A stretch of DNA of 64,000 nt from Imbricaverruca yamaguchii (lineage: Eukaryota; Arthropoda; Thecostraca; Neoverrucidae): assembly GCA_034440575.1 (NCBI GenBank), contig JAOTOL010001636.1, positions 1,026,501-1,090,500 of the forward strand, read 5' to 3'. Shown here piece after piece: positions 1 through 64,000 of the stretch. Both the position numbers and the translations under genes were made by a program. Position 1 is the stretch's first letter; each line of letters starts with the position of its first letter. The notes beneath the pieces are model-generated. The model was given only the letters and a program-made list of their open reading frames with translations. It ran no database searches and was not told where the DNA came from.

Positions 1-549
1 CGACGCAGATGAGGAGATCCCACGAGGTGGGTGGAGGAGGGTATCGAAAGGCACCTCTGAAGATTCCTGTGTTTCTGAAGAGCACGCACCTGTGCGTTAC
101 CTTGCGCTGGTTCATTGCTTCCGCTATGCCTCCGTCTTAGTATAAGTGCTTGCAATATGCATCATAAATACTCCAAAAGATACTTTATGAAACATAGCAA
201 CAAAGAACATGCCAAGCGTGTCAACAACGAACCTAGGGCTACTAAAAGCTAAAGGGTTGGAATATGAATACACAAATTCTAAACGCCGTTATCTGACAGT
301 TCTTGATGACGGTAAATTCACGATTCAAAGCAGCCCATTTCACTGACTTCCATCTCTAGGCGAGGCATGCATAGTCTCCAGTCCGAACGTTATATTCACC
401 CACGTTTCCTCCCTCACCTACCAGCAAGCCGCACTCGAGCACTCTGGGCAGGGGCAGGGACACTTGAAAATGTGTGCATCCATGCATATGCATGCTGCCA
501 GCCGCAGGGTGTGAGTGGAGTTGACCATGAATATATAGGTACACGGTGT

Positions 550-552
<3 letters not shown>
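1..552. other. No gene recognised
   Basis: I see no reading frame with a recognisable domain, no RNA gene and no repeat up to the start of the TA tract. The short frames here overlap each other and show no protein-like composition. Confidence 0.5.

Positions 553-616
<64 letters not shown>
553..616. repeat. (TA)n microsatellite
   Basis: A pure TA dinucleotide tract of about 64 bp runs directly into the 30-bp minisatellite that follows. Confidence 0.95.
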
Positions 617-619
<3 letters not shown>

Positions 620-1466
620 TGGCGGGTACTGCAGACTGTGGCCGGACAGTGGCGGGTACTGCAGACTGTGGCCGGACAGTGGCGGGTACTGCAGACTGTG
701 GCCGGACAGTGGCGGGTACTGCAGACTGTGGCCGGACAGTGGCGGGTACTGCAGACTGTGGCCGCCGGACAGTGGCGGGTACTGCAGACTGTGGCCGGAC
801 AGTGGCGGGTACTGCAGACTGTGGCCGGACAGTGGCGGGTACTGCAGACTGTGGCGCGGACATGGCGGGACAGACTGTGGCCGGACAGTGGCGGGTACTG
901 CAGACTGTGGCGGACAGTGGCGGGTACTGCAGACTGTGGCCGGTCAGCGGCGGGTACTGCAGACTGTGGCCGGACAGTGGCGGGTACTGCAGACTGTGGC
1001 CGGTCAGCCGGCGGGTACTGCAGACTGTGGCCGCCGGACAGTGGCGGGTACTGCAGACTGTGGCCGGACAGTGGCGGGTACTGCAGACTGTGGCCGGACA
1101 GTGGCGGGTACTGCAGACTGTGGCGCCGGACAGTGGCGGGTACTGCAGACTGTGGCCGGACAGTGGCGGGAACTGCAGACTGTGGCCGCCGGACAGTGGC
1201 GGGTACTGCAGACTGTGGCCGGACAGTGGCGGGTACTGCAGACTGTGGCCGGACAGTGGCGGGTACTGCAGACTGTGGCCGGACAGTGGCGGGTACTGCA
1301 GACTGTGGCCGGACAGTGGCGGGAACTGCAGACTGTGGCCGGACAGTGGCGGGTACTGCAGACTGTGGCCGGACAGTGGCGGGTACTGCAGACTGTGGCC
1401 GGACAGTGGCGGGTACTGCAGACTGTGGCCGGACAGTGGCGGGTACTGCAGACTGTGGCCGGACAG
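617..1466. repeat. 30-bp GC-rich minisatellite
   Basis: About 28 head-to-tail copies of a 30-bp unit with the core GGCGGGTACTGCAGACTGTG. A few units carry small insertions such as an extra GCC, or TAC changed to AAC. Because 30 is a multiple of 3, all frames stay open, which explains the overlapping 190-380 residue frames here; none looks like a protein. The unit contains CTGCAG followed by AC, which resembles a 3' splice site. I cannot tie it to an exon. Confidence 0.95.
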
Positions 1467-2022
1467 CCGGCGCTGCTCACGCCCAATGCTGCGCGGCTGA
1501 CGCAATGCAGCTGTAATTGCGGCAGGCTGGGTGGCCGCAGCAAGTGATCCTGACAACCCGTCTGCTGTGGCGGACAGGCCGGCTCCAATGAGCCGCTTTC
1601 AGCTCTAAGCAGGAAGTGCTGTTTGCGGCGCCGACGGGCAGATTGATGCTGCCCACAGAACAGTGGGCGACCGAACTATGCGGTAGTTCAGGTGGCGCTA
1701 GTCTTGGGATGGTGCAGTACATCGAGGGTATTGTCTTTGCCATGTCAATCAATGAGCCACGCGCTGGTCCAGGCAGCTTGGGATAGATCCCATGCAAAGC
1801 TTGACGCTATCATAACGGCTAACTTATCCGAGATGGAAAATATTCCTCCTTCATCTTTAGCGGAAAATATTACGTTAAAACAGGGAAGATGCTGAACGGT
1901 CACATCCCTACCAGACCCTTCATCCGTCCTCCTTCATTTTCATTTACCTCTCTGTCCAGTTTGTATGCCTCACTTATCTTCTTTGTCCTTCGCCCCGCTC
2001 CTCACTCCCCCTTTCCCTCTCC
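1467..2022. other. Spacer between two minisatellites, no gene recognised
   Basis: Unique-looking sequence with short frames only. Nothing resembles the missing first exon of the aminopeptidase, although a short non-coding or start-codon exon could be hidden here. Confidence 0.4.
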
Positions 2023-2755
2023 CTCTCGCTCCTGTTCTCGCTCCTGCTCTCGCTCCTGCTCTCGCTCCTGCTCTCGCTCCTGCTCTCGCTCCTGCTCTCG
2101 CTCCTGCTCTCGCTCCTGCTCTCGCTCCTGCTCTCGCTCCTGCTCTCGCTCCTGCTCTCGCTCCTGCTCTCGCTCCTGCTCTCGCTCCTGCTCTCGCTCC
2201 TGCCTCGCCCTGCCTCGCTCCTGCCTCGCCCTGCCTCGCCCTGCCTCGCCCTGCCTCGCCCTGCCTCGCCCTGCCTCGCCCTGCTCTCGCCCTGCCTCGC
2301 CCTGCCTCGCCCTGCTCTCGCTCCTGCCTCGCCCTGCTCCTCGCTCCTGCTCTCGCCCTGCTCTCGCTCCTGCTCTCGCTCCTGCTCTCGCCCTGCTCCT
2401 CGCCCTGCCTCGCCCTGCCTCGCCCTGCCTCGCTCCTGCTCTCGCCCTGCCTCGCCCTGCCTCGCCCTGCCTCGCCCTGCTCGCCCTGCTGCCCTGCTCT
2501 CGCCCTGCCTCGCTCCTGCCTCGCCCTGCCTCGCCCTGCTCTCGCCCTGCCTGCTCTCGCCCTGCCTCGCCCTGCTCTCGCTCCTGCTCTCGCTCCTGCT
2601 CTCGCTCCTGCTCTCGCTCCTGCTCTCGCCCTGCCTGCCCTGCTCTCGCTCCTGCTCTCGCTCCTGCTCTCGCTCCTGCTCTCGCTCCTGCTCTCGCTCC
2701 TGCTCTCGCCCCTGCTCTCGCTCCTGCTCTCGCTCCTGCTCTCCCTCTCTTCTCC
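2023..2755. repeat. 12-bp / 10-bp pyrimidine-rich minisatellite
   Basis: The array alternates the 12-mer CTCGCTCCTGCT with the shorter CTCGCCCTGC form. It is pure at both ends, with the short form enriched in the middle. Strand asymmetry is strong (C/T on plus, G/A on minus). The 12-bp unit keeps all frames open, so the 270-300 residue Ser/Arg/Cys or Ala/Pro/Leu frames are artefacts. Confidence 0.95.
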
Positions 2756-3157
2756 TCCTGTTCTGTTCACATGCATCCACCGCTGGAGATGAACACCATG
2801 TTTTGTAGAAAGTAAATACTTCCATCATTTGACATGGAACATCCCATTGCTTCCGATACTTCTTTTAGAAAGCATACACAACCAGGCTCAATGGTACTAA
2901 CTGTGCAAAAAGCTTAGCGAATTGACAAATTTATATCCCAGCGTTCAGTGCATTGTTTGGTCTTTCTAATGATATTTCACGCATGTAATCGATTCCTCAT
3001 TACGGCGAACAGCGGAGGTGGAGATGGATAAATCCTACAAGAAGCCGCATAGCGCGTTATCTCGATAATATGTCAAGGTATCTACCACGAAATATAATCA
3101 AAGACAGGCCAATGTTGCCATTTTAAGCTCCTTGACGTGCCGCACTTCCATTCACAG
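2756..3157. other. Sequence upstream of the first recognised aminopeptidase exon
   Basis: No coding signal seen. It ends in a 3' splice acceptor (TTCACAG, 3151-3157), so part of it must be intron. The upstream exon that carries the start codon was not identified. Confidence 0.45.
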
Positions 3158-3295
3158 GAGATAGGGCGCCGTACGACAAGCACGACTATGGCAAACATGT
3201 GATCGTATGCTCCCAGAAGAGAGCGATCCTCATCATGTGCCTGGTCTTCATTGGCATCCTGGCCATCGCCCTGATCGCCGCCTTCGCCCGACCAA
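3158..3295 (+). CDS. Aminopeptidase exon 1 (first recognised): tail and signal anchor
   Basis: The acceptor TTCACAG precedes it and GTCAGT follows. It encodes a short basic cytoplasmic tail ([17 protein letters not shown]), then about 21 hydrophobic residues ending in AAFARP. CSQKRA next to the membrane helix and ARP just after it are typical of invertebrate M1 ectopeptidases of the aminopeptidase N group. It enters in phase 1 and leaves in phase 1. There is no in-frame ATG ahead of the helix, so the initiator must lie in an earlier exon. Confidence 0.85.
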
Positions 3296-6200
3296 GTCAG
3301 TGCCGGGTCAAAGGCCACAACGAGGCCAAGCCAGCCTTAGTTCAAGTGTGCAGTTTAGCCGCCTCACGGATCCACATACCTTTGACCTGTGCAGCATTTG
3401 GGTTAGTTTCAGAGTCGGGCAGTGTAGGTCCTGATCGACGCCTCGGTGCAAGTCAAAGCAACCTGGCACATTGTGCACGTGCTCAGGCCATGCCGTCTTC
3501 ACTTCATTCCAATGGCGGGAACATTGCTTGGCCTAGGGTGCAGATTTACATAATTTGTGATTGGTATAAGTGTTACGCGTCACCTGTTCTTGCACGATTG
3601 TGTTCTTATGTGCCTCCCCTCACTCCCGTCCGCGTTGGCGACTATCATTTTTCAGTACTGTTCTCTTTGACTACTTCCCGCCAGTTATAGCGTTTGTTCT
3701 TCAACTCCAGGGTGTTCGCGCGAGCAGGGAATTCTGCAAAAACTACTAAATTACACGAAATGTTCAAATGGTAGCAATTTACATTTTCATGACATCGTAT
3801 CTGCATGTTGATTCGTGGCATAGTGTTGGTCCCGGGTAAAGCCCACAATAATACTAAGCTGTTTCCGTTCGCGTTTGCAGCGTGCTTGCCTGGCACTGGT
3901 GTGATACGGCCAACGACGGTGGCGCCTCCGGTGGTGACCCCGCCAACTACGGCGGATGGCGAGCTGTTCCCCTGGGACGACGTGCGTCTGCCACACCACA
4001 TTGTTCCGCACGCATACGCCATTCTGATCCACCCGAATTTGACAACACTAAGTGTAGTCGGTACGTCGATCGGTACGCAAGTTCTTTTAGCTCGCCACCA
4101 GCTATCACGAAATATAATCGATGTCCTGCTATTCTGCTATATACTTAGACTACTATGTGACGTACTACTAAATGTATGTAAGTGAGGAAGTACCTGATAG
4201 CTCTTGGTCGCTATGTCGTGGGTGTGACATCTTAATCGCATAAAGCCGGGTTAACCACAATCAGCAAGTGGTATGTGTTCGAATAATCTCGTACTTTATA
4301 TTCACCAGATCGGTGCAGTTCTTAATGGCATAGGTTTGATGCCGGCCACTGCCGCTCATATGTATGCATGCTGGTGGCCTTGGCTCGTGAAGACTGTTTT
4401 TATTCGCGTCATTACAGGCAAAGTCAGCATCGACTTGTCTGCGCTGGAGGAGGCCAGCTTCATCGTCCTCCACTGCCGCAACATGTCCATCACAGAGAAG
4501 TCTCTGCGCCGCGCCGACAGCTCCGCAAACATCTCCATCTCCACAATGCTACTCTATCCCAAGAGGGACCAGGTGCGTGTGCTGGTGCTCTGCCCGCGGG
4601 CCAGGCGTGTACGTGCTCTGGTGTACGTACTCTGGTGTACGTGCTCTGGTGTACGTGCTCTGGTGTACGTGCTGATGCTCTGTCTGCGGGTCAGGTGTGT
4701 ACGTACTCTGGTGTACGTGCTCTGGTGTACGTACTCTGGTGTACGTACTCTGGTGCACGTACTTTGGTGTACGTGCTGGTGTTCTGCCCGGGGGCCAGGT
4801 ATATATGTGCTCTGTGAACGTGCTAGTGTTCTGTCTGCGGGCCAGGTGTGTACGTGCTGGTGCTCTGCCTGCGGGCCAGGTGTGTACGTGCTGGTGCTCT
4901 GCGGGCCAGGTGTGTACGTGCTGGTCGTGCTTGCTGCGGGCCAGGTGTGTACGTGCTGGTGCTCTGCCTGTGGGCCAGGTGTGTACGTGCTGGTGCTCTG
5001 CCTGTGGGCCAGGTGTGTACGTGCTGGTGCTCTTTGTGGGCCAGGTGTGTACGTGCTGGTGCTCTGCGGGCCAGGTGTGTACGTGCTGGTGCTCTGCGGG
5101 CCAGGTGTGTACGTGCTGGTGCTCTGCGGGCCAGGTGTGTACGTGCTGGTGCTCTGCGGGCAGGTGTACGTGCTGGTGCTCTGCGGGCCAGGTGTGTACG
5201 TGCTGATGCTCTGCCTGTGGGCCAGGTGTGTACGTGCTGGTGCTCTGCCTGTGGGCCAGGTGTGTACGTGCTGGTGCTCTGCGGGCCAGGTGTGTACGTG
5301 CTGGTGCTCTGCGGGCCAGGTGTGTACGTGCTGGTGCTCTGCGGGCCAGGTGTGTACGTGCTGGTGCTCTGCGGGCCAGGTGTGTACGTGCTGGTGCTCT
5401 GCGGGCCAGGTGTGTACGTGCTGGTGCTCTGCCTGTGGGCCAGGTGTGTACGTTCTCCGGTGCAGTTGTTTTGACAGAGCACGCCTCCCTCGTGACTGTG
5501 GACGGCCGCAGCCGCCGTCCGCCGGATGTGTGACGTTCACGGGATGGCTTCATGCTTTTGCTGCAGAAAAAAAGCTGGCGCGAGACCGAGCGCCGCGGTG
5601 TTTGTATGGCCGCACGTCGTTTGCACGTGATGCGGTGTGCGGTGCGACGCGTGCGGCGCTGATTGTGGCCGTGGAGGTCGTGCAGGTGCCGGTGTTATCG
5701 ACACTATACCCAGCGCTGCCGCTATTTCCGACACACTTCTGTTCATTTGTCGGCAAACGATCACCGCGAGAATGGAGGGTACTACGGACACCGTGCAATG
5801 CAGATTGCAAGATAATATAGCTTTTGGAAGGAAATGTCAATTTCATGGGGAAGGTTGTTTTCCAAACTGTGTGATTCGCCACACAATCCTCGATTTTTGG
5901 TGCGCCGGCAAATTCGATAGGTGAAAAATTGAAATGCAGATAATCAATATAGACACAAACACTGGAAGATCCCTTTTGATTATCACATGGATCTACTAGT
6001 GACTATAGACATTTCATTCATACGGATCGTGTTACAGCGGGTATCTAGGAAATCCATTCCATCCGAAAAGAGTGCACATTCAAAGCCATAATCGAAAATT
6101 CGGGCTATATTCCAAGTTTCGCATAGTAATACAATTTTACTGTATGCCTCTGAAAATTAAGGATCATTATCAAGATCATCAAATTTCACTGCAGCCTCAC

Positions 6201-9200
6201 TGGTCAGCAACCGGCCACCCTGCAGTTGTAAGCAGATGTCACCATATTTTACTAGCACAGTGCATAAATACACTACCGTTCCACCGTTTTGCTCCTGCGT
6301 GAGGTGCTCTGCGACACCGCTGAGTATCATTGCCGACATGTAGTCGACTGATGGCGGGATGGTCGTGATGTTCGGATGTTCGGGTGGTCGTGATGTTCGG
6401 GTGGTTGGATGGTCGTGATGTTCGGATGTTCGGATGTTTGGATGTTCGGGTGGCCAGATGGTCGTGATGTCTGGATGTTCGGGTGGCGGATGGTCGTGAT
6501 GTTCGGATGTTCGGATGTTCGGGTGGCCGGATAGTCGTGATGTTCGGATGTTGGGGTGGCCGGATGGTAGTGATGTTCGGATGTTAGGGTGGCCGGATAG
6601 CCGTGATGTTCGGATGTTAGGGTGGTCGGATGGTCGTGATGTTTGTGATGTTCAGATGTTCGGGTAGCCGGATGGTCGTGATGTTCGGATGTTCGGATGG
6701 TTGTATGGTCGAATGGGTGTTCAATGTATGTGTATCAAGTGATCATTTTGGTCTTTTCGCACCTATCCCAGTCAACGTTTGGGATGGATGAAATGACACG
6801 GGAACGTCAATGTCAAACAAAACAGAAAGATGACAGTGATCATCGCGCAAACCAATGGATTGGGAGTGCCTCTTAAGCAAACCGGCATGCTTACTTGGCC
6901 TGTCAAACCAAACACAGCCACTGACGAAGGCAAAGCAATTCCATGTATGTGCCCTCATAAAATCGGAATCCGTAGGCTATCTTCTGACCCCTTTTCCTAA
7001 TGCAATATAATTTAGTCTCTTCGTTATCAAATACGGTAAGTGGCTTCCAGTCGTGCAAGCGCCTTGCCTACATTACCCCGCGTGTTGCAATGTCATGCGC
7101 CGCGCATTTAGAACTGGCGCGAAATGGCCTATCCACAAACAGCGTTTCAAAAAATGTTCGAGCTGTTCGCGAAGGCGCGTGCCTGAACTGTAATGTTTTC
7201 ATCTCGGCTATTGAAACCAAAGCAAACGGGAAATAATCCTGTAACATTTTCCATTATTTACCAATTTTTCACGCTGGCCATGCGTTTTTCTCTTCGCCGA
7301 TTGCACGCATCTGAATGGCAGATTGGACACATCTTCCCTGACACATCCAGACACTTTACCGACACATCTTCTCCGACACATCCAGACACTTTACCGACAC
7401 ATCCTCCCATGCACGTATTACAGGTATCCATATTAATAAAGAAGTTGAGGAGTATGTGTGTGTGGTTGACCGCTATCCTATGAGTGTGAAGTCTGCTGCG
7501 CAGGCAATATTTCCTCGGCAGCAACTCAGGCGAATTTGTCACGTGGCTCATTGCGCAAGTGATAATGCCAGCGACACCCCTGCGGATGCCGCAAGTGACA
7601 ATGCATTCCCGTGTCTGTTTCAGATGTACCTGGGCCTTAGTGAACCGCTCAGACAAGGACAAAACTACTCCCTCGTTTTGAAGTTTTCCTACATATTGAA
7701 GGAAGCATTAGAAGGCTTTTATCTTAGTCACTACGATTCTGCTACCGGCGCAAAAGTGTGAGTTGATAGCTGTGGACTTGCTTAGATGCTTGCTCCCATT
7801 GATATGCAGATTGGTGCCGAGATGTCTGGCTGAATGAAAATGACACGCCTTATCTGGAGTCGTTTTTGCAGCCACCTCAATATGGTTACAGTTAATATTT
7901 TAACATTTACCCTGCACTGTACTTCCGGTCAGATCCTCACTCGGTCTCGGAGGTATCCTCAACGAAAGTGGTGTCCTAGGAAATTGTTCGACGAGTACGG
8001 CCCGAAACCAACCCAAAATGCTCTCCCCTAAAAAGGGACGTCACTAGGGGTATGCGGAATCATGTCTGACGCCATGCTTGTGGCTCTGGGGAGTTCGGTT
8101 TGCTGAAGATTTTAGAATCAAAAATTATTTTGAAACAGGAATTGAATGCAAAGACGACCATGGCCCCAAAATGGACAATGGACCCAAAAATCAACATTTT
8201 AATATTTTGAATATTCAAAGTATAGAGTTTTCAATTTACTTGGTTTTGTCTTTATCTATTGGGTAAAGAACACCGGAAGGCATTGTTTTAAGTCAAGTTG
8301 CCCTCATAAAGTGCCATCTTTAGCCAGAATCTTGATCGCTGTGGGCCATTTATTTACTATCCACAGAAAACCCTGGGGCCCCAAAGCACCCCCCCCGAGA
8401 CAGTTTAGATGTGTGCACAGCACTGTAGCGTATAAACATGAAATATTTGTTATCAGCCCCGTCACCTCCATGGTTAGGTGTTCTTCGTCAAACATTTTAT
8501 GATAGGAAACATTGTAACATTTATTAAATTCATAAAGCATTTTAAAGCCGCACGTCTTGTTCTTACGTCTAACACGATGTTATCTCAGTTCCATCTTCTG
8601 CACTATATGCTAGCCTGACACACTTAGCACTAGCAAGTGGCACAATATTCCCCCACTTTCTGTTATCCTAAAGTTATTAATCATGCCCGTCATAGCTTCA
8701 CACCAAATCCCACGACATCCTCCACAGTACTTGCCTTCAGAGAGCAGCCTATGTTCCCCTCACGGAGTATGATGTTTAGACAGCAGTCTTGTGGAGCATG
8801 ACTTGGCCCACTGGTCGGTTCTTCACCCCACAGGCGGCTGGCGACCACCCAGTGGGCGGGGCATGACTTGGCCCACTGGTCGGCTGTTCACCCCACAGGT
8901 GGCTGGCGACCACACAGCGGGCGGGGCATGACTTGGCCCACTGGTCGGCTCTTCACCCCACAGGCGGCTGGCGACCACCCGGTGGGCGGGGCATGACTTG
9001 GCCCACTGGTCGGCTGTTCATCCCACAGGCGGCTGGCGACCACACAGCGGGCGGGGCATGACTTGGCCCACTGGTCGGCTCTTCACCCCACAGGCGGCTG
9101 GCGACCACCCGGTGGGCGGGGCATGACTTGGCCCACTGGTCGGCTGTTCATCCCACAGGCAGCTGGCGACCACACAGCGGGCGGGGCATGACTTGGCCCA

Positions 9201-9654
9201 CTGGTCGGCTCTTCACCCCACAGGTGGCTGGCGACCACCCAGTTTGAGCCGAACGCGGCTCGTGCGGCGTTCCCGTGTCTGGACGAGCCGCACCTGAAGG
9301 CCACCTTCCAGCTGTCTATGGTGCGCCACCGGAGCCACACGGCGCTGTTCAACGCCATGCTGCGACACACAGAGGACCTGGGCTTCTACCTGGGCGACGG
9401 CATCGTGAGTTCCATGCACGGTGTTCCAGTCGTGCCAGCCTGAGAACAGTCAGCTCGTGTGCCATGGTCTACTGGTGGTGGTCTCTCTCTCCCTCTATCT
9501 CTCTCTCTCTCCCCCCCCCCTCTCTCTCTCTCTGTCTCTGTCTCTGTCTCTGTCTCTGTCTCTGTCTCTGTCTCTGTCTCTGTCTCTGTCTCTGTCTCTG
9601 TCTCTGTCTCTGTCTCTGTCTCTGTCTCTGTCTCTGTCTCTGTCTCTGTCTCTG

Positions 9655-9744
<90 letters not shown>

Positions 9745-12700
9745 TCTCTCTCTCTCTCTTTCTCTTCTCTCCTCTGTGTGTGTGCGTGTGTATGTACGCG
9801 TGCGCGCCATGGTTTCCTGGCGGCGGTTGTGTATGTATGTGTGTCGTGGTTTCTTCATGGTGGTGGTATGTACTTGCTTGCGTGCGTGTGCAGATAGGTG
9901 CATATGTGTTTGTGTATGTGTGCGTATATATGTGCGTGTGTAGGTGTACGACTATGCCTTTGTATGTGCGTACTGTGCGTGTGTGTCACGAGCTCCGTGT
10001 GATGTGGCCATGAAGTAGTGGCAGGAGCCCGTGTGGACACATCCTCGACTGCTTCGAGTCGTGTCGCTTGGCTATCTGATCATCCAGTGACACATCATCC
10101 GAGTTTGAGGGTTATAATCTGCTACGATTCATTGCGAATGTGCTTTCTTTTGTGTGAACTTCTTTCTGAAACAGACTTATGGGGGTTGTTTCAGAAAATG
10201 CGAATAATAGCTTTAAAGTCAATGGATGGTCACAAATGTACATGCTTCGGACTATGGACATCTCGCAACACATGCAATGGTGTCTATCTATGACTAACAA
10301 TTATGATATATACTGGCACTCAGAAACTGCAAAGGATGAGCGAAATGAGATTGCTTTCATCTTGTTCTGCGCTTGTACTAACTGTTTGCTCACCATGATG
10401 TGCTGCAGAAGCAGGACAATTTCCACGAGACCGTCCGAATGTCGACATATCTGGTGGCCTTCATCGTCAGCGACTATCGCCACATATCGGACACAGCCAG
10501 CAACGGTGAGTGCCAGCTCACTACCTACGTCAGTTCATAAATATATACGCCGGGTACTATGCAACCCATAGGATGCATTTCTTGATGGTAACATGCATTC
10601 CTTGATGGTACTTGAGCGGTCAGGCACACTTCTAGTTTTCTAAGTAGCCTGGGAGAATTTGGAAAACTGTCCAAATATGTGTTGTGAAGCTGGCGTTGTA
10701 ATTTGAACCCTACCTCCTGATGACATGTCGCTTGGTTTTGATGAACTTCCTTCGAAAGGTCATCTCTAACAGATCTGGTAGTGTCGGTGACTCATCTGAC
10801 ACTCCAGTGTCCCTGACAGACGTGGTGGTGTCGGTGTGGACTCACCTGACACTCCAGTGTCCCTGACAGACGTGGTGGTGTCGGTGTGGGCTCATCTGAC
10901 ACTCCAGTGTCCCTGACAGACGTGGTGGTGTCGGTGTGGACTCATCTGACACTCCAGTGTCCTGACGAGTGGGGGTGTGGGGTGGCCCCTGACAGACGTG
11001 GTGGTGTCGGTGTGGACTCACCTGACACTCCAGTGTCCCTGACAGACGTGGTGGTGTCGGTGTGGACTCATCTGACACTCCAGTGTCCCTGACAGACGTG
11101 GTGGTGTCGGTGTGGACTCATCTGACACTCCAGTGTCCCTGACAGACGTGGTGGTGTCGGTGTGGGCGCCTCCACACCTGGTACAGCAGGGACAGTTCGC
11201 GCTGGAGGTGGCTGTTAGCTGTCTAGATTTCTACTCAGACTACTTTGGCATACCGTACCAACTGCCCAAAATCGGTGAGTTGTGAGCACTGCCCAGGGGC
11301 AGTGAGTGCTGAATACGGAGCAGACAACGGTGAGTGATTGGCACTGGGCAGACATCAAGTACTGAATGGTCCCAATGAGCAGACAGCGGTGAGTGATGGG
11401 CACTGAGCAGACAACAGTAAGTGCTGAGTGGTCCCACTGAACAGACGGCGGTGAGTGATGGGCACTGAGCAGACAACAGGAAGTACTGAGTGGTCCTACT
11501 GAACAGTGGTGAGTGGTGGGCACTGATCAGACAACAGTAAGTACTGACTGGTGCCACTAAACAGACATCGATGAGTGATGGGCACTGAGCAGACAACAGT
11601 AAGTACTGGGTGGTCCCACTGAACAGACAACAGTAAATACTGAGTGGCCCCACTGAACAGCCAGCGGTGAGTGATGGGCACTGAGCAGAAAACAGTAAGT
11701 ACTGACTGGTGCCACTAAACAGACATCGATGAGTGATGGGCACTGATCAGACAATAGTAAGTACTGAGTGGTGCCACTGAACAGACAGCGGTAAGTGGTG
11801 GGCGCTGAGCAGACAACAGTAAGTACTGAGTGGTGCCACTGAACAGACAGCGGTAAGTGGTGGGCACTGAGCAGACAACAGCAAGTACTGAGTGGTGCCA
11901 CTGAACAGACAGCGGTAAGTGGTGGGCACTGAGCAGACAACAGCAAGTACTGAGTGGTGCCACTGAACAGACAGCGGTAAGTGGTGGGCACTGAGCAGAC
12001 AACAGCAAGTACTGAGTGGTGCCACTGAACAGACAGCGGTAAGTGATGGGCACTGAGCAGACAGCAGTAAGTACTGAGTGGTGCCACTGAACAGACAGCG
12101 GTGAGTGGTGGGCTAACGGTGAGCTTGGTAGCTGGAAACTGCTCTCTCAACTGAGGCCCATGTTCAGCACCGACTGCAGTCAGATGTGGTCGCATGTGAA
12201 GGAAACAAGTGGTGCAATCTGGCATATATTTGCGTGTGACTGTAGTCCACAATATACGGCCCCCGACCTCACGCTTCGGTACCCACCTTGCCAGACTAGC
12301 ACCTCGCGCCAGACAGGATAGACGTGCTGCTTTACACCGACTAAAAATCCGCGTCAGCACGAGCGACAATGGTTGAAAAGTGACGAATCGTCGTGCGACG
12401 TATGGCGCGCGGCGGTGTCAAGTGTCACGTGACCAGCGTACCCCGCTCGGCGCAGACCTGGTGGCCATACCCGACTTCGGCGCCGGAGCGATGGAGAACT
12501 GGGGCCTGGTGACGTTCCGCGACACGTCGCTGCTCTACGACGCAGCCGAGACCAGCAGTGCGTTCAAGGAGTGGGTCACCTTGGTGGTTGCTCACGAGCT
12601 GGCGCACCAGGTGAGCACATGTGCCTCATGTGGTGGTGCCGATCACTGCCGGTCACTGCGGTCAACTGGTCACTGCCGGTCAACTGGTCACTGTTCGTCA

Positions 12701-15700
12701 CTGCGGTCACCTGGTCACTGCCGGTCACTGCGGTTAGCTGGTCACTGCGGTTAACCGGTCACTGCCTGTCAACTGATCACTGCCGGTCACTGTGGTTAAC
12801 TGGTCACTGCCGGTCAACTGGTCACTGTCGGTCACTGCGCCACAGTGTGCCGGTGTGCCATGTCTGTGCCGTACCCTGATCTGGTGCTGACCACGGCTCA
12901 GGACGTCACAATGGCCACTGGACCGCCGGCCGGACTGTGGGTGGACCAGGGCTGGACCATGGTCCTGCCGGTCGTCCACGGCTCAGGTCGTCAGACTGGC
13001 CACTGGACCGCCGGCCACTGTAAATGGTACTTCGGTGACTGGACCATGCGCTACTGCGGTGACTGGTGCTGACGCAACGGCTCAGGACGTCAGACTGGCC
13101 ACTGGACCGCCGGCCAGACTGTTGGTGGACCAAGGCTGGACCATGGTCTGGTGCTGACCACGGCTCAGGACGTCAGACTGGCCACTGGACCGCCGGCCAG
13201 ACTGTTGGTGGACCAGGGCTGGACCATGGTCTGGTGCTGGACCATGGTCTGGTGCTGACCACGGCTCAGGACGTCAGACCGGTCACTGGACCGCCGGCCA
13301 GACTGTTGGTGGACCAGGGACCATGGCTCTCGTTTAGAGCAACTTGGTTTCTGTTCCAATTTGCGTGAGGAACAATTTGGTTTTCAAATTCATCTCCGTA
13401 GGAGCTATTAACCATTATCTAGCTCATTTTCATGGATTGTAACCCCCGTATAATTCCTCAGTGCAAAATGGTGCTTGATATGCCACATGGAAAGGTCTAA
13501 TTGTGTCTGGGTTGTTCTCATTCTTCGGAGACATTTATCCCATTTGCAGGAACAACTACGCCTCCAATTATGATGCGATTAGGAAAACGTAACAAAATAT
13601 CGTCGTTGAAAACGGGCTTCTGACATATCAAGACATACGAAAAGTCCATCAATATATTCGTGAGCTCTCCTAATTGCATCGTGTTTGTAACGTTCGCTGC
13701 TCATGTCAACCGATCATTTGAATCAGCCGAATGAAACGCTGCCACAGTCGGTATAAGGATCACATGTGTACTAATATTGATCGCCTCGACCAGCATGAGC
13801 ACAAGGAGCTTCTCGTTGGTATGGTGGCAAACTCAGCAGTGTTGACCAGGTGGCACCGTGCTCCACCGACAGTGCTGACCTGGTGATGATGTGACCCACC
13901 GACAGTGTTGACCTGGTGATGATGTGACCCACCGACAGTGTTGACCTGGTGATGATGTGACCCACCGACAGTGTTGACCAGGTGGCACCGTGCTCCACCG
14001 AAGTGTTGACCTGGTGATGATGTGACCCACCGACAGTGTTGACCTGGTGATGATGTGACCCACCGACAGTGTTGACCTGGTGATGATGTGACCCACCGAC
14101 AGTGTTGACCTGGTGATGATGTGACCCGCTAGGTAGTGGTTGACCTGGTGATGATGTGACCCACCGACAGTGTTGACCTGGTGATGGTGTACCAGACAGT
14201 GTTGACCTGGTGATGATGTGACCAGTAGTGGTGACCTGGTGATGATGTGACCCACCGACAGTGTTGACCTGGTGATGTGACCCGCTCGGTAGTGGTGACC
14301 TGGTGATGATGTGACCCGCTAGGTAGTGGTGACCTGGTGATGATGTGACCCGCTAGGTAGTGGTGACCTGGTGATGATCTGACCCGCTAGGTAGTGGTGA
14401 CCTGGTGATGATGTGACCCGCTCGGCAGTAGATGATGTGACCCGTTCGATAGTGGTGAACTGGTGACATTGTGATCTGTTCTGAAGTGGAAACCTACTCA
14501 CAATTTGACCCTCTGAGTAGTGGTGACTTCGTCACAATGTGATCTGTTCGTTAGAAGTCGTCTGGTGATAATATAACCCGTTCGGTAGAGGTGACCCGGT
14601 GACCATGTGACTGATTCTGCCTGCAGTGGTTTGGTAACCTGGTGACCATGAAATGGTGGAACGATCTCTGGTTAAACGAAGGGTTCGCCACGCTGATGGA
14701 ATTCATTGGGGCTGGAAACGCCAAACCGGAATTCCACATGTCTCAGCAAGTGAGTGGGTGGTTAGTGGCTTTGAGATGACCCACGTCCCTCTGCTGCCAA
14801 AAAGAAGCAAGAAAAACGCATATGAGTAAACAACCACATGAGAGATCACATATTGCGAAGATAATTGGCCCAATAATTTCTTAGTTTGGGAATTCATAAT
14901 CATTGCAAGAAAGCATTAGAACTCAATTTGAGTTAGGTATAGTCACAAAATATAAATTGTGAACTATTTTGTTGGACAAGTCAGCATTTGCGGAAGGGAA
15001 ATTTGTCATTTAAAAAGTGTATTACAAGCGGCTCCTTTGTTCCAGTTGCATCAACGCGTTGTATAACCTGTGATAGGGTCAGCCACTGCACACTATTCCA
15101 TATGGCTTGAGCTAGAATAGCAACAGTATTAACACAAGGAATTTAGCAGTAAATACCAACCACACGAACACCCTGGACGATATGCTGGTCGCCTAGCCTC
15201 ATTTTCATTCTTCGGTGCAGATTTTGGATGCGTCGTTTTTGTTGCGGTATCTGAATATACTGTGAAAAGCACAACAAAAAGAGGAAGTTGACGCAATCGC
15301 ACCTGGGTTTCGTTAATACAACACACGTATTTGTTTCTTAACGGTGCGGCACTATGTTTGCACCGAACTATTTGCATTCCTCACACACTAAATGCAAGGA
15401 CCGAAGATTATTCAGCCGCCTTTGCTGTGACTTGTCAAATTTAGCTGTCGACACAGTTCACTTTTCTTGGCCAGAAACACGCTGAATGCAAGACTCAGTG
15501 TAATGCAGTTTCACTCACTCAATACCATGCAGTCTGATTCCGGCGCCGTGTGCACTGCAGTTCCTGCTGAAGGCCTCGATGACGGCCCTCTCACTGGACA
15601 GCCTGCGGGACTCTCACCCCATCTCGGTGCCTGTCGCCGATCCAGACGAGATTGAGTCAATCTTCGACGTCATCTCATACAGCAAGGTGCGCTGACCAAT

Positions 15701-18700
15701 TGCACGCGCTGTTGACGTTCGAGCACCGACCTCAACTCATACCGCTGCACCAAAGCACACGAGGTCAATTGATGCCGCTCGCTCCGGGCACACGAGGTCA
15801 ACTGGTACCGCTGCACCAATACACACTCGACATCGTTACTGGTTGTCTCGGGCGGCCTGGGACCGACGAGGTCAACTGACTGGCTGGTGATCACCTGGCG
15901 TCTGTTGCGGCTCCATAAGTCTCCGCCAGGCAGATGTGTGGCCAACTCTACTGCCACTGCGCACGGCAACCATCTGTGCGGAGATGACGTCAGGGAAACC
16001 TGAATAGGGTGTCGAAAAACCTGTAGATGTTTGCTGCATTGTGAGGCTGTGGCAGTGGTAAGCAAACGGCACTGGGCATGAGTCCGATATATTCACTTGG
16101 GTTCTCGTTGTCACGGGCCACATTGTTTCGGTCCAGACGCTGGTGACTGCTGCCAATCATGTCAGCAGTGTATTCTATCTGGAACAGAGCTTACGATGCT
16201 CCGGGTTAGCCAGACTGAGACTGCCATCTGGTGGTCAGCGGCCGGTACCAGTGCTTCAGTTGACGACGTCGTGGTGTCGCTGTGCAGGGCGCCGCCCTGC
16301 TGTACATGCTGATGAAGGAGCTCGGCCAGCCCGTCTTCAGGGCCGGTCTGCGCATCTACTTGAACGGGCACATGTTCGCCAACGCCCAGACGGACGACCT
16401 GTGGGCGGCCATTCAGGAGGCCAGCCAGGTTGCCGCCGACTCTGAGGTGGACGATGGAGAAGCAAGTCACCAACCGTTCGACATCAAGGTGCGTCCGTCA
16501 GCACACCACAGACCATCTCGTCTCAACGTCATCGCTCAGCCACGCGGCCGCGGCGTCCTACACCTGATGTTTGATCCAACTTGACCCCATCATTCATTTG
16601 CGAGATATATACACCGACCATGAAATACAACATGATCACCTTCTTGACATATCTCTTCACCAGCAGACCTAACCTCCTTGTCGTCAAGCACTTGATGCGG
16701 CTTGCCAGCAGGCAAACACAATCCCCATTACGTCACCATTAGACGCAACCTCCCAGTTGTCCAGCGTTCAATCCGACCCGCTAGCAATCAAACACGATCC
16801 GTATCACATCAGCATCAGACATAAGCTCCCAGTCGCCAAACGTTTGACACAACTCTCCGGCAATCGGACAGCGATCAGAACAGCAGTCCCAAGAGTCTCG
16901 CGCACTGCATCCGCCGACGATCAGACATAGTCCCACCATCATCAGACACAGTCTTCATAGTCCTCCAACACAACCACCTCTAACAACCAGACATAGCCCC
17001 ACCACCATCAGATAGTCTTCACAGTCGTCCAACATAACCACCCCTCGAAACAAATCCATAGTCGTACAACGAAACCTCCAACAATCGTCCCGATGCGTCA
17101 GGACATCATAGTGGACTCAGAAACATATCCAGAGGAACTACCCGGTGACCGTCTCCCGATGCGTGTGCAGGCCATGATGGACTCGTGGACGCTGCAGAAG
17201 AACTACCGGTGACCGCCCGATGCGTGTGCAGGCCATGATGGACTCGTGGACGCTGCAGAAGAACTCCCGGTGACCGTCCCGATGCGTGTGCAGGCCATGA
17301 TGGACTCGTGGACGCTGCAGAAGAACTACCCGGTGACCGTCTCCCGATGCGTGTGCAGGCCATGATGGACTCGTGGACGCTGCAGAGGAACTACCCGGTG
17401 ACCGTCTCCCGATGCGTGTGCAGGCCATGATGGACTCGTGGACGCTGCAGAGGAACTACCCGGTGACCGTCTCCCGATGCGTGTGCAGGCCATGATAGAC
17501 TCGTGGACGCTGCAGAAGAACTACCCGGTGACCGTCTCCCGATGCGTGTGCAGGCCATGATGGACTCGTGGACGCTGCAGAAGAACTACCCGCTGGTGAC
17601 GGCGACCGTGTCGGCCGGACGTATGACACTCAGTCAGTCGCCCTTCCTGATGCTGGTGAACGGGTCGGTGGCGACGACTGCGCCCGAGCCGCGCTGGTAC
17701 GTGCCGATCCGCTGTCGGCTCCACCGGCTCAGTCGGGTGCTGTCCGTCCGACTCAACAATACACAGAGTGAGTACGACTCTCTGACCCGAGAGCACACGC
17801 TGTGAGTGCCATTATCTGACTGAACAAGATTCGGTGAGCTCCGCTCTCCGTTTCGACCAGGCAGAGATTGAGTACCTTTCTCCGTAGGGGACCTGATGAA
17901 TCCTGACTCAGAATATTAGTTTCGGATCGACTGGAATATGAATAGTTATGACACAAGTAATTGATGGGCACTAATATTAGGAACGCTGGAGCTGTCTGGA
18001 TACTTGCACGTCCCAATTTAAAAATACGGAAGTTTGACGTCAATCAGGGTCCGGACGATGTATTACGCGGCAAAGGCGCCTTGCTGACTCACGCTACACT
18101 ACACTTAATTGTTAATAATCCCAAATAGTCATTATAACTTAACTGTAGTTTGACGAAAATGTAACTTGTTGACTTTTCACCTTTTCAAAAGAGATTTGAG
18201 CCAGAGCGATGGGGCAGACAATGGCCTACTTGCGGAGGACTGGCTGAAGATCAGAACATCAACAAGAACAGCAACAAAATATCAAACATGGTGCTGTGTC
18301 CATGGTGCACTCCGTGGTGTTATCCTAGCGCGTCTCCGATTATATCACACAAGAATAACCCATTGCTATTTGATAACAGATAGTCCCGTTCGGCATGGAA
18401 CCCTGAAATCCAACCTTCAAACTCAACCTTTGAATCCAACATTCAATCTAACCTTTCAATCCATTCAGCACCTCTCGCTGCATTGTCCATCATTCCTAGC
18501 GCTTACATTTCACTGTCCATTACCCCCAACGTAGCGCCGCATCGTCATGAACCACATCCAATGAAACCTGACAGCTGTTTAGGGCAATGACTTCCCGGGT
18601 CCTCTCTATCTTCTCTCTGTATATTCAAGATCGGCTGAGCTGAGCCAGTGCATTAGGCAGTTGCGTTTTCTGCGTTTTATCGCACACATAACGACCTACC

Positions 18701-19215
18701 TCGGCATGTGCATGGGAGTTTCCCCAGCATCACAGGCGTATGCCTCCTTCTGACCTGTGGCGTGTTCTCAATGCTTGGTGAAGTACTTTGTATGGACTAA
18801 CGCTATGAACAAGACAGCTAGCATTTATAATGTCGGGGCCGAAGTGTCGGAGCTGAGACTGGCGGGAACCCGACCGGTAAAGGTGGCGCTGCGATCGGCG
18901 CCGAGTGATGGCGCCACCTGAGATTGGTGGGATGACCGCTTCTGGACATGGCGAGCATGGTGTGGCATCTCTTCACATCGGCCACGTCGTCACTCAGTAA
19001 CGGCGTGCGGCGCCGTCGGCGTCCACAGCCGCGTCCGTGGCGATAGCCAGCCAGCCCGACTGGTACTACTGCAACCTGAACAAGACGGGCCTGTACCGGG
19101 TGACGTACCCGGCCGCCAACTGGGCGGCACTGGGCGACCTCCTGCTGAACGGCTCCGCCCAGCTGACGGTGCAGGACCGCGCCGCCGTCCTGGACGACGC
19201 CTTCAGTCTCAACAG
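3158..19215 (+). CDS. M1 zinc aminopeptidase (aminopeptidase N / glutamyl aminopeptidase-like), 13 exons, partial
   Basis: This encodes a type II membrane ectopeptidase that removes N-terminal residues from extracellular peptides. I join 3158-3295, 3881-4060, 4418-4572, 7624-7757, 9224-9404, 10409-10505, 11146-11274, 12456-12610, 14627-14749, 15561-15686, 16288-16488, 17554-17767 and 19029-19215, about 673 residues in all. Every internal junction has GT-AG and matching phase. Order seen: cytoplasmic tail and membrane anchor, N-terminal beta domain, GAMENWG, HELAH with E after 18 residues, the transition-state Tyr in the SYSKG context, then the TGLYRV strand and a DDAF motif. The start codon exon and the ERAP1-type C-terminal helical domain (roughly 300-350 residues in the family) are not visible. 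Without the gluzincin subgroup's diagnostic residues checked in a structure, I do not assign substrate preference. At least six introns carry arrays fused to a splice site. Confidence 0.93.
3296..3880 (+). other. Aminopeptidase intron 1
   Basis: The donor GTCAGT at 3296 and acceptor TTTGCAG ending at 3880 define a 585-nt intron. No repeat array or other gene is seen in it. Confidence 0.8.
3881..4060 (+). CDS. Aminopeptidase exon 2: stalk and start of N-terminal domain
   Basis: A Pro/Thr-rich extracellular stalk ([11 protein letters not shown]) is followed by [19 protein letters not shown] and [11 protein letters not shown], the classic start of the M1 N-terminal beta domain. The acceptor TTTGCAG precedes it and the donor GTACGT follows. 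Phase 1 in, phase 1 out. NLT is a potential N-glycosylation site. Confidence 0.95.
4061..4417 (+). other. Aminopeptidase intron 2
   Basis: 357-nt intron bounded by GTACGT and CATTACAG. No repeat array is seen. Confidence 0.8.
4418..4572 (+). CDS. Aminopeptidase exon 3: N-terminal beta domain
   Basis: Encodes [19 protein letters not shown], matching the family pattern of an amphipathic strand followed by IVLH, and ends in LLYPKRDQ. Phase 1 in, phase 0 out. The donor follows CCAG. The reading frame stays open through the whole adjacent repeat array because its unit is 30 bp. Confidence 0.93.
4566..5455 (+). repeat. 30-bp minisatellite starting exactly at the intron 3 donor
   Basis: Some 28-30 units of about 30 bp (core GTGTGTACGTGCTGGTGCTC) start at the exon 3/intron 3 boundary. 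Each unit ends GGGCCAG and is followed by GTGTGT, imitating the true junction GGGACCAG followed by GTGCGT. A shorter 12-15 bp sub-repeat (TGGTGTACGTGCTC) dominates 4610-4770. The array is open in the exon 3 frame, so intron retention would append a long Val/Leu/Cys-rich tail rather than stop at once. Confidence 0.9.
5456..6329 (+). other. Intron 3, non-repetitive part
   Basis: No exon-like segment with M1 similarity lies here. The neighbouring exon peptides join plausibly without one (YPKRDQ to MYLGLSEPL). Confidence 0.5.
6340..6725 (+). repeat. GATGGTCGTGATGTTCGG-type minisatellite in intron 3
   Basis: Irregular tandem copies of about 25-45 bp built from GATGTTCGG, GGTGGCCG and ATGGTCGTGAT. 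The array is internal to the intron and does not touch a splice site. Confidence 0.85.
6726..7623 (+). other. Intron 3, distal part
   Basis: Mostly unique sequence, with a short duplicated segment at about 7330-7400 (GACACATCCAGACACTTTAC occurs twice). It ends in the exon 4 acceptor TGTTTCAG. Confidence 0.6.
7624..7757 (+). CDS. Aminopeptidase exon 4: N-terminal domain
   Basis: Encodes [19 protein letters not shown] and [15 protein letters not shown], the M1 'G-x-Y ... GFY-S-Y ... G' block. Phase 0 in. I place the donor at GTGAGT (7758), giving phase 2 out, because this joins to the next exon as [10 protein letters not shown], the expected family sequence. Confidence 0.95.
7758..8790 (+). 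other. Intron 4, non-repetitive part
   Basis: No gene is seen. There is a run of C at about 8390. The intron continues into the acceptor-bearing array. Confidence 0.6.
8791..9241 (+). repeat. 65-bp minisatellite carrying the exon 5 acceptor and exon start
   Basis: Seven copies with strict 65-bp spacing, each containing a 3' splice site (TTCACCCCACAG or TTCATCCCACAG) followed by a copy of the exon 5 start (G[CT]GGCTGGCGACCAC). The AG dinucleotides end at 8833, 8898, 8963, 9028, 9093, 9158 and 9223. Only the last runs on into exon 5. Alternate units share GGCTC or GGCTG before TTCA, so a 130-bp higher-order unit is visible. Confidence 0.95.
9224..9404 (+). CDS. Aminopeptidase exon 5: N-terminal domain
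   Basis: Encodes [18 protein letters not shown] and [11 protein letters not shown], the highly conserved M1 block that precedes the catalytic domain. Phase 2 in, phase 0 out, with donor GTGAGT. Its first 18-19 nt are repeated in the array upstream. Confidence 0.95.
9478..9765 (+). repeat. (TCTCTG)n and (CT)n microsatellite in intron 5
   Basis: A CT tract with a C-run is followed by about 23 TCTCTG hexamers and then a pure CT tract to about 9738, with CACACA interruptions after it. It is strongly pyrimidine-rich on the plus strand. The long Ser/Leu and Arg/Glu frames here are artefacts. Confidence 0.97.
10409..10505 (+). CDS. Aminopeptidase exon 6: N-terminal domain end
   Basis: Encodes [19 protein letters not shown], the conserved [11 protein letters not shown] block. 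The acceptor is TGCTGCAG (10408); an alternative acceptor six bases downstream (AAGCAG) keeps the frame and drops two residues. Phase 0 in, phase 1 out, with donor GTGAGT. Confidence 0.93.
10506..10795 (+). other. Intron 6, non-repetitive part
   Basis: No feature other than a short direct repeat (GCATTTCTTGATGGTA / GCATTCCTTGATGGTA) near 10575-10610. Confidence 0.5.
10796..11168 (+). repeat. 50-bp minisatellite carrying the exon 7 acceptor and exon start
   Basis: Seven acceptor copies (GTGTCCCTGACAG followed by ACGTGGTGGTGTCGGTGTGG). The AG ends at 10819, 10869, 10919, 10995, 11045, 11095 and 11145. Spacing is 50 bp except one irregular 76-bp step. About 20 nt of each unit duplicate the start of exon 7. 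Reading on from any upstream acceptor in the coding frame gives a TGA (in CCCTGACAG) within the first unit. Confidence 0.95.
11146..11274 (+). CDS. Aminopeptidase exon 7: start of catalytic domain
   Basis: Encodes [19 protein letters not shown] and [17 protein letters not shown], the conserved VWAP ... LDFY..YFGIPY-LPK block. Phase 1 in, phase 1 out. The acceptor is the last of seven tandem copies, and the donor (GTGAGT) is the first of about 20 similar sites, so this exon is flanked on both sides by splice-site arrays. Confidence 0.95.
11275..12117 (+). repeat. ~60-62-bp minisatellite repeating the intron 7 donor
   Basis: About 14 units. Each carries CGGTGAGTG or CGGTAAGTG, and most also carry CAGTAAGTACTGAG. 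The first unit begins at the authentic donor of exon 7. By hand I count about 20 GTGAGT or GTAAGT hexamers. Unlike the acceptor arrays it shares only a couple of exon bases (CG) and is otherwise intronic. Confidence 0.92.
12456..12610 (+). CDS. Aminopeptidase exon 8: GAMEN and HELAH
   Basis: Encodes [28 protein letters not shown] and [14 protein letters not shown] binds the substrate N-terminus; the two His of HELAH bind zinc and its Glu is the general base. All these residues are intact. Phase 1 in, phase 0 out. The intron falls directly after HELAHQ. Confidence 0.97.
12635..13330 (+). repeat. Two adjoining minisatellites in intron 8
   Basis: 12635-12845 holds about ten short units built on GGTCACTGCCGGTCAACTG. 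12880-13330 holds five longer units of roughly 70-100 bp built on GGACCGCCGGCCAGACTG, CTGGACCATGGTCTGGTGC and CACGGCTCAGGACGTCAGAC. They begin about 25 nt after the exon 8 donor. I see no exon-derived segment in them. Confidence 0.85.
13331..13834 (+). other. Intron 8, non-repetitive part
   Basis: AT-richer unique sequence between two arrays; no feature recognised. Confidence 0.5.
13835..14626 (+). repeat. 33-34-bp degenerate minisatellite upstream of exon 9, resembling the exon start
   Basis: About 22 units built on GACCTGGTGATGATGTGACC with CAGTGTT, and later GTAGTGGT, at the unit junction. The true boundary reads CTGCAG, then TGGTTTGGTAACCTGGTGACCATG in two pieces: TGGTTTGGTAACC and TGGTGACCATGAAATGG. 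The last intronic unit (14587-14610) reads GTGACCCGGTGACCATGTGA, intermediate between the array and the exon. I infer the array descends from copies of this acceptor and exon start. Confidence 0.8.
14627..14749 (+). CDS. Aminopeptidase exon 9: third zinc ligand
   Basis: Encodes [20 protein letters not shown]. The Glu of NEG lies 18 residues after HELAH and is the third zinc ligand. The exon ends in EFHMSQQ. Phase 0 in and out, with acceptor CTGCCTGCAG and donor GTGAGT. Confidence 0.97.
14750..15560 (+). other. Aminopeptidase intron 9
   Basis: 811-nt intron, AT-richer than the exons; no array or gene seen. Confidence 0.7.
15561..15686 (+). CDS. Aminopeptidase exon 10: catalytic Tyr
   Basis: Encodes [14 protein letters not shown] and IFDVISYSK, the family's 'SHPI ... 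FD-ISY-KG' block. The Tyr in ISYSK is at the position of the transition-state-stabilising tyrosine. Phase 0 in and out, with donor GTGCGC. Confidence 0.95.
15687..16287 (+). other. Aminopeptidase intron 10 with a short degenerate repeat
   Basis: Between about 15722 and 15880 the motif GAGGTCAACTG with CCGCTGCACCAA recurs about four times at roughly 40-bp spacing. The rest is unique. The acceptor is TCGCTGTGCAG. Confidence 0.65.
16288..16488 (+). CDS. Aminopeptidase exon 11: end of catalytic domain
   Basis: Encodes [13 protein letters not shown], then [20 protein letters not shown] and a variable acidic linker ending QPFDIK. It matches the KGA..L.ML ... YL..+.F.NA.T.DLW family block. Phase 0 in and out, with donor GTGCGT. 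Confidence 0.96.
16489..17131 (+). other. Intron 11, proximal part
   Basis: A loose, degenerate repetition of CAGACATAGTC / CCACCATCATCAGACAC type motifs occurs at about 16890-17010. No gene is seen. Confidence 0.5.
17132..17592 (+). repeat. 65-bp minisatellite carrying the exon 12 acceptor and first 39 exon bases
   Basis: Seven acceptors (CCCGATGCGTGTGCAG followed by GCCATGATGGACTCGTGGAC) whose AG ends at 17170, 17231, 17293, 17358, 17423, 17488 and 17553. Steps are 61, 62, then 65 four times. Each unit is 39 nt copied from the start of exon 12 plus 26 nt that begin GTGACC and end GTGCAG. From an upstream acceptor, reading into the next unit in the coding frame meets TGA at CCATGATGG. Confidence 0.95.
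17554..17767 (+). CDS. Aminopeptidase exon 12: start of C-terminal beta domain
   Basis: Encodes [15 protein letters not shown] (family 'MD-WT-Q-GYP-V'), [14 protein letters not shown], and [14 protein letters not shown]. Phase 0 in and phase 1 out with donor GTGAGT. NGS and NNT are possible N-glycosylation sites. Its first 39 nt are present in multiple copies upstream. Confidence 0.92.
17768..19028 (+). other. Aminopeptidase intron 12
   Basis: 1261-nt intron. No array or additional M1 exon is recognised. The spacing between the flanking peptides is shorter than in many homologues, so a small missed exon cannot be excluded. Confidence 0.5.
19029..19215 (+). CDS. Aminopeptidase exon 13: last recognised exon
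   Basis: Encodes [29 protein letters not shown] and [14 protein letters not shown], the M1 'N...TG-YRV-Y ... DRA.+LDDAF.L' block. It enters in phase 1 and leaves in phase 2 with donor GTCGGT. No following exon with the expected C-terminal helical domain is recognised in the remaining 44.8 kb. Confidence 0.92.
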
Positions 19216-19440
19216 GTCGGTCTGGGGTGGACCCCCCCCCCACCCCCACCCCTCCGCCCAGCTGACGGCGCAGGACCGTCCTGGACGACGCCTTCAGTCT
19301 CAACAGGTCGGTCTGGGATGGACCCACCTCCTCCCCCCACCCCTCCGCCCAGCTGACGGTGCAGGACCGCGCCGCCGTCCTGGACGACGCCTTCAGTCTC
19401 AACAGGTCTGTCTGGAATGCACCCCCCCCCTCCTCCTCCC
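19155..19440 (+). repeat. Triplicated exon 13 end and donor
   Basis: The segment from CTCCGCCCAGCTGACGG to AACAG followed by GTC[GT]GTCTGG occurs three times, with donors at 19216, 19307 and 19406 (steps 91 and 99). The middle copy lacks 8 bp in the exon-derived part. Copies 2 and 3 are preceded by C-rich tracts and CCCAG, so each looks like a small complete exon (45 and 53 nt). The whole stretch is open in the exon 13 frame to 19465. Confidence 0.92.
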
Positions 19441-21598
19441 CCAGCATCTCCGAGCAATGGTCTAACCGTTGCACTGGTCTAGCTCAGACAAAATAGAACA
19501 GAAATGGCTTCCAACGGTCCAGTGTGCACCAGTAACGCAGCCAGGCGCGGAAGGCCGACATGAAAAAGGGGGAAGAATGTGTATTTGAATGCGTTGCAGT
19601 AAGTTCATTAGTTGTTTGGGCAAGATGGCGCATCGACTGCAGTGGTCATGCAGGCAACAACGTTCTCACATTTAATGAAAGCATTACTATCCAACCCAAA
19701 ATCATAGGTAGAGTTTATTGTGCGTAGCACAAGAAATCCTCAGCAAAGACGGAAAATAGTTCGTTACGTGTGCTTGTGTGTGTCGAGCTGTGGTCATTTA
19801 CAAAATCGTCCAGGACCACGTGACACTCCAGTCACGTGGTCACTGTCATGTTCCGCCAGGTGTGGCCATGCACAGATGAATTTGCCAGCATCACAGCCTA
19901 TCACAGAAGTCGAACTAAACTGAAATGTCCCGAATCGTGAACCCCTTTGGGAGCCAGTCGCATTTCAGGGACGACATATGGTAGGGTGCACCATGTCACT
20001 TTCTGACGCGTGCATCTGCTTTGAGTGGTACACTCCGTGTTCGAATGCGGCCAAGTCTAAAGTCACGAAGTCTGGTGTCTGGATAGCCCGTCACTAGGAC
20101 TTCCAAGCATGCCTAATTTGTAGGGGTGCGTGTTGTGATGCGCACGTGGTGCACATGCAAGCCTGTTACCCCCCTGCAACTAGGAAGGCCCACAGCCTAT
20201 GCCAACGAACACACCTCTCTGAATGGTATTACACACGTCAGCTCTAAAGAGAGTCATCCGCTTTTGGGGTGTCGTCAGCCAAGTGGTACACAATATCGTG
20301 GAAGTGGAGATTTTGATACGGAACTGAGGCCGTAGTGAAACTGCGGAACCTTTCAACAGATAGTCGAACGATGTTCAACACTGCGATATGGCAACTTACA
20401 AAAATTGCTTTGCAGGTGATAGGTACATTTCTAGACTAGGATTACAGATTGTGTGCTTTCACTTGTATCTCTTAAACTTCTGATTGCTAGCAGGTTGCCG
20501 GTGAACTATGCCCCCTTTTGTGCTGCGATATTCTCTTGACTTATCTAATGACACCAGCGTGTGAGACATCAGCTAGCGCTTAGTGCCGTGAAATGTGCAA
20601 GTTTATGATTTGGATCATGCCGAATTTGAGTTCCTGTGCCCATGGTGTGGCAACAAAGTGTCTAACGTTTTTCTCATTTTCCTTCTCGGATCCTTTCACC
20701 ACTAGAATAACTCTTCCTTTAGTATTTCAACGTTTTTTTACTACTTCCTATTGAATTTGTGGCAAGGTGCTTCAGGGAATGCAATTAGAGTAGCATATGT
20801 ATTGCGCCACCATATAAATGATGCGGAGTTTCAGGAACTTTTGATATGACAAATTGATAATTGATAATAGAGTAGGATACATGCACATCAAACTAAAACA
20901 GAGATTGAATTGGGACGAGGTGATCGATATCAAAACTGGCCATTTTTGAGTTGCTGTCGAATTTTCGTTGGAAATATCTTGAACAAAGTGAACGATTCGG
21001 GAACAGAAAGCTCATTCCGGGGAAGATGCGAAAGAACTAGAATCAAATATTTATAAAATTTTCAAGCGGGAGTATCAGCAGCAGCAAAACGCAGGCAGCA
21101 AGGGAAAGGAAAACCGTAAGCAGCAAAGTTGATAGTAAGCAGCAACAGGAAAGGAAAATGCAGGCAGCTTTTTCCTGCCTGCGGTACTCCCACTGTTAAA
21201 CTCTACGATAACTCGTCCAGAGTCACCAGTCCAAAGACCGCCACCAACAGCTCCCTGACAGATCTGCGTATACAACTCGCGCACCCGAAAGTAATTCAGC
21301 TAGATATTGGTGTTCTATTGGGTGTCTCGACTGCGAAGTCATATCGCTCCCATTGACTGGCTAACTTCAAGAAATAACGACACCTTGGTTTGATCAGTGT
21401 GAGCCTGATTGAGGCCGTAGTGGAACTGGCAGTGTGGGCTGCGCCACACACTCAACCCATGGATACGTGGGCGCCACCGCAAGTCAGCCGATGCACTCGG
21501 AAAACAGGAGATAAAACCAGAGCTCTTTTGGCACATGTCTGTGGCGAAAAAACGCTCCCGGTCACTCATGCTCACATAGAATCGCTAGCATAGCGCAC
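19441..21598. other. Long stretch without recognised genes
   Basis: No M1-like or other protein-coding exon is recognised on either strand. There is a purine-rich block around 21060-21170 with repeated GCAGCA and GGAAAGGAAAA. Confidence 0.5.
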
Positions 21599-21835
21599 TG
21601 ACCGCTCCTGGCGGTATCAGCTTGACCGCTACTGGCGGCAGCAGCCTGACCTCTACTGGCAGCAGCAGCTTGACCGCTACTAGCGGCAGCAGCTTGACCG
21701 CTACTGGCGGCAGCAGCTTGACCGCTACTGGCGGAAGCAGCTTGACCGCCATTGGCGGCAGCAGCTTAACCGCTACTGGCGGCAGCAGCTTGACCGCCAC
21801 TGGTGGCAGCAGCTTGACCGCTGCTGGCGGCGACC
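21599..21835. repeat. 24-bp minisatellite
   Basis: About ten copies of a 24-bp unit with core CTACTGGCGGCAGCAGCTTG. The unit is a multiple of three, so frames remain open (a Thr/Gly/Ser repeat on plus, Pro/Val/Lys on minus); I do not treat them as genes. Confidence 0.93.
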
Positions 21836-22262
21836 GGGGTTTGCGATTTCCTGACACACTGACATGCAGCACCGACATATCGTGGAGTACCCTTGGCATC
21901 TTGGCAACTGCAGCTTTCACCATCGTCGATACCGCTTGAAGCTCCAGTTAGATATTGTCATAATCAAGGCCACAGAGCATGTAAAATATGCAGTCCAAAT
22001 TGTAATCTGTAAATCCTTTAATCACCTTTAATAGAAATTACTACTCACATTTACGACACACATTTGTTTGTTTGCTGCCAGTGAACGTCACACTAACGGT
22101 GGTGATCATTTGCCGGCTGTTTTTGAAGAGATCATACGGAAATACACCATGGGTATTAAATATACTGAGGCGATATATTTGTTGCAATTAGTTGTACGAT
22201 AAGGTGCTTCAGCTACCATCGCCGTGCAATGCTCATTGTAACGACATCAAACAAAACGCATG
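21836..22262. other. No gene recognised
   Basis: Unique sequence between two minisatellites; no feature supported. Confidence 0.5.
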
Positions 22263-22535
22263 AACAGTAGCTGGAGAGCGGGGCGCAACACTTCCATCAG
22301 TGCCTGGAGAGCGGGGCGCAACACCTCCATCAGTGCCTGGAGAGCGGGGCGCAACGCCTCCATCAGTGCCTGGAGAGCGGGGCGCAACACCTCCATCAGT
22401 GCCTGGAGAGCGGGGCGCAACACCTCCATCAGTGCCTGAAGAGCGGGGCGCAACACCTCCATCAGTGCTTGGAGAGCGGGGCGCAACACCTCCATCAGTA
22501 CCTGGAGAGCGGGGCGCAACACCTCCATCAACCGA
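22263..22535. repeat. 33-bp minisatellite
   Basis: About eight copies of a 33-bp unit with core GGAGAGCGGGGCGCAACACC. The 11-residue repeat frames on both strands are a by-product of the 33-bp period. Confidence 0.93.
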
Positions 22536-23216
22536 GCTCCGCTCCAGGAGTCTATTAGCCGCAAGGATAAGGTTCCATTAAATAAATGCGTGTATACCAT
22601 ATTAACTGTGATCAGGACAGCACTAACGGCATTTCGGGTCGCTTCACTGGCGGTGTCGACGGCAGCACGGCTGTTCAACAGTCGTGTTAGTGACTGTATG
22701 TCATTAACACGACCGTTGAATGCATGTGACGTCATAGTGCTCGCTGCTGGCGGGAAGCCGATCTTTACCAACACCGCCGTCGGAATGCTCTCTCCTGTTA
22801 GTGCTTGACCGTCCTGGTGATGACGCCCGCAACGTTACCATGCATTACCGAACCCGGAGTTTATGTGCGCTGACGTGCTAACGATGCGCATGCAGCAGAA
22901 GTGTCATCACGGGCCACCTATTGAAGCAAAAACAGTTGGAAAAAGAAAAAGAAACATAGACACACCTTCGACAAGAATGAAGGGGAAGAGAACGAGGTGT
23001 CTCGCACCAAAATATCGGATGTTTTTTTGCTATCGACGTCTGTTCAAAGACGAAAAGCATCGATCCCAAGGTGATTCAGGACATCTGATAAGGGGAGCAA
23101 CAACAAACTGAACAAGCCAGCTTTTTCCACCTTGAGCATCAACATCAAAGCGCACTTGTTGCTGCATCTAGCCACTGCGTCCCTATATCTACAAAAAAAA
23201 AAAATGGCGCTGAATA
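22536..23216. other. Upstream region of the first EF-hand gene
   Basis: No gene recognised. A poly-A run occurs at about 23192-23204. Confidence 0.45.
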
Positions 23217-23234
23217 GTACATAAGACATCACTT

Positions 23235-23244
23235 CAGCGAAATT
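23235..23244 (+). promoter_or_regulatory. Conserved CAGCGAAATT promoter element, EF-hand gene A
   Basis: The decamer CAGCGAAATT, 54 bp before the ATG, is identical to the one upstream of the other three EF-hand genes (45731 on plus, 57665 on plus, and about 35272-35281 on minus). A weak TATA-like CATAAGA lies about 15 bp upstream. I infer a shared core promoter element. Confidence 0.6.
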
Positions 23245-23288
23245 CTCACATCAAATCACCTTTCAAGCAGCCAGCCCACAGAGCTAGC

Positions 23289-23627
23289 ATGCTTCAGCAG
23301 ATCCTATTACTCTTATGTCTGACTGTGGTAGCCTCTGCAGTCATCAAGGACAATCCAGACGCCCTGGAGATCATATTTGTCAAGCTGGATAAGGATAAAA
23401 GCGGACATCTCTGGGTGGATGATTTCATATCAGATTCTACGGCAGATGATGCATACTATCCGCTTTTTACTTTGGATGCCCTCAAAGCCATGGATAAAAA
23501 TTCCGATAGACGTGTGGACATGGCCGAATTTAAGCGATCCGCAACTACTCTGCTGAAGGGCTTGCTCCGCGCAAGTATCCAACAGATTGCAGATGAATTG
23601 ATCCCGATCTTTTACCAGTTGCCGTGA
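23289..23627 (+). CDS. Small secreted EF-hand protein, gene A
   Basis: An intact single-exon frame of 112 residues. Residues 1-17 (MLQQILLLLCLTVVASA) form a clear signal peptide. EF-hand loop 1 is DKDKSGHLWVDD, with Asp at loop position 12. EF-hand loop 2 is DKNSDRRVDMAE, with Asp, Asn, Asp, Asp and Glu at ligand positions 1, 3, 5, 9 and 12. An amphipathic C-terminal helix follows (ASIQQIADELIPIF). I infer a secreted calcium-binding protein; the specific role is unknown. It is the most divergent member of a family with copies at 35, 46 and 58 kb. The ATG chosen is the one that starts the signal peptide. Confidence 0.88.
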   Translation: MLQQILLLLCLTVVASAVIKDNPDALEIIFVKLDKDKSGHLWVDDFISDSTADDAYYPLFTLDALKAMDKNSDRRVDMAEFKRSATTLLKGLLRASIQQIADELIPIFYQLP

Positions 23628-24955
23628 ACATTGGTGCATCTTCTAGATGAATACCTCGCACCATATTCTGGGATGCTCGGAAGATTGGCTGCTGAAGCGT
23701 GTGTAGCCGTGCTACTACCTGGATAATTTCATCCAGATAGTGGACATCAGCTCACGCTGCACGGACGTTCGATGCGATACTGGGTGAAGTACGACAGCAC
23801 TGTGGACATTTGCTATATCGGACTTTCCACGAATTACATCGGCATGTAAAACTACATCGGTTAGGTGACGGCACACATCTAACACACACAAACACATCGA
23901 AGATACAACTGAGTATGTAAGAGTGCTGAAGGACGAAATGTGGCAATGTCATTTACAACCATGGATGCAAATGTTGTGGAGAATTGTGTGGTGTAATTGG
24001 CGAAGATCACGTCAGCACACCGGTGTATTAGACGTGTGAATGTGACATAGTTAACTGGTCCGTGGAGTAGATGTACAAGCATTACACCCATGGCTGTTCG
24101 GTGCAGCAGATGTGGCACGATCATACATTGTTTGGTGTATTAGAAGTGTGATGATGCCAAAAGTCAACTGGTTCGTGGAATAGATATGCCAACATGACCC
24201 CCGTGGTTGTTCGGATAGTGGATGTGGCACGATCAGCACATTGTACTGGTGGGCACAATATGCATACAAAGTCAACTAGAGTGCATCGGTCGGTGTAGTT
24301 TCGGTCAGCAGATAAGGACATAATATCACAGCGTTTTCGGTGCACTTGAGACGTCATCTACAGTCAGCTAGGCGAATATTTTTTTACCATAGCAGCCAAT
24401 GTTCGGCAGTAGCTTGTGTCACTGCCCGCACTGAGGTGAAGGCAATGTACGGTTTGGGGAGTGTCGGGTGATCAAGTGCAATTGGTGAAAAGCGAAACAG
24501 CAAAATCGGCCAAGATATCTATTTACATCAGACAACTAAAATGTTGTTGGGGGTCGTGCAGCAGTTGGTGTCTTTGCCGGGATATATTTAGTGCTAGCCA
24601 TTCGACCTAATCATTCGCTCCGAGATATCCTATTTTCTGCATGTTAATCAATTGATTCTGTGCTTTGGATATCCATTTCACCGAACCTCCATCCACAATG
24701 AAGTATTCGATAAGTTGTCAAGATAGAAATACGTGCTCGAATTCTCTATGTGGGTATTTGTCATGTGCTGCACCGTTCCGTGAATGAAATGGATGAAATA
24801 CAGAAAATGATATCACCTGTAGTTTACTATTGCCATATGTGTCGACAGGGTTCTTGCCTTGTAATGTTGTTAGCCCCCTGTTGACGGCTGATCGGTCAGT
24901 ATGCATGACGCAGTGGCTGTAGCCGAGTATCTGGTGGTTGGATTAGGAGGATTTT
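23628..24955. other. No gene recognised; degenerate 130-bp-scale repetition
   Basis: Between about 23990 and 24240, phrases such as GTGTATTAGA.GTGTGA, TCAACTGGTTCGTGGA and GATGTGGCACGATCA recur two or three times at about 125-130 bp spacing, suggesting an old tandem repeat. No coding signal is seen. Confidence 0.5.
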
Positions 24956-26455
24956 GAACATGACGGGCTGGCCCGGCGCTGCCAGTCGGGCTGACGGTGA
25001 CCATCTCCCCTCGGCCGGACCAGTCGGGCTGACGGTGACCGTCTCCCCTCGGCCGGACCAGTCGGGCTGACGGTGACCGTCTCCCCTCGGCCGGACCAGT
25101 CGGGCTGACGGTGACCGTCTCCCCTCGGCCGGACCAGTCGGGCTGACGGTGACCGTCTCCCCTCGGCCGGACCAGTCGGGCTGACGGTGACCGTCTCCCT
25201 CGGCCGGACCAGTCGGGCTGACGGTGACCGTCTCCCTCGGCCGGACCAGTCGGGCTGACGGTGACCGGCTCCCCTCGGCCGGACCAGTCGGGCTGACGGT
25301 GACCGTCTCCCCTCGGCCGGACCAGTCGGGCTGACGGTGACCGTCTCCCCTCGGCCGGACCAGTCGGGCTGACGGTGACCGTCTCCCCTCGGCCGGACCA
25401 GTCGGGCTGACGGTGACCGTCTCCCCTCGGCCGGACCAGTCGGGCTGACGGTGACCGTCTCCCCTCGGCCGGACCAGTCGGGCTGACGGTGACCGTCTCC
25501 CTCGGCCGGACCAGTCGGGCTGACGGTGACCGTCTCCCTCGGCCGGACCAGTCGGGCTGACGGTGACCGTCTCCCTCGGCCGGACCAGTCGGGCTGACGG
25601 TGACCGTCTCCCTCGGCCGGACCAGTCGGGCTGACGGTGACCGTCTCCCTCGGCCGGACCAGTCGGGCTGACGGTGACCGTCTCCCCTCGGCCGGACCAG
25701 TCGGGCTGACGGTGACCGTCTCCCCTCGGCCGGACCAGTCGGGCTGACGGTGACCGTCTCCCCTCGGCCGGACCAGTCGGGCTGACGGTGACCGTCTCCC
25801 CTCGGCCGGACCAGTCGGGCTGACGGTGACCGTCTCCCCTCGGCGCTGCCAGTCGGGCTGACGGTGACCGTCTCCCCTCGGCCGGACCAGTCGGGCTGAC
25901 GGTGACCGTCTCCCCTCGGCCGGACCAGTCGGGCTGACGGTGACCGTCTCCCCTCGGCCGGACCAGTCGGGCTGACGGTGACCGTCTCCCTCGGCCGGAC
26001 CAGTCGGGCTGACGGTGACCGTCTCCCTCGGCCGGACCAGTCGGGCTGACGGTGACCGTCTCCCCTCGGCCGGACCAGTCGGGCTGACGGTGACCGTCTC
26101 CCCTCGGCCGGACCAGTCGGGCTGACGGTGACCGCCTCCCCTCGGCCGGACCAGTCGGGCTGACGGTGACCGTCTCCCCTCGGCCGGACCAGTCGGGCTG
26201 ACGGTGACCGTCTCCCCTCGGCCGGACCAGTCTGGCTGACGGTGACCGTCTCCCCTCGGCGCTGCCAGTCAGGCTGACGGTGACCGTCTCCCCTCGGCCG
26301 GACCAGTCGGGCTGACGGTGACCGTCTCCCCTCGGCCGGACCAGTCAGGCTGACGGTGACCGTCTCCCCTCGGCCGGACCAGTCTGGCTGACGGTGACCG
26401 TCTCCCCTCGGCCGGACCAGTCTGGCTGACGGTGACCGTCTCCCCTCGGCCGGAA
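24956..26455. repeat. 38-bp minisatellite, about 40 copies
   Basis: A 1.5-kb array of a 37/38-bp unit (core GTCGGGCTGACGGTGACCGTC and GGCCGGACCA). The 37-bp variant lacks one C in CTCCCCTCGG. These length variants alter frame, yet the minus strand stays open for 545 residues. I regard that as compositional (Pro/Arg/Gly), not a gene. It shares the 15-mer CGGTGACCGTCTCCC with the array at the exon 12 acceptor. Confidence 0.95.
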
Positions 26456-27584
26456 GGGCATCGGCCGCACATGGCGACCATTGCACGATGGCTAACACTT
26501 TGTGCACGGAACACCGCTATCGTATGCTTCATCTTGCCAAGAAACGGCCCTTGGTTAGGAGGCTTTTGAAGCGGTGCAAGGAACAGACGAGCAACGGGAG
26601 CTGTTTTGCCAACACCATCCGGCACAAGTGCAGACGTTCTGGATGAGATGATCAGCGGCGTTACCTTTCGTCGAGGTCGACGTGCCGAGGTACGCCCACC
26701 GGTCACCACTGTCGGCTGTCCCACCGGTCACCACTCCGCTTCAGATTGCCGGCAGACGTTTGGCTTGGAGAAGGAATTGGTGTCCGGGCGCCATCTCGGT
26801 GGAGTAGAGGGTATGCGTGGTGCCGCACCCGACATGCCTCATTATCGGACGCACCAGCCTACCGATGGGTGCGGGACATCGGTGCAACTTCGCCCCGTAT
26901 TCCTCATGCCCCGGTACACATTTGAACAGTCGAGTGGCCGATGTAGGTGCTAACAAAAGCGTCGCAGAAGACGAGGTTGGCCATGACGTCATCAGCACCA
27001 GACGACAGCACCGACAGCTGTTGTCACTGATGATGAGCCAAAAGCACTTCACGAGAACAGGGAGCGGCAAATGCTGGCGTGCATCTGCCCATGTTCCCTG
27101 TGGTCTGTTCTTTTTAGCATGCTCGTGCTGGTATGAAGTAGTCGCCGACAGGTGAAATGAGATGAAACATGAACGGTACAATGGTTAAAAAGTCTATGAG
27201 CAATATTTGTTATGAAAAAAGAATGGCGGAGTTGATTCCAGCGGTTAGTGGGTCGCAGTGATCTATGCACTGAATACATGTAGAGGTGTCATACATTATA
27301 ATTATCCGAATTCGTTAAAACAGCAGTTTATGACTTTTCACAGCTGAACGCTGCGCTGTACATGGAAAACGTTATCGGTGGAGTATCCTGTTGCTCTTGG
27401 ACATGGACAATGGAAGTTTAGATTATAAGATGGAGAAGGATAAGCCAGATGGGGAGGGGTGGCACGGAGTTCGGCTCACCAATTTCTGAAGTATGGAAGA
27501 CTGGCTGAAATAGCCAACTTGATTCCAGTTCGCGATGTTTGCAGGGAGAAAATATAAATACACGGTCGCAAATTGAGTTCCATG
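26456..27584. other. No gene recognised
   Basis: 26456-27150 is relatively GC-rich, with overlapping frames of 110-150 residues on both strands, none with a recognisable domain. The rest is AT-richer with no signal. Confidence 0.4.
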
Positions 27585-27832
<248 letters not shown>

Positions 27833-30215
27833 GTGACGCAGGAGCAGTGTAATCAGAGGCCAGTCTACATCAGTACACATTTTGTGATGCTTCCTTGGGC
27901 GAAGCAAGGAATTTATCGGCGAAATTACCCATTTAACGATGAAACATTGAGGCACTCGACAGATGACATAGTCTTCCACTCGACTAGCTGTTATAAAAGT
28001 TTGGCCAGATGGCGCAAGTAGAGCTTTTAACCAATTGTCTGGTTTCATTTCTTCTTCAGCATTATTTTCTCATAGACGCACACCAGGCCACAAATTGCCT
28101 TCATAGGATTCCTAGTGATACACTGTATTTCTCAACATTAGCCGCCATGAGACCAATCTGCAACACCTCACCGGAGATGAGCGAATAGTGTGTCCATCAC
28201 GGGAACACCGGATAGTGTGTTCCGTTCAGTGTGGTTGACGCACGTACGTCTTGCATTGCCCATCTAGCTAGGAAGTGGCACACAGCTCAATGAAGCACAG
28301 CCATCGATTGAAGTATCAATACGTGTACATTGTGCAGGCACAACCTGCCTACATGCCATACCTACCACCTACACACCTACATAATTGATTGATGGTAGCT
28401 CAACTGGTGGTATATTGTACAGTGTACAACCTTACACCAATCACCGGAAATGAGTTTATTTTCCTTAACCAGCGCATGCCTACGGCATTACTCATGATAG
28501 CTATTATCTCATGCTTCCTTTACCTATCAAATTTGCATTTAGTTTTTTCCTTAGGCTATATTTACCCTGCTTAGCTCGTATTTTTAATGGGATTCCATTG
28601 CCTTCTTCACGGCTTGTTTGACGTGTTTTCGAATGCGTCATATTTGACTATATTGTACTGATTTTGACATGCGGCAGAGTATTTTTATGTTATATTTTTC
28701 AACGCATTTTCAATGAGAAAAGCAGGAAATTCATTGAAGTGTCCTTCATGACATTGTTCTATAGCATTGTTACATGCCTGCTCGCTTTCCTTCAATATGA
28801 ATCTCGATCGGTCAGGGGACGGTGATTTTCGGTTCTGTTCTCCCTTTAATATTTTTTAAATCGTCCTATAAAGAGATATTTGTATCGCTATATTGTAGAA
28901 ACGATGCCATCAATTATGTTGACATGCAGTTCGAATAATATGTGGCAGCAACATGCATGTTTGTACGCATACAGTTAGCTAGTTTTCAACAGACAAGGAC
29001 GTTGCATTTAACAACAAAAACTATAGCGTACCGTTATCATCCTATTGGTATTCCTCTCAACAATTTTCAGTGATCATGCTATTTCAAATCGAAACACAAT
29101 GCCGGGTGCGGACATGCTGGTTGAAATTATTTTAAAGGTAGTCCTAAGGGTAGTCCTGCACGCATCGACAATGGCTTCTATAGAAGCCAATGTGCATATA
29201 ATAGAACGCATACATGCGCTCTATTGTATCTAATGTATCACGTGGTATCACAGCCCTGCGTGTGCACGTCCCAGTGACGTGCGTGTTGACAGTAGTATTT
29301 TATAGGTGCATATTAAATAGCCAGAAAAGGCAGTAGTATTGTGTTCATGAAAAACAACAATCATAATACATACCGCGTATTGCTGACTGTGTTCTATCGT
29401 CTGATCACAAGTTAACAGCTATATGTGGCTCACTTCATCTGTTGGGTGGGACTAGGCCCCAGGGCGTGTCATAGATGCATAATCAATTTATAGGTACCTA
29501 TCTAGGTAAGAATGAAGCTAAGGGTGGGATTGATGGGCTCCTGGATGTGATTATGAGTAGTACGCAGGGCTGGGGTTACCTATGCCTTTGGTGTGCTCTG
29601 GGCCCGCTATCCTACCCTTGGTCTCACTAACTTCTTGCTTTCTTAACATGGGACCCTATGGGTGGGCCCCACCAACCCATTTGACAGTACTCGTTTCCTC
29701 CATGGGTTGAGTCCCACCAATCATTGTGAAGCTTCTCCACCCATGGTAGTACGCCCACAACCACAGCGATTAAAATGCGACTGCCATTACCTGGTTTGCA
29801 TAGAAGCTTGACGATGACTGGATCCTGCTAGAACAATGGAACGAATCCAGCTCAAGCTATGTATGCATGTGTTTGATATTAAGCTTGCGTGCAAGAATGA
29901 GCATGGCAATGTAGTTGCTCTTCAATGGCATCACATACTTTCGTACAATTTGCTTTTAAAAGACTATGTACATCAGCTAGTTTCAGCATTATATTATGTA
30001 AAGTTGTGGTTGGGATAAAGAAGAAATTGTGATAATTTAGCACAATTCTAGTTTCCACGGCAAGAGTTGGAGAGCTAATCCGTGTCTGTTTATAATATTC
30101 ACCAAACTCCGTCCGATCCGATCCGATCTGTTATCCGTATCAAACGGATGTCCCTACGGATATCCACTCCGTGTTATGCTGAATATGCACACCAACCGCT
30201 TCCCTTACGCTCGCT
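27833..30215. other. 2.4 kb without recognised genes
   Basis: AT-rich sequence with short frames only; no RNA gene, repeat array or protein domain recognised on either strand. Confidence 0.5.
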
Positions 30216-30440
30216 GTTTCGCACAGGATTGCCTACATAGCGGTACGTCAAGTCCACATTATTGTTGCCCGACTGTTACATAGGGACAATTCACAGGATT
30301 GTCTACATAGTGGTACGCCATGTCCACATTATTGTTGTCCGACTGTTACATAGGGACAATTCACAGGATTGTCTACATAGTGGTACGCCATGTCCACATT
30401 ATTGTTGCCCGACTGTTACAGAGGGACAACTCACAGGTGG
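30216..30440. repeat. ~68-70-bp tandem repeat, three copies
   Basis: Three copies of a unit containing CACAGGATTGTCTACATAG, GGTACGCCATGTCCACATT and CCGACTGTTACATAGGGACA, 95% or more identical by eye. Confidence 0.9.
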
Positions 30441-31046
30441 GCTGGTGTGGCATCTCTCACGACACCTCACCTGCTGGCTGCTGAATTATGCTGAATCGTG
30501 TTTCAAAAACATTTCGTAGGCACTTGACATTTGGTGATGACCAACAACTGGCAACGCTACAACACATGTTTCCTGAACTGCTTGAACAGTCCGTTAGAAA
30601 ATAGACCAATGGAGACCAGCGTGTGCTGATGCTTAGTACTTCAGAAAGGCCCACTACGAATGCCATGCTCACTAAGAAACTTGATCGGATTTAAGGAAAG
30701 AGTTATGAACCCGCTGACTTTCTGAAGTTGCTTCATCGACGCCAGGTACCGTGTGTTCGGCGTATGAAGAGAGTTAGCTTTTGAAGTTAATTATATAATT
30801 AAGCGTCATACATGTGAGTGCCTGCGTGTTGTTCGCATGCTCGTGTATTTCAGCACCGTTGTAGATTTCGGCGCGTTGTGTATGTGAGCTGCTGGATGCG
30901 TGTCGGTGGCTTCCACCATTCAGTATTGTTTGTCGACGCAGTCTGTCCAACCAGAAGTGGCAGACATTGGATACGGAGCATGGCCGTACTTCGCCCATTC
31001 AGTGACATCATTAAATTTATCCGCCATCTTGTGAGTGACCACGCGC
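30441..31046. other. No gene recognised
   Basis: Short frames only; nothing supported. Confidence 0.4.
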
Positions 31047-31328
31047 TCAGGCCATGCCCATCACCAGGGTAGTTGTCGACGTTTCGAACTCTGTCGGTTC
31101 TGCGGGGTCGTCAGAGTTGTGGCCAATTGCCTTCAGGGCCTCTTCGACATAGACCAGGAATCCATTTTCGTGGAAATCATCTGGTGAGAAATTCCGAACC
31201 TGCTAAATGTTTGATATGAATGCTTAAGACACAACTTGTTGAATATGATTTCCAGAGCGTCCAGTGTTCTTGTCTGCCATATAGGCTACTAGAGCCATAC
31301 GCAGGAGCAGTAGGATCTGCTGCAGAAT
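31047..31328 (-). pseudogene. Decayed EF-hand secreted protein, gene-A type
   Basis: On the minus strand, LQQILLLL (signal peptide of gene A) is followed by a block readable as DALEIIFNKL and, in another frame, PDDFHENGF and EALKAIGHNSDD...EFETSTTTL. These align in order with gene A (LQQILLLL, DALEIIFVKL, VDDF, DALKAMDKNSDR, EFKRSATTLL). The start codon position reads ATT (31328-31326), at least one frameshift separates the first and second halves, and EF-loop 2 has lost ligands. I read it as a dead paralogue. Confidence 0.75.
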
Positions 31329-32102
31329 GCCAGCGCTGCAGGTTTCACCGGACTGCCTTGTAAATCTTGTGGGATTATATTGAGGAAACGTCCAACGATC
31401 TAGCCAAAGACAGGTTTTTTTAAGATGCAGCGGCAATTGCGCTCTCAGGTGTATGTTCAGGCCTCCACTGTTTCGAAGTATTTCGTTTGACATCATTTGG
31501 AGGACGACGCCCACCTGTGTGTTGCTGTTCTGCAGTATCAGATGACCTACATCGCCTCGGGCTCGACATGTCGCCTGTCCCGACCAGACGCGGTGGCAAG
31601 AAACATTATTGCTGTTTCGGTGCGATAGTCATCATTAGTTTCAGGTTTTTCATTCGCGAAGGTGCACAGCTACACGGTTCTCTTTTCTTCCTTTGCGTTT
31701 TGTCAGTTGTCCCAGAACTGCATTTCTGCTTAATGGGTATCTTTGGCATTGCAATGCACTCATATGAGGCACTGAGGGTGACCAAGCTCCCCCTTTTAAG
31801 GAACACAATCTGGATAAGTTATAGGACCGGTGCTGTGTAGCTTACTGATACTGGTACTTGGTGTATTGGTTAAGAACATAGGTGAATATTTCTTGTCACA
31901 TAATACCAAGATATTTATATTCAGCTTGCCCTTAGCAACGTTCGGGATTTATCATTTCCTCAGATGTCTTTATTCGATAGCCATCTTTTTCATTCGTGTT
32001 AAGCATTCCGCCCTCTTCCATTTTCGAAAAGTGGCAATTTTGATGTCACTTGAACAGATGCGTCTTTGCGTCTTTTGGACTCGGTTCAAACATGAATAAA
32101 CC
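31329..32102. other. No gene recognised
   Basis: Unique AT-rich sequence; no supported feature. Confidence 0.4.
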
Positions 32103-32672
32103 CATTGCATTGTTTGGTAGCGTCACCACACTATGTGCCTATACAACACATACCCGGCATCACGTGCGTTTGGTAGCATCACCACACTATGTGCCTATAC
32201 AACACATACCCGGCATCACGTGCGTTTGGTAGCGTCACCACACTGTGTGCCAATACAACACATACTCGGCATCACGTGCGTTTGGTAGCGTCACCATACT
32301 GTGTGCCTATACAACACATACCCGGCATCGCGTGCGTTTGGTAGCGTCACCACACTGTGTGCCTATACAACACATATCAGGCATCACGTGCGTTTGGTAA
32401 CGTCGCCACACTGTGTGCCTATACAACACAAACCCGGCATCACGTGCGTTTGGTAGCGTCACCACACTATGTGCCTATACAACACATACCCGGCATCACG
32501 TGCGTTTGGTAGCGTCACCACACTGTGTGCCTATACAACACAAACCCGGCATCACGTGCGTTTGGTAGCGTCACCACACTGTGTGCCTATACAACACATA
32601 TCAGGCATCACGTGCGTTTGGTAACGTCGCCACATTGTGTGCCTATACAACACATATCAGGCATCACGTGCG
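32103..32672. repeat. 56-bp minisatellite
   Basis: About ten copies with 56-bp spacing, built on GCGTTTGGTAGCGTCACCAC, TGTGTGCCTATACAACACAT and CCCGGCATCACGT. Some units have ATCAGG for ACCCGG and GTAACGTCGCC for GTAGCGTCACC, and these variant pairs recur (32390 and 32620), suggesting higher-order duplication. Confidence 0.93.
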
Positions 32673-32714
32673 CTCTGTGGTGCAGTCGGTGGCGCGATGC
32701 AGCCGGCATCCGGC

Positions 32715-32865
32715 ACGTACTCTCACGGACCGCGTACACGTCTCGCGCACTCTCACGGACCACGTACACTTCTCGCGCACTCTCACGGACCACGCGCACG
32801 TCTCGCGCACTCTCACGGACCACGTACACGCCTCGCGCACTCTCGCGGACCATGTACATGTCTTT
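32715..32865. repeat. 30-bp minisatellite
   Basis: Five copies of a 30-bp unit with TCTCACGGACCACGTACACG and TCTCGCGCAC. All frames are open across it. Confidence 0.92.
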
Positions 32866-33755
32866 TTGTCTTCTTTACGACCATGCTATCTTTTTGCAGG
32901 CCCTAGCCTATTTCTTTGCCAGGTCAGCTTATCCCCGCCTATTTCTTTAGGTTCCGTGTTGCCATAGCGGCTTTGGTATATTTTCAGGTCCTTCAGTGCG
33001 TCTTGGGAGCTCCCGATGTGTATATTCGGAGCCCATTGCATGTTTTAAGGCCCTGTCATTTTTGCGATAATCGGTGCGCTTTGGAGGACACCGGTGCTTT
33101 TTCGGCTTCCTGTTGTGTTTGTATGGCCCTGCTGTGTTTAATTGGGTCACCGACTCGAAGTTTTACGGCCCCAGCTCTGTTTTTTGTGGGCTGCCGCTCG
33201 ACACTCGAAGAGCCAGCGAGTTTTTTTCCGGCCCTGGCGCGTGGTTTCGAAGACGTGACGTGACGTTTCTGGGCTCAACGCTTCTTTTCATAATATCTTC
33301 TGAATTTTTCGAAGCACGGGTTTCGGACTACTTTCGCTCGGACCCGATGTAACATTCGTGTGTTCCGCCGCGATTTTTATAAGACCAGTAACAGCAGCAG
33401 CTAGGAGCTTTCAGAGCTCCTAGCGGCTCTCTCGTCAGATAATTACCACCCTTGAATTTCCGAGGATGATTTTCCACTCTTGAAACCCGCCCCGAACGAT
33501 TCAACTAGATATAATTACTGATCTACAAATAATGCTATCAATGGAGATGAGAAGAACTTCACAGCGTGTTGGAAATAGTATGACCAACACGCAATACAAA
33601 AACATTCTAACATCAATCATTATCCAGTTCGCCCTCACGTGTTGTGTGAGTGACACCAATATACAAGCAAGACACCAAGTGTGGTGTCGCCAAGAGTGAC
33701 ACCATTGGTAAACACGGATGTGTTTTTATCATGGAACGTATTTCGCTTTCAAGCG
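32866..33755. other. No gene recognised
   Basis: Short frames only. At about 33405-33430 the motif GAGCTTTCAGAGCTCCTAGC includes the GAGCTCCTAGCGGCTC phrase also seen at about 47145 and, inverted, at about 40235. Confidence 0.4.
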
Positions 33756-34354
33756 TCATACAGCCCTTTAAACTCCGCAGCGCAGTACCTGCATGCGGTT
33801 TGCTGTGTAGGATGAATGCTGAAGGGGTTAGGGTGTATGCGGAATGCTGGACAGTTTGAATGATGAAGGGTGATGTAGCCGAGGTGCATAATATGATGAG
33901 AGCGACTGGACTGAGCGGATTAAAGTTGTTTATCGTATATATTTTGCTTGTTGTATATTCTGTGTCTTATATATTTTGAGTTAATATTGTTCATGCTCCA
34001 TAGTTTTACCTTCTATATTTTGCGATTCAATATTTGCATCGCTAATACTTTGTGCATTTCACATCTTGCGGATTCATATTTATCTTTTGTGAAATTTTGA
34101 GCATTCAGTACTTTGTTTTCGGTACTTCTATACTTTCGATACAACACCACATTTTACGTTTCAATAATTATCGTGACGTCGTCCCCGAAACAAAATGGTC
34201 GCATGAAACCCACAAAAACGCAGCGGTGTACAATTATCACAGTGCTATGTTGACCGTCATGGCAAACTTCATTCCGTCCTCACCGTCACATATACTTAGG
34301 CTCGTGCAACACAAACCAGTTAATTGACAAAGGATTTGTGTTGTGTGTGCTTGT

Positions 34355-34665
34355 TCCTTCTTGTACCAACGGCTAGAAGTGAGCAGTTCCCGTACCTGCG
34401 TATTTTATATATTCACACACATATAGCTGGTTGTAGTTCCCGTACCTGCGTATTTTCACACATATAGGGCGGAGTGTTTTCCCCTCCATGCCGCATATTC
34501 ACACATATAGGGCTAGTTGTAGTTCTCGTGCATACTGTATATTCACACCCATAGGGCTGGTTGTAGTTCCCATACGTGCTGTTTGCTAACACCTATAGTG
34601 CTGGGTGCACTTCCGGTGCATGCTGTATATTCACACACATATAGGGCTGGTTGCAAAACACGTAG
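34355..34665. repeat. ~55-60-bp tandem repeat downstream of EF-hand gene B
   Basis: Units with GGTTGTAGTTCCCGTAC, TATATTCACACACATATAGGGCT. The same family, inverted, follows gene C (46370-46800) and gene D (58310-58640). Confidence 0.8.
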
Positions 34666-34871
34666 TCAGTTGCACACAATTTCGATTCGGCTGTTACACC
34701 AGATACAAGTGATAGTAGGATTGCTGTCATATCACTCACAACTCACTTTATAACTACGACTACGTGTATCCAGTCTCGTTACACATGAGGAGAACACAGG
34801 ATATTTCAATCGCCGTGTGCGTGAAATCAACTGTCCTCGTGTTCTAAGCATATGTAGCATTAAAGCTGAAG

Positions 34872-35226
34872 CTAAACTATCGGCTTCTTGTCGGGGCGAA
34901 GGAAGGTGGCGATGGTGTTGTCTGCAATGCGTTGAATGACTGACTGAGCCACGCTTGCTAATGTGAGGAATGGATCTCTTCTAAACTCGTCGAGGTTGAC
35001 AAGCTCGTTGTCGTCTTTATCCAGCAGTCCAACTGTGTAGTCGATGTAGCCTCTTGCCATAATGTTATCGTCGGTTGGTGGCCCCAAGATATCTTGGTTG
35101 GATATGCCAGGAGTGCTATCGGTGTCCAGTTTTTTTATGCAGAATTTCTACAATATCTGGAATGGGATCGGAAGCCTCCGAAGCTGCCACCACCAGACAC
35201 AAGAGTGGAATAATATGGCTGAACAT
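34872..35226 (-). pseudogene. Small secreted EF-hand protein, gene B, broken by one base
   Basis: The minus-strand frame begins MFSHIIPLLCLVVAAS (signal peptide) and runs through IPDIVEILHKK, then shifts at a run of seven A (plus-strand T run 35130-35136). Genes C and D have six or fewer bases there. After the shift, EF-loop 1 (DTDSTPGISNQD), EF-loop 2 (DKDDNELVNLDE) and the C-terminal helix are intact to a stop at 34872. A single extra A is the only lesion I see. It may therefore be a recent pseudogene or a homopolymer sequencing error. Confidence 0.85.
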
Positions 35227-35282
35227 GCTGGACTTAATGGTTTCGCAACCTGTATCCGAGCGTTGGTACAATTTCGCTGAGG

Positions 35283-35289
35283 TTTTATG
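35283..35289 (-). promoter_or_regulatory. TATA-like element of EF-hand gene B
   Basis: CATAAAA on the minus strand, at the position of TATAAAG in gene C, followed by CAGCGAAATT. The initiator-like TCAGA of genes C and D reads TCGGA here. Confidence 0.5.
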
Positions 35290-35486
35290 CTCGCCAGGTA
35301 TGGTTTTTCCTAGCTGTTGCAACATTAGTCAGAAGTAGTAACAGGTGCACTGCCATGTTTATTCTGAAGCAACTTCGTCTTCGGGTATTTTCTTCCACAC
35401 GAAGCTGAGGTGCACCAACACTGTGTGTTGCTGTTCTCCAGCTTCAGATGTTCCACACGTCGGCTCAGGCTTGACGTGGTGTGTAA

Positions 35487-35521
35487 TCTGGTGGGCTGGA
35501 CGCCACGTCCAGCCCACCAGA
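35487..35521. repeat. Perfect 16-bp hairpin upstream of gene B
   Basis: TCTGGTGGGCTGGACG, a 3-bp loop CCA, and its exact reverse complement. The corresponding places at about 45510 and 57440 contain only one half, so the palindrome is specific to this copy. Confidence 0.9.
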
Positions 35522-36032
35522 TACCAGTCAATGTCGCTTCATGTGTGCGGGACGAGTCTCCAAGGCTCCTCGGTCGCACGGTCTTCAATTCCAAAGGAGC
35601 GTGTTGCTGCAGATTCGTCTTTGCTTCGTCTGTATCAGATAGGTAACTGTCTACCGGCCCGCAGAAGGAATGTGCACTGTTAAAGGGAGCTGAATGGGAG
35701 CAGCTAGGTGCCCAACAGTCCCGATTTAGTGGTGTACTTTTAGGAAATTGAAAACAAGCTAGTCCTCCTAGCGTGCTAGCTTTAGCTTATTGGGGAGCGA
35801 CAACTGCCACGGGGTGAACTCGTAGCGACCAGGCTCCCATGGTTAACCCTATAACCATTGTATCCCTGGAGCCATAGAATCGCGCTAAAGCAGGGGGATT
35901 CCGCCCAATTTTTTTCCCTGCCGTTTCTACCCTTTTATTATATCGGTCGAAATTCGGTGACATCCAAATGTGTTTCTATTTCGTATCGATAAATAAAATT
36001 GCTAACTATGCCAGAGGCGACTCCAGAATTAA

Positions 36033-37031
36033 CACTCGCACGTCCGGTGGTCCGCGTCAACTTCGCATGTCCGGGGGGGGGCAGATGACTGCCCCCCCCC
36101 TAAGGTCTCTGGAACTATGCTAGCTAGCGACAAATGGAAAACGGCGTTGGATAGCTGGTGACTGGCTCTATCGAAAGTGTTTCGGTCATTTTTTCGCTCA
36201 GGTCAATATTCAGGTCACTGGTCCATCTTAGGTTAAATTTGACCAGATCAGGTGGGACTCGGATATTGACACATATCTCAGGACGTGTAACAGATAGAAA
36301 CAAATGGCGAACGCTATTCGACAGTCCTTGAAATGCGCTACCGGCAATAGACGGTGTAATTTAAGGTAAGGTCAACCGAAACTTAGGTCAAGGTCATGAA
36401 TTCATGACCTCAGATCAAGGCCTAGGGAGGTCATGTAAGATATCAATCGACCCGTCTTGACGATACAAGCACAATTTCCGCCTTCTAGCTCAATGCAGTG
36501 CGACGTAACGCGCAGAAATGTGTAGTGATCTCAGGTGACCTCAGAGACCTTGGTGAGGCCACTGAGCAAAAATGTCAGCGGTAACATTGAGCATAGCTTC
36601 CATCTACATGCCACAACCGTTGTGAGATCATTCCGAGCGCAAATGTGTAACTAGGAAACATTTGTATATTTTACCATAGCCTTATAATGGGGAAGCCATG
36701 GCAGCGACCTGACCTAAGGTCAATACTACGAAAAAAAACCACGATATACATATTATGGTCCCTCATGAGATGATGACATACTATAAGTTTGAAATCAATC
36801 GCCCAATTATTGTGGAAGTTATGCCACCTAGAACTCCGAGTGTCGTTGGGTCACTTCGCCTGACCTGGTGACCTGACCTGAGATGACCCAGGATTAAAAA
36901 TGTATGAGGATATGCAGAAAAGACCAATGAACAGCTGTGCGAGGTTTGGCCTTGCTAACCCTATTAGTTTGGCGGCAAATGAGGAAAAACCTGAGGGGGG
37001 CAGATATCTGCCCCCCCCGGACGTGCGGGGG
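36033..37031. mobile_element. TTAA-flanked non-autonomous DNA transposon (piggyBac-like ends)
   Basis: A 999-bp insertion flanked by TTAA (36029-36032 and 37032-37035). The termini are CACTCGCACGTCCGG and, inverted, CCCCCGCACGTCCGG. Just inside each end is a G7-9 CAGAT / ATCTG C7-9 hairpin (about 36070-36102 and 36995-37020). The duplicate locus at 56915-56935 is uninterrupted (ACTCCAGG-ACCAA-ATATTGGG on the complementary strand), i.e. an empty site. No transposase frame is present. TTAA targets and CCC-type termini suggest piggyBac mobilisation. It contains about 13 AGGTCA/TGACCT hexamers. Confidence 0.85.
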
Positions 37032-37201
37032 TTAAACATTGGGAAGCATGTCTGACATATTTTTGCGATAACTGAGGAAGACCACTTGCATCTGGATATT
37101 TGCTGATCACACAAAATTTCTTACTTACCAAAATACTTATGTTGCGCCCAATTATATTAGGGGCGGATTCAGGAAAGGCAAAAATTGAACATGATCCAGT
37201 C

Positions 37202-37777
37202 ATGTCCATCATATTAGCAACGCATTCGCATTCGCATTCAGCATCCTATTCGCATACTCTCCGAATTCGTTCATTTTTTCAGGATATGATCTTCGTCACT
37301 TGCAAAAGTAAGGCGAACGACGATTCTTCAGTAGGACGAGCGGTTCGACCTCCAGAGGTCCAGAGAGGTCACTCGGGTCAAAAACGGTGTACCGTATAAA
37401 ATTCACCATGATTTTATTCGGTACCCCGCAAATAGATATAGTACATAAGTAAAACCAATTTCGGTGACCTGAGGTCAAACCGTGTCATTGAAGTTTACGT
37501 AATTTGATGTGCTGCCACTTTGATGGACAGCGGACATCTAGGTGTTGGAATCATTCGGCTAAGTGAAATACTTCGAATTTTATACGGTACACCGTTTTTG
37601 ACCCGAGTGACCTCTCTGGACCTCTGGAGGTCGAACCGCTCGTCCTACTGAAGAATCGTCGTTCGCCTTACTTTTGCAAGTGACGAAGATCATATCCTGA
37701 AAAAATGAACGAATTCGGAGAGTATGCGAATAGGATGCTGAATGCGAATGCGAATGCGTTGCTAATATCATGGACAT
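37202..37777. mobile_element. 576-bp fold-back element with 204-bp arms
   Basis: The left arm (37202 to about 37404) and right arm (about 37574 to 37777) are nearly perfect inverted repeats around a spacer of about 170 bp. The same 60-residue peptide frame can be read from both arms, which is only a consequence of the inversion. Termini are ATGTCCATCATATTAGC and ATGTCCATGATATTAGC. The element is flanked by the 9-bp target duplication GATCCAGTC (37193-37201 and 37778-37786). The matching empty site in the other arm is near 56745-56785. No transposase is present; a 9-bp duplication would fit a Mutator-like (MULE) or related family. Confidence 0.9.
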
Positions 37778-38899
37778 GATCCAGTCGGATTTATGGAAAC
37801 TGCATCACCTGCGCTTGCTCCGAAAAGTGGATTTTAGATATGTTTTGTATAAATATAAATACCTGGCATATCTTTCCTGATATCATATTTCAAAGCCAAG
37901 AACCTAATTTGCATGTTGCAACATTCCGGGAAATATGAGTAACATTCAGGGAAGATTAGTTGGTAGGTTATGTTGAATAATGTTGTAGGCGTTTCAATAT
38001 GAAAACTCCTCGACCGTAAGTACAAATGGTTTCCGAGTTCATGCTCAAAACGAGTGGTGGGTCCACAAGGAGTACATAGAAAAGCACGCGTTTCTTTTTC
38101 AATGGCGGGGCAGGTTGGAGAGGGTGGAATGAATTCCGGACAAACAGTAATTATGCATCACATGCGGTGGCGGAGCCAGAATATTTTTCCAGTGGTGGAT
38201 CCAGGAGATGAAGAGGGGTATTCAGAACAAACCCAATTCAAATCACTGTAAGTAATGGCTCGGAAAGTATGGCTAGCGTCAATGGCGGATCAGCAATGAG
38301 GAGAAGTGAATTCAGGACAAATGATTATAAATCGCAAGCAGTAGGGATGCCATTTGATGTTTCCAATGGCGTCTAATTGTAGTAACCTTCCAATCAGGTC
38401 CCTCAAGATCCTGCCCGGAGTAATTTCCTGGTACCGTCTCTGACAAGGATCTGTAAATAAGAATTGGTAACAGGCTAAGTGTTGGAAATGGGCAAAAATG
38501 ACAAAGCAAGAAATATTTGTGGCACTGACTGCGAAGAAGACCGGCGAAAAGAACAATTGATACTCCATCCTTTGGCTCCTCGCTACGTGGTTAGCTGTTT
38601 TAGATGTGCATGTGAGGACTTCAAACTATGGTTTGAACGACTACGAATGATTTGCATCCAACCATGCGCAGTGGTATCATTGGCAAGCACCAATTCAGCT
38701 CGAAGTGGTCTCGATCAATTTTGCGATATTTTCTGTGTCTTGACTTGGACATTGCGCGAATGGTGAAATTTTGGTGCGTTCGAAGATTATGGATCAGACA
38801 TAGATGTACAATTCGATTGAGATGTTCAACTTCGAAATCTTCCCGACAGTTTACGACAGCTTAGGAGGGCAGAACTTGCCCCCTCACGGATTTAGGTGT

Positions 38900-39130
38900 A
38901 AATGGGCCCGACCGTAATAGCGCTAACGACTACCTCGGAGCTAATATGCCGACTACCGTAATTGAGTTAACGACTACCCAGCAGCTAATATGCTGCCGAC
39001 CGAAATAGCACTATCGACTACCTAGCAGCTAATATGCTGACGACCGAAATAGGGTACCGACTACCTAGCAGCTAATATGCTGGCGACCGAAATAGGACTA
39101 TCAACTACCTAGTAGCTAATATGCTGATGT
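38900..39130. repeat. 44-45-bp tandem repeat, short version
   Basis: About five units containing GACTACCTAGCAGCTAATATG and CTGACGACCGAAATAGG. Inverted counterpart at 48255-49110, where it is much longer. Confidence 0.85.
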
Positions 39131-40600
39131 CGTCCCGTGGTTGCCATGCCTGCCATTCTGACTGGGCATCCTCCAGTAAGGCGCTTCAATTGCATTATGC
39201 ATGAATTGCATTTGTTCTCGGGCTTTTCTTCAGGAACACGTTCGACATTACTGCCTTGATGCAGGCTAATCGAAGCTATAAAACCATGCCGAAAAACAAG
39301 CTATTGCTGACCAAATCATTGCCTTCCAGACCGAGTTCGTATTGCGACTGCGTTTGTGCGATGTGCACTGGGACTGAAAAGGCCACAGGAAAAATATATT
39401 AATTTTCGGCATGTAGTAGTTCTTTGATTACTCTGGAAAAGATGAGCAATTTGATCAGATAGTCGCATTTTCCCTGTTCAAATCATACCGCACAAAACGA
39501 GCATTTAGAAACGGGAGACGTTTCAGAAACAAAACGTGCATTTCATCGCGATATGCTGAGAAAACACCAGTGGGTTTAGACTTAGATATATACTCATGTA
39601 AAACCCCTTCCAAGACTCAGGTATGAGAATGTTGCGGTGATCTCAAGTGAAACTAGTTTGACTGAGAACAGCAGCTGGTCTCAATATAAACAGTCTTGCT
39701 CAATTGAGACCAGTTCCGTGTGTCATTATACCTCTTTGTTGACCGAGAATTTGCCCGTGTAAAATCGCTGCAAAGTCTCCACAAACGTATTTTTCCCTCG
39801 CTGAATCCCCACCTGGGAATACTATCGGTTTCAACATTAGAAGCCATTAATAAAAAATAGACCTGTTCCAGGTTTCATTTGAGCAATGCATACTTTGACT
39901 GAGAAGTGCTATTTTCATGAACGTCTCTCCCTATTCTCATATCAAATATATTTATAGTAAAAATGCACATTTATCAACAAGAGAGTCACTGGGATTGACT
40001 AACAGTATTCTGAAGGAGGTGGGATAAAAAGTTAGGGGCGTTTCCAGATGCGATGCTTCTATAGTCTTTTTACCGCTTTTATTTTGTTTTGTGTAGGAGT
40101 TTCAGTTGTGATGTTCTTCAGCCTCCTTGCCAATTTTACTGCGCTAAAGTACCGACCTCATCACTGCTTGTATCTGGTGTTTGAAATTTTGCAAACCTTA
40201 TTGGCATTCACTATGAACATACCATTTGACGACGGAGCCGCTAGGAGCTCCGAAATCTCATGAATTGTTTCAAAATGGATCATCTCAAATAGCGCCTGTC
40301 AAGCACTACTGTCTTCCAATGGCAAGTTGTTTATAACTTTAGCACAATATGTGGACGCGAACTGAACCATGACTGCCGTCAAAATGTTTTGCCTTGCTTG
40401 TTGGTAATGATGTTTCCAACATGCTGCGAAGTTGTACCCATTTGAAATCCATTTATAGCTAACAATATTTAGATATAAACAATCGCATCTGGTTGCATAT
40501 TGATCAGGTGCGTGCTCATCTTGCATATTTGTCCTGTCCCAATTCCTAACTTGAGTGTTGACCAATCTGCCCCGGTCGAAACTTGAACCAATGCTTTTAG

Positions 40601-41560
40601 AGCTGTATTTGCATACGTTGTATGGAGAAATGCACAAAACTATGCAAAAGTTCTGTTGAAAGGAAAATTATCGGGGAAAAAGCAGTGCAGAGAGAATGGG
40701 GGTAGGAAATCAGGCTCTCACAAAAATGCATGCTACACCCCCTCGAACCTCAAAGCTAAGTCATATTTGTTACCTTCGCTCATTTTCAAATTCCATAGCT
40801 CGGACAGAACGGGACTGATTAGTCATCTTCATCATGAAGCCCCGCAACCACATCAATATTATGCTCTCATTCTAGAATGCTGAGTTTGTCTTTGCAAATC
40901 AGATGACTGCTAGTGTATCTATTCGGTAAGCAGGACGTACAAAACAAATGCATGTGCATAACAATTAAAACTTGTAAAACATAATAATCAAACAATTATT
41001 ACACAACAATTAAATCTAAAGCATAACAGTCAAAACATTACTTTGTGGAATCAAGGTGAATTGGACATGAAGTTGAATGCCTAATTTAGCTACCAAAAAC
41101 ATAAAAAAACAAATAATGAAGTATAACAGATCAAACTTTCAAAGATGCACATGCAATAATTTTCCACGTTATCCATGGTATAGCATTCCCTTGTGTCAAG
41201 GATTATACTAAAAAGCATATAGGAGCATTCGCGTGCAAATTATACCGAGTTAAAACGGCAATGCATGAAAAGCAATAGTTGATTGCATAATTTTATCTTT
41301 GCAATACAATCACTATTTATTTACAGGAATATTATATTGATGTTTTTCGTCTTTTTCCAACGGCTTCTATTTATGATATATACTAATGCTGGCTAAACTA
41401 TGGCAGGACAATACAAGTACTAGTAGCAAAATTAAAAGTGTCCTCAACAGATATAGGTGTCCTTTGTCGATATTTCCTTCATTGTCGGCTAGTCATTGAG
41501 CCGTTGAGCACATGGACAGAGAATATGGTATGGAAAATATAACCTGGAATACAAACAAAC
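40601..41560. other. No gene recognised
   Basis: AT-rich sequence with many AACAATTAA-like phrases; no supported gene. Confidence 0.4.
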
Positions 41561-42610
41561 GTTCTGTACAACTAGAACGTTAAACTAGAACTCAATGGAA
41601 TCGATACCGACTGGTGTAGGGCATATCTGGGAGGTCACACGCAAGCCGTTAGCATCTCAGATCAACGCGGAAACAGGCATTTCTCCTCCTTTAACCTAAA
41701 CAACATAGGTGTCTTTCAAGGCTCATCATTAGGTCCACTCCTCTATTGCATCTTTTCGAACGACCTCAGTTTGCACGTCCCGGTAGCATACGTCACTCAG
41801 TTCGCAGGCGACACCCAGGTTCTCATCTCTAGTCGCAAATCTGATCTCCTAAATCTGATAAGTCAGATGGAGACATGTGTGAACCAACTCAACGACTACT
41901 TCCTGGATAACGGTTTGAAGGTGAACCCGACCAAAACCCAGCTTCTTACGTCCGGATCACGTCAAAATCTGCGCAATATTACCTCGATACGAGTGTGCTT
42001 TAGGGACCCCGTGATAGATGAGAAAACCATTCGTGTAAGAACCATGGGGTAACAATTGATCGCTGCAAGTCGTGGGATTCCCATGCAGCTGTTGTGGTCC
42101 GCAAGTGCACTGGATTCCTTTTGGCCTTGAGCCATCTACGTCACCATCTCCCCACCAGTACCTTCTATACCATAGTCAATAGCCTAGTTATATCAAATAT
42201 CCGCTACTGCATATCTGTTTACGGGAACGGGTCGGCAGCAAACATCCACAGATTAGACAAGATCATTAACTGCACCACTAGATTCGTATCAGGCTACGGA
42301 ACTTTGATCGTATTTATGATACCCGTAACGAGTTGGGTCTCCTCACCGCAGAGCTGATCGGCATATATTGCACAGCCTTACTTTTCTCCACAAGATCATT
42401 CCGACGGGTAAGCCAACGCACATTACTGATCAAATCACTGCAAACTCTACCCTGAGAAACCGTCACACACGTGCAGACGACCACCTGCACCTGCCAGACA
42501 TTCACAGAGAGGCTGGCCGCAGGAGATTTCTCTACTCGTCTGTCTTCCACTACAACAAACTTCATACTGAAACTCGAGGCTATCGAACTTCAAGAAACAT
42601 GCACTAGCGC
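41560..42610 (+). mobile_element. 5'-truncated non-LTR retrotransposon, CR1/L2-like
   Basis: Reverse transcriptase C-terminal half in the plus sense. FQGSSLGPLLYCIFSNDLSL is RT motif B context. FAGDTQ stands where the catalytic Y/FADD should be, so one Asp is lost. LDNGLKVNPTKTQLL and YCISVYGNG follow, then RRFLYSSVFHYNKL, the typical end of such ORFs. Frames shift at about 42050 and 42300. I judge it inactive. The same family appears inverted at 60.1-61.6 kb. Confidence 0.85.
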
Positions 42611-43010
42611 AAGAAACATATCTCCACGAACAACACTAGTCACACAAAAAGAAATTTGCGCAATGAATGTGTGTACACTATGAACTGACCTTTAGTCCGT
42701 CGCTTTCTTATCACTTCTATAAACTACCCGCTTGTAGTTCGTATTGCAAGTACGGTGTGTGTAGTACAGATAGTGATGTGGGTTTTGTATTATGTTGGTG
42801 TGCGAATGTTTGTTGTGCATCTGCTCCCACTACTGACCACAAATATATCCTTTCTTTGTAAATATTTGTGAGTTATACCCAGACTGTCCATAATAGCCAC
42901 TGCACGTGGAGGGCATGTATCGTGATTTTTTTTGTTAATGTGAATGTGACCAATGTACATAAATAGCTCAGCTATCTGGAATGATTCGGGATTAACCAAT
43001 TTTTACCATC
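42611..43010. other. Probable LINE 3' flank, no gene recognised
   Basis: AT-rich sequence after the LINE reading frame. I see no clear poly-A tail or target duplication that would fix its 3' end. Confidence 0.4.
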
Positions 43011-43015
43011 CATCG

Positions 43016-44100
<1,085 letters not shown>

Positions 44101-45720
44101 TCGAACCCCATCCTAATGACAAGAGTCCAGGGGACACATGCTCTTTTCGCCGGTTCTTCTTCGCAGTCAGTGCCAAACATACTTCTTGCTTTATCATGCC
44201 TGCCTATTACCAATCCTTAACCTATCACCAATTTACCAACTTTTATCTATGGGGCCTTGTTCAGAGGCGTCACCAGGAAATTATTATAGGGACGATCTTG
44301 AGATACCTGATTTGAAAGGTTACTACAAGTATTGGCCATTGGAAACATCAATTAGCTCCCCTATTGCTTGTGATTTGTAATCGTCCTTAATTCACTTCTT
44401 TAATTCTTTGTTTTTAATTTATCCCATCTTACCCTACTTGATCCGCCATTGAAGGAAACAAACGGATCCATTTCGATGTGCTACTCCTTGTGGTGGACTT
44501 GAATTATTGGGCATATGTTCTTAATACCACTCTCAATCCTGGATTTGCCATTGGGGAACTTCCCAGGATTGCGCCAATTATGTATATACTCGGATATTAT
44601 TTGTTGTCGCGAGTTATCACATTCAGATGTCTACAGCGTTTAAAAAAAAGATATCCTACCGGCATGCTATGGTGATATGGATACCCAGCCCTGGGCAACA
44701 ACAATCAGCTGCTGGGGTGTCGCTTAGCTACATATATGACGCATGTCACGATGGCGATCGACATCAGTTTTGAATCTGTGCGCGCGCCAAGCGTAGAATT
44801 GTTGTGACGGTGGAGAAAATAGCGAGAACTTAGTGAAGCGCAACTGTGTGCAACACAGCTGTATTTATATTCACATATCACATCCATTCCACGGAGCTTG
44901 GCTGGCGTGGAGGCACGTGCGCCCTACATCACCTTAACATTTGAATTTGCCTGATGCAAACTCGCCGATTAATCGATGGATTTCGAAGTCGCTTTCGCGA
45001 AAGCTGTTTAGCTATTGTCACAAAAATATGCACTGCAACTGGATCAACTGGTGCGAGTACGGATAAAAACCGACTTCGATCACAATCGTCACACGCGTAA
45101 TATATGTAGCCAAACGCCATCCCAGTAGCTGGCACTTTTGTCCAACCTGACTCCATAGGCTTTGGGGATACCATGGTTATTGGGTTAACCATTGGAGCCT
45201 GGTCGTTACGAGTTCGCCCTGTGGCAGTTTTCGCTCTCCAATACGCCAAAGCTAGCAATCTGGGAGGACGAGCTTGTTTTCAATTTCCTAAAAGTACACT
45301 ACTAAATCGGGACTGTTGGGCACCTAGCTGCTCCCATTCAACTCCCTTTAACAGTGCACATTCCTTCTGCATGCCGGTAGAGAGTTACCTATCTGATACA
45401 GACGAAGCAAAGACGAATCTGCAGCAACACGCTCCTTCGGAATTGAAGACCGTGCGACCGAGGAGCCTTGAAGACTCGTCACGCACACATGAAGCGACAT
45501 TGACTGCCACGTCCAGCCCTCCAGATCACACACCACGTCAAGTCTGAGCCAGTGTGTGGAACATCTGAAGCTGGAGAACAGCAACACACAGTGTTGGTGC
45601 ACCTCAGCTTGATGTGAAAGAAAATACCCGAAGACGAAGTAGCTCCAGAATAAACATGAAAATGCACCTGTTTCTACTTCTATGATGTTGCCACAGCTAG
45701 GAAAAACCATGCCTGGCGAG

Positions 45721-45727
45721 TATAAAG
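45721..45727 (+). promoter_or_regulatory. TATA box and initiator of EF-hand gene C
   Basis: TATAAAG at 45721, the conserved CAGCGAAATT at 45731, and TCAGACA at 45751, exactly 30 bp after the TATA box. This spacing fits a TATA-plus-initiator core promoter and places transcription start about 33 nt before the ATG at 45784. It also argues that the in-frame ATGs further upstream (45682 onwards) are not used. Confidence 0.7.
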
Positions 45728-45783
45728 CCTCAGCGAAATTGTACCAACGCTCAGACACAGGCTGCGAAACCATCAAGTCCAGC

Positions 45784-46155
45784 ATGTTCAGGCATATTAT
45801 TCCACTCTTGTGCCTGCTGGTGGCAGCTTCGGCGGTTCTCGGTCCCAGTCGAGATATTGTAAAAATTATGTATAAAAAACTGGACACCGATGGCACTCCT
45901 GGCATAACCAACAAAGATTTCTTGGGGCCACCAACCGACGATAACCGAATGGCAAGAAGCTACATCGACTACGCAGTTGGACTGCTGGATGCAAACAATG
46001 ACGATTTTGTCAACCTCGACGAGTTTAGAAAAGATCCATTCGTCATATTAGCAAGCGTGGCTCAGGCAGTCATTCAACGCGTTGCAGACCGCACCATCGC
46101 CGCCGTCATTCCCCGCGACAAGAAGCCCCCTCAGCCGCCTCCACTGTCACATTGA
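45784..46155 (+). CDS. Small secreted EF-hand protein, gene C
   Basis: A single-exon frame of 123 residues. MFRHIIPLLCLLVAASA is a signal peptide. EF-loop 1 is DTDGTPGITNKD, with Pro at the usual Gly and Asp at position 12, so binding may be weak. EF-loop 2 is DANNDDFVNLDE, with ligands at positions 1, 3, 5, 9 and 12. A hydrophobic-amphipathic helix (SVAQAVIQRVADRTIAAVI) and a Pro/Lys-rich tail (DKKPPQPPP) follow. An in-frame extension to 45682 exists but lies across the TATA box, so I start at 45784. I infer an extracellular Ca2+-binding protein of unknown role. Confidence 0.88.
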   Translation: MFRHIIPLLCLLVAASAVLGPSRDIVKIMYKKLDTDGTPGITNKDFLGPPTDDNRMARSYIDYAVGLLDANNDDFVNLDEFRKDPFVILASVAQAVIQRVADRTIAAVIPRDKKPPQPPPLSH

Positions 46156-46369
46156 ACCTTGGCTTCAGCTTCAATGTTGCATATGTTTAAAACACGAGGA
46201 TAGTTGATTTCGTGCACAACAGCGGTTGAAATATCCTGTGTCCTCCTCATGTGCAACGAGACTGGATACACGTAGTCGTATCCATGAAGTGTGTCGTGAT
46301 TGATAAACCAGCAATCCTACCGTCACTTGTATCTGGTGTAACAGCCGAATTGAAATGGTGTGGCTATCT

Positions 46370-46800
46370 GTTTTGCAACCAGCCCTATATGTGTGTGAAT
46401 ATACAGCATGCCGGGGAACTACAATCGGCCCTATAGGTGCGAATATGTAGCATATACGGGAATATAACCAGACCTATATGTGCGAATATGCGGTATTTAC
46501 GGGAACTACAACCAGCCATATGTGTGTGACAATACAGCATGTACGCAAACTACAACCAGCTCTGTAGGCATGCATATACAGCATATACAGGAACTACAAC
46601 CAGCTCTGTAGATGTGAATATACAACCGGCCCTACAGGTGTGAATATGCAGCATGTATGAGAAAACAACCAGCCATATATGTGTGAAAATAAAGCACGTA
46701 CCGAACCTATAACCATTTCTATGGGTGTGAATATGCGGGATGTACGGGACCTGCTCGTTGTAACCATTAATGTAAGAAGCAAGCAGCACCCGCTACACGA
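46370..46800. repeat. ~55-60-bp tandem repeat downstream of gene C
   Basis: Units with GGGAACTACAACCAGCCCTAT and GTGTGAATATACAGCATG, several diverged. Same family as the arrays following genes B and D. Confidence 0.8.
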
Positions 46801-48254
46801 ATCCTTTTGTCAATTAACTGGTTTGTGGAGCGCAGGCGATTTGTATATATGTCAGTGGCGGCGTATTGAAATGTATCATGGCGGGTCAAGACACCACAGT
46901 GATGATTATACACTGATGCACTTTTGTGGCATTGATGCGACAATTTCCAATTTGCTACAATTTCTCAGCAAGTTTGAAATATCATTACCAACAAGCAAAG
47001 CAAAACATTTTTACGGCAGTCATAGTTCGGTCCGCGTCCACATATTGTGCTAAAGTTAGAAACAATTTGTCATTGGAAGACAGTAGTGCTTGACAGGCGC
47101 AATTTGAGATGATCCCTTTTGAAACAATTCACGAGATTTCGGAGCTCCTAGCGGCTCCGTCGTCAAGTGGTATGTTCATAGTGAAGACCAATAAGGTTTG
47201 CCAAAATGTCAAACACCAGATACAAGCATTGAGGTGATCGGTACTTTAACGCAGTAACATTAGCAAAGAGTCTGATGAACGGAAACTCACAACTGAAACT
47301 CCTACGCAACACAAGAAAACGGCGAAACGTCTATTAAAGCATCACCATTGGAAACGACCCTGATTCTTTCTCCCATCTCCCCCAGAATACATGTGCATTT
47401 TTAACATAAATAAATTTGATATGAGAATAGCGAGATACATTCATGAAAATAGCAATTTTCAGTTCAAGTATGTATTTCTCAAATGGAACCTGGAGCAGAC
47501 CCATTTTCTAGTGATGGTTTCTAATGTTGAAACCGATAGGTATTCCCAGGTTGGGATTCAGCAAGGGAAAAATACGTTTGTGGTATCTTTGAAGCGGTTT
47601 TACACGGATACATTTGCGACCAACAAAGAGGTATAATGACACATGGGACTGGTTTCAATTGAGCAAGGATTTTTATATTGAGGCCGGTTGCTCTTCTCAG
47701 TCGAACTAGTTTCACTTGAGATCACTGCAATATTATCATACCTGAGTCTTGGAAGTGGTTTTGCATGAGTACATATCTAAGTCTAGACCCACCGGTATTT
47801 TCTTTTGAGAATGGTTCTCTCGACATATAGCGATGAAATGCACGTTTTGTTTCTGAAACGTCTCCAGTTTCTAAATGCTTGTTTTGTGCGGTGTGATCTG
47901 AACCGGTAAAATGCGATTGTCTGATAAAAATTTTTCATTTTTCTCCAAGTAATCAAAGAACTACTACATGCCGAAAATTAATATATTTCCCCTGTGGCCT
48001 TATTCAGTCCCAGTGCACATCGCACAAACGCAGTCGCAATACGAACTCGGTCTGGAAAGCAATGATTTGGTCAGCAATAGCTTGTTTTTCGGCATGTTTT
48101 TATAGTTTCGATTAGCCTGCATCAGGGCAGTAATGTCGAACGTGTTCCTGAAGAAAAGCCCGAAAACAAATGCAATTCATGCATAATGCAATTGAAGCGC
48201 CTTACTGGAGGATGCCCAGCCAGAATGGCAGGCATGGCAATCACGAGACGACGT

Positions 48255-49110
48255 GAGCATATTAGCTGGTAGGTAGTCGGTTGTCCTATTTCGGTCGTCA
48301 ATATATTAGCTGCTAGGTAGTCGATAGTCCTATTTCGGTAGTGTAAAATAATTCAAGATGTGACCTGGAAATTCACAGTTAATGGAATTGTGCTATTTCA
48401 TCCTTCTCTTAGGTTTTTACGAGTTTGCCACATGATGTATGGGCAGTCATCATGCACACGACTGCTAAATACTGTAAAATGCATCTGACTGAAGTGAAAG
48501 TCATTCTGCTTTTTTAATCCTTCAGTGGCGATCCTTTATTTTCTTCCGATCTTTCACTGTTCCCGAGCAACTTCTTTCTTCATCCACACAGTTAATGGTG
48601 AAGTAATTTTAGGACACTGTATTTCGGTCGTCAGTATATTAGATGCTCGGTTATCGATAGTCCTATTTCGGTCGTCAGTATATTAGATGCTAGGTAGTCG
48701 GTAGTCCTATTTCGGTCGTCAGTATATTAGATGCTAGGTAGTCGGTAGTCCTATTTCGGTCGTCAGTATATTAGATGCTCGGTTATCGATAGTCCTATTT
48801 CGGTCGTCAGTATATTAGATGCTTGGTAGTCGGTAGTCCTATTTCGGTCGTCAGTATATTAGCTGCTCGGTTATCGATAGTCCTATTTCGGTCGTCAGTA
48901 TATTAGGTGCTCGGTTATCGATAGTCCTATTTCGGTCGTCAGTATATTAGATGCTAGGTAGTCAGTAGTCCTGTGTCGGTCGTCAGTATATTAGTTGGTA
49001 GGTAGCCGTTAACACAATTACGGTCGTCAGCATACTGGCTGGTAGGTAGTCGCTAACCCAATTACGGTCTTTGGCATGTTAGCTCCTAGGTATTCGTCAG
49101 CCCTATTACG
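48255..49110. repeat. 44-bp tandem repeat, expanded version
   Basis: About a dozen units built on CCTATTTCGGTCGTCAGTATATTAG and GGTAGTCGGTAGT, with an unrelated interruption at about 48340-48625. In the left arm the array has about five units. Confidence 0.85.
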
Positions 49111-50074
49111 GTCGGGCCCATTTACACCTAAATCCGTGAATGGGCGAATTCTGTCCTCCTAAGCTATCGTAATCTGTCGGGACGATTTCAAAGTTGAACA
49201 TCTCAATCGAATTGCACATCCATGTCTGATCCAGAATTTTCGGATGCACCAAGATGTCAAATTACGCGCAATGTCGAAGTCAGGACCCAGAAAATATCGC
49301 AAAATTGATCGAGACCATTTGGAGCTGAATTTGTGCTTCCCAATGATACCACTGCGCATGGCACGATGCAAATCATTCGTAGGCGTTCAAACCATAGTTT
49401 GAAGTCCTCACATGCACATCTAAAACATCCCCGCAATGGGGTCAGCCTCGTCACTCGGCTGGTCAGGGAATTGGCGCTCCCTCCGTGTTTCCGGGGACTC
49501 GTGTAGTCCCCATCGTCCATCCCTCTCTTCAAATTCCCGTATCCAGCCAGTGCCAGCGACCTTTTGTATGTCCTTCATCCAACCTTGCAGCACCAACCCC
49601 TCCCTCGTCACGAGCAGATAGGCCAGCTTCCCCTGGCCTATCCCTCCGCTCAGTTTTATCGGGGCAGCCGCGCCCCCTAGCCCCCCCCGGGGTTGACGGA
49701 ATCCTGGAGGTTGAGGTCCCCTGTCGCACGGTGCTAGTTGTGACGGGGGACCAACACGCATCTTTGGTCCCGATATCCCGGAGGGGCGGGCGGGTTCGTA
49801 TGGCCCCAATACGGACCAAGTGGCTTGTCGCCTCGGGTCGGGGCCTAGGCTTCGTCCCAGTGCCTGATGGCTCGCCCTGTAGGGGTCAAGGTGTAGGTGG
49901 TGCTGGATCCAGGCTGGGGTGGTGAGTACCTCTCTCCCGGTCGGGGACGGCATCACTTGCCCCGTATCGCTCTTCGGGTATCTGGAGTCCTCCCGATCTA
50001 GGGATACAGGCGTCCCCCCGGTAGGGCCCCAGTGTGGTGGGGTGCCACGAGGAGCCGAAAGTAAATACAATTAT

Positions 50075-51584
50075 ATGGATGACTCAAATACACAAACCAT
50101 CCCTGGACCTTCCAAAAAAAGGCCAGAACGCCGACCTTCCTTCTGGAAGCCATTTTACCGACCCGGCACCTGCAGAGGCGTATCGCCCTGCATGTCCACC
50201 TTCCCGCATTATAGTCTCTACCGCTGCTCTACATAGAGGAAGCTTAGCTGGAAGCAAAAGTTGGGAATCCAGGCCTCCTTCTCCACGGATACTTGTATTA
50301 AAATCTAGTGAGCATGGAACAAATCTGTCTCCTCTGTCGCCCTTTGAGCGGAATCGCGGGTGTGACAAAATGGGTGACGTGCTGAGATGTGAGAAACTAC
50401 GAAATGGAGCAATCGAGGTTGAGTTTCGAAGTGCTAACGACGCTAAGAGGACCCTCGACGTAACTGAATTCAGATCCTGCGTAAGAGAACATAGCAAGAC
50501 GAAGGATGTTTCTATACCTATTGTGGTCGAGCCCCATAGGACTAAGAACTATTCGCTATATGATCAACATGGTCGATGCGCCCTAAAGCCCAAATAACTA
50601 ACTAACTAACTAAGAACTATTCAAAGGGCGTCATAAACTGCTTTGACCTCAGGGATGTGTCAGATTCTGAAATTGTGGATGGACTGTCAGAGTATGTCGT
50701 CGTGGAAGCGCGAAGAATCAAGGTGAGGAGAGGAAGCGATCTGCAGGCAACAAACAACATTGTTTTAACCTTCAATTCGACAGATCTCCCCGCCACAATA
50801 TGCGTTGGCTATGTGAAGGTGAAGGTGCGGGTTTTTATCCCGAACCCCATGAGATGTTTTAGGTGTCAGCGGTACGGACACACTACACAATATTGCCGCG
50901 GCCGTCCGACCTGTGGTAGGTGCGGCACTTCGGAACACACCGACGGAAAGTGCGAATCAGAACGCCTGTGGTGTGTAAATTGCGGCCAGAGCCAAGTTTC
51001 ACACACTGCCTTTGATAGAGCCTGCCCAGGACATCTGAAGGAAAGGGAAATCCTTTCTTTAAAATGTTCCAGGAACTTATCTTTTAGACAGGCCAGAGAG
51101 ACCTATGATGAGATTCACCCAAAATATCGTACGCAGAGAAGGCGAGAAGCACGCTACGCACCAACAACTTCCCAGGCTCGACGAGTACTTCCCAGTTCCC
51201 CCCTCCCCCGGCTCAACCAACATGACCGACCTTGCAGATATCCAGCGCCGCGCAATTCCTGACACGACTCTTCTCACATCTTTTGGACTGGTTTGCTCGT
51301 CAGACCAGTCCCAGCCCGCCCGACCGCCTGACAGAGTGCAAGGTTTAAACGCCAGTACACTACCAACTCCCACAGTACAGCATGAAGATGGATTGCTCGC
51401 CGCGCAGACAACCAAGAGGCCAAGCCACTCCTCCACGTCCCCCCGAAACTCCACCCCATCCACCGTCACCACCACATCCACTGTCACCACCACATCCACA
51501 TCCACCCACCACAGCTTACCCAACCCCAAATCCACTGCTAGCCCTCCGCCACCTCCAATAATTTCTGGTGGACAGGTGCAGTGA
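50075..51584 (+). pseudogene. LINE ORF1 (CCHC nucleic-acid-binding protein), disrupted
   Basis: The N-terminal part ends at EPHRTKNYS (about 50554) and resumes as KGVINCFDLRDVSDSE (about 50624), with a 56-bp insertion between. Three CCHC-type knuckles follow: CFRCQRYGHTTQYC, CGRCGTSEHTDGKC and CVNCGQSQVSHTAFDRAC. A Ser/Thr/Pro-rich tail continues in another frame after about 51150. The protein would package element RNA. It has at least one frameshift near each end in addition to the insertion. Confidence 0.85.
50555..50610 (+). mobile_element. 56-bp LINE-tail insertion inside ORF1
   Basis: Flanked by the 12-bp direct repeat TAAGAACTATTC (50543-50554 and 50611-50622). Its end reads GCGCCCTAAAGCCCAAATAA followed by (CTAA)n, close to the 3' end of the host LINE (GCACCCTAAAACCCAAATAA, about 55911). 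I read it as an extremely 5'-truncated target-primed insertion of the same or a sister family. It introduces the stop that ends the first ORF1 part. Confidence 0.88.
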
Positions 51585-52050
51585 CCCGCAGAGTCCCAGT
51601 TGCACCACCACGGGCGGTGGATGTCCGCTCTGGTGCTCCTGACATGGGGGCGTCGGGCTGGGCTTCCCGTGGCGGGTCTCGGGACCCATCGCCAGCCGCG
51701 CGAGCCTCGGGGCCTCCGGTGACTCACCCATGCACCACTGCGGTCCGCGAGGGTAACGTGTCCGCCGAGAACACAAACAAGTTAATTGGTCAACCGCCTA
51801 TGTCTTCCCGTGCAGGCGGGAAAATTGCACCCCAACGATCTCCAGCGACGGGATGTAGGCGGAACTCCCCATGGTCCACATCACCACCAGGTGGAGGGAA
51901 CCAGAAAACTCGTCCTAGTACTTACTCATCATCCACAGAATTTAGTGATAATTAAGTGCAACATAATCTGTGATAATCTCCTTTTTGCGTAACATGCACG
52001 TACAAATAAGTCCATCGTGTGTCCAGCTTTTAAAAACTTTAGTGTTTTAA

Positions 52051-55000
52051 ATGGATAATTTACAAACCATTTTACAATGGAACTGCAGGGGGCTGCGTAC
52101 GAGCATGGACGACCTACAAACAGTTTTAAGTCAGCAGCGTCCGAGCGTGGTTTGCCTACAGGAAACTCTGAGGCCCAGCACAGTTTGCAACATAAAAAGC
52201 TATAAGACTTTCCGGAAAGACGTACCAGCTGGTGCCGTTGCCCACGGTGGTGTGCTTTTGGCAGTGCAACACAGTATACCCGTACAACAGATCAAGTTAC
52301 GTAGCGATGTCCAAGCAGTAGCAGCACGGGTGTACTTTGGACGACGACCATTCAGCATCTGCTCTATTTACCCTCCCCTGGAATAGGTTTTACCGTCGCA
52401 GACATCAGAGTGCTGCTGACTCAGCTACCTCCTCCGGTCATTCTACTGGGCGATTTCAACGCACACCACACGCTTTGGGGTTGTGCTGATACCAACACAC
52501 GAGGACGAGTTTTAGAACGTTTTCTACTCGATGAGTCGCTATGTATTTTAAATACTGGAGCGCCGACGCATTTTACGCTTCCGTCTGGACAAACATCAGT
52601 TCTCGACTTGAGTATAGTGAGCCCACAACTGGTCCAGCATTTCACGTGGTCTGTGTCCGATGACCTGCTGGGCAGTGATCATTTCCCGGTTTGGTTGTCT
52701 TACCACGATGGCGCGGTACTCGGCCGGCATCCACAGCGGTGGAATTTTCGCAACGTTACGTGGAATGAGTTCCAATCAGGAGTGGAAGCCAGACTTCCTA
52801 CAGACCCTGACTATCCGTCATTAACAACTGAGGCATTTACTTCCATTATAATTGACTCGGCCACAGCTTCCATACCAAGGACCTCCGGCACTCCCCGCCG
52901 TATTCCTGTCCCATGGTGGACTCCAGATTGTCGCTTGGCAATTCGAGCTCGAAAATGCGCCTTCAGGGCGTTCGATCGTGACAGCACAACGGAAAACCTC
53001 ATAGCATTCAAAAGAGCCAAGGCATTGGCTCGGCGTACTATTCGTTTGGCGAAGCGTGCGTCATGGAAAGCATATATAGGGCAGTTGCGCAGAACTACAC
53101 CGACGTCCGAATCATGGGCTCGTATTAAGAGGATTTCTGGGCAATTCCCATCAATTTCACTCCCGGTACTCAATATTGGAGGTCACATAATAGCTGATCC
53201 AGGCGAAGTAGCTAACCATGTTGCAAATGTTATTGCAAGGCGTAGCAATCCCACTGATGCAATATTTTTACAATACCGTGCCCGTAGTTAGAGAGAGATC
53301 AATTTTACCACATCAGAACACCTTGTTTACAATTTACCGTTTACACAAGCAGAACTTACCTCTGTGATCAGCGATTTGAAATGTGTGTGTGAGGGACCAG
53401 ATGGCGTGCACAATGAAATGCTGAAGCATTTACCAACGCATGCGAAGCACGCTTTACTCGCCATCTACAACAGACTTTGGAATGTGGGATATTCCCCACC
53501 AGCTTGGCGAAAGGCAATCGTGATACCACTACTAAAACCTGGAAAAGGTGGCGATGACCCAAAACCATTTCGCCCGATATCACTCACATCATCATTGTGT
53601 AAGCTGATGGGAAGAATGGTAGGCGTCCACCTCAACTGATTCTTAGAGACCCGGAACGTTTTATCCAACGACCAGTGCGGCTTTATAAAAAAAAGATCGC
53701 AGTACGATCGACCACGTTTATGGCTCGATACTGAGATTCGATTGGCTTTCGCGAAAAAGAAACATATAGGAGTAGAGTTTTTCGACATTGAAGGTGCTTA
53801 TGACACCGCCTGGAAACATGGGATCTTGCAGAATCTCCATCAGTACGGGATCCGTGGATCTCTGGGCGTATTTAAAAAAGCAACTTCATGACTGACCGAC
53901 AATTTTGTGTGAGAGTGAGCAATCAGACACCTGACTGGCTCCACGAGGTTGAGGGAGTCCCTCAAGGCAGTGTACTGAGCACCTCCTTTTCTCTATTATT
54001 ATAAATGATATTGGCAACTCACTCCCCTCGTCAATCGGAAGATCTCTCTTCGCTGATGATTTTGCCATTTGGTCTTGCAGTTCGTCAACCCCTCTCATGG
54101 AACGACAGCTGCAACTTACAATTTCTCGACTCCAAAAATGGGGACACCAGAATGGCCTCAGGTTTTCCATAGCAATAGCGGCAATAATTCATTTCTGCCG
54201 ACGCCGAATTAATTGTCCGGACATGACTCTAAAGTTGTATGGACAAGACGTTACAACAGGACAAATGGCCCGTTTTCTTGCAGTGCAGTTTGATCACCGT
54301 CTTTCATACAGAAATCATATATATATGAAATAAAATAAAAAAACTCTCCCTGACCGGTGTTCTAAAGCAATGGCAATATTTAAATGTGTCTCTCGTATGT
54401 TATACGGAGCCGACAGAAAGACTCTGCACCTGCTTTACCGTAATCTCATTCGTTCTAAGCTAGACTATGCATGTTTTGTTTACGACGGGCGTGGGCCACC
54501 ACTAAGCGAATGTTAGACACAGTGCACCACGCTGCGATGAGAATAATTACTGGAGGATTTCGCACATCACCAACGGTCAGCGTACTGGCGGATGCTCACG
54601 AACCACCATTGTCCATGAAGCGTGAAATGCTCGGTCTCCGATATGCCTGTAAAATACGACAATTCCCGACACACCCAACATATTCAGCGGTGTTCTCCCG
54701 TGAAATGTATGCGGTCCTTCGTGATCATGTTAAGAGAGGAACGCCTTACTGTGTTAGAATGAGAACGCTCCTGAGACAAATGAGACTTCGAATGCAGGGA
54801 ATTAGGCAGTATGAGCAAATAGCTACTCTCCCGTGGGAACTGGTCTCCCCCTTCATCGACATCGTCCTCTCTGCAGAGAGAAAGAAAGACATGACAAAAG
54901 AGGAGCTACTATCACGTACACTCGAACACATTTCTTCAACATGTCATGGTTACACAGTCACTTACACAGATGGCTCAAAGACTGACACCGGCGTTGGTAG

Positions 55001-55781
55001 TGCTTTTGTTAGAGGATCCACCACAAGATCTTTCACTCTGCCGCCACACGCCACGGTCTGAGTTGATGGCCATCAGCAAAGTCCTTTCATACATCGAGGT
55101 TGACGACGAAATTTTACACGTTATTTTGACTGATTCTCTGAGCAGCCTTGTGGCGTTGCGCAGTTTTAACCAGGAACATGTCATCATACGAGACGTTGTA
55201 TTGCACCTTACTTTGCTGCATGGCATGAAAAAACATGTAGCACTGTGCTGGATTCCAGCACATGTTGGAATTCGTGGCAACGATCTGGCCGACCCGGCTG
55301 CAAGGCGTGCAGCGCAAGCGCCAAGGCGTCGCGTTCTCCCACTTCCTGCCAGTGACTAATACCCAGTTAGCTCATCATTTATTCTTAGACAATGGCAGGG
55401 CAAAGGGACCAAGAGGAATTCAACAAATTAAAGCAAGTCAAACCATACTTAGCTCCGTGGGCCTCGTCCTTCAGCCAAACTAGAAGGGACGAGGTAGCCA
55501 TCTGCCGTCTCAGAAATGGTCACACTCTAGCAACACATAGGTATTTATTGTGCGGGGACGACAGGCCGAAATGTGTTTGGTGTAATGACACTCTGACTGT
55601 GCACCATGTGCTGGTGGCGTGCCCAGAATACTCAGAAGAACGTAGGCGACACTTTGGATGTGTTGCAAATTCTCTGAAGTTGAAGGACTTGTTGGGAGAT
55701 GATTCCCGATTCATACATAATAGAGTAGTTTTGTGCTTCTTTGTGGAGATAGGCTTTGACGTAATTTCTGCACCTACCTAA
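52051..55781 (+). pseudogene. LINE ORF2 (APE endonuclease - RT - RNase H), multiply frameshifted
   Basis: The endonuclease starts with MDNLQTILQWNCRG and VCLQET; after a frameshift near 52375 it continues with LLGDFNAHH, LDLSIVS and SDHFPVWL (catalytic Asn, Glu, Asp and His present). RT: GPDGVHNEML, PFRPISLTSSLCKLMGRM, FDIEGAYDT, VPQGSVLS, and FADDF, so the catalytic Asp residues are retained. RNase H: TYTDGSKT, SELMAIS, TDSLSSL, PAHVGIRGNDLAD. The C-terminus has CVWCNDTLTVHHVLVACP. Breaks occur near 52375, 53290, 53640, 53890, 54330 and 55060-55380. Confidence 0.9.
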
Positions 55782-57655
55782 ATAAATTTGTTTCCCCAGA
55801 TCTTATATCAAGCGCCTTAATGGCCATCAATGTGTTATATACTTATGTGACAGTCTGACGCGCGCTTAGGCAGCCTTGTTATGGGTGCAATATAAACCAA
55901 TGGGGTTGACGCACCCTAAAACCCAAATAATCAATCACATCTAAAACAGCCAGCCACAAAGCCAGGAGCCTAAGGATGGGGTATCAATTGTTCTTTTAGT
56001 CGTTCTTCTTCGCAGTCAGTGCCACAAATAATTCTTCCTTTGTCATTTTTTACCATTTCCTAACACTTAGCCTATTACCAATTCTTACTTGCAGATCCCT
56101 GTCAGAGACGGTACCAGGCTCCGGGCAGGATCCTGAGGGACCTGATTGGAAGGTTACTACAATTAGACGCCATTGGAAACATCAAATGGCTTCCATGCTG
56201 TTTGCGATTTATAATCATTTGTCCTGAATTCACTTCTCCTCCTCACTGATCCGCCATTGACGCTAGCCACACTTGCCGAGCCATTGCTTACAGTGATTTG
56301 AATTTGGTTTGTCCTGAATACTCCTCGTCATCTCCTGATACACCATTGGAAAAATATTCTGGCTCCGCCACCGCATGTGATACATAATTACTGTTTGTTC
56401 GGAATTCATTCCACCCTCTCCAACCAGTCCCGCCATTGAAAAAAACGCGTGCTTTTCTATGTACTCCTTGTGTACTCAGCACTGGTTCTGGCATGAACTC
56501 GGAAAAGAATTGTACTTTTGGTTGAGGATTTTTCATATTGAAACGCCTACAGCATTTTTGAAGATAACCATTTCATACCACTAGTCTCCCCTGAATGCTA
56601 CTCATCTTTCCCTGAGTGTTGCAACATGTAAATTAGGTTATTGGCTTTCAAATATATTATGAGGAAGGACATGCCAGGTACATTATACAAAATATAAATA
56701 AATCCTACTTTTCGGAGCCAGCGTCGATGATGCAGCTTCGATAAAACCGATCGCTTCATGTTCATTTTTTGCCTTCCCTGAATCCGCCCCTAACATCATT
56801 GAGCGCAACGTAAGTATTTTTGTAAGTAAGCAATTTTGCATGAGCAGCAAATGTCCAGATACAAGTGTTCTTCCTCAGTTCTCCTGAAGATATGCCAGAC
56901 ATGCTTCCCAATATTTGGTCCTGGAGTCGGCTCTGGCATAGTTAGCAATTTAAGTTATCGGTATGAAGTAGAATCACATCCGGATGTCACCGAATTACAC
57001 GCTCATATCCCGAAGGGTTAGGAAACGATAGTGAAAAAAGGGCGGAATCCGCCCCACCTTACCGCGATTCTATGGCTCAAGGGATGCCATGGCTCTAGGG
57101 ATACCATGGTTATAGGGTTAACCATGGGAGCCCGGTCGCTACAAGGTTACCCCGTGACAGTTCTCGCTCCCCAATAAGCCAAAGCTAGCACGCTAGGAGG
57201 ACTAGCTTGTTTTCAATTTCCTAAAAGTACACTACTAAATCGGGGCTGTTGGGCACCTAGCTGCTCCCATTCAACTCCCTTTAACAGCGCACATTCTTTC
57301 TGCGGGCCGGTAGACAGTTACCTATCTGATACAGACGAAGCAAAGACGAATCTGCAGCAACACGCTCCTTCGGAATTGAAGACCGTGCGACCGAGGAGCC
57401 TTGGAGACTCGTCCCGCACACATGAAGCGACATTGACTGCCACGTCCAGCCCTCCAGATCACACACCACGTCAAGTCTGAGCCGGTGTGTGGAACATCTG
57501 AAGCTGGAGAGCAGCAACACACAGTGTTGGTGCACCTCAGCTTCGTGTGGAAGAAAATACCCGAAGACGAAGTAGCTTCAGAATAAACATGGCAGTGCAC
57601 CTGTTACTACTTCTGACTAATGTTGCCACAGCTAGGAAAAACCATGCCTGGCGAG

Positions 57656-57662
57656 CATAAAG
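57656..57662 (+). promoter_or_regulatory. TATA-like element and initiator of EF-hand gene D
   Basis: CATAAAG at 57656, CAGCGAAATT at about 57666 and TCAGATA at 57686 (30 bp downstream) occupy the same relative positions as in gene C. The first T of the TATA box is C here. Confidence 0.6.
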
Positions 57663-57718
57663 CCTCAGCGAAATTGTACCAACGCTCAGATACAGGTTGC
57701 GAAAACATTAGTTCCAGC

Positions 57719-58081
57719 ATGTTCAGGCATATTATTCCACTCTTGTGCCTGGTGGTGGCGGCTTCACAGGCTTCCGAAGCCATTCCAGATATTGTAGAAA
57801 TTCTACATACAAAGCTGGACACCGATGGCAATCCTGGCCTATGCTACGAGGATTTCTTGGGGCCAGCAACCGATGATAACATTATGGCAAGAAGCTACAT
57901 CAACTTCGCAGTTGGACTGCTGGATAGAGACGACAGCAAAGATGTCAACCTCGACGAGTTTAGAAGAGATCCATTCGTCATATTAGCAAGCGTGGCTCAG
58001 GCAGTCATTCAACGCATTGCAGACTACACCATAACCCACGTCATTCCCCGCGACAGTAAGCCGCCTCCACTGTCACATTGA
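57719..58081 (+). CDS. Small secreted EF-hand protein, gene D
   Basis: An intact single-exon frame of 120 residues. MFRHIIPLLCLVVAAS is a signal peptide. EF-loop 1 is DTDGNPGLCYED, with Pro at position 6, Cys at 9 and Asp at 12. EF-loop 2 is DRDDSKDVNLDE, with canonical ligands. ASVAQAVIQRIADYTI forms a C-terminal helix, and the tail is SKPPPLSH. It is close to gene C over its whole length and is the mirror-image partner of broken gene B. The start is chosen at the signal peptide Met, downstream of the TATA/initiator pair, not at the upstream in-frame ATG (57620). Confidence 0.88.
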   Translation: MFRHIIPLLCLVVAASQASEAIPDIVEILHTKLDTDGNPGLCYEDFLGPATDDNIMARSYINFAVGLLDRDDSKDVNLDEFRRDPFVILASVAQAVIQRIADYTITHVIPRDSKPPPLSH

Positions 58082-58309
58082 ACCTTGGCTTCAGCTTCAA
58101 TGTTGCATATGTTTAAAACACGATGATAGTTGATTTCGTGCACGACAGCGGCTGAAATATCCCGTGTTCTCCTCATGTGTAACGAGACTGGGTACACGCA
58201 GTACATGTATTCATGAAGTGTTTCGTGATTGATAAACCAGCAATCCAACTGTCACTTGTATCTGGTGTAACGGCCGAATTTAAATGGTGTGACGGACTTC
58301 CTGTTTTGC

Positions 58310-58640
58310 AACCAGCCCTATAGGTGTGTGAATATACAGCACACACGGGAACTACAACCAGCCCTATAGGTGCAAATATACAGCATATACGGGAAAACAA
58401 CCTGACCTATATGTACGAAAATACGGCATGTACAGCCATACAAGAGCCATATGTGTATGAAAAATATAGCATGTATGGGAACTACAACCAGCCCTACAGG
58501 TGTGAATATGCAGCATGTACGAGAAAACAACCAGCCGTATATGTGTGAAAATATAGCTCGTACCGGAACTACGGCCAGTTCTATGGGTGTCAGTATGCAA
58601 GATGCACGGGAACTGCTCGTTCCAGCCATTAACATAAGAA
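58310..58640. repeat. ~55-60-bp tandem repeat downstream of gene D
   Basis: Units with GGGAACTACAACCAGCCCTA and GTGAATATGCAGCATGTACG, matching the arrays after genes C and B. Confidence 0.8.
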
Positions 58641-59089
58641 GCAAGCAGCACCCATTACACAAATCCTTTTGTCAATGAACTTGTTTGTCGAGCACAGGCC
58701 ATTTGTATAGATGTCAGTGACGGGATATTTATGTATAGTGACGGTGTGTGTGACGGCATACAGCGATGCACGTTTGTGGCATTTATGCAACTTTTTCCTG
58801 AATGCCCTTCGGAAAATTATCGCAGCGTATAATTTGGAGTGAATAAGTATCAAGAACAAAGTACTGAATGAGCAACTTTTACGAATGATAAATATGAAAT
58901 CGCACGATGACATATGAGCAAAACATTGACGATGCAAATATTGAAATTCAAAATATCGAATGTAGGAAATATGCAGCAAGCAAAATAGCAATTCACGAAA
59001 CATCTAAGGCACAGAATATGGGAGGACAAAAATAAACCACAAATAACTCTAGGCCGCCCAACCCGGTCACTCTCATCACATCATGTACA

Positions 59090-59235
59090 CCGAATATGTC
59101 CCCCTTCAGCCTTCAGCCTACCCAGCAAACCGCATGCACCTCGACTGTATCCCCCTTCAGCCTTCAGCCTGCCCAGCAAACTAAATGCAACTCGACTATA
59201 CCCCCCTTCAGCATTCAGCCCACATGGTAATCCAC
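59090..59235. repeat. 51-bp tandem repeat, three copies
   Basis: CCCCCTTCAGCCTTCAGCCT recurs at 59101, 59152 and 59202, with CCCAGCAAAC and GCACCTCGACT in each unit. A single related copy is present inverted in the left arm near 33790-33850. Confidence 0.88.
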
Positions 59236-59250
59236 ATGCACTTACTGCGC

Positions 59251-60060
59251 TGGGAAGTTAATAGGGCAATGCAACACATCCTTGTTTACCAGCTATACCT
59301 CTTTCTCTCACTCACACGACGTGTGGGGACGAATCGGATAATGATTGATGTTAAAATATTTTTGCATTACGTGTTGGTCATGATATTTCCAACGTACTGC
59401 AAAGTTCTACCCTTCATAGCTAACAGTATTTGGAAGTGATGATACATATCTGGTTTAGTCTTCACGGGAGGTTCTCCAGGGTCAACGAAAAAAAAACGAT
59501 AAAGACGCAAAGGCCATCTGCAATATACTTGTGACTATTACAGCCCACTATCGGATTTTACAACAAGGGTCATCAGTATATGCGGGCTGTCGCAGGCGCA
59601 CGTGAGAGAACGAGACAATTGTTCATACCAGCGGAACGAAAAGAGCCGGCAAGTACGATGAAAAGTCAGCAAGTATGATCAGAAGTCAGCAAGTACGATC
59701 AGAAGTCAGCAAGTACGATCAGAGCAGTCAGTCCAGTCTCACACACGCATGCCGCCAAGCGTGGCGACTGAACAGACCGAGCAGGGCAGCTGGAAGCTGT
59801 TTCAGATCGTGTGGCAGCTCGTCACGCAAGACCTTGAGAAGACCTCGAGACCTCGAGAGCAAGAACGGCGCATGCCCATCTCCACCCTCGATCTGCGGAC
59901 ATACAGGTCACGATGCTCGGCTACTATGGTAATGGTGCCTGCTAATGAAGCCGGCTCCTGCAGATGGCGCACCTTGTGAAACAGGCACAGCGTGTGGTGT
60001 GAGCGCCAAATCCACCGCGCTCACGCAGCCAAGACGCTGTGACAGATCCGTCAAATGGAC
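59251..60060. other. No gene recognised; contains a 20-bp tandem repeat
   Basis: 59660-59722 holds about four copies of AGTCAGCAAGTACGATCAGA. 59365-59460 resembles 40395-40500 in direct orientation (GATATTTCCAACGTACTGC / GATGTTTCCAACATGCTGC). 59745-59990 has two overlapping open frames without recognisable domains. Confidence 0.5.
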
Positions 60061-60079
60061 AAATTTAGTTGGTCCCAAA

Positions 60080-61600
60080 ATAATTTTTTCTCCATAGTTC
60101 ATTTTGTTCAATCCGAGACATACTCTTTTGGGTACTGGTACCGTACAGCGAAATACAGTACCGGTTCTAAGAGAGGACTAAGGCACCGAAATGAGGACGA
60201 GCACCGAAATGAGATATGGTGGCAGGTAGCATCTGATATGCGACAGACCGCCCAAAGTTCCGAAACATCGTCTGGTAGTGTTAGAAGCATGCGAGTCCCA
60301 GCTGAGGTTGAGATCAAGAGTGAGTCCTTGGTTCTCTGCTTCCGAACAGACGAGCAAATGCGATCCCGATACGTTGCCGGGGAGGTGGAAAGATTGCGTA
60401 AGTTTAGTTGGCTGCCAAAGAACATCAGCTGGTTTTTCTCCACCTTTACTATTGGATCGTTTCTGCGGAAACAAATGCCAATGGTCTCAACTCTGGAGGC
60501 CAGGACGTGTTCCAACTCGGTAGCAACACCCTGAATGCGATTTTTGCTTCCGGTGATCAATATTTGTGCGTTATCTGCATACTACGACAAGCGACTACTG
60601 CACCCTCAGCAAACAGACTGAGGTCGTTGGCGAAGACGCAGTAAAGCAATCGGACGAGAGATGAGCCTTGGGAAACTCCGATGCCCTTAGGAAGTGGCAC
60701 AGATTTTATGCTGCGACCTATACTGTCAGTGAGGCTGACACTCTGAGTATGGTCTTGAAAATAGGCCGAAAACCATGAAGCGTCGATGTCGTGCTGGTTT
60801 AATTTTGTCAAGGCTTTTGAATGGTTTATCACATCAAAGCATTGTTCAAGTATTGGAAGCAAGGATGGGTATTTCACCACGATAATTGTCTGATAGGATC
60901 TGGTCGGATATGGATATCAGCGCGGTCTCCGTTGAGTGACGGGGCGGAAACCGTGCTGGGTCGGAAAAGGGTTGTTGGATTAGTAGGCGTAGAGCTGCTG
61001 GTGGACTGAACGCTCCACAATTTTGGTAATGATCGGGACAATAGAGATGGGCCGGTAGATCGATGGGCTGGCGGGATCACCGGAATTAAAGATAGGGCAA
61101 ACAAAGGAGTGCTTCCAGAAAATTGGGCATCTGCAGTAGTGAGGGTGGATTTGACCAACTCGAGAAACGCAGTGCCAATGACGTCAAAGCTCAGCTGGAT
61201 CATACTCCCGCTGATGCTGTCCCCACCACAGGAGGACACACTCTTCACGCCGACCACGATAGCACCCAGCTCGGAGAGGCACAGTGCCACTATGCATAAT
61301 GCACAAGCATCCACTCGCGGCAAACGGCATGCCGGGCTCTGTGAAGTACCCTGAGCAGCAACCTCGCCAGCAATGTGTGGTCCAACGCCCGCAAAGTAGT
61401 CGTTCAGCTGCTCAGACGTAGCGTATGATAACCGTTCTGAGCTCAGGCCGGCTATGAAATCGTGCGCAGTGACGTGTGGCTTCTCTGGCAAATATGACAG
61501 CTTTCGTTGAACCATTAAGAGTTGAGCGGACGATTTGAAGAGAAAAACTGTTCTGCATTTTGTATGTCCGTAATAGCAATGCGGCAGTGTCAATTAAAAC
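60080..61600 (-). mobile_element. Decayed minus-strand LINE, CR1/L2-like
   Basis: Reading the minus strand from 61600: a linker region with LSYATSEQLNDYFAGVGPHI, then GGDSISGSMIQLSFDVI (family 'GxDxIS'), PLFALSLIPVIP and the PSLLSRSLPKL block. RT follows: FDVINHSKAL, QGSSLVRLLYCVFANDLSLF and YADNAQILI. The catalytic YADD has become YADN. Several frame changes and stops. The endonuclease is missing, so it is probably 5'-truncated. Same family as the copy at 41.6-42.6 kb. Confidence 0.82.
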
Positions 61601-61749
61601 CCAGTGTAAATGAGAGCGATCTCCGAGTAGGTTGTGACGGATTTATCGGGGGAGCTACTAGTCAAACAATACATGAGTGCCTGCTATCGCAATCGCTGCA
61701 AACAAAAAGCAACTTCCTCTTCCTATCACAATGTTACACTAAATCGTTG

Positions 61750-62905
61750 TAGAAGCCGGGCCTTCGACATCTTCGAAAATATTTCGATTTCTCAATTCTG
61801 TCACACCGTACGACTCGTGCAAATTCAAGCGACAGCGTCCAAACGCGAGGACTTCGGAAAGCCTTTCAAAGGCTACTTTGATTTTTCGGAAAAAAAAATC
61901 AAACTAGCCCTTGACTGAGGTTTGACTTAACATGTCCTGGTTTGAAATGTTACTCGAGGGTGAACTTAGACTATTGATCGATACCAAATTTCGGCAGCTT
62001 TTGGAGAAAATGAAGAGACGTGAGAAGATCGAAGAAATTATCTTGACTTTTGACCTTGAAAATGTATTTGATTGCTCAACAGACTTCTGATACCGCACAA
62101 CAAGCGACATCGAATGACACCAATTTTGTGCAAATAGAAGCCATAAAGACGAAACGCGATGTAGCCATATAAGCCATAGAAGCCATAGAAGAACTACATC
62201 TAAGCATTGACTTTGAGGTTTGACTTTTACATGTCCCGGTTTAAAATGTTACACGAGGGTTCACCACGGTCTATCGCGTGATACTCTATTTGAGTATGCT
62301 TGATTGAAACCAAACAAAAAAATGCGAGGCAACCGGAGAAATCAGCTCCACCTTTGATATTTCAACTTATTCCGATGTTTCAGCTTTCTGATATAGTGAA
62401 TGCAACCACGCCGAATGACTTCCAGTTAGGCAACTTGAAAGCATAGCGACTAAACGCAAGGCCATCGAAAATGTCAAACGAACCGTAAGGTTTGATATTG
62501 ATATGTCCCGATATGAAACGTTACTGAAGGGTTGACCACGGGCTACGGTTTGATACGAGATTTGAGTAGATTTGTTCGGAAAAAAATGTCGAGGAAACTG
62601 CGAAAAATGGTTTCCCTTTAACCTGGTAAAAAATTGATTAATCAGCTTTCGGATATCTCATAACACGCCACGTTGAATGATGTCCACTTGATGAAAATTG
62701 AAGAGATATTGACTGAAACTCACATTCGGTCGCTATCGCTTCAACATCGCCATCCGATAAATTGAGTTAACTTTTGACCTTGAGGTTTGACCTTGACGTG
62801 TCTTGTTTTGAATTGTTACACGAGGGTTCACCACGGGCTATTGCTTGATACCAGATTTGAGCACGTTTTGGTGAAGAAAAACGCATGGCGACAGAAGAAA
62901 CCTGT
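61750..62905. repeat. Degenerate tandem repeat of about 290 bp, four copies
   Basis: The phrase AGGTTTGAC...ATGTCC.G.TTTGAAATGTTAC followed by GAGGGTTCACCACGGGCTA.....TTGATAC begins near 61917, 62213, 62489 and 62782 (steps about 296, 276, 293). Between the phrases, other segments (AGCTTTC.GATAT, CGAATGA..TCCA) also recur in the same order. No reading frame is conserved. TTGACCTTGA is present in some copies. Confidence 0.8.
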
Positions 62906-64000
62906 TTGCATTGGATCTTGAGCGTCAGTTATTATGCGAGACCTATGCAGATGCTTCCAGTGTGTTCAGTAAATGCAAAAGCGCATATGGGAATTGATTC
63001 TAACGAGCATAAAACTGTCGCTCAATGCGAATATGAATACGACATTAACTTGACGTGCTTGATCAAGACTGCTCCACAAGACGCTCCTCCATTGTCTTGA
63101 AGATACACAAGGACACCCTTGGGTCACATTTGTTCGTGATGCATCGATATTTGTGCAGGGGAAGGCAGCCTGAGGCACATAGAGCCTTGCGACAATACAT
63201 ATTGGGTGTCTCACAAAGCACAATTATCCACCCAAGCGAAAGCACAAGATGGTCAAAGTTCATGTTATTCAAGAACGTTATGAAATATGAAATGGGTGAT
63301 AGACACTAGCCTGGAAGCCTAGCTCACCAACGACACGAGGCACACGAAATTGTGCCGGGAGCCCAGCAGCAATCCGATGGCACCAGTCCCAGAGCCCGGA
63401 GCCCCGACGAGAGCTCAGATGTCCCAGTAACGGCTCGGGGCTCCACCACAACCTGCTGGATACGATGATTCTTTTGCGATCCCAGGAGCGGCTGCGGGTC
63501 TCCGAGTCACTGCTGGGATCTTCAGATTACTTCCTCATCCGTGGCTCGGCATTGGTCCTCAGGTGACAACAGATGGCGTAGCTTGGTGCTAGTCGCCTGG
63601 TATGTAGATCAGCTTTCAAGTCGTTGTTAGGAACTAAAGTGTAGTCAAGGTGCAGTTTGCAAGTGCCACGACCCTGACAAAGGTTCTTACAGGATATTCT
63701 GGCTTAGACTGAGTCCGCACTAGCTGGCACCAGTAGCCGTCACGGACGATCTTCCGCAAAGGTGTTGCCAATGAACAAGTCAGCAGTCCTGTCTTCGGCC
63801 CAATCGTTCTCCCAACATCGGGTCTGCTCACCATAATCCTAATGTGGCCTATTTTGTCTATGATCAAAATATAATTCGGACTCTACTTGGCATACCCACT
63901 TGGAACCCGCATGGAACTTGCTGAGAAATCTTGACAGAGTAGCAGTACTTTTGAAAATCTTGTTGGCGATAACCGAGGAGAGAATCATAGGTCGGAGATG
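62906..64000. other. No gene recognised
   Basis: Unique sequence, GC-richer after 63310, with several short phrases such as CGGCTCGGGGCTCC and CGGCTGCGGGTCTCC. No protein domain, RNA gene or clear repeat could be supported. Confidence 0.45.

Follow-up and report, generated by a model that had tools for sequence, protein, structure and literature searches.

Tandem repeat arrays crowd the introns of one gene of the barnacle Imbricaverruca yamaguchii, and several of them run across exon–intron borders, which raises the question of whether splice junctions attract such arrays, benefit from them, or simply tolerate them. An earlier note on this DNA had taken the arrays as the product of a recurrent process acting at exon edges. 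We reexamined them in the same window, i.e., the whole analyzed stretch of 64,000 nucleotides, beginning with the exon model of the gene.

Joining 13 exons between positions 3158 and 19215 of the forward strand gives an open frame of 672 codons, with GT/AG at 12/12 complete introns. The exons, each based on the open spliced frame and tblastn, are as follows.

Exons 1–5 of the aminopeptidase gene: 3158–3295, 3881–4060, 4418–4572, 7624–7757, and 9224–9404, forward strand.
Exons 6–10 of the aminopeptidase gene: 10409–10505, 11146–11274, 12456–12610, 14627–14749, and 15561–15686, forward strand.
Exons 11–13 of the aminopeptidase gene: 16288–16488, 17554–17767, and 19029–19215, forward strand.

The gene is predicted to encode an M1 aminopeptidase of the ERAP1/2 type (ERAP1/2-like). 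In the 672-codon model, Pfam places the M1 N-terminal domain (PF17900) and the catalytic domain (PF01433) above cut-off, and the ERAP1-type C-terminal domain (PF11838) is matched over the first 48 of its 318 positions only (score 37.7 vs. a cut-off of 38.2). Both GAMENWG and HELAHQ...NEGFA are present, conforming to the GAMEN and HEXXH...E motifs of M1 aminopeptidases. The top solved-structure matches are chains named endoplasmic reticulum aminopeptidase 1 and cover model residues 65–671. Among the best 120 relatives of at least 7985 candidates scored, the top two are both barnacle proteins, with 67% over the full query for Amphibalanus amphitrite and 76% over 81% of it for Pollicipes pollicipes, and the remaining 118 lie at 40–48%. 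Aligned relatives cover the exon borders at 12/12 positions for Amphibalanus, 12/12 for the crab Portunus, and 10/12 for Pollicipes, whose protein omits introns 1 and 2 because they lie outside its extent. All alignment gaps are internal to exons (exons 1, 11, and 12 for Amphibalanus and exon 11 for Pollicipes) and none falls on a border, the closest one stopping 5 residues ahead of intron 11 in Amphibalanus. The least conserved border is that of intron 12, where acceptor 19029 was picked by reading frame; acceptor 18998 was rejected for exon 13 because it breaks the frame, which the in-phase site at 19029 restores. A start-codon exon was not located in the window by tblastn and a narrow motif search, and the C-terminal approximately 300 residues (after approximately 766 in Amphibalanus) gave only chance-level matches (E ≥ 3.4) in the 44.8 kb past exon 13 (19216–64000). 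For this missing C-terminal third, the gene may be truncated, may be broken by a wrong join, or may have a very long intron 13.

At 7 of the 25 splice sites of this model (13 donors and 12 acceptors), in 7 of the 13 introns, the exon-side unit of a tandem array is the authentic splice junction. Arrays that carry copies of an exon–intron border are known from amphioxus as “mirage” minisatellites, a precedent that the earlier note had pointed to and that is indeed in print (PMC3087553, PMC3902484). The arrays listed below confirm, on an exon model supported by relatives, its placement of arrays on the junctions of introns 3, 4, 6, 7, 11, and 13 and, in degenerate form, of intron 8, and also its observation that both donors (three: D3, D7, and D13, numbered by intron) and acceptors (four: A4, A6, A8, and A11) are affected. 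Five arrays are unmistakable (D3, A4, A6, A11, and D13), and A8 is degenerate as described, but so is D7, which had been presented as a clear case. Of the unit lengths previously given (30, 50, 60, 65, 33, and approximately 95 bp), that of intron 7 needs correction, the unit there measuring 62 bp and consisting of two halves of approximately 30 bp.

4565–5453, forward strand: D3 mirage of intron 3, 30–34 bp unit, 20 units with CAG/GT, inner part with a 14 bp sub-repeat.
6357–6715, no strand assigned: array of intron 3 off any junction, one of the 8 among 15 arrays of the gene that lie off junctions.
8796–9243, forward strand: A4 mirage of intron 4, 65 bp unit in 7 copies, each with 20 nt of exon 5.
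10789–11165, forward strand: A6 mirage of intron 6, 50 bp unit in approximately 8 copies, mostly with 20 nt of exon 7; two units incomplete.
11273–12113, forward strand: D7 mirage of intron 7, 62 bp double unit, degenerate next to the exon.
13863–14653, forward strand: A8 degenerate mirage of intron 8, unit of approximately 33 bp, of which approximately 27 nt resemble the start of exon 9.
17130–17592, forward strand: A11 mirage of intron 11, 65 bp unit in 7 copies, each with 39 nt of exon 12.
19154–19433, forward strand: D13 mirage of intron 13, 91–99 bp unit in 3 copies, each with approximately 62 nt of exon 13.

The copied junctions are seen directly when a 60-base window at each splice site is compared with the intron it borders, after exclusion of the 30 intron bases that the window itself contains, and, as controls, with the other introns. 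Own-intron scores were 52–120 for D3, A4, A6, A11, and D13 and 13–31 for the other 20 sites, and control maxima were 18–33 per window (33 for the A6 and A10 windows). Because the controls reach 33, this scoring leaves D7 (26) and A8 (31) undecided. Compared directly with their own arrays, D7 is the best of 13 donors and A8 the best of 12 acceptors in 4/4 settings, and 0/1000 random windows, drawn from a more AT-rich part, reached their array scores in any setting; D7 calls for caution in that donor 6 scores 25 against its 26 in one setting and donors share a consensus. The own-intron matches of donor 1 (25), donor 11 (24), and donor 10 (23) were left uncounted as lying within the background (other-intron maxima of 18–33). 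At E 1e-4, none of the gene's arrays has sequence relatives in other parts of the window. The arrays are thus independent, mutually unrelated families and not one expanding family, just as had been proposed; an introner-like or mobile element was rejected as their source, with no array family common to several introns found within the window at the same threshold.

The units differ widely in how they straddle the junction. Per unit, approximately 4–8 nt (D3), 20 nt (A4), 20 nt (A6), approximately 2 nt (D7), approximately 27 nt (A8), 39 nt (A11), and 62 nt (D13) derive from the exon, so that the 18–53 nt formerly stated for introns 4, 6, 11, and 13 must be corrected, and the array ends sit 2–62 nt within the exon, off the splice site itself. 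The exon share of the unit ranges from approximately 0.06 to approximately 0.82 and fits a random, uniform cut (KS statistic 0.20, P 0.88, n = 7, with rough values for D3, D7, and A8). Cut points that fit random placement argue against a mechanism that recognizes the junction.

Among units above the score threshold, authentic unit included, the splice dinucleotide is intact in 20/20 (D3), 7/7 (A4), 7/8 (A6), 7/7 (A11), and 3/3 (D13), a total of 44/45 for the five clear arrays; the degenerate arrays have it in 12/20 (D7) and 13/21 units (A8), or 25/41 together. Splice-site columns are kept slightly better than the rest of the unit in 4/4 arrays measured (0.98–1.00 vs. 0.92–0.97, a descriptive comparison). 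At the level of the predicted protein, the exon stretches duplicated by six of the arrays (all but D7) are not degraded, since 48/60 of their residues are identical to Amphibalanus (342/506 elsewhere) and 49/60 to Pollicipes (367/482 elsewhere). A search for yUnAy branch sites at the mirage acceptors revealed no common pattern. As a separate observation, the residues at the mirage border of intron 4 (7757/9224) are VW, a pair found in 0/96 pattern-fitting homologues (of the best 120), of which 64/96 have RY; in the A4 array, the second border codon is CGG, not TGG, in 4/7 units.

Splicing to the inner copies would mostly destroy the protein. When inner copies are substituted singly into the model (chosen by exact motif, hence intact sites only, which leaves 9 for A8), 57/65 give a stop or a frame shift, a frame loss that is shown in the model; exon 13 being its terminal exon, the two D13 copies were assessed by whether the extra 91 and 190 nt are divisible by three, which neither is. 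Downstream, the frame stays open for 8/65 copies, all of them in intron 3. The claim that only the outermost site yields a full protein is therefore correct for those 57 copies but not for 8 of the 21 inner donors of intron 3.

That junctions have been copied at all exceeds chance. Whether junctions attract arrays is a separate matter and depends on what chance would produce in this gene. Arrays with a unit of at least 20 bp cover 36% of the gene's intron bases compared to 12% of the rest of the window, indicating that the gene as a whole is repeat-prone. Arrays occupy a fraction of 0.19 of the intron bases in the 50 nt next to an exon, a somewhat low value since the repeat finder misses the degenerate edges of D7 and A8, vs. 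0.35–0.43 deeper in the intron. GC content is 0.598 in exons, 0.567 in the first 50 intron bases, and 0.46–0.49 deeper. A null model that drops whole arrays into introns and asks how often they end no more than 5 bp from a splice site (0.4–4% per array, which would make the joint chance very small) was set aside as wrong, since the units contain exon sequence. Instead, each array was reduced to one founder unit and placed randomly over the gene, wholly exonic founders were discarded, and junction-spanning ones were counted. The 15 arrays were obtained by visually merging Tandem Repeats Finder rows, and a single unit length was adopted when the program reported more than one period; the array at 12858–13319 was taken as a 101 bp unit, and a 6-bp array at 9482 is counted among the 15.

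Seven of these 15 arrays span a junction (5/15 in a strict count without D7 and A8), and 8/15 touch none. Uniform placement predicts 1.54/15 (P 0.00026 for 7 and P 0.013 for 5), and placement matched for GC content within 0.06 predicts 3.13/15 (P 0.0085 for 7 and P 0.15 for 5). Removal of three short or two-copy arrays leaves 7/12 against 1.43 under uniform (P 0.00012) and 3.10 under GC-matched placement (P 0.0076). Varying the gene span (three choices) and the GC tolerance (five) gave GC-matched expectations of 2.2–3.4, with P values of 0.0016–0.014 for 7 and 0.045–0.20 for 5, all of these founder-test P values being optimistic because the gene was selected for looking striking. The remaining approximately two-fold excess over the GC-matched expectation may be real or may come from this choice of gene.

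Our preferred reading, to which we assign a probability of roughly two in three, is that these mirage minisatellites arose as repeats ordinarily do, in a gene that is GC-rich and prone to repeats, and that those spanning a junction were tolerated. Slippage or unequal exchange would yield a tandem duplicate of a 30–95 bp segment, with no influence of the splice site on its location. Founders inside an exon would usually be lost by selection, and the gene would survive those in an intron or across a junction, the latter because one copy stays joined to the complete exon, so that neither that exon nor its splice site is damaged. A tolerated founder could then expand on the intron side into an array, and the GC-rich exon edges would take more founders. 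The outermost junction would stay in use by the spliceosome, as suggested by the conserved open frame and most simply via exon definition, given that the real exons measure 97–214 bp and any inner copy would elongate the exon. Short exons in long introns favor exon definition. In Pollicipes pollicipes, mean exon and intron lengths are 241 bp and 2,077 bp, respectively (PMC8917513). The founding event, its neutrality, and the role of exon definition are inferred. In favor of this reading, arrays are common in introns, do not rise near exons, lie off junctions in 8/15 cases, and show cuts that fit a random position, approximately 3 spanning arrays are expected once GC content is matched, the copied exon parts are intact in sequence, and amphioxus mirages are reported to leave the mRNA undisturbed (PMC3087553, PMC3902484). 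Against ordinary birth, the seven spanning arrays amount to approximately twice the GC-matched expectation and are well above the uniform one, and the slightly better kept splice-site columns (a descriptive comparison) go beyond what a purely neutral view requires.

These same counts bear on the idea that splice junctions are hot spots of tandem duplication, e.g., because replication stalls or transcription-linked structures occur at exon borders. Such hot spots would account for the excess of seven spanning arrays over both expectations (P 0.00026 uniform and P 0.0085 GC-matched), which persists without the short or two-copy arrays (P 0.00012 and 0.0076), and for unrelated units at donors as well as acceptors. 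However, the strict count of five fits the GC-matched expectation (P 0.15), array cover drops to 0.19 next to the exon (first 50 intron bases), the cut points of the units appear random, and the gene was selected for its striking look. The process acting at exon edges that had been proposed is thus not borne out, and we regard a hot spot as unlikely. Even more doubt attaches to an inflation of the junction repeats by assembly or phasing artefacts, which strikes us as very unlikely: Tandem arrays are difficult to assemble, and the contig may hold a wrong join because the C-terminal third of the aminopeptidase is missing downstream, but seven distinct arrays with internal sequence variation each have an intact outer junction, and the window is without any N, although copy numbers may still be wrong.

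That nearly all units of the clear arrays (44/45, a count that includes the authentic five) have an intact dinucleotide could also mean that the copies are retained for splicing, with equal competing sites tuning the output of full-length enzyme, and the 57/65 frame-breaking inner copies could indeed lower it. Yet any motif persists in young, homogenized arrays, the degenerate arrays retain only 12/20 and 13/21 intact sites, and the amphioxus reports describe normal mRNA (PMC3087553, PMC3902484), so that we give this role a slightly smaller chance than an artefact. The least probable reading in our view is that the arrays are left over from the origin of the introns themselves, through tandem duplication of exonic AGGT-bearing sequence. 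Tandem duplication is an accepted route to introns (PMC3443670) and mirages have been proposed as its feedstock (PMC3087553), but the donor window resembles its own acceptor window above background in 0/12 introns (scores 10–16; 132 other donor–acceptor pairings have a mean of 12.4 and a maximum of 19). Furthermore, the arrays of introns 3, 4, 6, 7, 8, and 11 sit at one end, 283–2170 bp from the opposite splice site. Beyond this gene, we consider it doubtful that barnacle genes generally grow junction minisatellites well above the rate set by base composition, with the spliceosome routinely picking among many equal sites.

The closest known parallels are the mirages of amphioxus. These are likewise tandem copies across an exon–intron border, at donors or acceptors of Adh3, the globins Gb6 and Gb9, PGBD5, and troponin C, with units of 10–72 bp (Adh3), 60 and 108 bp (PGBD5), and 150–160 bp (globins), AG/GT in many copies, and an mRNA reported as undisturbed (PMC3087553, PMC3902484). 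Amphioxus Adh3 is also reported to vary in copy number and to be somatically unstable. The barnacle aminopeptidase shares both the boundary-spanning units with exon sequence (7/25 sites, two of them degenerate) and the presence of AG/GT in many but not all copies (44/45 and 25/41). It differs in its host, a barnacle, and in having seven affected junctions in a single gene. The passages on amphioxus give one border per globin (in two globins) and two arrays in PGBD5, and the range of unit lengths in Adh3 suggests several mirages there; because they leave the number for Adh3 unstated, the density of seven per gene cannot be claimed as unmatched. Intron gain under the AGGT model also starts when a stretch bearing splice signals is duplicated in tandem (PMC3443670), whereas here donor and acceptor are unlike each other and arrays lie at one end of an existing intron. 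Ordinary intronic minisatellites are similarly GC-rich with unique units of approximately 30–100 bp, as in the 8 junction-free arrays of this gene, but a mirage unit includes exon sequence and the splice site. Our search of the open-access literature gave no report of barnacle mirages and, judged by title, reports from amphioxus only for mirages at splice sites; the word minisatellite is absent from the main texts of the barnacle genome papers examined. Mirages are known in amphioxus, and what is new here is the phylum and the many affected junctions in one gene.

Mirage minisatellites thus extend beyond lancelets and can strike 7 of the 13 introns of one gene. The locus is a natural experiment that offers the spliceosome approximately 20 near-equal donors (intron 3) and 7–8 near-equal acceptors (introns 4, 6, and 11), with the protein kept, few exceptions apart, only by the outermost site, which makes the gene suitable for measuring the strictness of exon definition. 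The arrays also constitute material for the proposed route from mirage to new intron, and if a barnacle-wide excess were true, an arthropod would join the lancelets in having exon edges as hot spots of tandem duplication.

Elsewhere in the window, three small proteins have a secretion-signal-like start by eye. The one at 23289–23627 has weak EF-hand matches below Pfam cut-offs and gave no homologue in a protein search, the one at 45784–46155 matched no Pfam family, and the one at 57719–58081 resembles the latter by eye. A LINE-like element at 50025–55781 has an endonuclease ORF (PF14529) flanked by zinc-knuckle-like and reverse-transcriptase-like ORFs (by eye); when scanned, two neighboring ORFs gave no Pfam match. 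The array at 24982–26454 is a very uniform one of a 38-bp unit (39 copies, 98% match) with no recognized gene attached. Two dispersed satellite families of approximately 44 bp occur at 34408–34653, 46376–46647, and 58309–58612 and at 38908–39127, 48252–48342, and 48620–49114, respectively. Their copies lie in either orientation, in contrast to the arrays of the aminopeptidase gene, which are unique.
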